A stretch of 64,000 nucleotides of DNA from Cinnamomum chago. Its lineage: Eukaryota > Streptophyta > Magnoliopsida > Laurales > Lauraceae. The notes under the pieces were generated by a model that saw nothing but the letters and a program-made list of their open reading frames with translations, was not told where the DNA came from and searched no databases. Where the stretch lies: positions 23,687,001-23,751,000 of the forward strand of contig CP142460.1 in the NCBI GenBank assembly GCA_038049695.1, written 5' to 3'. Shown in pieces: positions 1 to 64,000 of the stretch (positions within the stretch are counted from its first letter, which is position 1; each line of letters starts with the position of its first letter). The position numbers and the translations under genes were made by a program.

Positions 1-3000
1 TGGTACTCCACTCTGCCGGAGGACTCCATTCAAAATTGGGCCATGCTGGAGACACGCTTCCTAACCCACTTCAAAGGTGAGGATCATCCTGTTACTATGG
101 CTCAGCTCTGCAGCCTAAAACAGGGAGAGAATGAGTCAACATATGACTTCATTCACAAGTGGAAGGCAATGGCATACAAATGCTCCGATGTACTGCCACA
201 AGCGTCACTGGTCGACATCTGCCGAAACAACATGAGAGCAAGAATCCGCTCCATGATCATCATCAACAAATCAAAGAACCTGGGAGAACTCCTGGAAGCA
301 GCTATGGAAGCTGAAACGGTGATCAAAGACCTCAACAGTCAGAAGTCATCAAAGGAAGAGCCGACTGCCATTGCAACCTCAAAACCAAAGAAAAAAGAGG
401 TTCTCAATGTGCAAACCAAGTCAGCTCCTCAGCAGCCAAGGAAAGCTGAAAACAAAGCTGCAGGTAAAAAGCCTGAACTCTCTGATGCCTTCAAAGAACG
501 AGTAGAGAAGAAATACCCGTTCGATGAAGATGTTGAAGAAATCTTTGGGGCACTTCTCGCAAACGGTAAACTCACCTTGCCTGACCCCAAAAGACCAGGA
601 GATGTTGGCAAAACCAACGATCCTCGGTACTGTCCATACCATCAGATGGTCTCGCATCCTCTCAGTCAATGCTTTGTTGTGAGAGAGAAGATAAATGAGA
701 TGTGGAAAAACGGAGTCATTACCTTCGACAAGAACTATGGGTATGCCTCCGTCAACATGGTATCGTGTGGACAAAAACAAAAATCACCAAAAGAGAAGAT
801 CACTACTTCCTTCAAGGTAATAAAGATGACCCAAACGTCTCAAGAGTTGGTTCCATATCCAACATCAGACGGACAGCCCATATGGGTACACCCCGATATC
901 CTAGAAGATGAAAATTGGGAGGTCGTCAAAACAAAGCCAACCGCTCGACAGCGAAGGCAAACCAGGAGACAACTCCGCAAGCTCAAACAGCAGGAGAAAG
1001 CTCCGAAAAAGCAAGAAGTCGCTGAAAAGGCAGAAACCTCCTCTACCGCTTCACTGGGGGCAACAGAAGAGTCCTCTCCTAAGGCTTCAAAGGCAGCAAG
1101 AAAATTCACTCTTGGTGATTTCATGCCAACACACCTCAAAGATGAAACTATGCAAGGGGCATCATACTCTTACAACTCGGTGGTCGGATTCCCCATGGAT
1201 GGATACAAGTCCAGTGACACCGCCAGTGACATCGATGAGTGGGAGGAATCCCTCGAAACAGGAGAATATCTCTCCGACGAGGAATGGATCCCTGAATCTC
1301 ATCTTATGCCAGTAATCTGGTATAACCCATTACAGCCGCAAGGATCCTGGTCTGATGATGAAGAAGACCAAGAGGCTGTCCAAGAAAATACTCCAGTGGA
1401 ACCCAACCATGTTGAACCACAAGGAGCAGACGAAGAAGTAGATTTGGCTCCCGTGCCTGATCTCGATGAATACGCAAGGATCTTGCAGCACCTTGCTATA
1501 GAGCAAGAACAAGGTCGCATCAATCAGCTTCGTCACAACCCAGCACCGGAAGTTCCTGAAAATCTACAGGAATCTCCTCCGGTAACCCCGGAAAACGAAG
1601 AAAGCTGTTGGATCGATGATCCTCTTACATCTGAGGACGAATCTAATTCCCAACAGTTCATCTTGGAGGCATCTTCTGTCAAAGTTACTTGCAATGCAAT
1701 AGCACAGGATGATAATTCCTCACCTTCTCAGGCTTCGTCTCCTGGAACAGTGACATCGGAACTCAAACCTTTTCCGACTGATCACCATGAAGAAATTCAA
1801 GCCGGTGAAATCTTCTTCAGAGAAAATCCGGTCAATTGGTCCCAAATGCCCGATCTCATCGGTGATGTCTGGACCGACAAAATATTCGATAAAGAAGGAA
1901 AGTTGCTGGATGTTGTTCAGGACTTGCTCCCGGAAAATGCTCCATGCAACACAATTACTGAAGATGGCAATGCTGACACAGAGACATCTTCAGCAAATGA
2001 GAAGGAACAACCCCTCGATCTCGAGGGTGATCTTCTAAACAAAGACCCTTCTCCAGAAGCTCTTGAAGTTGGTAGAGGTACCCGTTCTGGCCGGGATTAC
2101 CACAAAAACTACAACCAACCTTCTGCTTCTTATGTAAATCCTTCAGGAAAACAAGCTGTAAACACCCCTAGTGGCAAGAATAATGAAAATGCAGGCCCCA
2201 AGGAGGCTTTCAAGTACGACTTGATTCAGCACTTCAAACACATACCTGCACGTCTGCACATCCTAGACTTATTACGAATGTCACCACAGACTCGTGATAG
2301 TCTCATTTCAGAACTACAAATGCTGGATGCGGATGTCGACAAACATGCCCCACAAGTCCTACAAATTGAAATGGACTATAGGGTCAAAAAATCAAAAACT
2401 CCCTCAAAAGGAAAAAAGAAGAAAACTGAGGGATCCTGCATCGAATGCCTCTCGGTTCAAAAAGCAGCAAGTGCAACCATCGCCTTCACCAAGGAAGACC
2501 TCCTGCTAGGCGAGACAAAGCACAACCGACCCCTGTACTTCACCGGGTACATCAAAGAGGTACCACTACCCAGAATCCAGATCGATCCAGGTTCTGCACT
2601 CAACCTCATCTCCACTTCGGCACTCGAAGAACTGGGCATTCCTCCCAGCAAGCTGAGCCACACATCTGTGTCCATCTTTGGATATGATGGCAGCGCTCAA
2701 AGGCCGATCGGAAAAATCAGGTTCAAATTGCAAATCGATGATCTTATCTCCGAGGTCACTGTCTATGCAATAAAGACCCCTTCGTGCTACAACATCCTTC
2801 TCGGACGCCCCAGGATACACGAGAATGGTGTTGTCCCCTCGACTTTACATCAGTGCATCAAGTTCGTTGGCAATGACGGCTTGATACATCGAGTGTTTGC
2901 AGACAAAAAGCCCTTCAAAGGCAAAGAAGTCTATTTCGCAGATGCTCAGATGTACAATGATGAAAAAGAAGAAAGGGAGGAAGAAATAGCACCCTTTGCC

Positions 3001-3012
3001 AAAAATCTTTAG
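1..3012 (+). CDS. gag-protease part of the A1 polyprotein (5'-incomplete)
   Basis: The frame is open from base 1, so the start lies upstream; the first in-window ATG at 43 is internal. Early residues (WYSTLPEDSIQNWAMLETRF and following) are the retrotransposon gag capsid domain. A zinc-binding-like stretch, CPYHQMVSHPLSQC, lies near 630-672. A long acidic, presumably disordered linker follows (about 1000-2350). The aspartic protease is near 2560-2870, with active-site DPGSA in place of the usual D-S/T-G (codon for D at 2584) and the late motif ILLGRPRIH. The frame ends at TAG 3010-3012, but the next ORF is in the same frame with only 84 bases between, so this is either a nonsense mutation or a readthrough site. 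A near-identical copy starts at 61512. Confidence 0.9.
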   Translation, partial: WYSTLPEDSIQNWAMLETRFLTHFKGEDHPVTMAQLCSLKQGENESTYDFIHKWKAMAYKCSDVLPQASLVDICRNNMRARIRSMIIINKSKNLGELLEAAMEAETVIKDLNSQKSSKEEPTAIATSKPKKKEVLNVQTKSAPQQPRKAENKAAGKKPELSDAFKERVEKKYPFDEDVEEIFGALLANGKLTLPDPKRPGDVGKTNDPRYCPYHQMVSHPLSQCFVVREKINEMWKNGVITFDKNYGYASVNMVSCGQKQKSPKEKITTSFKVIKMTQTSQELVPYPTSDGQPIWVHPDILEDENWEVVKTKPTARQRRQTRRQLRKLKQQEKAPKKQEVAEKAETSSTASLGATEESSPKASKAARKFTLGDFMPTHLKDETMQGASYSYNSVVGFPMDGYKSSDTASDIDEWEESLETGEYLSDEEWIPESHLMPVIWYNPLQPQGSWSDDEEDQEAVQENTPVEPNHVEPQGADEEVDLAPVPDLDEYARILQHLAIEQEQGRINQLRHNPAPEVPENLQESPPVTPENEESCWIDDPLTSEDESNSQQFILEASSVKVTCNAIAQDDNSSPSQASSPGTVTSELKPFPTDHHEEIQAGEIFFRENPVNWSQMPDLIGDVWTDKIFDKEGKLLDVVQDLLPENAPCNTITEDGNADTETSSANEKEQPLDLEGDLLNKDPSPEALEVGRGTRSGRDYHKNYNQPSASYVNPSGKQAVNTPSGKNNENAGPKEAFKYDLIQHFKHIPARLHILDLLRMSPQTRDSLISELQMLDADVDKHAPQVLQIEMDYRVKKSKTPSKGKKKKTEGSCIECLSVQKAASATIAFTKEDLLLGETKHNRPLYFTGYIKEVPLPRIQIDPGSALNLISTSALEELGIPPSKLSHTSVSIFGYDGSAQRPIGKIRFKLQIDDLISEVTVYAIKTPSCYNILLGRPRIHENGVVPSTLHQCIKFVGNDGLIHRVFADKKPFKGKEVYFADAQMYNDEKEEREEEIAPFAKNL

Positions 3013-3096
3013 AAAGACAAAGGCAAGGCTCCTCAGCAATCACCGGAAGTAAACAAACCCTCTATCAAAACCGAAGAGAATAATCAATCTCCCTTC

Positions 3097-6000
3097 ATGG
3101 TCTCCCTCAAGTCTTCAAAGCCTCTGGTGATCACCACCAAAGCAAAGAAGATAAAACAAAAGGCTGGGGGCAAGTTTGCTGTCTCCTTCGTGACTATCTT
3201 GCAAAACACGGATTCGGACTCAGAGCCAGAAGACGATACATCGTCAAGCCAAGCTGATGATCAACAAGTTCAGCCCGCTCTCACTCCGATGGAGACAACC
3301 GTTGACATAGAAGATCCGGCATCTGCTTCCTTCGTTGTTCCAGCAATATCAGCAGAAGAAAAGCCAATCTTCTTCCATAAATCGGGAGTTTCTTCATCAA
3401 ATTCTTCGCTTGAACCTTTCCAAAATGAAGGTATGCCTCAACTGTCCCTGTATAGTCTAATGGTGCAAGCTATCATGAAGAAAATGGGCTACGACGCTCA
3501 GAACCCAATCGGTTTGGGAGATGGTCGTGGTATTATCACGCCATTGGAACCAACCCTGACCAAAAGTCAACTGGAAGGTTGGAAACCCCACCGCCACATA
3601 GAAAAGTCTTCACATGGGCTAGGGTATGATCCTGACGCCTCCTTGAGACAGTTGACACAAAGGCCGCAAAGTCATCTTGTCGACCAAGCCTCAACATCTC
3701 ATATTAATGAAGACATTGATCTCCCTGGATATCTCTTTGAAGAGTTGACCGTCAAGGATCCAGGAAGTCTATCCAATTGGTACGATTCCTCTGATGATGA
3801 TGAAGAATTGTCCGATAATACAGACACACGGTTCTCTGACCCAGAAGAACCACTGTCTCCAAAGGAAGTGCCCTACTTCGACCTAGTTTCAACAGGTGAT
3901 TGGGACCACCTCATAGCAAATCTTGAGAAAAGTACCAATCAAGAAGACCCATGGACAAAAGCAGAGCCGTGGTCTGTAGATACCTTTGGAACTCCAGAAG
4001 GCTTTGTTGGGTTGGAAGCCTTCGAAAATATTGTGGAGGAACCACCTTCAAACCTTCCAACTGAAGATTCTGTTCAAAAGATAGACTTGGGAACACCTGA
4101 TAACCCACGTCCTGTATTCATAAGCAAGAATATAAAGGATGATGAGTTACCCGAGTATATCGCGTTTCTTCATGAGTTCGTTGATTGTTTTGCATGGTCT
4201 TACGCTGAGATGCCTGGCTTAGACCCCAAAATAGCAGTCCACAAACTCAATCTTCAAAAAGATATCAAGCCTGTCAAACAAGGCCAAAGAAGGTTCCGTC
4301 CTGACGTGAGGGACAAAATTGAACAAGAAGTTCAAAAACTCAAAAGCGTTGGCTTCATCCGTGAGGAACAGCATCCTGAATGGTTGGCCAACATCGTCCC
4401 CGTGACAAAGAAAAATGGGCAAATCAGGATCTGCATTGATTACAGAGACCTGAACAATGCATGCCCAAAAGATGAATTCCCGCTCCCTATACCGGAGGTG
4501 ATGATCGACAACACCTGTGGGTTTGAACTAATGACATTCATGGATGGCTTCTCTGGCTACAATCAGATAAAGATGCATCCTGAAGATGAAAAACACACAG
4601 CATTTCGGACCCCGTTTGGCGTGTATTGCTACACTGTCATGCCATTCGGTCTGAAGAATGCCGGCGCTACATATCAGAGGGCTATGATGAAGATATTCCA
4701 AGATATGCAGCACAAGACGGTCGAATGTTATGTCGACGACCTCGCCATCAAAAGCAAAAGAAAAGACGACCATCTCAAAGATCTTCGAGAAGTCTTCCTT
4801 GGACTTCGCAAACACAAACTGCGAATGAATCCCCTCAAATGCTTCTTCGGTGTTTCATCGGGTAAGTTTCTCGGATTCGTAGTACGGAAAGCTGGCATAG
4901 AGCTTGACCCCATCAAAGTCAAGGCTATCCTAGAAATGCCATCTCCAAGAACCCTAAGACAATTAAAAGGGCTCCAAGGAAGATTGGCATACATTCGACG
5001 GTTCATCTCCAATCTATCAGGGAAGTGCCGTCCATTCTCTCGGTTAATGAAGAAAGGTGTCGATTTTGTCTGGGATGCTGAATGTAAAGTCGCGTTCCAG
5101 GACATCAAGTCATACCTGACTAAACCTCCAGTGTTGGCTGCCCCCACAACTGGAAAACCATTCCTCTTGTACACAAGTGCCCTTGACTGTTCTTTAGGCG
5201 CTCTACTCGCACAAAAGAATGACGAGGGAAAAGAAGCTGCTCTATATTACCTTAGTCGCATGTTGATAGGTGCAGAGCATCGCTACTCTCCAGTCGAAAA
5301 AGAATGCTTGGCAGTGATGTTCGTCGTACAAAAACTGCGTCACTACCTGCTATCCAACACAGTGTACCTGATTTCGAGGATCAACCTCCTAAAGGTCCTT
5401 GTCACAAAAGGAGGCTCTCTCAATGCCCGACTGGCAAAATGGTCCATCCTCCTGTCACAATTTGACATTAGGTATGTACCACAAAAAGCAATCAAAGGCC
5501 AAGCTCTAGCAGACTTCCTCGCGGAGCATCCATTGCCTAAAGATTCTCCACTCAGGGATGACCTCCCAGACGAATCGGTCTACAGTGTGGAGACTTCCTT
5601 ATCAAATGCTTCCTGGCACATGTACTTCGATGGCGCAACCAGGACAAATGAAAAGGGAAATCAAATATCGGGAATTGGCATTCTCTTTGTTAGTCCCGAT
5701 AAATACATGATTCCGCATGCATTCTCGCTACTGGAACCATGTTCAAACAATGCAGCTGAGTACCAAGCCCTAATCATAGGATTGGAACTCGCCCTCGAAT
5801 CCGGCATCACTACGCTGGAAGCTTTTGGAGACTCTCAACTGATCGTCAACCAGATGAATCAGAAATTTGAAGTCAGGAAGCCCGATCTGTTGCCTTACTA
5901 CAACAAGGCACAATCGCTTCGACAAAAGTTCGACATCTGTCACATCACCCACATCCTCAGAGGTGAAAACATTCGTGCAGATGCCCTGGCTGTACTTGCT

Positions 6001-6483
6001 GCGTCTATGGCAATCCAAGAAGGGGAAAACATGCAAGTTACAGTGTGTCAAAAAAGGATTCTCCCTCCTCTCAACACACATCAAGCAGTTGCTGAATGCC
6101 ACCAAGTGGTTGGAAGTCGGATCTCCGTCCTTAAACCTCTGATCGGCGACTGGAGGGATCCGTTCATTGATTACATCATGTTCGGAATCCTACCTGAAGA
6201 TCCAAAAGAACGGGTAAGCATCCAAAGACGAGCCCCAAATTTTCATTTGGATATTCCTTCAAAAATGCTGTATAGAAAATCCTACAACGGAGTACTTCTA
6301 CGCTGCTTGTCACAACAAGAGGCTGAGGAAACACTCAAAGAAGTACATGCTGGTCTTTGTGGAGCCCATCAGGCTGGGCCTAAGCTCTACGATCAGATAA
6401 AAAGGTTAGGTTATTATTGGCCTACCATGGTGGCTGATGCAATGCAATTTGCTAAGCGCTGCCAACAATGCCAAATTCATTGA
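3097..6483 (+). CDS. RT, RNase H, second RNase H and integrase zinc region of A1
   Basis: The ORF is in the same frame as the upstream gag-protease. Residues about 120-165 (IMKKMGYDAQNPIGLGDGRG) resemble a G-patch, a nucleic-acid-binding motif found in some retroelement polyproteins. Reverse transcriptase covers roughly 395-640 with intact FMDGFSGYNQI and catalytic YVDD at residues 545-548 (nt 4729-4740). The RT-connected RNase H follows (LLYTSALDCSLGALLAQ). A second RNase H begins near residue 840 with MYFDGA (D845), NNAAEYQAL and FGDSQL, so D, E and D are all present. The C-terminus has the integrase HHCC zinc region (HAGLCGAHQAG, CQQCQIH). It stops at TGA 6481-6483, immediately before the integrase core in the same frame; a C-to-T change from CGA would explain it. 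Confidence 0.92.
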   Translation: MVSLKSSKPLVITTKAKKIKQKAGGKFAVSFVTILQNTDSDSEPEDDTSSSQADDQQVQPALTPMETTVDIEDPASASFVVPAISAEEKPIFFHKSGVSSSNSSLEPFQNEGMPQLSLYSLMVQAIMKKMGYDAQNPIGLGDGRGIITPLEPTLTKSQLEGWKPHRHIEKSSHGLGYDPDASLRQLTQRPQSHLVDQASTSHINEDIDLPGYLFEELTVKDPGSLSNWYDSSDDDEELSDNTDTRFSDPEEPLSPKEVPYFDLVSTGDWDHLIANLEKSTNQEDPWTKAEPWSVDTFGTPEGFVGLEAFENIVEEPPSNLPTEDSVQKIDLGTPDNPRPVFISKNIKDDELPEYIAFLHEFVDCFAWSYAEMPGLDPKIAVHKLNLQKDIKPVKQGQRRFRPDVRDKIEQEVQKLKSVGFIREEQHPEWLANIVPVTKKNGQIRICIDYRDLNNACPKDEFPLPIPEVMIDNTCGFELMTFMDGFSGYNQIKMHPEDEKHTAFRTPFGVYCYTVMPFGLKNAGATYQRAMMKIFQDMQHKTVECYVDDLAIKSKRKDDHLKDLREVFLGLRKHKLRMNPLKCFFGVSSGKFLGFVVRKAGIELDPIKVKAILEMPSPRTLRQLKGLQGRLAYIRRFISNLSGKCRPFSRLMKKGVDFVWDAECKVAFQDIKSYLTKPPVLAAPTTGKPFLLYTSALDCSLGALLAQKNDEGKEAALYYLSRMLIGAEHRYSPVEKECLAVMFVVQKLRHYLLSNTVYLISRINLLKVLVTKGGSLNARLAKWSILLSQFDIRYVPQKAIKGQALADFLAEHPLPKDSPLRDDLPDESVYSVETSLSNASWHMYFDGATRTNEKGNQISGIGILFVSPDKYMIPHAFSLLEPCSNNAAEYQALIIGLELALESGITTLEAFGDSQLIVNQMNQKFEVRKPDLLPYYNKAQSLRQKFDICHITHILRGENIRADALAVLAASMAIQEGENMQVTVCQKRILPPLNTHQAVAECHQVVGSRISVLKPLIGDWRDPFIDYIMFGILPEDPKERVSIQRRAPNFHLDIPSKMLYRKSYNGVLLRCLSQQEAEETLKEVHAGLCGAHQAGPKLYDQIKRLGYYWPTMVADAMQFAKRCQQCQIH

Positions 6484-6495
6484 GATTATGTCCAC

Positions 6496-7407
6496 ATGCC
6501 TCCAGAATGGCTACATCCTACAACAATCTCGTGGCCTTTTGAAGCCTGGGGTATGGACATCATAGGTCCTATCTCCCCTCCATCGAGCAAAAGTCATCGC
6601 TTCATCTTCGCCGCTACGGATTATTTCTCCAAGTGGTCAGAAGCATTCGCGCTTAGTGAAATGAAGACCTCATCAGTCCTTCAGTTCTTGCGCACCAACA
6701 TTATTTGTCGCTTTGGCATACCTAAAAGATTCGTCCATGATAACGGACCACAGTTCCGCGATCACCGATTCCACAGGTTCTGCGACAAATACAAAATCCA
6801 AAGTTGTCCTTCAACTCCGTACAATCCGGCAGCGAATGGACTAGCAGAGGCTTTCAACAAAACGCTCTGCAAAATCCTCAAGAAAATGGTCTCTAGTCAC
6901 AAAAGAGATTGGGGCGACAAACTGCCTGAAGCTTTGTGGGCCTATCGAACCACCGTTCGAGGACCAACCCATAGCACACCATTCTCCTTGGTCTATGGAT
7001 GCGAAGATGTTGTCCCTTTGGAAGTTCAAATTCCTTCCTTAAGGGTATCTCTGCAAAATGACATGACGCAAGAAAGTAATGTCAAATTGAGACTCCAAGA
7101 GCTGGATAACCTCGATGAGAGACGGCTCGAAGCTCTACAAAGCATTGAACTCTACCAAGCACGCATGGCAGTATCTTTTGACAAGAAGGTCAGGCAACGC
7201 GCATACAAAAAGGGAGACTTGGTTCTTACAGTAAAAAGACCAATGGTTTTTGCCAACAAATCCAAAGGCAAATTTGAACCAAAATGGGAGGGACCTTTCG
7301 TCATCGACAAAGTCTTCTCCAACGGCCCATACGCTCTTCTAAACATGGAGGGTGACAGATGTATGCTGCCCATCAATGGAAAGTTCTTGAAGCGGTACTA
7401 CCCTTGA
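6496..7407 (+). CDS. integrase catalytic core and C-terminus of A1
   Basis: This is the continuation of the pol frame after the TGA at 6481; the ATG at 6496 is only the first methionine, not a natural start. The DDE triad is complete: D21 in GMDIIGP (nt 6556), D82 in HDNGPQF (nt 6739) and E118 in GLAEAFNKTL (nt 6847), giving 35 residues between the second D and E. The C-terminal part (KGDLVL, GKFEPKWEGPF, LPINGKFLKRYYP) is the Tat-type integrase tail, and there is no chromodomain. The final TGA at 7405 is the expected end of the polyprotein. Confidence 0.92.
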   Translation: MPPEWLHPTTISWPFEAWGMDIIGPISPPSSKSHRFIFAATDYFSKWSEAFALSEMKTSSVLQFLRTNIICRFGIPKRFVHDNGPQFRDHRFHRFCDKYKIQSCPSTPYNPAANGLAEAFNKTLCKILKKMVSSHKRDWGDKLPEALWAYRTTVRGPTHSTPFSLVYGCEDVVPLEVQIPSLRVSLQNDMTQESNVKLRLQELDNLDERRLEALQSIELYQARMAVSFDKKVRQRAYKKGDLVLTVKRPMVFANKSKGKFEPKWEGPFVIDKVFSNGPYALLNMEGDRCMLPINGKFLKRYYP

Positions 7408-7789
7408 AGGCTTCTTCCATCGGGTCAGAGCGACGCCTTCACGGCCAAAGCCTATTCCTAGGTATCTGCTCATCAAACCCACTCCTTTTGGAATTTTCAT
7501 CCTCTTGTTGAAATTTCTAAAAAAAAAAAAACCCCTCAAAACAATGTTTCTTTCATCGTTTCATTGTTAAAAAAAAAAAAAGCAGATCCAAAAATCCAAG
7601 TTTAGGAGCCTCTTCCCAAACTTGACCAAAATTTTCGATCCTTGAAACCAAAATTCATGGTTTGAAATAAAATCAGGACCTAGGGATTTCAGCCCTAGTC
7701 CACCCCGACTTTTACCACCAAAATGGTTTTGAGTCAAAATTTACGACCCTCGTGTCTTTAAACAAAAAAAAAATGGTTTTTCAAAAACC
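7408..7789 (+). other. spacer after A1 pol
   Basis: Untranslated DNA with A-runs (about 7520 and 7570). I see no ORF or structured repeat in it. It separates the pol stop from the tandem arrays. Confidence 0.6.
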
Positions 7790-8325
7790 GCAGGGAAGCG
7801 ACGTTCAGTCGATACTTGCAAAACCCAAAACCGGAAGGATGCGAACCCCATTCGATACTTCCAAAACCCCAAAATTTCAAAAATCGTGGAGACGCAACGT
7901 TCCAGTTGATATCCACAACCCAAATTTCAAAACAAACAAAAAACAAAACAAAGGTCCGAAAAAACCTCAAAATTCAAAAATCATGGGGAAGCGACATTCC
8001 ATCAATACCCACAAAACAAAATTTTTGAAGAAAAAAGCAGGGAAGCGACGCTTAGTCGATACTTGCACCCAAATCCGCGAGGAGGCGACATTCCATCGAT
8101 ACTCGCAACCGAATGAGCAAGGAGGCGATATTCCATCGATACTTGCAATACCATTCAGCAAAGAAGCGACGCTTAGTCGATACTTGCACCCAAATCCGCG
8201 AGGAGGCGACATTCCATCGATACTCGTAACCGAATGAGCAAGGAGGCGACATTCCATCGATACTTGCAATACCATTCAGCAGGGAGGTGACTTTTAGTCG
8301 ATACTTGCATTTTTGAAAACCAAAA
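7790..8325 (+). repeat. tandem array, unit of about 41-45 bp with a higher-order unit of about 125 bp
   Basis: About eleven degenerate copies of a unit like GGCGACATTCCATCGATACT occur. The last six form two nearly identical three-unit blocks (about 8038-8162 and 8163-8286), so the array expanded by blocks. ORFs through it on either strand are by-products of the repeat. The array lies in the A1 3' spacer directly after pol. Confidence 0.85.
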
Positions 8326-9062
8326 ACCTGACTTTCACGCCAAAAAACCCGGCTTCCATGCCAAAAATCCGGGTTTCACGCAAAAAAATCAAAAATCCGG
8401 CTTGCATGCCAAAAATCAAAATTCAGCTTCCATGCCAACAAAACAAAACTCGGTTTTCAAAAAAAAAAATCTGGCTTTCATGCCAAAAACAAAAAATCTG
8501 GCTTCCATGCCAAAAAGAAATTTCGGCTTTCATGCCAAAAACAAAATCTGGTTCTTACACCAAAAACAAAACCGGCTCTCATGCCACAAACCAAATCTTG
8601 GCTCTCATGCCACAAAAAATCTTTGGCTCCCATGCCATCTCAAACTCGGCTATCATGCCATTTTTTTTTTTTTTTTTTAAAAATCGGCTTTTACGCCACA
8701 AAAAAACGGCTTTCATGCCACTCCAAAAAAATCGGCTTTCATGCCACCTCAAAATTCGGCTTTCATGCCATCTCAAAAAAAAATTGGCTCTCATGCCATC
8801 CTAAAATTTCGGCATCCACGCCTTCCAAAATTTTGGCTCTCATGCCATAAACCCAAATTCGGCTTTTATGCCCTCTCAAAATTCGACTTTCATGCCATCT
8901 CCAAACTGGCTTCCATGCCACCAAAAACTTGGCTCTCATGCCAAAAAGAAAATTTTGGCTTTCATGCCATAAACTCGGCTTTCATGCCATCTCAAAATTC
9001 GGTTTTTTTAAGCCATAAAAAAACCAGGCTTTTTGCCATAAAATCAGGCTCTCATGCCTAAA
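8326..9062 (+). repeat. array of about 29 short hairpin units GGC-N6-GCC
   Basis: A short imperfect palindrome, typically GGCTTTCATGCC, recurs about 29 times. The N6 varies (TTTCAT, TTCCAT, TCTCAT, TTTTAC and others), while the GGC and GCC arms are mostly kept. Units are separated by A-rich spacers of variable length, about 8-25 bases. Conservation of the arms with variable loops and spacers is the notable feature. ORFs crossing it on both strands are repeat by-products. Confidence 0.85.
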
Positions 9063-9262
9063 ACAACCCTTTTGACAAAAGATTTTCACAAAATGACAAC
9101 CTTTTGATCAAAATTTTCAAACAAACATTCTCATCCAACCTTTGCTTATTTTCATCAAAAAGAATTTAAGTAAAAGGTACACAGAATACCAAAAATGTTT
9201 TACATAGAGGTACAAAAAAAAGAAGAAGAGAGAAAAGAAGAAAAGAGTTTGTTATAAAGAGC

Positions 9263-10202
9263 TCAGTCTAGCATGGTCTTCAACCAAAGATCCAGTTCCT
9301 CAAGCAGACTCTTGGCCTTAGCCTCCAAAGCTTCAAGACCGCGCTTCTTCAAGATCTTGCCATAAAACGCGGCAGAACGCCGCGACCCATCTTCAGCACG
9401 AGGAAGCTCTTCCCAGAGAATTTGCCACTGCTCATACTCCTGAGTCTTTCTCTGAAGGCTGCTACCGGCTTCTTCAACTTGGCGAATCAGAGTTCCCTCT
9501 TTAGCACGGGCTTCTACAATGGCAGTCCATTTGGTAGCATTTTGTTCTTGCAATTGCTCAAGGCGCTGCCTAGCTTCTGTGACCTCCCTATCAAGACGGC
9601 GCAGGTCCTGTGTTAGCTCGATGATAGCCAACTCGGTAACGTTCCTCTCCCGAACGAATTGCTTCCGAGCCCGTGAGATCTCATCCATTTCAGATTTGAT
9701 CTTACCGGATGGCTGCAAAACATCTCATTGAAAAAGTCACTGCTTGGGAAATTCTTGGTCTCAGTCCATTTGTCGCCTAAAGCAATGACTTCATCAACAA
9801 AGGCCTTGGCACTTGCAATGTCCAGACCGACCTCTGCACTGTCAGCAAGGATGTCCTGTACATGCTTGACCATGCCAAAACTAGTTTCCAAATGGCCAGA
9901 AGAGAGAGTTTCAACCCATGAGCTCAGCACACTCTTCAACACCTTCTTTGCATATTGAAGGGATGGTCCGGATGGAGATTCACCACGCTCTGTTGGCTGA
10001 CTGCCCACGTCAGGCCGTGGTGGAGAAGAAATCAAAAGGCTCTTTCCAAGCGGAGCCACTGAAGAAGCAATATCACCACAGAGTCCCGCCTCTGCCGTGA
10101 CGGGACTGGTAGAAGAAGCCCCTACTTCTGGATCGGCTGCTGGCATCTCCTGCTCTGGCCCTGAGGAAGGCGAAGGAACTTCTCCTGTTGCTTCACAACC
10201 TG
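9263..10202 (-). CDS. exon 5 of the antisense gene: linker and coiled coil, one frameshift
   Basis: The exon begins after a CAG acceptor at 10203-10205, in phase with exon 4. The first part (10202 to about 9720) encodes a proline- and serine-rich linker, then a helical segment (VLKSVLSSWVETLSSGHLE). Near 9716-9722 the frame shifts by one; the second frame (9718 to 9263) encodes a strongly charged heptad-like coiled coil (LRRLDREVTEARQRLEQLQE) ending in TGA at 9263-9265. No GT donor close to the shift would make a plausible intron, so I read it as an indel in this copy. An intron missed by eye remains possible. Confidence 0.7.
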
Positions 10203-13200
10203 CTGGCAAAAACACAAGAAAAGGTATGAATATGATCTTGTCAAAAAAAAATCAATGTCAAGATTATCACTATGGAATACCTTCTTCCATGATGGGTGGA
10301 GTACTTTCTGTCTCCATTTGCTCATCTGAGGCATCGTCAAAAGCTATATCCATAGATGGCTCGAAGTCGGAATCCTCTGGCAAGTCAGCTGACAAGAAAA
10401 CAAAAATATGTGTCAGCAAATTCAAAGAAAAAAAAAATCATCATCCTCATACCAGGTGGAGATTCTGGGTCCTCCCCAGAGTCCCTCAATTCTTCTTCAG
10501 ATGCCGCAACTGGATCCATCACCGCCTCATCGACAGGAACCTCGGGCATCACCAAGTTTTCATCTTCTGCAAAAGAAAGAAAACAGCAGATCAAAAAAAA
10601 ATCCCTCATAAAAGGAAAGAAGCGGAAATAGAAAAGAAGGAGAATCATACCAACATCGGCGGTCTCTTCTTCACGACTCCTCTTCTTTGGAGGCTCACCA
10701 GCATCTCCTGATACCTCCTCAGCAATAGTAGGAGGGACTTCCAGATCAGGAGAGTCTTCGTGACGTCTCTCAATGCGACGCTGTCCTCTCCTCCTCTTTT
10801 TTCTACGAGCCGGTCTACTTGAAGTACCTGCCTCACTGTCAAAGTCAGGACTTCCACTTGGCTCCTCACTAGATGGCCCGCTCCTACCAGTAGACCCCAT
10901 GGAAGCCTTCATTTGCTCTTCTTGCATCCAAGTGTCGATCTCGGTTTCCTCCTCCGCGAGCTGTCTCAAGACCTCAACAGGTATCTCTTGTGCGGCCCCG
11001 GATCTGATGACATCCTGTTCCTCGAGAAAGCCTATCCTATGCTTCTCTCCAGAAAGGAAGAACAAAACTTCCTCTCGACGGACGCCATCTGATCTACCAA
11101 GACCCTTCCCAGGAGATTGCTTGACATTCAGCTCCTTCTCGGAAAGCCCTCGGTACACAGCAAAGCTCTCCACGAACCACTTCGTGAAGCCAGCAGTCCG
11201 GAAAGTGGGCAACTCAGGATAGGAAATCATGGCAGTAGTGTCCCCCGCACTATAGAAAGCCCATGCGTTTCTCCCATCCTGCAAACCTCCAAAACGCTTC
11301 ACCATGCTCGAAGGTGCTCCAACAACGCCTTGAGAGAAGCCTAACTGCAACGCAAAACGCGAAGGGACATACGGCTGGATGTCAACAAAAAGATGTCTGC
11401 GGTACACCATCGTGCCAACACGTATGTTTAAAAGCCACCTCTTCTCTGCGTTGGTCAAAGAATAGTGTCTTCCCGATCCTGCCCTGGTGGAATCACGGGA
11501 GACACCAAAATCAAAAGCCTTCTTCTGCAAATCTGGAGAAAGCTTTACTGAAGATTGCCCAATCTCGACATCCCTGAATCGTCGGATTCTCAAGCGGGTG
11601 GACAGAAGTGAATCGGAAACGGCTTTTCCCCTAGCCAACCGAATCATAAAAGGGTCATCATCCTGTGCAACGCCTAAACGATGAAAGCCAGGACAGTGGT
11701 ACACATACCACGAATAGAAAATATGGGCTGAAAATACTCTGTTCATGGGGAGCCCAAGCAGGACCAAGAAAGCAGCAGCCTGAAGTTCGGTACATAAATA
11801 GGAGTAAAGAGCCGGCACCAAAGCTAGCTGCTCTCCAAACGCCATCTGACAAGCCGGAAAAATACAATGCGGCCTGAGGTGCGTCCCATCTCCTCCAGCA
11901 AAGACAGCCTCACCTAGCCAGTAAGTGAGGTACATAGCGAGATCTCTTCGCAGCGCGATGTCGGAACAAATGGCGCTTGTGCTTGCAAAGAATTCCTTCA
12001 GATTTTCTCGCATAACGGAGATCTTCTTCGAAGCCAGATTCTTATCAGAAGATTCTCCACTGCCAAAGAAGTTGGGAGATAAAGAGCCAAAATTCTTCCA
12101 ACTGCTGCACCGGACTTTCAAGCCCTCCTTCTCCTTCAAAAAATCATAGAAGGCGACAAGCTGAAAGTACAAAAGCCTGAACTCCTCGGACTGTTCCTCA
12201 AGGATGCTGTCGATCGGCATAAATCCCTCATAGAGTTTGCCGAGGATGGGCAACCCGGTAATGGCACTCAGCTCCTTCAAAGAAAAACCAATCTCTCCAT
12301 TCGTAACAATGAAGGTGTTGGTTTGTGGAAGGAAGGACTCCAGCATGGCCATAAACGCCTCATCGAAGAAAACTACGGTTTGCCTAAAAACGCGAACCAC
12401 ATCAAAAATCTCGGCCTCCTTCAGAATGGCACCGCCGATCTGCAGGATGTGATCAGTCCACGACTCCCAGCCTGAGTCTGCACTGAAGCGGCCACGAAGC
12501 CGAAATGGCTTTACCCAATTGCTGCCATCACCCCTGAAAATGCCAAGGCCCACCGGTCTCAAATCAACCGATGGATGATCAGATCCTTGGTAGCCGCTGG
12601 CCGGCATCAACATGTCTAGACGGACAGGCGACTTCTCTGCATAACCAGAAGGACCGCCAACAAAAACCCCGGTCTTGACCACATTGGTCCTCTTCACCCA
12701 GCTTGGAGGATCTTCTCTCTTAGAGCATGTGGGAGAAAGACTCATGATCGAAATAGTACGATCAAAAGGCGATCGGGTAGAAATGGTTCTCTCCTCACCA
12801 TCAGCTGTGTAAGAGAATTGAAAGCATCTCCTTTGGTATGACGAGTCATCAGGGGCTGCATCACCAAAAAAAAAAGTAGGCTTGGGCACAACGCTCTGAT
12901 CGTCCATGACCCAAGGACGATTGCTTACCATAATCTTGTAGAACTCCTCATCCTTGAAAGCGATCAGTCGCTGTCTCATCTCATCTCGGTTGAGCGAGTC
13001 ACACTCTTCCAAGTTTCTCTCCACATACTGGACCTTCTCCCAGGCCTGCTGTACGGCCGTATTGGAAGATTTGGCAGATCGACGAGGTGCATTGGTAACT
13101 GGTTCCTTACCCTTGTTCGTTTTGGAGGAACTGCCTGCAAAGATTGAAAGAAAGAAATCAATCAACAGAATGACAGAATTTTGCTAAAAAAAAATCCTAG

Positions 13201-14074
13201 CGAAATTTTGGCATGACTACGGGGCAATTCCAAAGAAAAGGGAATCACCCCGAAAAGAAAGGAAGCCTGAAGATGAGCTCAACATCGCCGCGAGCTCATG
13301 ATCAATGAAGGATTCTCAAAGAAGACGTGAACTCAAACATTGCTGTGAGATCAAGACAGTCTTCTCAAATTTCCGCAAGAATCGGAAAAGAGCTCAACAT
13401 TGCTGCGAGCTTCAAATCCCAAAACTTGCAAAAAGCTCCTTGAAACCCCCGCAAGACTAAAGAAAGCGCTCAACATTGCTGCGAGCTTCAAATCTCGAGA
13501 CTTGCAAAAGATTTCCAGGTGTGCATCATCATCATGCTCCCAATTCAATTTACCAAAAATCATGCATAAAAGAAAATCATCATGCACTAGATGCTAGGAA
13601 AACCTTGACAAAATTTGACCAATTCCAACCCAATTTGGTCAAAATCAAACTTTGTCTAAGTCAAAATTCATGTTGGCTTAGCATAGAAATTCTAGCCTTC
13701 TATCTTGATGCATAAAAAAAAAAAAGGGAATGCATGAGCATCTTGGATTGCATAAATCTCATTATCATGGAGAGCAAAAAGAGGGGAAAAGAAAGTTTTC
13801 TTTCTTAAAAAGAAAGAGAAAAAAAAAAAGAGAAAAGAAAATTTCTGGGCTGGCCCACAGGCCGTGGCCCATGGGCCACATGGCCGTACGGCCCAGGCTG
13901 TACGGACATGTCCGTACAGTAGCAAAAAAAAAAGAAAAGGGCGTGTAAAAAAAAAAAAGAGGAAAACAACACGTGCAAAAAAAAACAGAGAAAAAAAAAA
14001 TGATGCTGAAACTTTCTTTACATGGAATTTCTTGTAAAAAAAAAAGAGAGAAAAAAAAACTTACTTGAAGCCAT
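9263..14074 (-). CDS. antisense five-exon gene in A1: plant mobile domain protein with coiled-coil tail
   Basis: On the minus strand I can place five exons: 14074-14065, 13134-10651, 10566-10453, 10388-10281 and 10202 to 9263. Every intron starts GT (GTAAGT, GTATGA, GTATGA, GTATTC) and ends CAG, and all four are phase 1; exons 2, 3 and 4 are multiples of three (2484, 114, 108). Joining them gives an open frame of about 1,200 codons, starting MASS at a good ATGG context, with one frameshift near 9716-9722 in exon 5. The product has a PMD, basic nuclear-localisation-like stretches, acidic linkers and a coiled coil. PMD proteins (MAIN/MAIL family and transposon-borne relatives) are established; Tat elements are known to carry additional ORFs here. 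The function in the element is unknown. Confidence 0.82.
10651..13134 (-). CDS. exon 2 of the antisense gene: plant mobile domain
   Basis: The exon has 828 codons. The N-terminus is serine- and lysine-rich. The PMD core is near plus-strand positions 12100-12500, with WESWTDHIL, FDEAFMAMLESFLPQTNTF and LSAITGLPI, the pattern of a tryptophan-led first block and a late (S/T)GLP block seen in PMD proteins. The region after the core (about 11000-12000) is folded-looking and rich in aromatics. The end has RRKKRRRGQRRIERR and PPKKRSREEE, probable nuclear localisation signals. The acceptor is TTTGCAG at 13135-13141; the donor GTATGA starts at 10650. Reading on beyond the donor gives a hydrophobic low-quality sequence, which supports splicing there. 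Confidence 0.8.
13270..13510 (-). repeat. repeats in intron 1 of the antisense gene
   Basis: Four spaced copies of a unit containing GAGCTCAACATTGCTGCGAG or a variant lie near 13275, 13333, 13392 and 13468. Each unit has a GAGCTC or AGCTC arm and a GCGAGCT arm, so it can fold on itself. They lie within the predicted first intron. Confidence 0.6.
13864..13919. repeat. cluster of three perfect palindromes
   Basis: Three different perfect palindromes lie within 56 bases: 16 bp centred on CCCATGGG (13864-13879), 12 bp GGCCGTACGGCC (13882-13893) and 22 bp with core TACGGACATGTCCGTA (13898-13919). They are GC-rich islands in an A-rich stretch inside predicted intron 1 of the antisense gene. Confidence 0.85.
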
Positions 14075-14194
14075 GGATGGAGAAGAAAGAAGAACTTGAA
14101 GACTCTTGAAGAAGGAGGATTCTTGATCTTAGAGCAACTCTTGAAGACTTTTGCAAAAAGAAAGCAATAGGAGCAAGAGATCCCACCTCCCTTG

Positions 14195-14202
14195 CTTTTA
14201 TA
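14195..14202 (-). promoter_or_regulatory. TATA box candidate for the antisense gene
   Basis: The minus strand reads TATAAAAG, about 120 bases upstream of the ATG at 14074, leaving room for a 5' leader of roughly 90 bases. The leader has no other ATG that I can see. It implies the antisense gene has its own promoter rather than depending on the LTR. Confidence 0.55.
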
Positions 14203-14279
14203 GAAGAAAGCAAACCAAAAGAGGAAAGAGAAGAAAACTAAGGAGGTAAGTGCTAAAAATTAGCAACCTTCCCAAAAGA

Positions 14280-14490
14280 AAAGGAAACTTGGGATATTCT
14301 CTCCCAAAACAAAGATTCCTTGAGAAATTCTCTCCAAAAAGAAAGGGAATGATAGATATTCTCTCCCAAAGAAATATATTTTGAGAGAATCTCTCCCAAA
14401 ATCAAGGAAACTTGAAAAAAATCTCTCAAAGTAAAGATATTTTTAGATATTCTCCACCCAAAGGAGATATCTTTAGATATTCTTTACAAA
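14280..14490. repeat. degenerate repeats upstream of the antisense gene
   Basis: Roughly seven variants of AGATATTCTCTCCCAAA occur in a row. They lie upstream of the antisense TATA box, where a promoter would be, but I cannot assign a factor. Confidence 0.5.
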
Positions 14491-14820
14491 AATGACACCA
14501 TATGAGATCTAAGCCATCTTTCAAAGCTTAAGGTCCCATGGGTTAGCCCATATGAGCCAGGTTTGACCACCTAGGCACTAAAAGTGGCTTTTAGTCAAAA
14601 TTTCTCTTACCAAGAGCATACAAAAAATGGTCCCATGCCTCTTTTGAGTTGATTGGACCATACCATACAAAAATCCAAGCTTCATGAGTTTCCAAAAATC
14701 CAAACCATCCCACCACATGAACCAAATTAAGCCAAAATCTTGAAATTGACATTCCACAAAAGCCCAAACCACTCCAATGGACCCAAAATTGTCCCAAAGA
14801 GTGAACCAAAAAACCAAACC

Positions 14821-14998
14821 ATGGTCCCCTAACTCGCCACATACAGCTTGTTAGGTCACAAGACCAAAACCAAAAATCAAAACCCGACCCCCTAACTTGC
14901 CACATACAGCCTGTTGGGTCACAAGGTCAAAACCAAAACCAAAAACCTGACCCCCTAACCTGCCACATACAGCTTGTTAGGTCACAAGGTCAAAATCA
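14821..14998. repeat. three tandem copies of about 63 bp
   Basis: Each copy contains CCCCTAAC-TGCCACATACAG, then TGTTAGGTCACAAG and a CAAAACC-rich spacer. The array lies between the antisense promoter and the LTR. The 14500-14820 stretch before it holds no ORF I trust. Confidence 0.75.
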
Positions 14999-15206
14999 AA
15001 ACCAAATCCAAATCCAAATGTCATTCTCAAAATCTTGCCTTGAGATGGTACGTGATCCCTCTCACTACCATAAAATCCCCTGGAAGCTCAAAAGGTTACT
15101 CAAAAAAAAAAAAAAAAGCTCAAAGACTCTTGGTCAAGTCAGAAGCTCTTCTTCAAATTCTCTTCGAGGCACATCGACTGCAAAAACCATATCGTCGTTG
15201 TACCTC

Positions 15207-15213
15207 GAGGGGG
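15207..15213 (+). promoter_or_regulatory. polypurine tract of A1
   Basis: GAGGGGG lies four bases before the LTR start TGTTGACACC. This is the plus-strand priming site for reverse transcription and fixes the element's orientation as +. Confidence 0.85.
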
Positions 15214-16268
15214 CATTTGTTGACACCAAAAATGTCACTTTGCCTCCTCACACCAAAAGCTACACGGAGCCGCATCCTACCAAAAATAGGCAGGCGCTAC
15301 TTCAAGCATCAGATCTTGTCAGAATCAAACAAAAACTGCAAGGTCATTCAAAACAACCAAAAGAGAGGTACACATGAAGTTTCGGGCCATTCCGACATCA
15401 TTCGGCCTAACTTCACTTCTCCAACAGCTGAGCAGCAGCTCCCGGCGGCGACAGTGTCGAAGACTTCAAATCTTCAATCAGAGCCTACGGATGGTTACAA
15501 AATACCACCAAAATGCTCCATGTTAAGTTTCAAGTCAAACCGACATCGTTTGACCGGAAGTCAAAACTCGGGATTTCCCTCGCGGTGAAATCAAGGCAAG
15601 CGTTTGCATGACCCCAAACGGCTTCAAAACTCAAACGAAAGCCTATGGTTGGTCTTATCTACTAATGAGGGAGTCACACGTCGAGTTTCAGGTCAATCGG
15701 ACATCGTTTGACCAAAAGTCAAAGCTCGGCATTTCCCTCGCGGTGAAATAAAGGCAAGCGTTTGCATGACTCCAAATGGCTTCAAAACTCAAACGAAAGC
15801 CTATCGTTGGTCCTATCTACTGATGAGGAAGCTACCCATCAAATTTCAGGTCAATCGGACATCGTTTGACCGAAAGTCAAAGCTCGGCATTTCCCTCGCA
15901 GTGAAATCAAGTCAAGCATTTGCGGGCCCCCAAACCGCTTCAAAACCTAAACAAAAGCCTATGGTTGGTCTCGTCTACTGCTCAAGAAGCTACACATCGA
16001 ATTTCAGGTCATTCCGACATCGTTTGACCTAGTTTCGACGCTTGACAAAAAAATCGGCAGTTCTCCACAGCAAAGTCTTCGGCTTTTCAGAAAATGGGAA
16101 ACTTTGCGATCCGATTTGCACGGCTTCTCTTCAGGTTCTCTTGAGGGAAATCCAGCCAATAAATGAGAGGAAATTCCAAGAAAAATGCAGGAGAAAACAT
16201 AAGCAAAAACGGACGAAAAATGGCGAAGAAAAAGCGACCGAAAGGCGGCCAAAAAAATGGGCCAAGGC

Positions 16269-16328
16269 CCATGGTCGCCGGCCCCATGGTCTCCAGCGAC
16301 CATGGAGGTCCGGGCCGCCGGACCTCGC
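16269..16328. repeat. inverted-repeat cluster in the A1 LTR
   Basis: The arms CCATGGTCGC and GCGACCATGG (10 bp) flank a second CCATGG, followed by AGGTCCGG and CCGGACCT arms. The A2 LTR has a shorter, rearranged form at 54241-54292, so the block is unstable between copies. Confidence 0.8.
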
Positions 16329-16999
16329 CCAAAAACCCCGTTTTTCGGGTATTTTTCGCGTTTCGAGTTGATTGGCCCCTGTGATTTTTCCAAAATCTGA
16401 TTTTTTGTGCATGATATCCGTCGATCTTCATCAACATCACGGATCCATCACTGGAATCATTAGATCATCATCGGACGCCTCAAGATCGTCAAACGGCTAA
16501 CCAAGAAAGCACCATTTCTGCCCGCCCGATCGCGAAATCGACTGGACAGATGTTGCTGGCCCGCTGACATCAACCAATGTTTGACATTGGATCACCATCC
16601 GACATCAAATGGTATGTGGGTCCATTGGTGATCATCGCAAGAAGAATCCCAAATGACGCGGCACGGCCCGCGACTCTTCAAGCGCCCAGGCAATCAATTA
16701 ATGAAGTTAAATGACCCGTTTATGGCAAGTTAATGCGGTCATTAACTCATTATTTTGAACGGCCCAATCAGAAGCAAGCAAATGGGAGTTACAAGTCCAA
16801 GTAATCATGACATTAAAATTATGAAACTCCCGTCATCATGGAGATTAAAGGCGATTAAATGCCCATTACTCTCCATCGGCCAATCAAATTCAAGGAAAAA
16901 GGAGTTACGAAACAAGTAATTAAAAACTTGTAACTCCTCCCATCATGAGCATTAATACCATAAATGCTCATAAACTCTCCTAAATGGCTACCAAATGTC

Positions 17000-17007
17000 T
17001 ATAAATA
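17000..17007 (+). promoter_or_regulatory. LTR TATA box (A1)
   Basis: TATAAATA is followed by AGGAGGCCATTCC. The same sequence is at 54962-54969 in A2. It is the likely core promoter for element transcription, putting U3 at about 1.8 kb. Confidence 0.7.
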
Positions 17008-17174
17008 GGAGGCCATTCCAAGGGAAACGGATCCAGAAAAATCGCCAGAAAATCATTCAAAGATCCAGAAAAAATCGCCAGAAAATCATTCAAAAATCCT
17101 CGGAGAAATCTCTACAACTCTGCTCCTTCAAGAAAACTCTACTGCAACAAGCACTACAAGGTGATCAAAGCTCC

Positions 17175-17196
17175 TTGGGGGGGGGCACCCCCCCAA
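17175..17196. repeat. G-run/C-run hairpin in the LTR leader
   Basis: Nine G, then CA, then seven C (with the C of CA adjoining) form a near-perfect hairpin about 170 bases after the TATA box. In A2 (55137-55164) the runs are 11 G and 11 C. It would lie in the transcribed leader. Confidence 0.8.
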
Positions 17197-17524
17197 AGGC
17201 CACCTCTCCTCCTATCCAACATGGCTAGATGCGGCTTTTCAGTCCGTCTACTCGGCTTTTTACCGGATATAGGACCTTACCTTGGTCCTTATCCTCTAAA
17301 AATCTGAGGTTGGAGCCAAGCCAAAGAATCAAAGCACTATGTTCTCATCTGAAGGACGATGGCGGAGCCCATACATGACTCGCGACCGTCGATCTGAACG
17401 AGCCCTCCCACAATCGCATGAGAAGTTAGATTCCTTTTTCTTACTTTTCTGTTGTAAATTGTATTTTTTAAGAGACAAAAAAATCGCAATTCTTGTCTTT
17501 TCATTTTGATGAGATTTGTAAATC

Positions 17525-17613
17525 GCCTTTTACGGCACCAAATCACCTTTTACGGCAAAATCGCCTTCAACGACACCAAACCGCCTTCTACGGCACAAAA
17601 ACGCCTTTCACGG
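17525..17613. repeat. short array CGCC-N6-GGCA in the LTR 3' part
   Basis: About five copies of CGCCTTTTACGGCA or a variant occur. A2 has about six (57450-57561). The arms have the reverse polarity of the internal array at 8326-9062 (GCC-N6-GGC here, GGC-N6-GCC there). Confidence 0.75.
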
Positions 17614-17861
17614 CATTCAAAAATTGTCTCTTTCATTAAAATATATTTGCAATGGAAAACTAGAAAAAAGTTTCATTTCCCTTTTTACTTGTGAAGGTGA
17701 ATCTCCGGATCACCATTTCTAAATTCCAGGTATAAAAGAGAAATTGGCATACCCGTACAAAAAAAAAACTGATGCCCGTTTTTCCTTTCTTTCCCTCCAC
17801 CGTACCCCGTCAGCCCCGGGGCGGAGGCAGCTTTGGAAAAAGAGAAAAGCCGGGACCATCA

Positions 17862-18062
17862 ATGGTGTTGGAACATAATTATGAACCTTGGATACCAATT
17901 GAATAACGCTTCCGTTGAATTTAATGAAATTTATTTTGACTCACCACGGTTTGCAATATGTGGGTCCACTTTTGGAAGCTTATGTTGTATTAAACACAGG
18001 AAAATGAATATTTATTCTGATTTTTCACGTTATCCCATTGTTGTATTTTTGGGGACGTGACA
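17862..18062 (+). mobile_element. B': 3' end of a chromovirus LTR, interrupted by A1
   Basis: About 195 bases align with the reverse complement of the B LTR end (29803-30000), including the terminal GGGGACGTGACA. The orientation is +, opposite to B. The right boundary at 18062 is an LTR end abutting element C's LTR; the following GGCGC may be its target duplication. The left part of B' must lie left of A1, outside the window. Confidence 0.8.
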
Positions 18063-19902
18063 GGCGCTGCATGCAGGGAGACGTTTGGCGGCGTGAGGTG
18101 CTGCTGCAGAGGAAGATGAAGGCGCTGCGGTCGTCCGGGGGTTGCTGCGTGCGTCTGGCAGGGAGATGAAGATGGGTTTGCGATGGATGGAGATGGAGAG
18201 AGAGAGAGAGAGAGTCCAGTGAGGGTGATGATGGGGAGATGAAGGAGAGGGTGCCGCTGTGAGGGAGATGTCTGAGCGTTCCTAGATGATGAAGATGGAA
18301 AGATGATGGAGATGGGAGTTCTCTATGCTGGAAGAAGATGGACGGTGGGAATAATGGCCGGGCGTCTGCGGGCGTTGATGGAGGATTGGAGGGAGATGGA
18401 AAATGACGATGGGCTGGGATATGAGAGGAGACAGGCTCAGAGATAGAGAGGAAAGATGGACGGAGATGGTGAGTGTGGAGATGGCGTCTGTGGTTGTGAA
18501 GATGGGTGCTGGGTTCAAGGATGATGATGGGCTGCAGGGGGCCGTCTGGTAGAGAGGATGCAGTTGTGCAAGGGGGTCGTGAGATGGGAAAGGGGGGATC
18601 AGTGCAGCATGGAGAACGAGAAAGGTTGTGGAGATGAGATCTGCACCCTTGAAAAAAAAAGGAATAGGGACGAAAGGAGAGGGTTCTTTAGGAGAGTGGG
18701 ATGGTAGAGAGTCCAGAGATCTGGGACTCGAATTACCAGATCTCGTGGACTCCTCTCCCTTATCCAGGTGGTGGGCCGAGAGGAAGGTTAAGTCTCGAGT
18801 TGGGCCGAATGGGTCAGACTTGATGGGTTTAATGGGTTTGGAACCTGATCTGGGTCAAATGGGTTTAGTTGGCCTGGGGTCAGATCCGGGTTGGGGTAAG
18901 GTGTATGTTTGGGTTTGATGGCCCAATGGGTTGATTTAGTTGAGGTTTAAGCTAGGTTGAATGAGCCTGATGAGTTCTGACTTGAGTTGGGCCGAACGGG
19001 TTTGGGCTAGGATGGGATAGAGAGAATGGAAAAGATAGGAGTCTTGAGGGGGTAAGATTCATCCCATAATTTGAAAAGAAGATTTGCTAAAGCATGGGAT
19101 GGATGATTCAAATGAAGATCAGATTAACCGCAGGTTTAGCTATCCTATATTTAAAAATCAAGTTTTGAAGGTTTGCTTTTGTTGATGGGTCAAACGTATT
19201 ATATGGATTGGTGGGCATGGCCAGGTTGGGTTGTTGAATTGGAGAGGGCCGGCCCATTCATCTCTTTGATTGGAAAAAAGGTAGAACCCACGCATGCCAA
19301 ATATGTAGAAATCAAGCTTAGGATTTAGCCATTGGATTTCTGTGAATTGAATATTCGTGGAAGATTCTTGGTGAGGAGAACACATTGGCATATTGACTCA
19401 AACCATTTGAAGACCAGCAAGAAGTTCGAAATTTTAGGGACCCAGGCCAGATTAATTTTGAAGAAGAAACCATAATTTGAGATCCGACCGTCAGATTTTT
19501 CAAATCTCAGCATTAGTGGAAATCTCTTGACAAGTAGGTCCCGATGATATATGGGTCTGGTTCATTTGAAGATCTATTAAATATCTGAATTTTTAAGGTG
19601 CGCACATATATTAAGTTCGTAAAAAAGGCATATCTCTTGATCCGATCGTTGGATTCTTCAAATCCTTATATCAGCAGGAAGCTTATTAAAGGTAGATCAT
19701 CATGGAAGTGAGATCCGACTTGAAACATGAGTGGTGGTGAGATCCATAAAAAAAGTCCTATATTGATGCAACCATCCCAATTGTGCATGATAATGAAGAT
19801 TTAAATTTATTTATTCAAAATTGTCCAAATGGGGCAAAATTGGGGCATCAATAATATGAGTATTAAAATTGTCCATAGGGGTGCCAAAATGAGGTGTCTA
19901 TA
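18063..19902 (-). repeat. 3' LTR of C, distal end missing
   Basis: It matches 43247-44953 closely, with one extra block of about 156 bp (18622-18780) that is missing from the other LTR. On the minus strand it begins TATAGACACC, one base different from TGTAGACACC in the 5' LTR. A (GA)n run lies near 18195-18213. The ORF 18628-18918 is repeat-rich and not credible as a gene. Confidence 0.8.
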
Positions 19903-19907
19903 GTATG

Positions 19908-19916
19908 CCCCTCTTT
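19908..19916 (-). promoter_or_regulatory. polypurine tract of C
   Basis: The minus strand reads AAAGAGGGG immediately before the LTR start, laid out like the A1 tract (purines, CAT-like spacer, LTR). It shows that C is minus-oriented. Confidence 0.7.
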
Positions 19917-21400
19917 GGAGTGTGGCACGGAATGGGCTACACACCAAAGAAAGTAGACACGACTACATGTCTCGCGAGAGCCTTTTGGGATCTCGTGAGT
20001 TGGCACCAAGAAAATAATTGCTCTAGTTTCTCTTTTTTTTTTGAAAGACTTTTGCCTCATATAGGCACTTTGAATATATAAAATCGAAACCATGTTGGGA
20101 TGTGCAAACACAATCCAAATTGATGATTTGATCCTTAGATCATAGTGGGACATGATCAATGCAACCTAAGTGAATGGTGGGATTTGTGATGTAAATGCTC
20201 GATGCATTATGAAAATGAATGCGATTTTGAAAAGGGGCTATGCAAGGTGGAGGGAACCTTCCAAGGTGATCTACATTCCCGAGGGGAGTTTCGAACATGA
20301 GGTTGGCACCTCCAAGGCATCACGATCCAAGTCGGCGGGCACCACAATTCGCATAAAGCGGTATTATGATCGCCATACCGATTGTCGGCACTTAAGGGAG
20401 GACTACGGTGACTCGAACACGTGGTGAAAATTAAGAAAATTAAAAGGATGATGCTACTCACTTGCCTTGCTTGAGCTTTTCGAACTTGGTTGGGCGAATC
20501 CTCCCCTCTTCAGTTTCGCGCAGTACATGCAAAACTCAGGTGAGAAACTTCAACAATGCATAAAAGAAGATATAATGCATTAAATGTAGAAATGCTAGAA
20601 AAAATGCAGAGATGTACAAGAAATGTAAAAGTGAGTGCTCACAAACCAAAAAAAATGCCCCAGTGTGGGCTGCCAATCCAATCTTGGTTCCGTAACCATA
20701 TGACCTGCAAAACTGAAACGCAAGATCAGTGTAGCATCTTTCTTTTGGCCCCTTGCACAATTGTGCAAAGATTAATTATCCACTTTCTTGGTAAAAGTGT
20801 CAAGGGGGGTCATCATAATTAAGAACAAAGGGTTTTTTTTTAACCTAAGGGAAAAAAAGAAAAACTGCAAAATGAACAAACTGTTAGTCCTAAGAAAATG
20901 CATGAGGTGTACATGAGTGTGTGCACGAATGTATGATGTGTTAGTGTGTGTAATGAGTGTTTCGAAGTCAGTAGAATGCATGTATTGAGACCTTCGACCA
21001 TGAATTGGGAAAGTTTATGTAATTTTCAAAAAATGCCCCGGCATTATTTAAGGAAATATACGCCTGAAAAAAAATGTGAGTAAAAGTAACTTGGTTAGAA
21101 AGTAACTCCTAAATCTGATGGATGCAATGAAAGTGGTATCCCTCATTTCTGATTTCTGATTCCATTGCCACCATGACAACCGTCTCACGTTTCCAATTAC
21201 CTCATCGGACTAGCATAATCTTTTTCTTTGACTTTGCAACTCATTATCCTTGTGCAAAGGGTGTGTTGTTGTGTGTAACAGGATATTGACTGTCGTGAAT
21301 CAGGTGTTGTGACTTTAGGCTGTCCTTCACTTGGCTCACTTTACGGTAGTCTATATCATCTGAGTCTAGGCTTAATAAAGGATAAGGGTTTTTTTTTTTT
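19917..21400 (-). other. 3' spacer of C
   Basis: Untranslated DNA. I see only scattered short ORFs, T-runs and A-runs, and no recognisable gene. Confidence 0.5.
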
Positions 21401-21408
21401 TTTTGGGC

Positions 21409-21870
21409 TAAATTAGAAGCGAGCTCCGAAGCACAAGATATAGGGAGCAAACTCACACCTTATGCGACTTCACCCACCCCCGCTGGGTACATTTGGATAG
21501 GCAAATCTAAGAGTAGGCTCTGAAGCACTAGATATGGGGAGCAAACCCACGCTTTATGCAACTTCACAAACTCCTAGATAGGTATATCTGGATAGGCGAA
21601 ACTAAAAGTAGGTTCTGAAGCACAAGATATGGGGAGCAAACCCATGCTTTATGCAACTTCGCCAACTCCTAGATGGGTATATTTGGATGGGAAAATCTAA
21701 GAGTAGGTTCTGAAGCACAAGATATGAGGAGCAGACTCACACTTTATGCAACTTCACAAACTCCTAGATGGGTATATTTGGACTGGCAAATCTAAGAGTA
21801 GGCTTTGAAGCACAAGATATGGGGGAGTAAACCCATACTTTATGCAACTCCACCAACTCCTAGATGGGTA
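21409..21870. repeat. five tandem copies of about 96 bp
   Basis: Units near 21409, 21512, 21606, 21704 and 21797 share TCTGAAGCACAAGATATGGG, then TATGCAACTTCACAAACTCC and TAGATGGGTATATTTGGAT. A T-rich tract follows to 21958. The array lies between the pol remnant and the 3' LTR of C. Confidence 0.85.
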
Positions 21871-22138
21871 CATTATTTTTCTCTCCCTCTTTTTGTTTTT
21901 TTTTTTTCTCTTTCTCTCTTTGTTTTTTTTTCTTTTTTTTTCTTTTTTTTTTTTGACAACCTTTGGTCGTGCTAAATTTTGTGTATGACAGTCATTTCCC
22001 TCATTTTTGTGTGTAAAGTGGAAGTGTGTGGGATCTTGAGTGCTAAGGCATTGATTGAATTAAAACAGATCTTAAGAAAATAATTGTCATTGTAAGACAA
22101 GTAAACAGGTTGGCATGTGTATCAAAACCGTGAATAAA

Positions 22139-22627
22139 TTATACCACATACTTTCGCAAGTACATGGCATTCCAAGGATTAGGGAGTTCCTCCCCTTCTG
22201 AATTGACTAACTTGTGTGTGTATTAATTTTCTGGGTATATTTCCTTTATGATATAGGGGCCCTCCCAATTTGGTCAATACTTACCTGTGGTGTGTCTTCC
22301 GAAAGCGTGCACGCCTAAGTCCTTTTGACCTCCTTGATTTTATCAGTGGGCGCCAAGTTAGAGCTTTATTTGTTTGCAGCCTACGAAGATGGGATTGGTA
22401 ATATGATTTAGAACAACGCCTCTAGGCCTGAGATATCTTAGGACTTTGATCAGTAAGTATTTTATAAGAGCCTCAGTCATTTGCCATTTTCGAAAACGAG
22501 AGCGTTGGTGAGCTTTGGACCGTCGGCGTCGCAGCCTTGTCCTGATTGATCTATGTATTGCTTGCATCTTTAGCCTTTCTTTCTGTGTCGGTGAGTGACT
22601 CCTGATCATCGCCTTTGGACTTTGCAT
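22139..22627 (-). pseudogene. integrase C-terminal remnant of C
   Basis: On the minus strand the end reads PNWEGPYIIKEIYPEN, one stop codon, then KLVNSEGEELPNPWNAMYLRKY and a stop at 22139-22141. This is the C-terminal tail of Tat-type integrase. Upstream (22627-22358) the reading HRSIRTRLRRRR to LRYLRPRGVVLNH is compatible with the preceding basic segment, in a shifted frame. The zinc region, DDE core, RT and RNase H are absent, so pol is deleted down to its last part. Confidence 0.75.
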
Positions 22628-25600
22628 TTACCTTTGACCTGCTGGAAGGTAGCTAAAAGAAATGAGAATAACCAAGAAATAACGGTGCAGAATTTCATGA
22701 AACATTTCCTGAATTTGCTTGTGAATGTTGGATGTGGACGCCTTTGAGTTGCAGTACGATCCATGGCTGCCATGAAACGTTTATCTGAGGTTGGCTTTTG
22801 TCTAATATTATCCATGTTGCTCGTCTGGTAAATGGTTGAAAACACTTCTGAATTGAGTTCTGCGATAACAAGGGGACTATCTTTTAAAAGTGGGGTCTCC
22901 TCCAAAAGATTGACATAGTACTGTTGGCCGGTTTTCTTTGGATAAATTCCTGAGAATTCTTCCAAAGTAATTATCTCAAAAGTGCTTCTTGAGTTTTTGG
23001 GGACAACATGAATTACTCTTTGAAGGTCATCATCACACTGAAGTTGCCTTATGGCAGTGTTTGATAAGTCTTCAATGGTCAATTCCCCAAAATTATTCTC
23101 AAAAGAAACAATCGTAGTGCAATCTTCAAGAGTGATTGGATCCCATTCCATGACGCCATCCAATTCCATTTCCTTGCTAGAATTTTCATCTTTGTCCTCG
23201 GAGTTCAATTCTTGAAACAAGATCGGGTTTGGAGTCAAAGCCTGTTTTTTTAGATTTTGCACAAGAGATTTTTTCATCCATTCTAGTCTTTGCTCAAATT
23301 CCTTTATAAATCTTTGACTTATTTGTATTGGAAACTGCAATCTAGAGTAAAAGTGATTTATTGTAACGTTGACCCCCACTTGTGGCTTTTCTGTTTCTTT
23401 TATGATCTTTGGTTTCCATTCATTAAATAAGACTGGACTTGAAGTTTGGATCCTCAATCTTCTTGTCGAGTATTTCATCTTTGGTTCTTGCTCCTTTTGC
23501 AAGCTCTTCATGAATTCTAAACTCATTATGATGTGAAATTTCAGTTTCAGATAAAGGAGTTCTCTTGGGATATCCATCTTTGTTGATCTCATTGTTGGCT
23601 TCTTAGGGTACCATTCCAAGGAAAAAAATTGTCTTATTGACTGAACTTCCAATTGTCGTGTTTGTGGCCTTGATTCTTTTTTCTGAATGAAAGCCTCCAT
23701 AAGATTGTGACTTATCTTGATAGGGAATTACACTCTTACATAAAAAGAAGTTCCTTGGAATTCCTATCATTTTTAAGCCCACATTCGCTTCCCTCGCACC
23801 CTCAAGGTACCATTTCAAAAACAAAAGTGGCTTTGGCTTCTGTATCCTCAAAGCTGAAACTATGAGCTCGATTCCTGGTGACTTTTTTTCTTCAAAAGGC
23901 TCAGAAAGATCCCCACTTTCAACCATTAAGGACTTAGGTTCTAGCTTCTTCGGATACTATTCTAAGAATAGAACCGGACCTGGCTTTGACAATCCTAAGG
24001 TTTGAGTTGAGATATCATTGTCCAATAGTTTCATTTCTTAAGGAAACTCAAGGAAATCTTAACATTCAACTGTTGTAGATTTGGAGATTCTTTTGTCATC
24101 GAGTTTCTCAATTGGGCTTAGTTGCATTGTTGCAAATGGTCCAGGCTGAGATTTCTCATTTGTGTGACACTCCCGAGTCAATGCTTTAATATCTTCAAAG
24201 ATTTGTGAAACACCCGGCTCAACAATAGATTTCATAGCATCTTGCATTTGATCATTTCCCTACATCATATCCGTATAATCATCTTTAAGATTCTTATCAT
24301 TAATTCCTTCATCAAAGATAGAACTATGAAGCTTTTGTTCTTTAGTGTTGGCCTCTAATTTTTCATCTACTTGTACCTTGGACCAAGAGCTCTCATTATC
24401 ATTAATGTTCTTTTTGGGGATGGTATCATCGAAAGAGCATAATGGGACCTGATGGAGGTTTTGTGGGATTTTAGAAGAAAATGGTGAGACTAGTGGAGGA
24501 CTAGTTGTGCTGATGGGAGGACATGGTGGATTGGCTAAACCTAGACTTTCAGACCTCGATGGCACTTGGTCACGAATAGTGGGAGTTCTCCTTCCAACTT
24601 GTTTGATGTAATATGCTGGAATAGTGGGTGACCTGGACCTATTTCTAATCTCATCAATTTCATTCCATGGGTCTATATATTGTCCATACTCCTCTGTGTC
24701 AAGTACCTCGCATTTTTTCTCAAGTTGGATTGAGCGTACTGGCGTAGGCTGAGGATTGGACCTACTTATGTTCTGATCAATCTCATCCCAAGGATTTATA
24801 TATTGACCATATTCTCCTGAGTTATAAACTTCTTGAATCCGGCTTGTTGGAGTTCCCTTTTATATGTATCTATTTTCAATTTCATCGATTTCATCCCAAG
24901 GGTCGATGTATTGACCATATTTGCCTGCTTCAAAGACTTCTTGAAATTGACTTGGTGGATTATTCTTTGACTTGTATTTATTTTCAATTTCATCGATCAC
25001 TTCCCATGGGTCGATGTACTGACCATACTTCCCTGCATCGTAAACTTCACCCTTTCCTTCCTGGTGGATTGTGAAAAGCAGATCTTTTTCCTCGAGTTTA
25101 TTTTTATCGCATGTGGGTCCCACATCTTCTTGTTTGATGCTGGTTTGACCAACTCTTATGGATTTCTTGGCCAATTCCTCTTTTAACTTTTGGAATTCCT
25201 CTTTTAAATCTTTAATCTCATTTGAAATGATTTGTGGAGGGTAAGGCTGCACTACAGTGGGGTATGGAATAGTTTGAAGAGGACTGGTAGGTCCTTGAGG
25301 AGTGCATGGTGATGCTTTTTTAGTATGAAAGTTAGATAAGGAGACCCGAGGAAGATCTAATGAAACTTGGGGACATTGCATGGACTTCTGAGGCAGGTCG
25401 GGTGGGCTATGAGATGATCCATTTCGCTGGCTCATTAATTCATGTTCCTTTTGATGTGACATGAGTTCCCCGATTCCCTCATAAACAAGTTCACTAGTTC
25501 TATAGCATGATGCCGACTCATTGTAAGCTAATTCATAGCGTGGATGCACTCGGGATGATGGAATAGACTTTGCCTCATAGTATTCTACTCTATATGTTGG

Positions 25601-26347
25601 CAACTCATGCCTTGATTCTTGCGACTCATGATTGGATGGATTCTCTAGAGCCTGTTCAGAAGGTGATTGAGACTGTGACCTATAATATGTGAATTCTTCC
25701 TTTTCATATATCTGATGGTATTTAGTTGATGAGTAATCTTCCAAACAATGCCCACTTCTATAATCATCATCCTCTTGATATGCTCGCCTTGAACTAGTGG
25801 AACTTTTGATCACATGATGAACTCGGTAATCTGAAGGAACATAATCTCCAATGTTTGGGTCCCAAATATAGTCTCTTTGAAGTTCTTCTCTTCTGGACCG
25901 CTCATGGTGTTTATGAATGACTAATTGTGCATGTTTACTCTCATACCTAGAGGTTTTTGGGGATTCATAATGGTAATACTACGGGTCCCTTCGACATGGA
26001 GAAGGAGACCTTGAATATTGATGAGAAACTTGGGTGTGATGCCTCAAAGAATGATTTCGGTCATTAACTAGGGAATTACCATAAGGCGGGTCCCTTATTC
26101 GCATATGTTCCCTATTGACTTTCATTGATGCCATTTTGTGACTTCCTCTTATTGAAGCATGGGGATATTTCTCAATTGTCCCTCTTTGTGACTCATAATA
26201 CAACCGGTCATCGTAGTTAGATGTGGGTCCATAATGTGAATCATGAATTACTCTCCTAGAATTCCGCGACCGAGGTAGGTCTTCCGAATAATGGGATTTA
26301 TCCCTTGGGTGGGATTGCGACCAGTCGTTGGTCAATTGTCCCGACAT
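22606..26347 (-). pseudogene. long decayed ORF of C, unknown protein with internal repeats
   Basis: The frame starts at ATG 26347 and stays the same through in-frame stops at 25979, 24860, 24260, 24059 and at least two more, to about 23603; then a frameshift leads into an open 364-codon frame (23700-22606). The N-terminal part is rich in S, R, H and Y. Four copies of a motif like GKYGQYIDPWDEIDEIEN lie at about 25040-24660, after a charged coiled-coil stretch (EIKDLKEEFQKLKEELAKK). The C-terminal part repeats a motif like PxPxLFLEWYPKK about five times. I recognise no known domain. It occupies the place where gag-pol should be, upstream of the integrase remnant. I cannot assign a function. 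Confidence 0.6.
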
Positions 26348-29300
26348 TACTCAAACATGGATGAAGGAGATGAGAAAGCACATAAAAAAAAGTGAGAACA
26401 AGAAGAGAAGGTGAAGAAGTGCACCTAAAATGGGTATGGAAGGAGAGGGCTCACTAGTGATTTTTTAGAAAACATCATGCCCCGTGTGTGAAAGGTGCAA
26501 AGAAAATAAACAAAGAAGTCAAAAGAAGGACGTCCTAAAACCTAGTTATGAGGGGATCTTAAAGTGTTCCTAAGTTCAGATGGGGATCCTGGATAATTTT
26601 TAGATTCAAGAGGGGACCTAGATGAAATCTAAGTTGTAATGTGAATACTAGATGCAATCTAAGTTGAAAATGGGAACCCTAAATGAGATCTAGATTTCGA
26701 AGATTGCTTACAAAAATAAAGTAAAAAAATAAAATAAAATGAAAACGCATATGAAAGATGTAACTCCTAAAATGAATGCAAAACAAATCGATGTTAATGT
26801 GGAGAGCATTGGTAGAAAAGCATAGACCCTTCCAAAGAAAATGACCCAAAACAATTTAGATGAAACACAAGCGGTCCCACCGTGATCGCCAGGCTGTCGG
26901 ATGTGATTTCCAGACCCGATATGGGTGGAAACACAGTGCTATATAAAGCGATACTCGGAAGTACCAACCGATTCCAAGGATTCCCGACTAATCCTATAAA
27001 TGGTAAAAAAGTGTGATCGCCGGTCATGATAAACGGTCATGACTCCGTTTGATCGCCTCCATGCGGGAAATTAAGGGTCCCACTCATCACAACGCCGTCG
27101 GCGACGCGTGATGGTCTCATCAATATTATTTTGGGTCATTATTATGGGGGGTTCAGTCCATCTTTAAGATTCGAGATGAATGAGAAGACTAAGTTCCATG
27201 CATTTGGAAGAAAATAAGGAAAAATAGCTGAAATATGAAATAGGTAACATGATCCTGAATTCTATGAATTGCTACATCCTTGTCGCCCAATTTTTAATTA
27301 TTTTTCCGTAACTTGGATCAGTCTCAACTTTTATAGGACTTCATTGTATGTGATGATAAAGTCCCATATTAAATTCTGGATTTTTCTGAGTATTGAAACC
27401 TTATGAAATAGTAGACGCAAATCTGAATAAAAATGATGGAATTTCTGCACTGCAGAATCTGGCCTGACATAGGTCCGCTCTCTGAATTTTTATAATTTCT
27501 AAAAACCTCCAATTAATCTAGAATTTTTATGAGACTTAATGGACCCAAAGAGGAGACTTCGATAAAATTTTCATGAATTTTGATTTAACAAAACCCTTCG
27601 TGATTACGCGCACAAGTCCAAGTTAACCTGCTGGATTTTCTGCACTGCAGAATTTGGTCCGTGACCGAGATCCACTGTTTGAATTTTGATAAATTTTATA
27701 AAGCTCTAATTAATCTGAAATTTTTATAGGAGTTGATGGACCCAAAGGGGAAGCTCATATGATTTTTTCATGGATTTTAAATGAAAATAAATCCTTGTGA
27801 TTATGTGCATAAATCCCGGTTAGCATGCTGAGTTTTCTGCAGTGCAGAGTCCATGACTCAGGCCCGTTGTCCGATTTTTAATAATTTCTTCAAAAATTGA
27901 AATTAGTTGAAACCAAATCTCTCTGAAAAAAAACTGGTATGGGAATATTCAAAAAAATCAGTGAGTCCTTATTCAAATTAGAAATCATTGAATCATGGAT
28001 TTTAAAACAGAGTACAGGTTTTCAAAATCTGGTGCAATCCGATTTACATATCTTGACTAGTTCAACTCAGGAATTTTAGAAAATTCATTTTATATTGAAA
28101 CTACATAATTCTGGACTGATGGGAAAAATAATTCAGAGATGTATAAACACAAAAATCAGCATGTCATGATTCGGATTGAAACACATTGAAAACAAACCAC
28201 AAAAATGGGAACAAATTATGAAATTTGCATGATGCAGAATTTCAGTCATTTTGGAAAAGCTTCTCCAATGCAAAAAAAACTTGGTTCCCATAGTGCCTAA
28301 TCATAGCCCGAATACACAAGATTTCAGTATGAATCATAGCATAAAATCACTTCAAATCTGATAGAAATGATGACTAAGGTTATAATTAAGCATTATATGC
28401 AATAAAGGAATTTCTATCATCAATTTGCAATCCCAAAGGAAAGTCAAACACTTTTACCTTCTTCCATTCAGCTAAAAAATAAAATAAAATAAAAATAAAA
28501 TAAGATAGAAAAAGGGGTTGGGTGCCAATATTCATTGAGGGGGATCAACTCCGTTCACCGGATACCCTCCTCGAATCCCTTGGTAGGGAAAGGGTAGACT
28601 TTATTTGAAAAACATGCATGTAAGGATGCTTGAAAAAGGGTCAAAGCACATGCAACATGATGCTCAAAATGAAAGCCTAGGTGCCCACTACAACGTTGGT
28701 CTAAAGATGGGAGGACTAAGGCGCCCGGTCGATCTAGGGAAAGATCACCTAGAGAAGTGGACTATCGTCCGTCAGGCCCATCTTAAAACCAACAATCGCT
28801 TAGGGCACGTTGGGGACGGATATACGCTAAGCTAACCTAACTTAGGAGAGAGTGAGGGACCTGTGTGCCACTGTCAATCGTAGCGAGTCCGCTAGGAGGC
28901 TATCGCCGTAAGGCCTAGGGAGTCGCGTAGAAGGGTGGACGATGTCGCGGTCACTAACACCTAAGGTTCGGTGTTACTTAGTGCATTGAGGCAATAATGA
29001 AGGAATGGATGAAAGATGGTTTTCAAAATATAGCATGTGCTGAAAATTCTTTTTCAAATATCAATGAATTCATTAATCAAGTATAGCATACCCTAATAGC
29101 ATGAAGCTCAATGGTGAAAATTAATGGAGGTTGAATGAAGAAAAGAAAAGTAAGATCTTTTTTATTTTTTTGGATTTTATGATTTTTTTGGATTTCTTGT
29201 AAATATAGGGCTAGAAGGGCCTAACTAGGGGTGTGCATGGAACCTAATCTAACCGTGCATCTCCTTTTACATTGAAGCGCATAGATGGGCTGACCCCATG

Positions 29301-29610
29301 AAAGGGGCAGCCTGCCTACCGCCCTTTTTCCTTGGTCCTCAAAGGCTAGATTAGATGGAGAGGATAAGAATGCAAATGACAAACGCAATGAATGTAATGG
29401 ATGCTTAAACAAGTAGTTCAAACTAGTGAATTAAGATGATGCATGATGAATGCGTACGATAATTGCAATAAGGTGCACTCTATCAAAATAATAATAATAA
29501 ATAAATGATTGATGAACGTATGACTAAATGGCAGCCTAAAAATAATGCACACAATTATGTGGATATACTGCAAATTAACAAACTAAGATAAATCAAACTA
29601 AGGTAATAAT
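26348..29610 (-). other. 5' leader region of C
   Basis: No credible ORF on either strand. It holds tandem repeats at 27430-27860, AT-rich DNA to 28560, and a GC-richer block at 28540-28990. A 240-base piece (26880-27110) is similar, inverted, to 47330-47520. Simple AAT repeats lie near 29488. Confidence 0.5.
27430..27860. repeat. three diverged copies of about 190 bp
   Basis: Copies share TTCTGCACTGCAGAATTTGG (near 27446, 27637, 27827), TTTTTATAGGAGTTGATGGA and a following TGATTACGCGCACAAGT. They lie in the leader of C. Confidence 0.7.
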
Positions 29611-29802
29611 AGAAAGATCTCACCAATTTGATGCTAGGATCCCAATTCTGACCGTTGAGATGTTCGTTTCTTTCTTTTTAGGTCTTGGATCTCCTTTTGC
29701 ATTAAATCCCAAAGATGGGCTGTAATTTGTATAGTGCAGGTGGGCCTGAGATAGGTTTTGGCTCGAGTTGAATGGGTTAGTAAAGTGGGTTTTGGTATGA
29801 TG

Positions 29803-32800
29803 TGTCACGTCCCTCAAAATAAGAATTGGGGAAAAACGTGAAAAATAAATTAAATTCAAATTTTCCTGTGTTTAATACAACACAAGCTTCCAAAAAGTGG
29901 ACCCACAAAAAATTCAACCTGTGGTGAGTCAAAATATATTTCATTAATGCAACAGAAGCTTAATCAATTGGTATTCAATGATCATAAATAAGATCCAACA
30001 CGAAAATCAAATAAACATTAATTGTTAAAGTTGCAGAATAAATAAAACAATTACTAAAGAAATGTTTATCATTAAAGAAAGTTCATCTAAAGAGTTGCTA
30101 AGATGACGTTCACTCTCATGCAGGCTCAGACTGCTCCGAAACCGTCTCCGGCATCCCACTCGGGTTCATCAGTTGGCTCAAACGTTTGAAACGCTTGATC
30201 CTCCTCCGTCTCCTGGGTAAAGTAGGGCTCGGTACCTATGCACCAAATATTACAAAGTAAACAGCAAGTACATAATCATAATTCGAAATTTAATACAACA
30301 ACGAGAAGAATATAAACGAGAGCGATCATATAGAAGTAATGACAATAATAATGACAAGAAAGGACGTATAGCCTAATCCAAATAAAACAAAATGAGCAAT
30401 ATGATTCACACGAAGACAAGTATCCCCGTTTTGGGTGGTCAGCCCTAAATAAATTGGGAGAGCCCGTCCATAACGTCAGTGGTCATAAACCGATCGAATT
30501 AAAAACAAATCAGGATAACCTGTTCACATTCAAAGCGGATTATAAGTGATTCGGTCACATCGGTGATCAACCGTCCATATATCGATCTGCAGTCGTCCAT
30601 AAATGACCCACATAAACATAAATATATAAGCATAATAGACCTGAATAATAAAGCTCCGACACAAGAGTCCTAAGTCAAAATAAAGTGCTGGCCATTCCAC
30701 ATCCCATATCATAATCAAATAATCATTACAAAGTTTGCCAAGCCACTTTATAGTCCATAATACACAATAGGGTATGCATCTAAAGGAATACATATCATAA
30801 ACCAACATATATATACATGCGAAGGTTAAGACATAGATACGAATCGATCCTAAGGTCAAACATAAGGTCTCATACCCCACAACTATAGAAATCTCTAATA
30901 AATATAAGATCAACGCATCCCTTTTCCATTAATGGTGCATAGACCCAATTAAGGGTTTTCCAATAGTGATGGGTTGAACTCGAATCTATTAGGATTTCCC
31001 CGAGGTCATTCGAGGCATTAAACCCCATGTTGGTAATATACCGTTGCCCGGACGGTATATACTTGGTCCAAAGAAATAATAATAAAGTACAAAAATATAA
31101 TTTTAGCACATTAGAAACTAAATATATCATTTAATATTAATTTGCAAATAATGACAAATAACCTTAGCTTACAATTTTTAGAAAACTTAGGTCCCATCTT
31201 AGTGTATTTCCAAGAATACAAATTTCAAGAATCCAATGGGTTCATTAAAGAATAAGGGTCTTTTTCTAAATTCTATAAACTATGAGGTAGGCAGGGAAAT
31301 ACTTTGATAGCATTTAATGCTTCTCACATGGGAAACACTCCTTCCAATTCATGTCCCAGGTCAATTGTACTCTGCCCCCTCCACACACCAGTCAGTAGGG
31401 AAACAGTCACTCAACACAGAATGCACCTATGTAGTAAGTAATTTCACACCAACTGTATCAAGCTCCTTTAGAAAGTGGGCCCTACTAATCAAACCTCATA
31501 CTCAGCCCCACCTATAAGGTCGCCAAGGCCCCTCACTAGATCCATGGTCCGGATTGGTAATTGGGTCACTCCCAAAAGTTATTCAACGTTCTGCACATGT
31601 GTTCCCCCTACTGCCCTTCTGTTTTCTTTTTAATTCATGTACAAGTCAAGGTCAGGCTGCCCCTACACTATTAATGTCAAACATGCATTGATAGTGGCCC
31701 CCACCAGATTATATGAAAGGAAACACTTGTCTCCATGTTCTGCAACTAGAGGTCTTCCCCCTACTTTTATTTTCTTCCAAAACCTGTACAGATCCAGCCA
31801 CACCACAGAACCTCATTCACGCCTGTAGCAACCGGATGACTAAATACTGGGTCCCACAGAGCACAACCCCATATCACCAAGACAAGCAACATCGTCCAGC
31901 CATGAATGGATTATTGCCCGGGCTAGATCTCTTCTCACAACATGATTAAATATAATTAAAATAATTTCAAAGTAACTCACACCCCAAAATTCAAAATCAA
32001 AAGACAGTGGCCATATATGTACATGGCATCATCACAAAAGAGAAAATCAAACCTTAGGGCATAAAATAGATTTCTACATGCATCCACACATGAATCAAAA
32101 GAGGAACACAAGCATTAAATTTACAATTTATAATTAGGTACTTGCCTTTTACCGGGGTTGAAAAAATGCACAGATCCTGACCAAAACCCAAATCGAGATT
32201 CCCACAGCGCTCAATCACAATCCTAACACCAATCTGATATAAGAGATGAGAAAGAAATACCCAAGTAATCAGATCTATGATATTCCTACCCAAATCCTAG
32301 CATTGGAAAGAAAAGGGAATAACCCAAGAATACAGATCTACTCCTAATGATTTGAGGAGATGGTTACCTGAGATAAGAAAGTTGAGCCAATAATGCTGGT
32401 ATCCTCTGATTTTGATTCTGATGGCTGGATCCTAAAGCTGGAATGACTTGGGAAGTTGAAAGAGGAAGAAGACGAACGGGAAGAGTTGCGGAGAGATAAG
32501 TGGGAAGAGATGAATCGTGAGATTAGTTAAAATAGGGATTAGGTTAAAAGGTGGGCTTAAGTTATTGGGTCAAAACTACGGGTCAGGTCATCTACCCATT
32601 AACCCAACTCACTAAACCACGCATCTAATCTAACGTGTGGCCTGTTGGGATTGGTGTATGCCCTAAAGCCCACTGACTGCACTCACATCTCTGTTACTGG
32701 ATATTTATTGGTTATTTAATGGAATGACTTCTTTCTCTTTATACTTGTGTATATGTATGGTTGTGTAAGGCCCATTGTTTTCTAGTAATGACTTAGGTGT

Positions 32801-34753
32801 GTAGTGGCTACACACAGTTAGGTCTGAGTCATGGACACTTGAAACAATAAACTTGTTCATAACTGAGAGATGTAGTTGGGCACTTCATCTTGGTATAAGT
32901 TATAATGAGATACTCTCCTGTATTCAGGGTGACTTACCTAAGTCACGGGAGGCTTTTCCGGATTTATCTCATTAGTGCATGTGTCATGCATTGAACAGGA
33001 CCACTTGTAGGTGTGATCTCTAAAATAGTACTATCACAGAGAGAGATCAAATCACCTCTAGCTACTGAGTGACCAGTGCTCTTAATCTTGAGCATTTGTG
33101 GATGAACTGACGAAGTCAAGTTCTTGTGCTTTAATTCACTATGGGTGAGATCTGTTCATGGGTCAACAGCTCTGTGTTTTGGGTGCTCGGGCTTGATTAG
33201 TTGGGACGTGCAAATGCAATATGGAGTCTATGCCATCATGTGATGGAATGATCGTCCCCTTAGAATTATCCGATTAATCATCAGAATCTAAGATCTTAGT
33301 ATATGGATGTTCCATATGGATATTGAACTTGTGGGTCGCTCCCTGGATCAAGAGAATGATATCCGGATGATGATTAAGTCAAGGGTATGAAGTTCTAAGG
33401 TTGATATGTAATCAAGAAGGTAGATAGTACATTGGTTAACCTACTTGATTATGGATGTTACATAGAGGGGCACTGTGGTCATTGTACTTGGTAGGTCAAA
33501 GACAATCGTCTATTAATGATGAGCTTTATTTGCAATTTAATATTTGTCCCTGGAGTACAACTATAACTCTCTAGTGGAATGAGTTAGGGTTAAAATGATC
33601 TTAATGTTGCTATGGGGTTAGCATGGACATTTTGGTCATTTTGGGAGCCAAGGGCAAATATGTCTTTTGGTCCCTCTTCTAGCCACTTTCCTATATTGGC
33701 ATGGTTTCCTAATTTAATTAGATAATATGTGGTTGAATTAATTTTGTGGAAGAATAATTTTGAGTTTAAATTCTAATAGGCTCTTGATGGCATACATGAA
33801 TTTAACTCTAGCTAAATTATTGACTAGTGGGCCATGGTGTGTTTAGCTATCTTGTGGGCCAGCCATAGGTGGAGCCCCTTGTGTGAGGTTTCCAAGTTTG
33901 ATTAGGTATCTTTACTTGGAAGGAAAGACTCCTCTTTGGGTAAGAATTCCATTGATTAATGCTTACTAATTTTAGTGTCTTTAATTAGTAAGTGTTGCAC
34001 AACTAAAGGGCTGGTTGCTATTCTTTTTAGGGATTGACATTCCTATTGGAATTAGGATTCCCAAAGAGGAATCTAATCATTATAAATATATGGGAGACCC
34101 CTTGGGCATGCAACACATCAGAAATCAAGGGGAATAAAAACCCTAGGGGCGTGAATCACCACAAGGTTCCATTGGCCGCCCAAGAGCAAGGGTGAAGCAC
34201 ACTCACGCCCAACCCATTGCTGCCCTCTTCTTCTTCATAGGAGAGGATATCAGGTCCTGGGTTGTTTCCACAAAGAGAAGTTCAGAAAACCCTTCTTAGG
34301 ATTCCATAGTTTGATCTCACCATCAAGACCAATTAGATTGGGAAGTGGAATAGGAGAGAAGATCAAAAGGAGAAAAATTCTGCAACAAATTCCTGCACCT
34401 GTATTGCTGGTTGCAGGCTGGTTTCAGACCTTTGAAGTCTTTCTTTTCAGAGTTTAGAGGCACTCAAATCATCAAGGTAATAGTCCTCTATCATCTCCTT
34501 TTATTTAGACACATGTTGATAATGATTTCATGGAGTTTTTATGCATGATTCATGGCTGGAAAATCAGATTAGTTTCAAGTTTTAAAAACTAGATCAGCCA
34601 TGGACGTCCTCTTGAATCTGATTTCAGATCTGTAATGTATTTTCTTTCATGGCCCACTTAATCCTACCCACTTAAATAACTAAAATACATTAAATTAATA
34701 TAATACTAATATTTTAATAATAAATATAATTAGTGGCGGGGCCGGATCTTACA
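29803..34753 (-). repeat. 3' LTR of B, interrupted by solo LTR D
   Basis: Without D and its duplication the length is about 2.94 kb, against 2,946 for the other LTR. It contains a 127-codon minus ORF (30530-30913) identical in both LTRs (40538-40921); I regard that as chance. Confidence 0.93.
32643..34649 (+). mobile_element. solo LTR D (2,007 bp) inside the B LTR
   Basis: The insert begins TGTTGGGATTGG and ends TTTTCTTTCA, flanked by TGGCC at 32638-32642 and 34650-34654. The other B LTR has a single TGGCC at the same point (near 42651). A TATA-like TATAAATATA at 34081 suggests + orientation. It has no internal coding region, so it is a solo LTR. Its family is uncertain; the start TGTTGGGAT resembles Copia LTRs. 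Confidence 0.93.
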
Positions 34754-34766
34754 TTCTCCCCCCCTT
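34754..34766 (-). promoter_or_regulatory. polypurine tract of B
   Basis: The minus strand reads AAGGGGGGAGAA (12-13 purines) directly before the LTR start TGTAAGATCC. Confidence 0.88.
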
Positions 34767-34770
34767 AGGA

Positions 34771-34884
34771 CATTTGGTCCTCCAAATGCAATCATACCTC
34801 TGGAAGAAGGTGTGGGTAAAGCTTCTTCATTTGGTCCTCCAAATGCAATCATACCTCTGGAAGAAGGTGTGGGTAAAGCTTCTT
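34771..34884 (-). repeat. 57-bp tandem duplication at the end of B pol
   Basis: CATTTGGTCCTCCAAATGCA and what follows repeats exactly once with a period of 57. It includes the natural stop region after the chromodomain (…LLPEV then TGA). Being a multiple of three, it does not shift frame. Confidence 0.9.
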
Positions 34885-35142
34885 CACTTGGTCCCGAAGT
34901 TCCCAAGTGGCTTCTCGAGGACTATGGTGCTCCCACTGGACTTTCACCCAGTGTATTGTCCGCGTCCTGAGAACTTGCTCCTTCGTGTCGATGATCCGAG
35001 AAGGTCGCTCAACATAAGTAACATCTGGCTGCAATTCCAATGGCTCATACTGCAGTACATGAGATGGGTTTGCGATATACTTCTTCAACATTGAGACATG
35101 AAAAACATTATGTACCGCTGACAATGCTGCTGGTAAGGCCAA
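34849..35142 (-). pseudogene. B pol: integrase tail and chromodomain
   Basis: The 97 codons in the pol frame contain HNVFHVSMLKKY, then YVERPSRIIDTKEQVLR and HHSPREATWEL, the chromodomain pattern of Tekay-type chromoviruses. Known chromovirus chromodomains direct integration toward marked chromatin. It is separated from the integrase by TGA at 35158. Confidence 0.85.
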
Positions 35143-35157
35143 TCTGTAGGCAACTTC

Positions 35158-36303
35158 TCAAATTCTTTCCAAGATCTCAAATGGACCGATATATCTCCGA
35201 GATAACTTCCCTTTCTGCCCAAACCTCAATGTTCCTCGTGTTGGTGAAACTTTTAGAAACACATGTTCGCCAATCTCGAATTGAAGATCTCTCCTCTTCA
35301 GGTCTGCATAACTCTTCTGTCGGCTTCTAGCAATTTTCAACCGATCATGGATTTGCTTTACTTTCTCACTAGTATCACTAACAATAGATGGACCATGAAA
35401 ACTCCTGACACCTATCTCCTCCCAACAGATTGGGGTCTTGCATCGACGTCCATACAACGCCTCAAATGGTGCCATGCCGATACTGGAATGATAACTATTA
35501 TTATATGCAAACTCGCACAATGGGAGACTTTTCTGCCAGTCCTTCCCGAAATCAAGGATGCAAGCTCGCAACATATCTTCCAGTGTCTGATTAGTCCTTT
35601 CAGTTTGACCGTCGGTCTGGGGATGATACGCTGTACTGAAATTCAATGATGTGCCCAGAGCTTCCTGAAGTTCAGTCCAGAATTTGCCCAAAAATCGAGG
35701 ATCTCTGTCTGATACAATCGATCGGGGAACACCATGAATTGTGACCACCTTCTCCATGTACATTCGAGCTAACTCATCCCGAGGTGTCTTCATGCTCATA
35801 GGTAAGAAATGTGTCACCTTAGTCAATCTGTCTACTATCACCCAGATGCTATCTTTGTTATGCATTGATGGCAACCCAGAGATAAAATCCATCGTTATGT
35901 GTTCCCATTTCCAGTCGGGCACTTCCAACTGTTGTAAAAGTCCTGGGGGCTGCTTCCGTTCTGCCTTTACTTGTTGACACACCAAGCACCTTGCTGCAAA
36001 TTCTGCTACATCCCTCTTCATATTTCTCCACCAATAATGATTACGCAGGTTCTGGTACCTCTTTGTACTACCAGGATGAATGGTATAGCTGGAGTGATGT
36101 GCTTCTGTCATGATCTCATTCTTCAGTTCTTCTATATTTGGCACACATAACCGATCTTGAAAGTACAACACACCATCCACTATTCTGAAATCTGGTCTGC
36201 TGTCAATCTGTTCAATCACTCGAGCTAGCTCTGGATCCTCTGACTGCTTGCTCTTGATCCTGCTCAAAATCTCTGGTTCCAAGACGAACATGTTAGCTAA
36301 CAT
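35158..36303 (-). pseudogene. B pol: integrase
   Basis: The zinc region (HHSSYTIHPGSTK, CLVCQQVK) is followed by the core with D in MDFISGLP, D in SDRDPRF and E in DGQTERTNQTLE, so the DDE set is intact. The tail has GPFEILERI. It is in frame with neighbouring segments but bounded by stops at 35158 and near 36307. Confidence 0.9.
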
Positions 36304-36372
36304 AACCTAGTCATCAATTGATTGCAAAGACACTCCCAAATCAAGGAAAATTTCTGCCCAAGACCATTCTGC

Positions 36373-36978
36373 TCACAAACATGCATTAGTTGCCGCCCTT
36401 CGACTCAATGCATCAGCCACTACATTGGCTTTCCCGGGATGATATTTGATTGGAAAATCAAAATCCTTCATGTATTCCATCCACCGGGTCTGTCTCATGT
36501 TCAATTCAGGCTGGGTAAACAAATATTGAAGACTTCTATGGTCTGAATGAATTTCAAATTTCTCACTGTAGAGATAGTGACGCCACATCTTCAATGCCAT
36601 GACTACTGCGGCCAGTTCCAAATCATGTGTGGCATACTTTTTCTCATGCTCTTTCAATTGTCTAGAGCCATAAGCCACTACTTTCCCATCCTGCATAAGC
36701 ACACAACCCAATCCAACCTTTGAGGCATCCGTATAAATGACAAATCTACCATTTTCTGTAGGCAATGTGAGCACTGGAGCTGTAGTCAACCTGTTCTTTA
36801 ACTCCTGAAAACTTGCTTCACATTCGTCAGTCCACACGAATGGTACATCTTTTCGTGTTAATCTGGTCAATGGAGCAGCAATGGATGAAAATCCTTTCAC
36901 AAATCTCCTGTAGTAACCTGCTAAACCCAAGAAACTACGAATCTCTATTACTGACATGGGTCTCTGCCACTTGACCAC
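36373..36978 (-). pseudogene. B pol: RT connection and RNase H
   Basis: [19 protein letters not shown] is the RT thumb-connection motif. RNase H shows [10 protein letters not shown], a later E in THDLELAAV and DH in [11 protein letters not shown]. The segment ends [15 protein letters not shown] at TAG 36373. A further in-frame TAG lies near 37008, upstream of this segment. Confidence 0.88.
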
Positions 36979-37188
36979 TGCCTCAATCTTTCCTGGATCA
37001 ACCGCCTAACCTTCCTTGCTGATGATGTCACCCAAGAAAATTACTTGCTGAAGCCAAAATTCGCATTTACTCAACTTGGCATAGAGTTGATGCTCTCTCA
37101 AAGTCTGCAATGCTGACCTCAAATGATGCTCGTGATCTTCTCGAGACCGAGAATATACTAACACGTCGTCTATAAAAACAACGATAAA

Positions 37189-39183
37189 CTAGTCGAGAAA
37201 TGGAGCAAATATTTTATTCATCAAGGCCATAAATACTCCTGGAGCATTGGTTAGCCCAAATGGCATTACCAAAAACTCGTAGTGGCCATATCTGGTCCTG
37301 AATGCTGTCTTCTGAATGTCCTGATCTCGAACTCTGAGTTGATGATATCCCGATCTCAGGTCTATCTTTGAAAAATATTCAGCTCCCTGAAGCTGATCAA
37401 ACAATTCATCGATCCTTGGGAGAGGATATTTGTTCTTGATTGTGACCTGATTGAGTTGTCGATAATCTATGCACATCCTCATAGACCCATCCTTTTTCTT
37501 CACAAATAGGACCGGCGCACCCCAAGGTGATACACTTGGTCTCACAAACCCCTTGTCCAACAAATCCTGCAATTGAGTTTTCAACTCTCTGAGTTCTGCT
37601 GGAGCCATTCTATATGGAGCTTTAGAAATTGCAGCTGTCCCTGGTACCAATTCAATCGAAAAGTCTATCTCCCTGACTGGAGGTAAGCCTAGAATTTCAT
37701 CCGGGAAAACATCCGGGAACTCACAGACCACTGGAATATCCTCCACCCCTTTTGACTGTTTATCCTCTGTGATAAACGCCAAATATCCTTCACATCCAGA
37801 TTTCAACAATCTTTCTGCTTTCAATGCCGAGATCCTGCATGTCCGAATTGGTTTCCTCCGACCAACAAATTCAATAGTGTCAGAATGCAATGACAACTTG
37901 ATTGTTATATTAAAACAGTCCATCACTGCTCTATAGGTCGCTAGCCAGTCCATACCAAGTATGACATCGAAATCCTTCATCGTTAAAAGAATCAGGTCTG
38001 CAGGTAAGATGAAATCCCCAATTTGAACTCGAGTACTCGGAAAATATTGGTGGCAACGAACCTGCTTGCCCACTGGGGTACCCAATACTAAAGCAACATC
38101 TAATCTCACTACAGCCTCATTGATATGTCTAGCAAAATCATGAGAAACAAAGGAATGTGTAGAGCCATGGTCAAATATGGCCTTAGCTTCTACCTCTGAG
38201 ATTAAAACAATACCTTCCACAACCTCTGCAGAAGCATCTGCATCCTCATGAGTAACTGCATATACTCTGCCCATCTGCTGAGCTTGGTTCAGCTGCCCTT
38301 GCACTGGCCTAGGTGCTCTTGGTTGACCCACTGGTTGCTGCTGCCTTTGTGGCTGGAATGGCCTCTGTTGACCTTGCATTGGCCTCTGCTGCCCTAGGAC
38401 TGGCCTCTGCTGCTGTGGCGCTGCACCCCTATATTGTTGATACTGAGGGGCTGGTGCTCGGTACATATGTTGTTGTGGTGCCCGAGGAATCTGTTGTGGT
38501 CCCTGCGGAGGTGCTATCCTCCAAGGTTGCTGTGCAGGAGCACGATAAGCTGCTAGCTGGGACACTGGCAACTGACTACCGCCATTGGGACAATCGCGAA
38601 CTCGATGGCCAATCTGCCCACAGTGAAAACATGCACCTGTCTCTCTGTAGCACTGCTCAATAGGATGGTTCTTTCCACATCGTCCACACAGTTGTCTCTG
38701 ACCACCTGAGGGTTGAACTTGAAACTTCTGTTTCTTAGGGTTGCCTTGGCTAGAAGATTGCCTCAACTGATGTTGCTGATATTTAACCTGCCTTTCTGCT
38801 GCCTTCTTCTTTAGTGCACCTTCAGCCCAATATGCACTTTTCACAGCCTCTTGGAATGTCGGGCGTTGATTATCTCCGATCATCATGTAGATATCAGCTG
38901 ATAACCCATCAAGAAAACGCCTGATTTTCTCTTCCTCTGGAACAACTAGTGTAGGTGCATACTTAGCCAATCTTGTGAACTGTTGTTCATATTGCTGCAC
39001 TGACATGTCACCTTGCACTAAGTTCTGAAAATCCCTCTTCCACTGGTCCTTGACATATTTGGGAATAAATTTATCCATAAACTCCATAGTAAATGTTTCC
39101 CAAGCATTCTCTTCAGCCACTACCTCTGCTTGCACTACTTCTTTGACTGAGTTCCACCATTGGAGAGCTATACCTCTGAACAT
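37189..39183 (-). pseudogene. B gag, protease and most of RT
   Basis: Gag capsid ([10 protein letters not shown]) leads to the zinc knuckle [14 protein letters not shown], preceded by a partial one ([13 protein letters not shown]) and followed by a Q/P-rich linker. Protease has FDHGSTHSF where FDSGATHSF is usual, so the active-site loop is changed. RT blocks [20 protein letters not shown] and [10 protein letters not shown] are present. TAG at 37189 stops the frame just before the catalytic FIDDVLVYS, which is still readable beyond it. Confidence 0.88.
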
Positions 39184-39636
39184 TTAAGCTGCCAAATTAA
39201 CTCTCTGCTTTTGAGTGCAATTGAAGACTGCAAAGATTTGCTCCAACTGTTCTATAAAACCATCCACTACCATGGGATCTTCAGACCCGTGAAACTCAGG
39301 AGGAACCCTCTTCTTGAATTTCTCATAGAGGTCATTTTGATCCACTTCCCTGGGAGGCATGACCACTTGCACTGGCTGAGCTGCTCGATCTGTCAAGGCT
39401 AAGATCTGAGCCTGAAATGTTGCTCTATCTCTGTCTGCTTGTGCTCTCTCAGCAGCTCGTTCTTCCCTTTCTCGCTGTTTCTCTGCAGCTTGTTCGGTCT
39501 CACGTGCTCTCTGCTACTCATTTTGAGTAGTCTGGGCTTGCACAAAAGTTTGCAAGAGTTGGGTGAAACGATCGTCTGGATTATTGGATCCATTCCCAGG
39601 TTCTTTGTCCTAAGATCTAGTATTACGCTGTGCCAT
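39184..39636 (-). pseudogene. B gag N-terminus
   Basis: The frame starts at ATG 39634-39636 (MAQRNTRS) and has in-frame stops at 39610, 39514 and 39184. It includes a charged helical region (AEKQREREERAAERAQADRD) and EFHGSEDPMVVDGFIEQLE, the start of the gag domain. No frameshift is present, so gag and pol share one frame from here to 34849, about 1,596 codons. Confidence 0.82.
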
Positions 39637-39791
39637 GACCTACAATCAAATAATGATGGGTTAGATTCTATGAAACAAGCTAACAAACAATTCTATAAGT
39701 TTTATAGTTAGCATGTAAAACGTGTCTAACGGAATTCGCAATCCTCACCACGTCCTATTATTTCTATCCATTTTTAATATCCGAGAATCGT

Positions 39792-39808
39792 GCTGGGCTC
39801 TAATACCA
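39792..39808 (-). promoter_or_regulatory. primer-binding site of B
   Basis: The minus strand reads TGGTATTAGAGCCCAGC two bases after the 5' LTR end. It is one base from TGGTATCAGAGC, the usual initiator-methionine tRNA site. Confidence 0.85.
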
Positions 39809-39810
39809 AC

Positions 39811-42756
39811 TGTCACGTCCCCCAAAATAAGAATTGGGGAAAAACGTGAAAAATAAATTAAATTCAAATTTTCCTTTGTTTAATACAACACAAGCTTCCA
39901 AAAAGTGGACCCACAAAAAAAATTCCTGTGGTGAGTCAAAATATATTTCATTAAATGCAACGAAAGCTTAATCAATTGATATTCAATGATCATAAATAAG
40001 ATCCAACACGAAAATCAAATAAACATTAATTGTTAAAGTTGCAGAATGAATAAAACAATTACTAAAGAAATGTTTATCATTAAAGAAAGTTCATCTAAAG
40101 AGTTGCTAAGATGACATTCACTCTCATGCAGGCTTAGACGACTCCGAAACCGTCTCCGGCATCCCACTCGGGTTCATCAGTTGGCTCAAACGTTTGAAAC
40201 GCTTGATCCTCCTCCGTCTCCTGGGTAAAGTAGGGCTCGGTACCTATGCACCAAATATTACAAAGTAAACAGCAAGTACATAATCATAATTCGAAATTTA
40301 ATACAACAACGAGAAGAATATAAACGAGAGCGATCATATAGAAGTAATGACAATAATAATGACAAGAAAGGACGTATAGCCTAATCCAAATAAAACAAAA
40401 GGAGCAATATGATTCACACGAAGACAAGTATCCCCGTTTTGGGTGGTCAGCCCTAAATAAATTGGGAGAGCCCGTCCATAACGTCAGTGGTCATAAACCG
40501 ATCGAATTAAAAACAAATCAGGATAACCTGTTCACATTCAAAGCGGATTATAAGTGATTCGGTCACATCGGTGATCAACCGTCCATATATCGATCTGCAG
40601 TCGTCCATAAATGACCCACATAAACATAAATATATAAGCATAATAGACCTGAATAATAAAGCTCCGACACAAGAGTCCTAAGTCAAAATAAAGTGCTGGC
40701 CATTCCACATCCCATATCATAATCAAATAATCATTACAAAGTTTGCCAAGCCACTTTATAGTCCATAATACACAATAGGGTATGCATCTAAAGGAATACA
40801 TATCATAAACCAACATATATATACATGCGAAGGTTAAGACATAGATACGAATCGATCCTAAGGTCAAACATAAGGTCTCGTACCCCACAACTATAGAAAT
40901 CTCTAATAAATATAAGATCAACGCATCCCTTTTCCATTAATGGTGCATAGACCCAATTAAGGGTTTTCCAATAGTGATGGGTTGAACTCGAATCTATTAG
41001 GATTTCCCCGAGGTCATTCGAGGCATTAAACCCCATGTTGGTAATATACCGTTGCCCGGACGGTATATACTTGGTCCAAAGAAATAATAATAAAGTACAA
41101 AAATATAATTTTAGCACATTAGAAACTAAAGATATCATTTAATATTAATTTGCAAATAATGACAAATAACCTTAGCTTACAATTTTTAGAAAACTTAGGG
41201 TCCCATCTTAGTGTATTTCCAAGAATACAAATTTCAAGAATCCAATGGGTTCATTAAAGAATAAGGGTCTTTTTCTAAATTCTATAAACTATGAGGTAGG
41301 CAGGGAAATACTTTGATAGCATTTAATGCTTCTCACATGGGAAACACTCCTTCCAATTCATGTCCCAGGTCAATTGTACTCTGCCCCCTCCACACACCAG
41401 TCAGTAGGGAAACAGTCACTCAACACAGAATGCACCTATGTAGTAAGTAATTTCACACCAACTGTATCAAGCTCCTTTAGAAAGTGGGCCCTACTAATCA
41501 AACCTCATACTCAGCCCCACCTATAAGGTCGCCAAGGCCCCTCACTAGATCCATGGTCCGGATTGGTAATTGGGTCACTCCCAAAAGTTATTCAACGTTC
41601 TGCACATGTGTTCCCCCTACTGCCCTTCTGTTTTCTTTTTAATTCATGTACAAGTCAAGGTCAGGCTGCCCCTACACTATTAATGTCAAACATGCATTGA
41701 TATTGGCCCCCACCAGATTATATGAAAGGAAACACTTGTCTCCATGTTCTGCAACTAGAGGTCTTCCCCCTACTTTTATTTTCTTCCAAAACCTGTACAG
41801 ATCCAGCCACACCCACAGAACCTCATTCACGCCTGTAGCAACCGGATGACTAAATACTGGGTCCCACAGAGCACAACCCCATATCACCAAGACAAGCAAC
41901 ATCGTCCAGCCATGAATGGATTATTGCCCGGGCTAGATCTCTTCTCACAACATGATTAAATATAATTAAAATAATTTCAAAGTAACTCACACCCCAAAAT
42001 TTAAAATCAAAAGACACTGGCCATATATGTACATGGCATCATCACAAAAGAGAAAATCAAACATTAGGGCATAAAATAGATTTCTACATGCATCCACACA
42101 TGAATCAAAAGAGGAACACAAGCATTAAATTTACAATTTATAATTAGGTACTTGCCTTTTACCGGAGTTGAAAAAATGCACAGATCCTGACCAAAACCCA
42201 AATCGAGATTCCCACAGCACTCAATCACAATCCTAACACCAATCTGATATAAGAGATGAGAAAGAAATATCCAGGTAATCAGATCTATGATATTCCTACC
42301 CAAATCCTAGCATTGGAAAGAAAAAGGGAATAACCCAAGAATACAGATCTACTCATAATGATTTGAGGAGATGGTTATATGAGATAAGAAAGTTGAGCCA
42401 ATAATGCTGGTATCCTCTGATTTTGATTCTGATGGCTGGATCTTAAAGCTGGAATTAATGACTTGGGAAGTTGAAAGAGGAAGAAGACGAACGGGAAGAG
42501 TTGGAGAGAGATAAGTGAGAAGAGATGAATCGTGAGATTAGTTAAAATAGGGATTAGGTTAAAAGGTGGGCTTAAGTTATTGGGTCAAAACTACAGGTCA
42601 GGTCATCTACCCATTAACCCAACTCACTAAACCACGCATCTAATCTAACGTGTGGCCCACTTAATCCTACCCACTTAAATAACTAAAATACATTAAATTA
42701 ATATAATACTAATATTTTAATAATAAATATAATTAGTGGCGGGGCCGGATCTTACA
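39811..42756 (-). repeat. 5' LTR of B (2,946 bp)
   Basis: Uninterrupted LTR, TGTAAGATCC to GGACGTGACA on the minus strand. It is close to identical to the other LTR by eye. It gives the empty-site reference for insertion D. Confidence 0.94.
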
Positions 42757-44953
42757 TGATGATTGTAGGTGAGTTGGCTGGTTCAATGGGTTCGTTGGAT
42801 TATGGGCTGGTTTTGTGGTTTGGTTTGGGTGAGGGTCCTGAATTGCGTTGGTGAGGCTGTGGGGCGTGTTGCTGTGTGAGGTAACTATGCAGGTGGGTTC
42901 TTACCGGACAGTGATAATGGGGCTGTTTAATTGGAAGTTAGGTGATGAAGGATATCGGGCATGGTATTTGCAAGGTAGTTTGTGTATGGATGGGTTTAAT
43001 GGAGACGGTGATTAGTATTGACTGGGTTGGTTGCTGGTTGAAGTAGGGAAAAAGGTAAGTTCGTGTTTGCTTGGAGAGTCTTGATGATGATGTGCTGCGT
43101 AATGATGGAATGGGTTCTGCTTTGGGTTGAGTGGTTTGGATAGGTGGTGCTCGGAGAGAAGGGAGTGGCTGTTTGGCTGGATGTGTGCAGGTGCAGGGGA
43201 TAGTAGGGAGAGAGGCAGAGTGGAGAAGGAAAGGAGGGTGGCGCTGGCGCTGCATGCAGGGAGACGTTTGGCGGCGTGAGGTGCTGCTTCGGAGGAAGAT
43301 GAAGGCGCTGCGGTCGTCCGGGGGTTGCTGCGTGCGTCTGGCGGGGAGATGAAGATGGGTTTGCGATGGATGGAGAGAGAGAGAGAGAGAGAGAGTCCAG
43401 TGATGGTGATGGCAGCGAGGGTGATGACGGGGAGATGAAGGAGAGGGTGCCGCTGTGAGGGAGAGGTCTGAGCGTTCCCAGATGAAGAAGATGGGAAGAT
43501 GATGGAGATGGGAGTTCTCTATGCTGGAAGAAGATGGACGGTGGGAATAATGGCCGGGCGTCTGCGGGCGTTGATGGAGGATTGGAGGGAGATGGAAAAT
43601 GACGATGGGCTGGGTGATGAGAGGGGACAGGCGCAGAGATAGAGAGGAAAGATGGAGGGAGATGGTGAGTGTGGAGATGGCGTCTGTGCCTGTGAAGATG
43701 GGTGCTGGGTTCTGGGATGATGATGGGCTGCAGGGGGTCGTCTGGTAGAGAGGATGCAGTTGTGCAAGGGGGTTGTGAGATGGGAAAGGGGGGATCAGCG
43801 CAGCATGGAGAACGAGAAGGGTTGTGGAGATGAAGGTTAAGTCTCGAGTTGGGCCGAATGGGTCAGACTTGATGGGTTTAATGGGTTTGGAACCTGATCT
43901 GGGTCAAATGGGTTTAGTTGGCCTGGGGTCAGATCCGGGTTGGGGTATGGTGTAGGTTTGGGTTTGATGGCCCAATGGGTTGATTTAGTTGAGGTTTAAG
44001 CTAGGTTGAATGAGCCTGATGAGTTTTGACTTGAGTTGGGCCGAACGGGTTTGGGCTAGGATGGGATATAGAGAGAATGGAAAAGATAAGAGTCTTGAGG
44101 GGGTAAGATTCATCCCATAATTTGAAAAGAAGATTTGCTAAAGCATGGGATGGATGATTCAAATGAAGATCAGATTAACCGCAGGTTTAGCTATCCTATA
44201 TTTAAAAATCGAGTTTTGAAGGTTTGCTTTTGTTGATGGGTCAAACGTATTATATGGATTGGTGGGCATGGCCAGGTTGGGTTGTTGAATTGGAGAGGGC
44301 CGGCCCATTTATCTCTTTGATTGGAAAAAAGGTAGGACCCATGCATGCCAAATATGTAGAAATCAAGCTTAGGATTTAGCCATTGGATTTCTGTGAATTG
44401 AATATTCGTGGAAGATTCTTGGTGAGGAGAACACATTGGCATATTGACTCGAACCATTTGAAGTCCAGCAAGAATTTCGAAATTTTAGGGACCCATACCA
44501 GATTAATTTTGAAGAAGGAGCCATAATTTGAGATCCGACTGTCAGATTTTTAAAATCTCAACATTAGTGGAAATCTCTTGACAAGTAGGTCCCGATGATA
44601 TATAGGTCTGGTTCATTTGAAGATCGATTAAATATCTGAATTTTTAAGGTGCACACATATATTAAGTTCGTAAAAAAGGCATATCTCTTGATCCGATCGT
44701 TGGATTCTTCAAAGCCTTATATCAGCAGGAAGCTTATTAAAGGTAGATCATCATGAAAGTGAGATCTGACTTGAAACATGAGAGGTGGTGAGATCCATAA
44801 AAAAAGTCCTATAATGATGCAACCGTCCCAATTGTGCATGATAATGAAGATTTAAATTTATTTATTCAAAATTGTCCAAATGGGGCAAAATTGGGGCATC
44901 AATAATATAAGTATTAAAATTGTCCATAGGGGTGCCAAAATGAGGTGTCTACA

Positions 44954-46489
44954 ATTACATTCATGCCTAAGTAAATTAATAAACTTGATCAACCCCAATC
45001 TAAAACCCTTAATTAATTCAAAATACTTAATTAAAACATCCAATTAAAATCCATAGAATTAATTAATTAAACCCCTGAAATTGATTAACAACTCCTAATA
45101 AAACCCTAATCGAACAAGACCCTAATCAACAAGTCCCAGGTAAGTCCTGATTAACAAACCTAATCAATAAGCTCCAATTTGTTAAGACCCCAATCAAAAC
45201 CTAGTTAAGACAATAAGACCAAGTTACACCCAGAGAATAAAGACATTCCCCAACCAAGATACGAGACCAACTTAGAAAGCCCAAAATCCACAAACCAGCC
45301 ACTTGGGCGCCATTACAGGTGTGCCCAAGTCATCCCAAACACCTGGGCGCTCACACAGGTGCGCCCAACTACTTATTTCAATCCCACGAAGCACTTTGGT
45401 TACGTTTAAACTTCCAAAATCAAACCACAGTCACACTTAAGGTTTATAAACTTAAAACCAGCCCGGGACACATAATTATCGATATAGATCACCTGAAACT
45501 CCAAGCCAAAGTGAACAAAACCCCGGAAATAATCAACACCCGCAAACTAACCATTTGGGTGCCACCATAGGTGCGCCCAAGTCATATTTTAGCCCTGGAC
45601 CACTAAATCCTTATTGATTTCAAAGCTCGACCTAAATCAACACACCAGAATACTTTTACGATTTGAAACAACTGAAGCCAGAAGCCTAAACTAACCTAAA
45701 CCCTCGAACCGATGTCAGAAGACTAAAATGCATTAAATTGAGACTTGGGCGCCACTGCTGGTGAACCCAAGTGCACTGAATCACATAGGCACACACATAG
45801 GTGCGCCCAAGTCCATTTTCAATCCCTGGGACCACCGACTCCCTATTCATCTCCAGTCTCGATCCACATCACTACCCCAGAACCATCACAAAACTAATAA
45901 CGGCCTTAAAATCAAAACCTTTATCAACTCAGACCCATCCGGAATCTCGAATCAAGCCAGAAGACCAAAAGAACGTCAAATCACCACTTGGGCGCCACTA
46001 CTGGTGCGCCCAAGTGCACAAAACCATTTAGGCGCATATATAATTGCGCCCAAGTCCTCTGTCAAATTCAAATTGTGAACTTCAATTACATTTCAAGTTC
46101 CGGACTTAAGATCATTGAAATAAAACAGCCCAAAACCTAAAACAACATCAAAACAAAGATTTGCATCCAAATAGAAACCTTACGAACTCCGAAAATCAAG
46201 TCAATTCATCACCACCAGCCAAGCCACACGAGACTTGGTACTTGGGCGCCACAATCTGTGCGCCCAAGTCTTCCACTATCCCAATTTCGCTGATTTCGAT
46301 ATTTTTCCATCATTGGAGTAAAACCCGAAATTCTATAGCCTCAAACAACTTAAACAGAACCTAAGACACCCCGAATCCACCCTCAATCCACTTCTTAATC
46401 AACATATAATTTGAAACAAACCGAACCAATCGGAACCCTACTCAACAAATTGCTTAGGCGCAGGAACTATCGAAGTTAGGGTATTTACA
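44954..46489. repeat. LTR-like block E with paired inverted repeats
   Basis: A strongly A/C-rich, G-poor strand with about eight hairpins of the type ACTTGGGCGC, ten-base loop, GCGCCCAAGT (near 45302, 45340, 45553, 45746, 45784, 45985, 46025, 46240), several in pairs about 40 bases apart. The end TATTTACA at 46489 (minus TGTAAATACC) looks like an LTR boundary, similar to the Tat start TGTAGACACC. Element C seems to be inserted here. ORFs are not credible. Confidence 0.5.
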
Positions 46490-47878
46490 CCTTAGGATTA
46501 TATCAGATTTCTACATTAGAAAGATAAGAGTATTAGGCTTCGTCCCATCACTTTTCTTATTCCGTTAGGGGACCGGAAGAGCTGATGTGGGCGGTCTAGA
46601 ACCTTAGTTTAGGCTTAATCCGATGCTCAGTAATAAAGTACTAATCATGTAAATCCAAGTAAAATCCCTAAAAACTATAAAACCAACAAAATAAACCCAA
46701 AAAGATTTTTCCTTTATTTCTTCTTCCACCTTAGGTGCCAGATATTTAATCTAGCTTAATGATAAAAGGGAATGAAGAACTGATTTCTAAAATTGAATAA
46801 ATGAGAATAATAAGATGAGATGAGTTATTTCACACACTTTGCATATTTTTATTTCGGCCCATCGACCACCTCCAAATCAATTTCGGCCCATCGGCCTTTC
46901 TAAAACAAACACCAGCCCATCGGCCACCTTCAATCAATTACGACCCATCGGCCTTTCACCTTTATCACTCGTGTATCGCACACGAAAAACACAGAAATCA
47001 CAAGTCAAAGTCTCATTTGCATCATCATTTTGATTTGAAAAGTCAGCCTTTAAACCCTATTTTGCCAAGGGATTAGAAGGGGGTACTCGGGAACGGGGCC
47101 TGGTACCTCCGCCCTTTTTATTTTCCTTATTTTAATTATTTTATTTTACTTGGGTACACTATGATTTTGTTATGTGAGGATTAACCTTATTTGGACTTTG
47201 ACTCATAACCCTGAATTGACCCTATATGAAAGAGACCCAAATTAATGTGATAGGAAAACGTCATGTGTTGCCGGCAGCACATTAGATGAGTGGAAGAACC
47301 CACCCATTTATTTTCTCCCATTTTTCTTCGGCTTTCGTCAAAGAACGGTGTTACAACCGTTACCGTAGCTGGCGATCGTGATCCGTCGATTCTGAGGGTA
47401 GTCGGAATCCTCATTTTCGATGTAAAATTTAAATAACATACATAGATGAATGGCGATTTCCCTCCCCGGGGGGGATCAAAATTCACATCCGATAGCCTGG
47501 CGATCGTGATGGGAACTCTTTTGTTTTCGTGTCACTTATTTGGGTTTTTCTGGGATTTTATTCTAGGACACGAACATCCACTCAATGATCAGATATCCGT
47601 GTCCCATTTAGTTTAGGGTTGTTTCGAGCATAGTCCAAAATTAAACCTGAGGTCCGATTGGACCGCCCACGAAGCCTTCCCTAATTATAACATAAGAAAT
47701 AAACATCATTAAAACTTTCCCCTTTCATCACTAAAATAAAATAAAATAAAAAACTCCAAAAAACAAAAAAAAAACCTTTCTCTCCTCTTCCCTCCCTTCT
47801 ATTTTGAACCAAAAAATTCTCTTGGTGTTACATGACATTGTTTGATAATTTCTTTAGAAATCAATTATAAGAAGCCCT
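46490..47878. other. non-coding DNA beside block E
   Basis: No credible ORF. A short cluster of CGGCCCATCGGCC variants lies at 46853-46962. A stretch (47330-47520) is similar, inverted, to 26880-27110 in element C's leader, so this is probably leader DNA of a related element. A- and C-rich runs precede the CACTA insertion. Confidence 0.45.
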
Positions 47879-48125
47879 CACTACTAAAAAAAGGACATTT
47901 TATATCGGTTACAAAAACTGCCCTATATCAGTTTTTCATATAACCGATATAATATCTTCAGTCAAGATTTTTTATATCAGTTAATATTTTTTTATATTGG
48001 TCAATTTTTTTTATATCGGTTACATAGTAACCGACATAATAATCGCAATATATAATATCGGTTAGCAAATATAGGATATTAATTGCTATATTTTATATCG
48101 ATTATTATGAAACCGATATTATATA

Positions 48126-48260
48126 CACTACTAAAAAACAATGATTTTATATCGGTTTTAAAAATCCCTTAATATTGTTTATTAGGAAAACCGATATAAT
48201 ATGCTGCTCCAAAATATCTTATATCAGTTCAACTTTTGTAATATCGGTTCCATGTTTTTT
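48126..48260 (+). repeat. second CACTA left terminus
   Basis: CACTACTAAAAAACA recurs 247 bases inside the outer end and is followed by its own TATATCGGTT subterminal repeats. No matching inner right end is visible. It is a duplicated terminus or the remains of a nested copy. Confidence 0.7.
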
Positions 48261-48461
48261 CCCCCTCCCGCCTCCAAAACCCTCTTTTCGGTCCCAGCGC
48301 CTCTCTCCCTCCAAAACCCTCTTTCCTCTGTTCTCTCCTCTCACTCTCGCTCTCTCTTCTCTCCTCACTCTCGCTTTCTCTTCTCTCTCTGCTCTTTCGC
48401 TCTCTCTGCTCATCTCTCACTCTCTCGCTCTCTCTGCTATCCCTGTCTCTCTCGCTCACTC

Positions 48462-48496
<35 letters not shown>

Positions 48497-48793
48497 CTTT
48501 CTCTCGCTCTGTTTCTCTCTCTATCGCTCTCTCTGCTCTTTCTCTCTCTCTCTCTCGCTTTCTTTACTCTCTCTCATTCACTACGCCGTCGCCTCCGCCT
48601 CCTCTCTGGTATGCTCTCTCCTCTATTTCTCATTTTTTTTAGTTTGGTAAAAAAAAAAAGTCTTTGCCCCAACGATTCCTCATCTCTATTTTTTCTTTTC
48701 TTTTCATTTTTTTTTCTCCCTCAGGTTTGTAATCCTATCTCTGCTCAGTCTTTGCAACCCTATATTTGCTCACGATTTCTGCAACCATCAAAG
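48260..48793 (+). pseudogene. CT-rich leader and small exon of a captured gene
   Basis: 48290-48600 is (CT)n-rich, as in plant 5' leaders. A donor-like GTATGC follows at about 48610, and an exon-like piece 48726-48793 is flanked by CCCTCAG and GTATGA. The amino acid sequence is not recognisable. The position upstream of the kinase exons suggests the 5' end of the same captured gene. Confidence 0.35.
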
Positions 48794-49921
48794 GTATGAT
48801 TTTTTTTAATTTATGTAAATGTAGATTGCAAATGTGTTTTCATGGTTGTAGATTTTTTAGTTTTTATTTTCTGTGTATTATGTCTGTTGTGATGGTGGTG
48901 GTGTGACAGTGGCAATGGATAGATGTCTGTTGTTTTTTTTTTTTTTTTCCTTTTCAATCAAATCTTGAAGTGTTTAATGGGTTAGATAGTGCTCAACCTC
49001 CTCTCACTTCTTTAAGCGATCCCATTTCTCAAGCTCGCATCATTTCAATATCGTGGGGTATTTAGAGGGCAAAGAAGGACTTGATCTGCAAGGGAAAATC
49101 TTTGAATACAATCATGGAGATTTGAATGGCAAGAAATGTTGGTTTTGCGGGGTGTGTGTGTTGCGGTGGGGGGGGTTTCATTTTTCTGATTTTGCTGTTT
49201 TTCTACATTCCTGAACGGTAGAAATTTCATGTGCACATATCCACAATGATTTTAGCCCTAGGTTTTGTTTACTGATTATGGGGATGAAATTAAACTAAGC
49301 AGGGATGGAGAGAGGGAAAGAAGAAGAAGCAGTAGAAGAAGAAGAGATTGTCTGTTTAGATGAGTCTTTCTTCATCAATGACAAGTTAAAAGAACATCAA
49401 AATTTATCACCATCCCATTTCTCCTTTCAATTTAAAAAAACCCTACTCTCTAATATCTTTTTCTTCTACTTCTTGCAGTTATCAGCTCACCACATTTACA
49501 TTTGGGCCCCAAGTTCTGCAGCGCTTCTGTCTGCAGTCTTCTTCTAGTAAGCTTTATAAAGATCTTTTCTTTATTCATTTACTTAGAATTTTCTGCTAAA
49601 ATTTTTACTTATATGTATGTCTAAATTTGATCACTGTATTTGGTGTTATTGTGGCATTTCTTTAATTACTTGCTTGGAAAAGTTCAGAGATGGGTTTCTT
49701 GGTAATTCTAGCACAATGTTTGGGGAACAGTTTTTGTGAGTTGGGTCATTTTTGTTTCAATATATTCTGCTAAAAATTCATTCCTTTTTCACTACATCAC
49801 TTGTTTACATTCTATATTCGAGCTTTAACTTTAATGATTATGTTTTTTTTTGAAGTCTCTATTTTAGTCTTTTGAAAAGACTCATCTAGGAGTAATTCCT
49901 GACATCAGTTAATTTGTTCAG

Positions 49922-50163
49922 GGATCTATCTTATAACAATGGTCTCACTGGACCCCTTCCATCTTCAATTGGGAGTTTGAATAAGCTGACAAATGTGTCA
50001 GTAGAATGATATGCTTCGAGAGTGATATCGAGTTCATGCATTTGTACTGGTTGAAAATCTGGACTTGACTTATGTTGGTTTTCCATCTCAGGATCCTGGT
50101 TGGTTGCAGTTTCTCGGGGAATATCCCAAACCAAATTGGTTCCCTTAACCGGGTGGTCTTTTT
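49922..50163 (+). pseudogene. two captured LRR exons of an HPCA1-like receptor kinase
   Basis: Exon 49922-49996 encodes DLSYN, then LTGPLPSSIGSLNKLTN; exon 50092-50163 encodes GCSFSGNIPNQIGSLNR. Acceptors TTCAG and CTCAG and donors GTCAGT and GTAAGA fit, with a 95-base intron. The exon phases match each other, and the second exon is exactly 72 nt, one LRR unit. The pairing of these LRRs, and GCSFSG in particular, resembles the ectodomain of the plant LRR VIII receptor kinases (At5g49760/HPCA1 group). No kinase or neighbouring LRR exons are visible, so it is a transduplicated fragment. Confidence 0.75.
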
Positions 50164-51659
50164 GTAAGACTCAAACTATGAAAGAGTTTTTGTGGCTTCT
50201 CTATGTCTTTAAGTGTCAATCTAGTTAATGGTATGACATAAACAACTTAAGTTATCATTGTGAAGGTGCAGGCCAGATCCTCACTTACTACCATGTCATG
50301 TTTGATAGATCCTCACTTACTACCAGTCTGTTGTTCTCTCTTACTACCATGTCATGTTTAATAGATCCTCCTCTTTTATTTTCTATGATGCCTCCTCATT
50401 TGTTCTTCAGTTCTTTTTTCTTGTGGGTATCAAGGGCCTCTTGATATTGGGTGCTGGTGTGGGGCTGATGAGCTGGTCGTTTGGTTGAGGGAGAAAAGAA
50501 AAGAAAAGAAAAACTAAAGAAAAGAAAGAGAAGTACTAAGTTGGACTCCTCAATGACAGATTTTTGTAGTTGGACTCCAAGTTAATGCATCAAATGCAGT
50601 TTTATATTTTCTTCCTTGTGGTTCTTAGTCTATCTTAATGTGATTTGTGTTTTCCCCTCACAGTTCTGCCGCTCCTTCATCACCTTCTCTTTTTCTTGAA
50701 CTTCCAAGAGGCAGGCCTCTTATATCCTTGAATGTATCTTGAGCTAGAACTCGTTTCTTTTATTTCTTGTGTTGGCTGTTATGGATGTGGATGCTTGACA
50801 GTGTAGGGGTTTTGATTTTAGGGAGATTTTTGGTGGGTTTTGTTTAGGAGAGAAAGCCTTGGTTATTTGGAGCTTGGAGTGACCGTTGGTTAAGGTTGCT
50901 TTGTTCTTGGTTTTGAGTCAAGTGTTTTAAGATAATTAGTATATGTTGCTTGGGATTACATTGTCTAAATTAATCATGGGATTGCATTGTCTAAATTAAT
51001 CATGGGATTACATTGTCTAAATTAATCATGTTCTTGATTTGTTAACAAACCTGTTATGAATATGTTTATACACTGTTTATTACTTGTCTATCATACTATC
51101 ACTAATCCATTCATTAATTTGCTATTGCTCTATTTATCAACATGTTTAGCAATCGGCTTATCTATCCCTATGTTGTGGCTATTCTGTGTTAACTCGTTAT
51201 TAAAAAAAATAGTTTTTCATATTATTATTTGTCCCTTAATCTGAGATGAAACTCAGTTTCAGTGGGCCCCAGTGTGGGACCCAGCCCTGATGAATGATCA
51301 ACTGTTGCCAGCCAGCCACAACAGATGGCAGCTAGTCAGCCAGCGACAGGACAGCGACCAGCAGCAACAGCTACTGTTAGCTGCCCAAACACCCCAGCGG
51401 CATAATTCCCACCCCCCCGCCCCCCCGAGCTGATATTTAGCAATCTATTGGAGTAGTAATTGCGATGAGAACTATCCCTCCTTTCCATTTCTTGATAGAT
51501 CCTCACTAAGTTTGTTTTGTCAATTCCGTGCCAATGAGTTCCAAAGTTCTTGCCTCTCAAAGTGCCTCAAGGAAGATCATATTCAGAAGGTTTATCAAGC
51601 TATTGGAAAGTTCGGATTCATCAAGAAGGTCTCCATTTGTGTTTGACAACCATTTCAGG
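50164..51659. other. CACTA interior, unassigned
   Basis: AT-rich, intron-like DNA with a threefold 32-bp repeat near 50950-51030 (CATTGTCTAAATTAATCATG). Short ORFs such as 51056-51244 look like chance. It may be intronic sequence of the captured gene. Confidence 0.4.
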
Positions 51660-52200
51660 TATTTTATACCCAGGCCAAATCCTTAGATCCCTGGGAAAAA
51701 TATGAGTTTTAAAATCATGCTTTCTATCCTTTTTATCTCAGCTTAAATAGTCCTTCTAAAAAGGGTCAGGTGATCGTGCCGCCCTTTGCAAGGTGGCTGG
51801 GCGGCTAGCCGCCAGACCCACGGTTAACTTTCCAGTAAGCCTCTTTTCTCAGGATGATTTTCAGCACTTCCTGCGGCTAACCGCCAGTGCACCTGCGGCT
51901 AGCCGCAATGCTAACCGTGGGATTACGGTTTGATTTCCAGAGACCAGTTTTTTAGAACCCCCTCTTGCGGTCACCCCTGCGGTTGCCTCACGGCTAGCCC
52001 CCAACTATTCCTGCGGCTAGCCGTGAGCCAACCTGATTTAAATTTTCTGACCGTTATTTGAAAGGGGCTAGCCGCTGGTCTAAATGGGCTAGCCGCCAAT
52101 ATAGTCGTTGGATGTTTTCTATAAATATGGAGCTTCTTTCTCTTTTCCAGTGGACTCTTTTGAGAGAGCTTACTCAAACTAGAGGCTTACTCAATTCTTA
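51660..52200 (+). repeat. LTR-like fragment with GGCTAGCC palindromes inside the CACTA element
   Basis: Six or seven copies of a palindrome with core GGCTAGCC (perfect at 51800-51813 and 51895-51908) end shortly before TATAAATATGG at about 52121. The order of palindromes, TATA box and a GAGAGAGCTT-type leader parallels solo LTR F (55760-55985). I found no clean boundaries. Confidence 0.45.
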
Positions 52201-52925
52201 ATTGATCAAAGATTTTTCTAGTCAAGCTTTATATTAATTATTAATTAGTTATATATATATGATCACTTTATTAATTTGTATATATAGTGCAAAATTTTAT
52301 TGGTGTACAGTGTGCTGCAATGGTACTCCAGGTTTATTTTATGGTATTGCAGGTTTTATAGGTACTACAACAATGCAAATTCTTTTGATAAAAGAAATGC
52401 ATATATAATATTAAATCGGTTACTAAACAAATGATATAATACAATCCCAAAACACCGATATAACAAAGCCCTTTATAACCGATATTATAAATAATTTTTA
52501 TATCGGTTTCAATCTTTCTTATATCGGTTTTACAGTAATGTATGCTATAATTTCAGTTTCAAAACACATCAGTTCTCCGAAAACCAATATTATAAATAAT
52601 TTTTATATCGGTTTCACTCTTTTTTATATCGGTTTTACAGTAATGTATGCTATAATTTCAATTTCAAAACACATCAGTTTACCGAAAACCGATATTATAA
52701 ATATTTTTTTATATCGGTTTTACAATAATATGTGTTATAATTTCAGGTTCAAAAGACATCAGTTGTCTAAACCCGATATGAAATATTACACATATTATAT
52801 CGGTTATAGTTGTTTATTATATCGGGGGTACTTATATCGGTTTGAAGTTTACTGAAAAACCGATATAATAGGTCTTTTATATCGGTTTTTAGCCGATCTA
52901 AAAACCCTTTTTTCTAGTAGTGCCT

Positions 52926-53190
52926 ATCAAAATCCACAGCGAGCAATTGCATCCCAAACATCATACATGCTCGACTCAAATTACCAATCTTACACGAACC
53001 ACACAACTCAAGATTTTCAGAACTTAAACAACTCATACACGAATATAAACCAACACTGCCACAAGGAAACACAAAATTATCAATACCTTTCCAACCAAAC
53101 TATAATAACTCAAGCTTCTTCCCTTAGATCTACACGACACTTTTATGCAAAAGAAAACTTAAACAATCACCACACCTCTTACAAACACAC
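52926..53190. other. A/C-rich flank between CACTA and A2
   Basis: G-poor, A/C-rich DNA like block E and probably the same host sequence. Its last five bases, CACAC (53186-53190), should be the A2 target duplication. Confidence 0.5.
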
Positions 53191-55762
53191 TGTTGACACC
53201 AAAAATGTCACTTTGCCTCCTCACACCAAAAGCTACACGGAGCCGCATCCTACCAAAAATAGGCAGGCGCTACTTCAAGCATCAGATCTTGTCAGAATCA
53301 AACAAAAACTGCAAGATCATTCAAAACAACCAAAAGAGAGGTACACATGAAGTTTCGGGCCATTCCGACATCATTCGGCCTAACTTCACTTCCCCAACAG
53401 CTGAGCAGCAGCTCCCGGCGGCGACAGTGTCGAAGACTTCAAATCTTTGATCAGAGCCTACGGATGGTTACAAAATACCTCCAAAAGGCTCCATGTCAAG
53501 TTTCAGGTCAATGGGACATCGTTTGACCGGAAGTCAAAGCTCGGGATTTCCCTCGCGGTGAAATCAAGGCAAGCGTTTGCATGACCCCAAACGGCTTCAA
53601 AACTCAAACGAAAGCCTATGGTTGGTCTTATCTACTGATGAGGGAGTCACACGTCGAATTTCAGGTCAATCGGACATCGTTTGACCAAAAGTCAAAGCTC
53701 GGAATTTCCCTCGCGGTGAAATAAAGGCAAGCGTTTGCATGACTCCAAATGGCTTCAAAACTCAAACGAAAGCCTATGGTTGGTCCTATCTACTGATGAG
53801 GAATCTACCCATCAAATTTCAGGTCAATCGGACATCGTTTGACCGAAAGTCAAAGCTCGGCATTTCCCTCGCAGTGAAATCAAGTCAAGTATTTGCGGCC
53901 CCCAAACGGCTTCAAAACCTGAAAAAAAGCCTATGGTTGGTCTCGTCTACTGCTCAAGAAGCTACACATCGAATTTCAGGTCATTCCGACATCGTTTGAC
54001 CTAGTTTCGACGCTTGACAAAAAAATCGGCAGTTCTCCACAGCAAAGTCTTCGGCTTTTCAGAAAATGGGAAACTTTGCGATCCGATTTGCACGGCTTCT
54101 CGTCAGATTTTCTTGAGGGAAATCCAGCCAATAAATGAGAGGAAATTCCAAGAAAAATGGAGGAGAAAAAAGAAGCAAAAACGGACGAAAAACGGCGAAG
54201 AAAAAGCGACCGAAAGGCGGCCAAAAAAATGGGCCAAGGCCCATGGTCGCCGGCGACCATGGAGGTCCGGGCGAGGTCCCCGGACCTCGCCCAAAAACCC
54301 CGTTTTTCGGGTATTTTTCGCGTTTCGAGTTGATTGGCCCCTGTGATTTTTCCAAAATCTGATTTTTTGTGCATGATATCCGTCGATCTTCATCAACATC
54401 ACGGATCCATCACTGGAATCATTAGATCATCATCGGACGCCTCAAGATCGCCAAACGGCTAACCAAGAAAGCACCCTTTCTGCCCGCCCGATCGCGAAAT
54501 CGACTGGACAGATGTTGCTGGGCCGCTGACATCAACCAATGTTTGACATTGGATCACCATCCGACATCAAATGGTATGTGGGTCCATTGATGATCATCGC
54601 AAGAAGAATCCCAAAGGACGCGGCACGCCCCGCGACTCTTCAAGCGCCCAGGCAATCAATTAATGAAGTTAAATGACCCGTTTATGGCAAGTTAATGCGG
54701 TCATTAACTCATTATTTTGAACGGCCCAATCAGAAGCAAGCAAATGGGAGTTACAAGTCCAAGTAATCATGACATTAAAATCATGAAACTCCCGTCATCA
54801 TGGAGATTAAAGGCGATTAAATGCCCACTACTCTCCATCGGCCAATCAAATTCAAGGAAAAAGGAGTTACAAAACAAGTAATTAAAAACTTGTAACTCCT
54901 CCCATCATGAGCATTAATACCATAAATGCTCATAAACTCTCATAAATGGCTACCAAATGTCTATAAATAGGAGGCCATTCCAAGGGAAACGGATCCAGAA
55001 AAATCGCCAGAAAATCATTCAAAGATCCAGAAAAAATCGCCAGAAAATCATTCAAAAATCCTCGGAGAAATCTCTACAACTCTGCTCCTTCAAGAAAACT
55101 CTACTGCAACAAGCACTACAAGGTGATCAAAGCTCCTTGGGGGGGGGGGCACCCCCCCCCCCAAAGGCCACCTCTCCTCCTATCCAACATGGCTAGATGC
55201 GGCTTTTCAGTCCGCCTACTCGGCTTTTTACCGGATATAGGACCTTGTTAGGTCTTTTGTATTTGCAATTTGATGGATGCATTTGCATATTGGCATCATT
55301 TGAATTCACACACATGCGTTGTTTTAAAATATCTTGAAATCTTGTTTTATACATGCATTGGTTTTTAGTTTTGGAAAAGTTTTTGGTTTATGCATGTTTT
55401 GGTTCGAATCTTGGATGCATTAGTTTTAGAACCCAAAACTCTTTTGAAAACCTATTTCCTTGTGCACTACATTTGGAAAATCATCTTGTGTATTTAGGTT
55501 TAAGTCTTGCATACATTCTTCACAAAAAGAATCATTTTGTATGCAATTTCATTTGAAAAGAGTTGTATTCAAATCAAGCTAGCCTTTGGTTTTAATCTTG
55601 TGAATCATTTTAGGCTTTGTGTTTCTCATGTTTTTAAACATCTTAGAATACCTTAAAACATGTTATTTAAGCTTGATTTAGTGGCCAAAAGATCCACCAA
55701 AGAAAAACTTTGAAAATGGAAAAAGTTGGAATTTTGGCCCAGGGACTCGCCCGACAGTGTCG

Positions 55763-55903
55763 TCGGTCGACCGAGCCCTGTGTCTCGGTCGACCGAGGAC
55801 ACTGCAGGGCCCCTGTGCAGTTTTTGAACTGTAAGCCTCCAACGGTCAGATTTATGACCGTTGTGCCTTCTCGGTCGACCGAGACCCCTCTAGGTCGACC
55901 GAG
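55763..55903. repeat. four TCGGTCGACCGA palindromes in F
   Basis: Perfect or near-perfect copies lie at 55763-55774, 55784-55797, 55870-55883 and 55893-55903. They are upstream of the TATA box of F at 55932. Confidence 0.88.
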
Positions 55904-56734
55904 ACAACTAGCCGTTGGACTGTTTTTTGCCTATAAAGTCCATTCTATTTCCAACTTCTCAAATGTTGAAAAAATGAGCCTTTGAGAGCATTTTGGAGCC
56001 AAACAAAGGGGATGAAGTTGGAAAGGCTAGGAGGTCTTTAGGAGAGCTAAAGCTTGGGATTAATGAGTTAAACCTCCAAGTAAGCTCTACCTTTATTAAT
56101 CATAGTTATGTGCTTTGTTTAAATTATTGGTATATGATATTTAGCATAATAACTATGATGTGTTGAATCCTTTCTTCTCCTAATCTTTGATTTAATTAAG
56201 ATTGGATTCTTCACCTTGGTTTCAATCCAAGTTGTTTTTTAAACCTTACTCAATCATGCTTAGCTAAAGTCTTTGATTTCCTTTAATGCATGATTCTTTG
56301 TTTTGGTTGAAACCTAATATGTTGTTTTCTTTCATTTGAACTTTAGTCAAATCTATTTGTTTTTGAAAACAACATTGCACATGCATCACATGTTCTAAGT
56401 TAGTCATTTTCATACAACTTGTGATTCTTTGATTTTCATATCATTAACAAGTTATTAAACATACATGTGATTTGCATTAAACTTCAATCAAGTCTTTTAT
56501 GAGTCTTAAACTTTGAAATGCCTTGGGCATACATTTGATTAAGCTTCCTTTTTAATCTTGATTGAAGTCATCACACACACACCTCATTAGCATACATCTT
56601 TGCATTCTTAGAGTGTTTGTGTGAGTTTGTTATTCACTTTCAAATCCGCCTATTTTAAGAGGCAATTACATTGAGCTAAAATTGTATCTCTTAGAGTGAT
56701 CTTTTGTGAAGACACTTTCTTTGAGAAATCTTTA

Positions 56735-56945
56735 TTTGTAAAGGTTATTGCTAAGCCTAAGAAAAGCAACTTGTAAGGTTATTGCTTAGCCTAATAAAAG
56801 CATATTGTAGGGTTATTGCTAAGCCTAAGAAAAGCATCTTGATAGGTTATTGCTTAGCCTTGAAAAGCATCTTGTAAAGGTTGTTGTTGAGCCTTAGAAA
56901 AACAACTTTGTAAGGGTTATTGCTTAGCCTAGTAAAAAAGCATAA
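56735..56945 (+). repeat. six tandem units of about 35-40 bp in F
   Basis: The unit is GGTTATTGCTTAGCCTAA with AAAAGCA and a short variable spacer. The units lie in the transcribed part of the LTR. Confidence 0.8.
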
Positions 56946-57809
56946 TTAGTGGAATCCGGTGGGGTGTTGGAGACACAAGCCGGTAGTGGATGTAGGCACG
57001 TTGGCCGAACCACTATAAATATTGTGTTGTGGTGATTGTTTGTGTGGTGATTGTTTATTAGCTTCCGCATATTGATTGTTTAATCATCACATTTGACTAG
57101 TTTATATTAAGAAGTTAAAATTGGTGTAAATTGGTCATAATTGTAGCTCACCCTATTCCCCCCCCCCCCTCTAGGGTTAGGATCCTCGTGGACTTTCAGA
57201 CCTTACCTTGGTCCTTATCCTCTAAAAATCTGAGGTTGGAGCCAAGCCAAAGAATCAAAGCACTATGTTCTCATCTGAAGGACGATGGCGGAGCCCATAC
57301 ATGACTCGCGACCGTCGATCTGAACGAGCCCTCCCACAATCGCATGAGAAGTTAGATTCCTTTTTCTTACTTTTCTGTTGTAAATTGTATTTTTTAAGAG
57401 ACAAAAAAAATCACAATTCTTGTCTTTTCATTTTGATGAGATTTGTAAATCGCCTTTTACGGCAAAATCGCCTTTTACGGCACCAAATCACCTTTTACGG
57501 AAAAATCGCCTTCAACGGCACCAAACCGCCTTCTATGGCACAAAAACGCCTTTCACGGCATTCAAAAATTGTCTCTTTCATTAAAATATATTTACATTGG
57601 AAAACTAGAAAAAAGTTTCATTTCCCTTTTTACTTGTGAAGGTGAATCTCCGGATCACCATTTCTAAATTCCAGGTATAAAAGAGAAATTGGCATACCCG
57701 TACAAAAAAAAAACTGATGCCCGCTTTTCCTTTCTTTCCCTCCACCGTACCCCGTCAGCCCCGGGGCGGAGGCAGCTTTGGAAAAAGAGAAAAGCCGGGA
57801 CCATCAAGC

Positions 57810-57828
57810 TGGCACACCCGGTGGGACC
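57810..57828 (+). promoter_or_regulatory. primer-binding site of A2
   Basis: TGGCACACCCGGTGGGACC lies three bases after the LTR end. It begins TGG as expected for a tRNA 3' CCA end; I cannot name the tRNA with confidence. Confidence 0.75.
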
Positions 57829-57989
57829 TTGTTGATTTGAGAACACGATGCTTGGATTCTTTGGCTCCTTTTTAGTTGGTGGCCTTTGTTGGATCTTGCA
57901 TCTAAAAAAAAACCACATGAGATGGGATTCTTGGAAATTTCTTCTCTTGAGTTTATTTCCAGTCTTTCTTGTTTCTAAAAAAAAATTTC

Positions 57990-59520
57990 TCAAAAAGAAA
58001 CAAAATCTGATTTAGAAAAAAAAATTCAGATTTTCCTCTTTTGGGTTTAAGTTGAGAAACTTTGGCTTCTTCCTTTTCGGACTTCGAGATCGCAGAAATG
58101 TTGAACTCATTTTCGGAATGGAACACCATTCGCTCTCTTCTATGAATCCATAAAAAAAAAATCAAAAAAAAATCTGATTAGAAAAAAATTTCAGATTTTC
58201 CTCTTTTGGGTTTAAGTTGAGAAACTTTGGCTTCTTCCTTTTCGGACTTCGAGATCGCAGAAATGTTGAACTCATTTTCGGAATGGAACACCATTCGCTC
58301 TCTTCTATGAATCCATAAAAAAAATAAAAAAAAATCTGATTTTAAAAAAAAAATTTAGATTTTCCTCTTTTGGGTTTAAGTTGAGAAACTTTGGCTTCTT
58401 CCTTTTCGGACTTCGAGATCGCAGAAATGTTGAACTCATTTTCGAAATCGAACACCATTCGCTCTCTTCTATGAATCCAAAAAAAAAATCAAAAAAAAAA
58501 TCTGATTTTAAAAAAAAAATTCAGATTTTCCTCTTTTGGGTTTAAGTTGAGAAACTTTGGCTTCTTCCTTTTCGGACTTCGAGATCGCAGAAATGTTGAA
58601 CTCATTTTCGGAATGGAACACCATCCGCTCTCTTCTATGAATCCATAAAAAAAAATAAAAAAAAAATCTGATTTAAATTTTTTTTTTTTTTCAGATTTTC
58701 CTCTTTTGGGTTTAAGTTGAGAAACTTTGGCTTCTTCCTTTTCGGACTTCGAGATCGCAGAAATGTTGAACTCATTTTCGAAATGGAACACCATTCGCTC
58801 TCTTCTATGAATCCATAAAAAAAAATTTCAAAAAAAAAAAAAAAAAAAAAAAAAAACCACTAAGGTTGCACCAATTGCGTTCTTTGACCAAAGTGGATCT
58901 AAGAAAAGCCTTGTCCAGAGTGTGGAGACAGCTAGACTGTTCTAGGCAAGGGTCCTCCAAACGGGTTCATTAAGTAATCCGACCCTTACCTGGGGGCTGA
59001 TCTATCCACTGAGGTTTCATAAGATCGAATTGGAAATCTATGTGAATTCTTCAAAAAAAAATCTCTAAAAAAAAAAGAAAAAAAAAACTTCTGTCATGTT
59101 TGGATTCATATTTGAGAAATCCTGGTTCCTTCCTTTTCGGACTTCGAGATCGCAGAAATGTTGAACTCATTTTCGGATTGGAATACCATTTGCTCTCTTC
59201 TATAAAGTCCAATCTTGACACTTTCAAAAAAAAAAAAACTTCTGTCATTTTTGGATTCATATTTGAGAAATCCTGGTTCCTTCCTTTTCGGACTTCGAGA
59301 TCGCAGAAATGTTGAACTCATTTTCAGATTGGAATACCATTTGCTCTCTTCTATAAAGTCCAATCTTGACACTTTAAAAAAAAAAACTTCCGTCACTTTT
59401 GGATTCACATTTGAGAAATCCTGGTTCCTTCCTTTTCGGACTTTCGAGCTCGCAGAAATGTTGAGCTCATTTTCGGATTGGAATACCATTTGCTCTCTCC
59501 TATGAATCCAATCTTGACCT
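57990..59520 (+). repeat. leader repeats of A2: five units of about 165 bp, then three diverged units
   Basis: All eight copies share TTCGGACTTCGAGATCGCAG followed by AAATGTTGAACTCATTTTCG and a GCTCTCTTCTAT end. The first five (about 58026-58820) include a CTCTTTTGGGTTTAAG part; the last three (59095-59515) replace it with ATTTGAGAAATCCTGG. A-runs of varying length separate them. Minus-strand ORFs crossing the units are repeat artefacts. Confidence 0.9.
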
Positions 59521-59926
59521 TTCAAAAATCCCATCTCGTGTCCTTTCCGAGGATGCGATTTGCAACATTTGTGCCTAGCGGTGCTAGTACGCCCTTTCGG
59601 GTCTACTGTATTCGCAACCGACACATTTGTATCTCAGCCTTATATCATTTTACCTTGAGTGAGCTTTGTTTCTCGGTAATTTGAATTAAGGTTCACAATT
59701 GCTTCTAGCAGTCACTGGGACGCTCATTCTGAGCTGACCCTACCTGCGTTTAGAACAATTGTGCCCTCTATGGCTTTTCTGCCTTCCTTATGTTGCTTGG
59801 GCTGGGCCATGTCCCCTCGGGCGACTTGAAGAGGCGAAACCATAGTATTTTCCATTTATGATCACTATATTCTTGTGATTACTAATGGATATGGTCTTGT
59901 TTCAGAAGTTTTCAAAAAAACTAACA

Positions 59927-62900
59927 ATGGAAGCTTCATTAACCATCACCTTTGATGAGAACAAGTACCAGCTCATGCTCCAAGACAAACAAACCAAGCG
60001 CACTTACAAGCGCCCTGCCAGCTGCCGAAGCGTCATTTCCCTCGGCAACTCAGAAGACACCGGGTCAAACTCTACTCCCCGGACCATTGTCTTCGGGTCA
60101 TTGGGACCATTCCCACTACCCGCAGAAGAAACCGCACCTGCCAAGAAGCAAGGTGCGAACCGCCCCTCAACGTATCACTACAGTGATACCAAGGGCGATC
60201 ATCAAGAAGCCTGAGGCCCGTAGCGCTCCTGCAAAGCCTCAACCAGCAAGAAACCAGGTCTGCTCAAAGACTTGGTCTCCAAGGCCTTCACCCAAACAGC
60301 GAAGGTCACAAAAATCTGCAAAGCCAGCCTACCTGGCCCCTCTCAAGGAGAACCGGTTCTACCCTCTTGCTTACATGAAAGAGGAGAAGCCTACCCTCCG
60401 CCAAACAAAACCAAGTCAGCACGAGCCGGCTTGCTCATACAAGCCCAAAATCAAATCGTGCATCGTAAGGCCTCCGCCAGAACCTGCCAAGGCCTGCACA
60501 CCTGCGAGTCGACCTTTCCTCTCAACAGGAGCCGAACTCGCCAAATTCAAAGCTTCGCTGCGACAGGCAAAGGACCACGTCCAGATCCTGTCCCTGCCCG
60601 TCTTCAAAGAAGACAAGCTCGGCTGCTACGCACCAGGGACTACGTCCTTCATTGCCAGAGCACAGCCAGAGCTAATCGAAGCTCAAATCGCTCGTCGTAT
60701 GCGCCGCCGCACGGCATATCGACAAAAGAGACTAGAGAAGCAAAGAACCCAGGATTCTGCACTTCAGGTCTCCCAAAAATGGGTCGAAAAAGAAAGACCC
60801 GACCAAGTTGTTGCTGTTCATATGGTTGGCAAAACCAGAAAACACCAGAAGTCAGCAACAAAAATCCATGTCAGGCGTCCGGTGACTCGCAGCGTCTCCC
60901 GGACACGAAGACATAAAGAAAACTCTCCCGCTCCTTCAAGCCAAGGACATCGGAGTGACCACTCTTCGAGCTCTTCATCTAAAAGGATGAGCTCCAGCTC
61001 AGTCACCAAGACTGTATCCTCTTTCGACTCTCGAAGAATGAACGTCTTGGTCACAAATGCTGAGCAACCTCCGCCACATGATGACGTAACCGCACGCATC
61101 CAGCAGCTGGAGCAAGGGCAGCAGAGGATAGAGACTCTAATAGAGAACCTAATTCTCAATCTTCAGCGTCTACAAAACAATGAAGCTCCTCCGAGCCATC
61201 AAGGCGATGAGGAAAATGCGGAAAACAGTGAGTCACGCGCCCTTACCAAAAAGGACGTTGACGATATCCTCGCCAAAGCAAAAGAAGAGGATACACTAAA
61301 GGAGCATGGGATCAAGCCACCATATCCCTTGTGGATGGATTCGGTCCCGTTCCCTACAAAATTCAAGCAACCTACTCTCCAAACATATACGGGGAAGGGT
61401 TCGGCCAGACAGCACGTGATCCATTTCAAGATCCTGACGGGAGCTATTGCGGACCAAGATGCCCTCAAGATCCGCCTCTTTGCAAGTACCCTAAAAGGTA
61501 CGGCCTTTGATTGGTACTCCACTCTGCCGGAGGACTCCATTCAAAATTGGGCCATGCTGGAGACACGCTTCCTAACCCACTTCAAAGGTGAGGATCATCC
61601 TGTTACTATGGCTCAGCTCTGCAGCCTAAAACAGGGAGAGAATGAGTCAACATATGACTTCATTCACAAGTGGAAGGCAATGGCATACAAATGCTCCGAT
61701 GTACTGCCACAAGCGTCACTGGTCGACATCTGCCGAAACAACATGAGAGCAAGAATCCGCTCCATGATCATCATCAACAAATCAAAGAACCTGGGAGAAC
61801 TCCTGGAAGCAGCTATGGAAGCTGAAACGGTGATCAAAGACCTCAACAGTCAGAAGTCATCAAAGGAAGAGCCGACTGCCATTGCAACCTCAAAACCAAA
61901 GAAAAAAGAGGTTCTCAATGTGCAAACCAAGTCAGCTCCTCAGCAGCCAAGGAAAGCTGAAAACAAAGCTGCAGGTAAAAAGCCTGAACTCTCTGATGCC
62001 TTCAAAGAACGAGTAGAGAAGAAATACCCGTTCGATGAAGATGTTGAAGAAATCTTTGGGGCACTTCTCGCAAACGGTAAACTCACCTTGCCTGACCCTA
62101 AAAGACCAGGAGATGTTGGCAAAACCAACGATCCTCGGTACTGTCCATACCATCAGATGGTCTCGCATCCTCTCAGTCAATGCTTTGTTGTGAGAGAGAA
62201 GATAAATGAGATGTGGAAAAACGGAGTCATTACCTTCGACAAGAACTATGGGTCTGCCTCCGTCAACATGGTGTCGTGTGGACAAAAACAAAAATCACCA
62301 AAAGAGAAGATCACTACTTCCTTCAAGGTAATAAAGATGACCCAAACGTCTCAAGAGTTGGTTCCATATCCAACATCAGACGGACAACCCATATGGGTAC
62401 ACCCCGATATCCTAGAAGATGAAAATTGGGAGGTCGTCAAAACAAAGCCAACCGCTCGACAGCGAAGGCAAACCAGGAGACAACTCCGCAAGCTCAAACA
62501 GCAGGAGAAAGCTCCGAAAAAGCAAGAAGTCGCTGAAAAGGCAGAAACCTCCTCTACCGCTTCACTGGGGGCAACAGAAGAGTCCTCTCCTAAGGCTTCA
62601 AAGGCAGCAAGAAAATTCACTCTTGGTGATTTCATGCCACCACACCTCAAAGATGAAACTATGCAAGGGGCATCATACTCTTGCAACTCGGTGGTCGGAT
62701 TCCCCATGGATGGATACAAGTCCAGTGACACCGCCAGTGACATCGATGAGTGGGAGGAATCCCTCGAAACAGGAGAATATCTCTCCGACGAGGAATGGAT
62801 CCCTGAATCTCATCTGATGCCAGTAATCTGGTATAACCCATTACAGCCGCAAGGATCCTGGTCTGATGATGAAGAAGACCAAGAGGCTGTCCAAGAAAAT

Positions 62901-63017
62901 ACTCCAGTGGAACCCAACCATGTTGAACCACAAGGAGCAGACGAAGAAGAAGATTTGGCTCCCGTGCCTGATCTCGATGAATACGTAAGGATCTTGCAGC
63001 ACCTTGCTATAGAGTAA
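59927..63017 (+). pseudogene. gag of A2 with a frameshift and premature stop
   Basis: The likely start is ATG 59927 (MEASLTITFDENKYQLML, AACAATGG context); an in-frame ATG at 59885 is also possible. The frame switches near 60150-60170 into the main ORF (open from 59952). That ORF has a basic N-terminal region, a coiled coil near 61095-61180 (RIQQLEQGQQRIETLIEN), the capsid domain near 61330-61830 (FASTLKGTAFDWYSTLPEDS) and the zinc-like motif. It stops at TAA 63015-63017, where A1 has CAA, so a C-to-T change made the stop. Confidence 0.85.
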
Positions 63018-64000
63018 GAACAAGGTCGCATCAATCAGCTTCGTCACAACCCAGCACCGGAAGTTCCTGAAAATCTACAGGAATCTCCTCCGGTAACCCC
63101 GGAAAATGAAGAAAGTTGTTGGATCGATGATCCTCTTACATCTGAGGACGAATCTGATTCCCAACAGTTCATCTTGGAGGCATCTTCCGTCAAAGTTACT
63201 TGCAATGCAATAGCTCAGGATGATAATTCCTCACTTTCTCAGGCTTCGTCTCCTGGAACAGTGAGATCAGAACTCAAACCTTTTCCGACTGATCACCATG
63301 AAGAAATTCCAACCGGTGAAATCTTCTTCAGAGAAAATCCGGTCAATTGGTCCCAAATGCCCGATCTCATCGGTGATGTCTGGACCGACAAAATATTCGA
63401 TAAAGAAGGAAAGTTGCTGGATGCTGTTCAGGACTTGCTCCCGGAAAGTGCTCCATGCAACACAATTACTGAAGATGGCAATGCTGACACAGAGACATCT
63501 TCAGCAAATGAGAAGGAACAACCCCTCGATCTCGAGGGTGATCTTCTAAACAAAGACCCTTCTCCAGAAGCTCTTGAAGTTGGTAGAGGTACCCGTTCTG
63601 GCCGGGATTACCACAAAAACTACAACCAACCTTCTGCTTCTTATGTAAATCCTTCAGGAAAACAAGCTGTAAACACCCCTAGTGGTAAGAATAATGAAAA
63701 TGCAGGCCCCAAGGAGGCTTTCAAGTACGATTTGATTCAGCACTTCAAACACATACCTGCACGTCTGCACATCCTAGACTTATTACGAATGTCACCACAG
63801 ACTCGTGATAGTCTCATTTCAGAACTACAAATGCTGGATGCGGATGTCGACAAACATGCCCCCACAAGTCCTACAAATTGAAATGGACTATAGGGTCAAA
63901 AAATCAAAAACTCCCTCAAAAGGAGAAAAGAAGAAAACTGAGGGATCCTGCATCGAATGCCTCTCGGTTCAAAAAGCAGCAAGGGCAACCATCGCCTTCA
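63018..64000 (+). pseudogene. continuation of A2 gag toward protease, with a one-base insertion
   Basis: It is in the same frame as the main gag ORF and matches A1 1507-2489. At 63859-63863 there are five C where A1 has four, which shifts the frame; the rest up to the window end is readable in the next frame. The protease lies beyond the window. Confidence 0.85.

Follow-up and report, generated by a model that had tools for sequence, protein, structure and literature searches.

A predicted five-exon antisense gene for a plant mobile domain protein in a Tat-type retrotransposon of Cinnamomum chago

Introduction

Can a plant retrotransposon maintain a spliced, multi-exon gene of its own, and how would the introns of such a gene persist through the RNA stage of the element? 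This question is raised by a locus of Cinnamomum chago (Lauraceae; assembly GCA_038049695.1, contig CP142460.1, positions 23,687,001 to 23,751,000), at which a sequence-only reading had proposed that five minus-strand exons within a Tat retrotransposon encode a plant mobile domain (PMD) protein. The window, that is the whole stretch of DNA analyzed, comprises 64,000 nucleotides, and coordinates are given as positions within it.

The components of this proposal have precedents: published work describes Tat elements with antisense accessory genes as well as gypsy elements that encode PMD. Grande gene23 of maize is described as an antisense Tat gene that has a promoter of its own and whose product is nuclear (PMC7264820), PMD is reported for 57% of Ogre elements (PMC6317226), and the clades PMD-A1/A2 are described as exclusive to gypsy elements (PMC5418596). 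In the literature searched, no PMD gene was reported to be both antisense and split into several exons.

Results

The pol gene of the carrier element lies on the plus strand. An open reading frame at 3013..6483 encodes reverse transcriptase, RNase H, a second RNase H and the start of integrase (Pfam RVT_1, RT_RNaseH, RVT_3 and Integrase_H2C2) and ends with an in-frame stop; the remainder of integrase (Pfam rve) follows beyond this stop in the same frame (6484..7407, plus strand). RVT_3, located by Pfam at residues 878-993 of pol between RT_RNaseH and Integrase_H2C2, is on our own reading the additional RNase H. Because this second RNase H precedes integrase, as in the Ogre/Retand order, where an extra RNase H stands between RH and INT (PMC6317226), the carrier is, judged by its domain order, a Tat-type Ty3/gypsy retrotransposon. 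Its 3' LTR (TG...CA; 15218..17861, plus strand) was recognized by a match to the 5' LTR of a second element (53191-57806). With pol ending at 7407 on the plus strand, the PMD gene at 9263-14074 on the minus strand and the 3' LTR beginning at 15218, the PMD gene is antisense to gag-pol and lies between pol and the 3' LTR, which is the placement of an aORF-3R. Rfam and tRNA scans gave no match within the window, nor did a search of viral contigs.

In order to examine the gene beyond a single locus, we compared copies from across the same genome (1.06 Gb). The genome search scored 55 copies, of which 48, the window included, were analyzed and seven left out; the set was later extended to 54 with L049-L054, retrieved by a query that also took in parts of exons 3-5. 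A TATA box (TATAAA; 14197..14202, minus strand) is present in 41 of the 48 copies and in all six further copies. The minus-strand exon 1 (14065..14074) has 10 nt and carries the start codon at 14074 in the context CCATCCATGG; its ATG is found in 41/48 copies and its donor GT in 43/48. Intron 1 (13135..14064, minus strand) varies between 383 and 1136 nt across the 54 copies. It is followed on the same strand by exon 2 (10651..13134), which encodes most of the protein within a frame that is open for 932 amino acids from stop to stop, and which measures 2484 nt in 44/48 copies and 2487 or 2505 nt in the others. Intron 2 (10567..10650, minus strand; GT in 47/48, AG in 44/48 copies) leads to exon 3 (10453..10566, minus strand), an acidic exon of 114 nt with a net charge of -13 whose length is shared by 42/48 copies. 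Beyond intron 3 (10389..10452, minus strand; 64 nt, GT and AG each in 43/48 copies) lies exon 4 (10281..10388, minus strand), which is likewise acidic (net charge -14) and has 108 nt here and in 43/48 copies altogether. Intron 4 (10200..10280, minus strand) offers two in-phase acceptors three bases apart, with AG at 10203 in 42/48 and at 10200 in 45/48 copies, so that exon 5 starts at 10202 or 10199. As the diverged copy L050 keeps only the second acceptor, the intron most likely ends at 10200, which places exon 5, with the C-terminal region and the stop, at 9263..10199 of the minus strand. All four introns are GT-AG and in phase 1, the lengths of exons 2, 3 and 4 are multiples of three, and the gene model is real.

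The claim of PMD identity was borne out when the profile comparison was run. Exon 2 matches the Pfam PMD profile (PF10536; 11174..12040, minus strand) with an E-value of 1.1e-13 and 51.5 bits, above the Pfam gathering score of 34.9, the best stretch being residues 365-653. Near the end of exon 2, at residue 776, lies a basic cluster resembling a nuclear localization signal. A PDB sequence search returned one match, which was not significant (E 0.15), and a structure prediction for exon 2 from 26 sequences (mean pLDDT 36.1, pTM 0.22) was not used.

The closest proteins found in a search of the best ~7990 candidates by common words come from avocado, also a member of the Lauraceae, which accounts for 22 of the 25 related proteins among the candidates scored. 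A second search with a profile added 17 avocado proteins and no other plant among the ~7990 candidates scored. The avocado annotations use the same exon joints as the PMD gene: exons 3 and 4 are joined directly in nine of the 25 related proteins, four of which also join exons 4 and 5. A start fitting the joint of exons 1 and 2 occurs in one of 42 related proteins, the avocado annotation P0012.

Of the five minus-strand exons originally proposed, the first four stand with their GT-AG borders, common phase, TATA box and ATG, and with lengths divisible by three in exons 2-4; the fifth is not a single reading frame in the window. Exon 5 begins here in the ORF at 9613-10251 and reaches its stop at 9263 in another ORF (9263-9724), the frame being broken near 9720. 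Exons 1-4 sum to 2716 nt, and counting exon 5 from 10202 (940 nt) brings the joined model to a length that is no multiple of three. In 35 of the 54 copies exon 5 has 941 nt, and in eight, the window copy among them, it has 940 nt. Since the frame switch falls at a different site in each of these eight copies, as is expected of private decay, the lesion is private to the window copy. A sixth exon was considered as an explanation of the frame switch and rejected, as relatives read exon 5 in one frame and the switch is confined to this copy. Exons 2 and 5 are both open in only eight of the 54 copies, and the window copy does not belong to these.

Across the copies, the splice sites, the lengths of the exons and the codon-position bias are conserved to a degree beyond chance. 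GT and AG are retained, junction by junction, in 42-47 of the 48 copies, among which exon lengths are mostly fixed and intron lengths vary, with all three residues modulo 3 represented. By alignment column, 34/54 copies have the full set of eight splice dinucleotides; of the remaining 20, L050 reflects an alignment shift, and we attribute the others to base changes, lost exons, truncation or foreign sequence. In four of the 54 copies that retain both flanking exons, intron 3 measures only 25-32 nt. Introns of this size would be too short for normal plant splicing. Base likeness to the window copy is about equal among close copies for introns 2 and 4 (0.921 and 0.908) and exons 3 and 4 (0.892 and 0.884), so the contrast between these introns and exons rests on length and codon position, and in bases it becomes visible only against L050.

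Selection on the coding frame was assessed in two ways. In the first, variants were counted for each stretch among those copies that agreed with the majority at more than 80% (37-48 of the 48). Variants common to at least four copies are mostly synonymous, with pN/pS of 0.14-0.25 in exons 2, 3 and 4 and in both halves of exon 5; three such variants were counted in exon 3, 13 in exon 4 and 39 in exon 5. Singletons are nearer to neutral (pN/pS 0.64-1.43) and roughly even over codon positions. For shared variants, shifted frames of exons 2 and 5 gave 0.48-1.51, and a random frame of intron 1 gave 0.38, with 31/41/44 over the codon positions.

The second comparison used L050, a single copy that is about 20% diverged. 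Overall, dN/dS against it is 0.21-0.31 in frame versus 0.77-1.42 out of frame (exons 2 and 5). By exon, the values are 0.19-0.21 for exon 2 (median 0.21; biased downwards in dN, as L002-L048 were picked by their exon 2 score, a query that did not cover exons 3, 4 and 5), a median of 0.22 for exon 3, about 0.28-0.31 for exon 4 from two pairs, and 0.22-0.28 (median 0.28) in the true frame of exon 5, a comparison limited to those copies whose exon 5 measures 941 nt (35 of 54). A second grouping of the copies by exon 2 length, group B, forms no clean clade in the tree and is represented for exon 5 only by L040 and L051-L054. Pairwise dN/dS binned by dS was dropped as evidence, being biased by its own denominator. 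Integrase, compared between L050 and the window, has a dN/dS of 0.08 at a dS of 0.40; the PMD gene thus shows the family-wide conservation of an aORF-3R under a looser constraint than integrase.

Judged by these substitution patterns, the exons of the PMD gene are kept under purifying selection across the copies examined, and the locus is a maintained accessory gene, probably spliced, as had been suggested. The neutral evolution of the PMD exons, which the sequence-only reading had named as the opposing outcome, does not appear in this Ka/Ks-type comparison among copies. The same results bear on two other explanations. The antisense transcript could act as RNA, by pairing with genomic RNA, as a source of siRNA or through interference, its coding capacity being a relic; LTR retrotransposons are known to be regulated by antisense RNA (PMC7264820, PMC12786077), yet a role of this kind would not predict codon-position bias and frame-specific dN/dS, and we regard it as highly improbable. 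A host PMD gene might also have been captured recently and ride along as a passenger that does nothing for the element. Host genes do contain PMD, and cases in which MULE elements captured it are on record (PMC5418596). A passenger, however, would decay neutrally, whereas the gene is under selection, the same exon plan recurs in dozens of copies in this genome as well as in avocado annotations, and in L050 the PMD gene is still found a few kb at most from pol, on the other strand; capture of this type is hardly probable at all.

The equal intron phases had been taken to permit exon loss without loss of frame, and at the DNA level this is what is found: exactly one middle exon is missing in five of the 54 copies, with breakpoints at intron T-tracts. 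L027, L038 and L047 have lost exon 3 in its entirety, and L031 and L043 have lost exon 4 in the same way; the phase-1 joints leave the frame intact, and the outer splice sites are still present, except for a GC at D2 of L027. By the exact words tested, spliced junctions occur in none of the 54 copies, and the spliced junction of exons 3 and 4 of the window has no match genome-wide at up to three mismatches, which is consistent with the earlier proposal that introns readable only in the antisense direction survive retrotransposition.

These losses raise the question of whether the functional product comes from exon 2 alone, in which case the small exons and their splicing would be decayed or seldom used. 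The PMD lies in exon 2, which is better conserved than any other part (agreement of 0.962 among copies, most of which were chosen by exon 2), exons 3 and 4 are lost in some copies, intron 3 has become very short in others, and 11 of the 25 related database proteins show none of exons 3, 4 and 5. Against this stand the low shared-variant pN/pS of exons 3, 4 and 5 in the spliced frame together with their low dN/dS relative to L050, the presence of D2 in 47/48 copies and the sparing of the outer splice sites noted above. We consider a product of exon 2 alone improbable.

Discussion

Taken as a whole, the locus is very likely a genuine antisense accessory gene of a Tat element, with its own TATA promoter, five exons that are spliced, a PMD protein as its product and selection acting on the lineage. 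Transcription would start at this promoter and run antisense between pol and the 3' LTR, a prediction to which the conserved TATA box and start codon lend indirect support; Grande gene23 provides a precedent both for transcription of an antisense Tat gene from a promoter of its own and for a nuclear product (PMC7264820). Predicted splicing of the five exons would yield an mRNA for a protein with a PMD, a basic cluster, an acidic middle (exons 3 and 4) and a C-terminal region (exon 5). The introns would be introns in the antisense RNA only, and because the LTR-driven genomic RNA retains them, they would pass through reverse transcription. Selection on the element lineage would keep the protein while single copies decay after insertion, as the exon 5 frame break and the integrase stop of the window copy suggest. 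A likely role of the protein is that of a putatively nuclear accessory factor aiding the element.

The gene shares position, orientation and family-wide conservation with the antisense accessory genes described for Tat elements, such as Grande gene23 (PMC7264820, PMC11963269). Those are presented as ORFs whose products have TRP28, SMC or no known domain, whereas a PMD and five exons are found here. The PMD-encoding extra ORFs of Ogre/Tat elements (clades PMD-A1/A2) are likewise PMD sequences of Ty3/gypsy elements. HBZ of HTLV-1 and its relatives offer a comparison in the way of working, not in homology: they are spliced antisense genes that lie close to a retroelement's 3' LTR (PMC10186651), whereas splicing is predicted here. 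HBZ moreover has another domain and another host and is expressed from the 3' LTR, whereas the TATA box of the PMD gene is internal, about 1 kb from the LTR.

The host proteins MAIN/MAIL1 have the PMD in common with the present protein and act with PP7L in transposon silencing (PMC7156037, PMC8616336); they are encoded by host genes, whereas the gene described here sits in the element, and the likeness is one of domain. From this domain kinship alone, we speculate that the most plausible way for the protein to aid the element may be interference with silencing by host PMD proteins (MAIN/MAIL1-PP7L), a tentative proposal that we would hold less likely than its opposite. The idea that PMD proteins encoded by transposable elements affect silencing has already been published in a general form (PMC8616336). 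We think it rather unlikely, if conceivable, that reverse transcriptase uses the T-rich phase-1 introns, present as A-tracts in the genomic RNA, as joints for template switching; whole acidic exons could then be dropped or added in frame, and retrotransposition would amount to exon shuffling of an anti-silencing factor encoded by a modular antisense gene.

If transcripts confirm the gene, a plant retrotransposon carries a multi-intron gene through its RNA stage with the introns kept antisense, in a manner comparable to the spliced antisense genes of deltaretroviruses. Surveys of single ORFs, such as that of PMC6317226, which used ORFs of at least 250 codons, would then catch only part of such genes. 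With the PMD gene, the published proposal that element-encoded PMD proteins counteract host PMD silencing (PMC8616336) could also be put to a concrete test, for which the eight copies in which exons 2 and 5 are open could provide the open-frame relatives within the same genome.

The antisense gene and its carrier element

Much of one Tat-type Ty3/gypsy element lies on the plus strand of the window. Its pol (3013-7407, ORFs and Pfam matches) encodes RT, two RNase H domains and integrase; between pol and the 3' LTR (15218-17861) sits a minus-strand gene of five exons (E1-E5). On that strand a TATAAA at 14202 stands upstream of E1 (14074-14065), followed by E2 (13134-10651), E3 (10566-10453), E4 (10388-10281) and E5, which begins at 10202 or 10199 and runs to 9263; every one of the four introns is GT-AG and of phase 1. 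E2 matches the Pfam plant mobile domain (PMD) with 51.5 bits (cut-off 34.9) and its product ends in a basic cluster; the stretches encoded by E3 and E4 are highly acidic, at -13 and -14 net charge.

Further along the window, the 5' LTR of a second family copy (53191-57806) contains an insert of about 1.95 kb (55247-57198) and is followed by gag. At 59943-63881, gag and the region next to it share one frame, split by a single stop (63015-63017), and an intron 1 motif from the antisense gene (13380-13424) occurs again, inverted, in the leader of this element (59433-59479). The stretch 18063-44367 consists of nested insertions: a repeat pair (18063-19316 and 43246-44367) encloses a region with another Ty3/gypsy element, which has minus-strand gag-pol and a repeat pair of its own (29946-32642 and 39954-42657).

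Copies of the gene and conservation of its splicing signals

The family may be large, with at least 55 copies scored by a search with exon 2, which gave 4507 first-look candidates in the genome (1.06 Gb, 14 contigs). The sample comprises 48 of these 55, the window's own included and L002-L048 picked by E2 score, together with six copies from a second search (L049-L054), whose query included parts of E3-E5. The closest 25 proteins elsewhere are 22 from Persea americana (avocado, Lauraceae), two from ENA contigs and one labelled Yersinia pestis (P0002), from a 4.3 kb contig; it is 79% identical to the plant retrotransposon protein studied here and is evidently a case of contamination or mislabelling.

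Among the 48 copies, each splice dinucleotide is kept in 42-47 (donors D1 43, D2 47, D3 43, D4 42; acceptors A1 47, A2 44, A3 43, A4 at 10200 45), the ATG and the TATAAA in 41 each, and a terminal TGA or TAA in 42. Exon lengths are largely fixed (E2 2484 nt in 44, E3 114 nt in 42, E4 108 nt in 43, E5 941 nt in 30 of the 48), and intron lengths spread across all residues modulo 3. In L020, L030, L032 and L034 intron 3 is cut to 25-32 nt with both flanking exons retained, and may go unspliced. L050, about 20% diverged, has by inspection the TATA box, the ATG and all splice sites; its A2 is shifted upstream by three bases, which leaves the phase intact, and of the two E5 acceptors it keeps just the second. 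All dinucleotides stand in their proper alignment column in only 34 of 54 copies; the miss of L050 in this count comes from a shift in the alignment, and in L009 and L053, for example, A2 was lost via a base change. Among close copies, similarity is no lower in introns 2 and 4 than in exons 3 and 4. Upstream of the TATA box (14203-14632), L050 departs from the other copies by just 0.154, as against 0.25-0.34 in introns 2-4: a hint, from a single diverged copy, of promoter constraint.

Constraint on the encoded protein

Variants confined to one copy fall on the three codon positions in roughly equal numbers (E2 225/205/241; E5 halves 38/37/37 and 48/42/57), with pN/pS of 0.64-1.43, as expected of decay after insertion. 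Shared variants, present in at least four copies each, are predominantly synonymous once scaled to the number of sites: pN/pS is 0.19 in E2 (122 variants), biased low like the other E2 values because L002-L048 were picked by E2 score, and, for the exons outside that query, 0.14 in E3 and 0.25 in E4, where counts are small (3 and 13), and 0.24 and 0.23 in the halves of E5 (39 variants). Shifted frames of E2 and E5 give 0.48-1.51, and one random frame of intron 1 gives 0.38 (codon positions 31/41/44).

Comparison of L050 with the other copies yields median in-frame dN/dS of 0.21 for E2, 0.22 for E3 and 0.28 for E5, and two pairs put E4 at about 0.28-0.31; when E2 and E5 are read in shifted frames, the values are 0.77-1.42. 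Two groups set by exon 2 length, which do not form a clean clade, give 0.19 for E2 and 0.22 for E5 in the reading frame, and 0.85-1.52 out of it. For integrase, L050 and the window copy show a dN/dS of 0.08 (dS 0.40, 347 codons), so the antisense protein is under constraint, albeit weaker than that on integrase. The proposal of a maintained gene is well supported.

The gene noticed in the sequence-only reading is real and has one defect that went unreported there: in the window copy the frame of E5 changes near 9720, which cuts the model as drawn off from the stop at 9263. Of 54 copies, 35 have an E5 of 941 nt and eight, the window copy among them, one of 940 nt; these eight switch frame at eight different places, which marks the break as decay peculiar to this copy, not a trait held in common. 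Across the break site the frame is continuous in the avocado proteins and in L050 (with one stop elsewhere). Together with an in-frame stop within integrase (6481-6483), the frame change shows the window copy to be a decayed member of a maintained family.

Loss of whole exons

That identical phases would tolerate exon loss in frame is borne out at the DNA level by five of 54 copies, which lack exactly E3 (L027, L038, L047) or exactly E4 (L031, L043). Each time, the T-tracts of two successive introns are fused, and the outer splice sites are retained, except for D2 of L027 (GC for GT); the joint keeps the frame because all introns are of phase 1. In a tree built from the remainder of the gene these copies do not group as a single clade, so the losses look recurrent, though L027 and L047 have similar loss junctions and recombination among copies could obscure the picture. 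L027 and L043 additionally carry a broken exon 5, and the E3/E4 region, at 10281-10650 in the window, is interrupted or truncated in L005, L024 and L025.

Of the 25 related proteins, nine join E3 straight to E4, four of them also E4 to E5; four show an E3-E5 joint skipping E4 and one an E2-E5 joint, and 11 show none of E3-E5. All those with joints are from avocado; they are gene predictions made by others in another genome, not RNA proof. A start fitting the micro-exon joint occurs in one of 42 related proteins (P0012).

Expression and possible role

Probably, the LTR-driven genomic RNA would carry the intron complements unspliced in that direction, so that the introns would survive reverse transcription, and the antisense transcript would be spliced and then translated. 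In line with this scheme, a comparison with exact words shows a spliced junction in none of the 54 copies; allowing up to 3 mismatches, the spliced E3/E4 junction of the window copy is matched nowhere in the genome.

Antisense accessory genes are described at the same position in Grande, RIRE2 and Retand, and passages on Grande gene23 report its own promoter and a nuclear product and recommend a search for antisense and for spliced transcripts (PMC7264820). The antisense ORFs of Retand are described as encoding mostly TRP28 (PMC11963269), whereas the gene studied here encodes a PMD. A PMD is reported in 57% of Ogre elements (PMC6317226), PMD-A1/A2 as gypsy-only clades (PMC5418596), and spliced antisense genes in deltaretroviruses (PMC10186651). 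Titles, abstract openings and some passages of the literature naming both 'plant mobile domain' and 'antisense' hold no report of an antisense PMD gene, and search listings of the wider literature gave none of a multi-exon antisense gene in a plant retrotransposon.

From its basic cluster, the product could be guessed to be nuclear. Since the host PMD proteins MAIN and MAIL1 are described as silencing transposons, and a counter-silencing role has already been suggested for PMDs encoded by transposable elements (PMC8616336), our best guess is that the antisense PMD protein would counter host PMD silencing.
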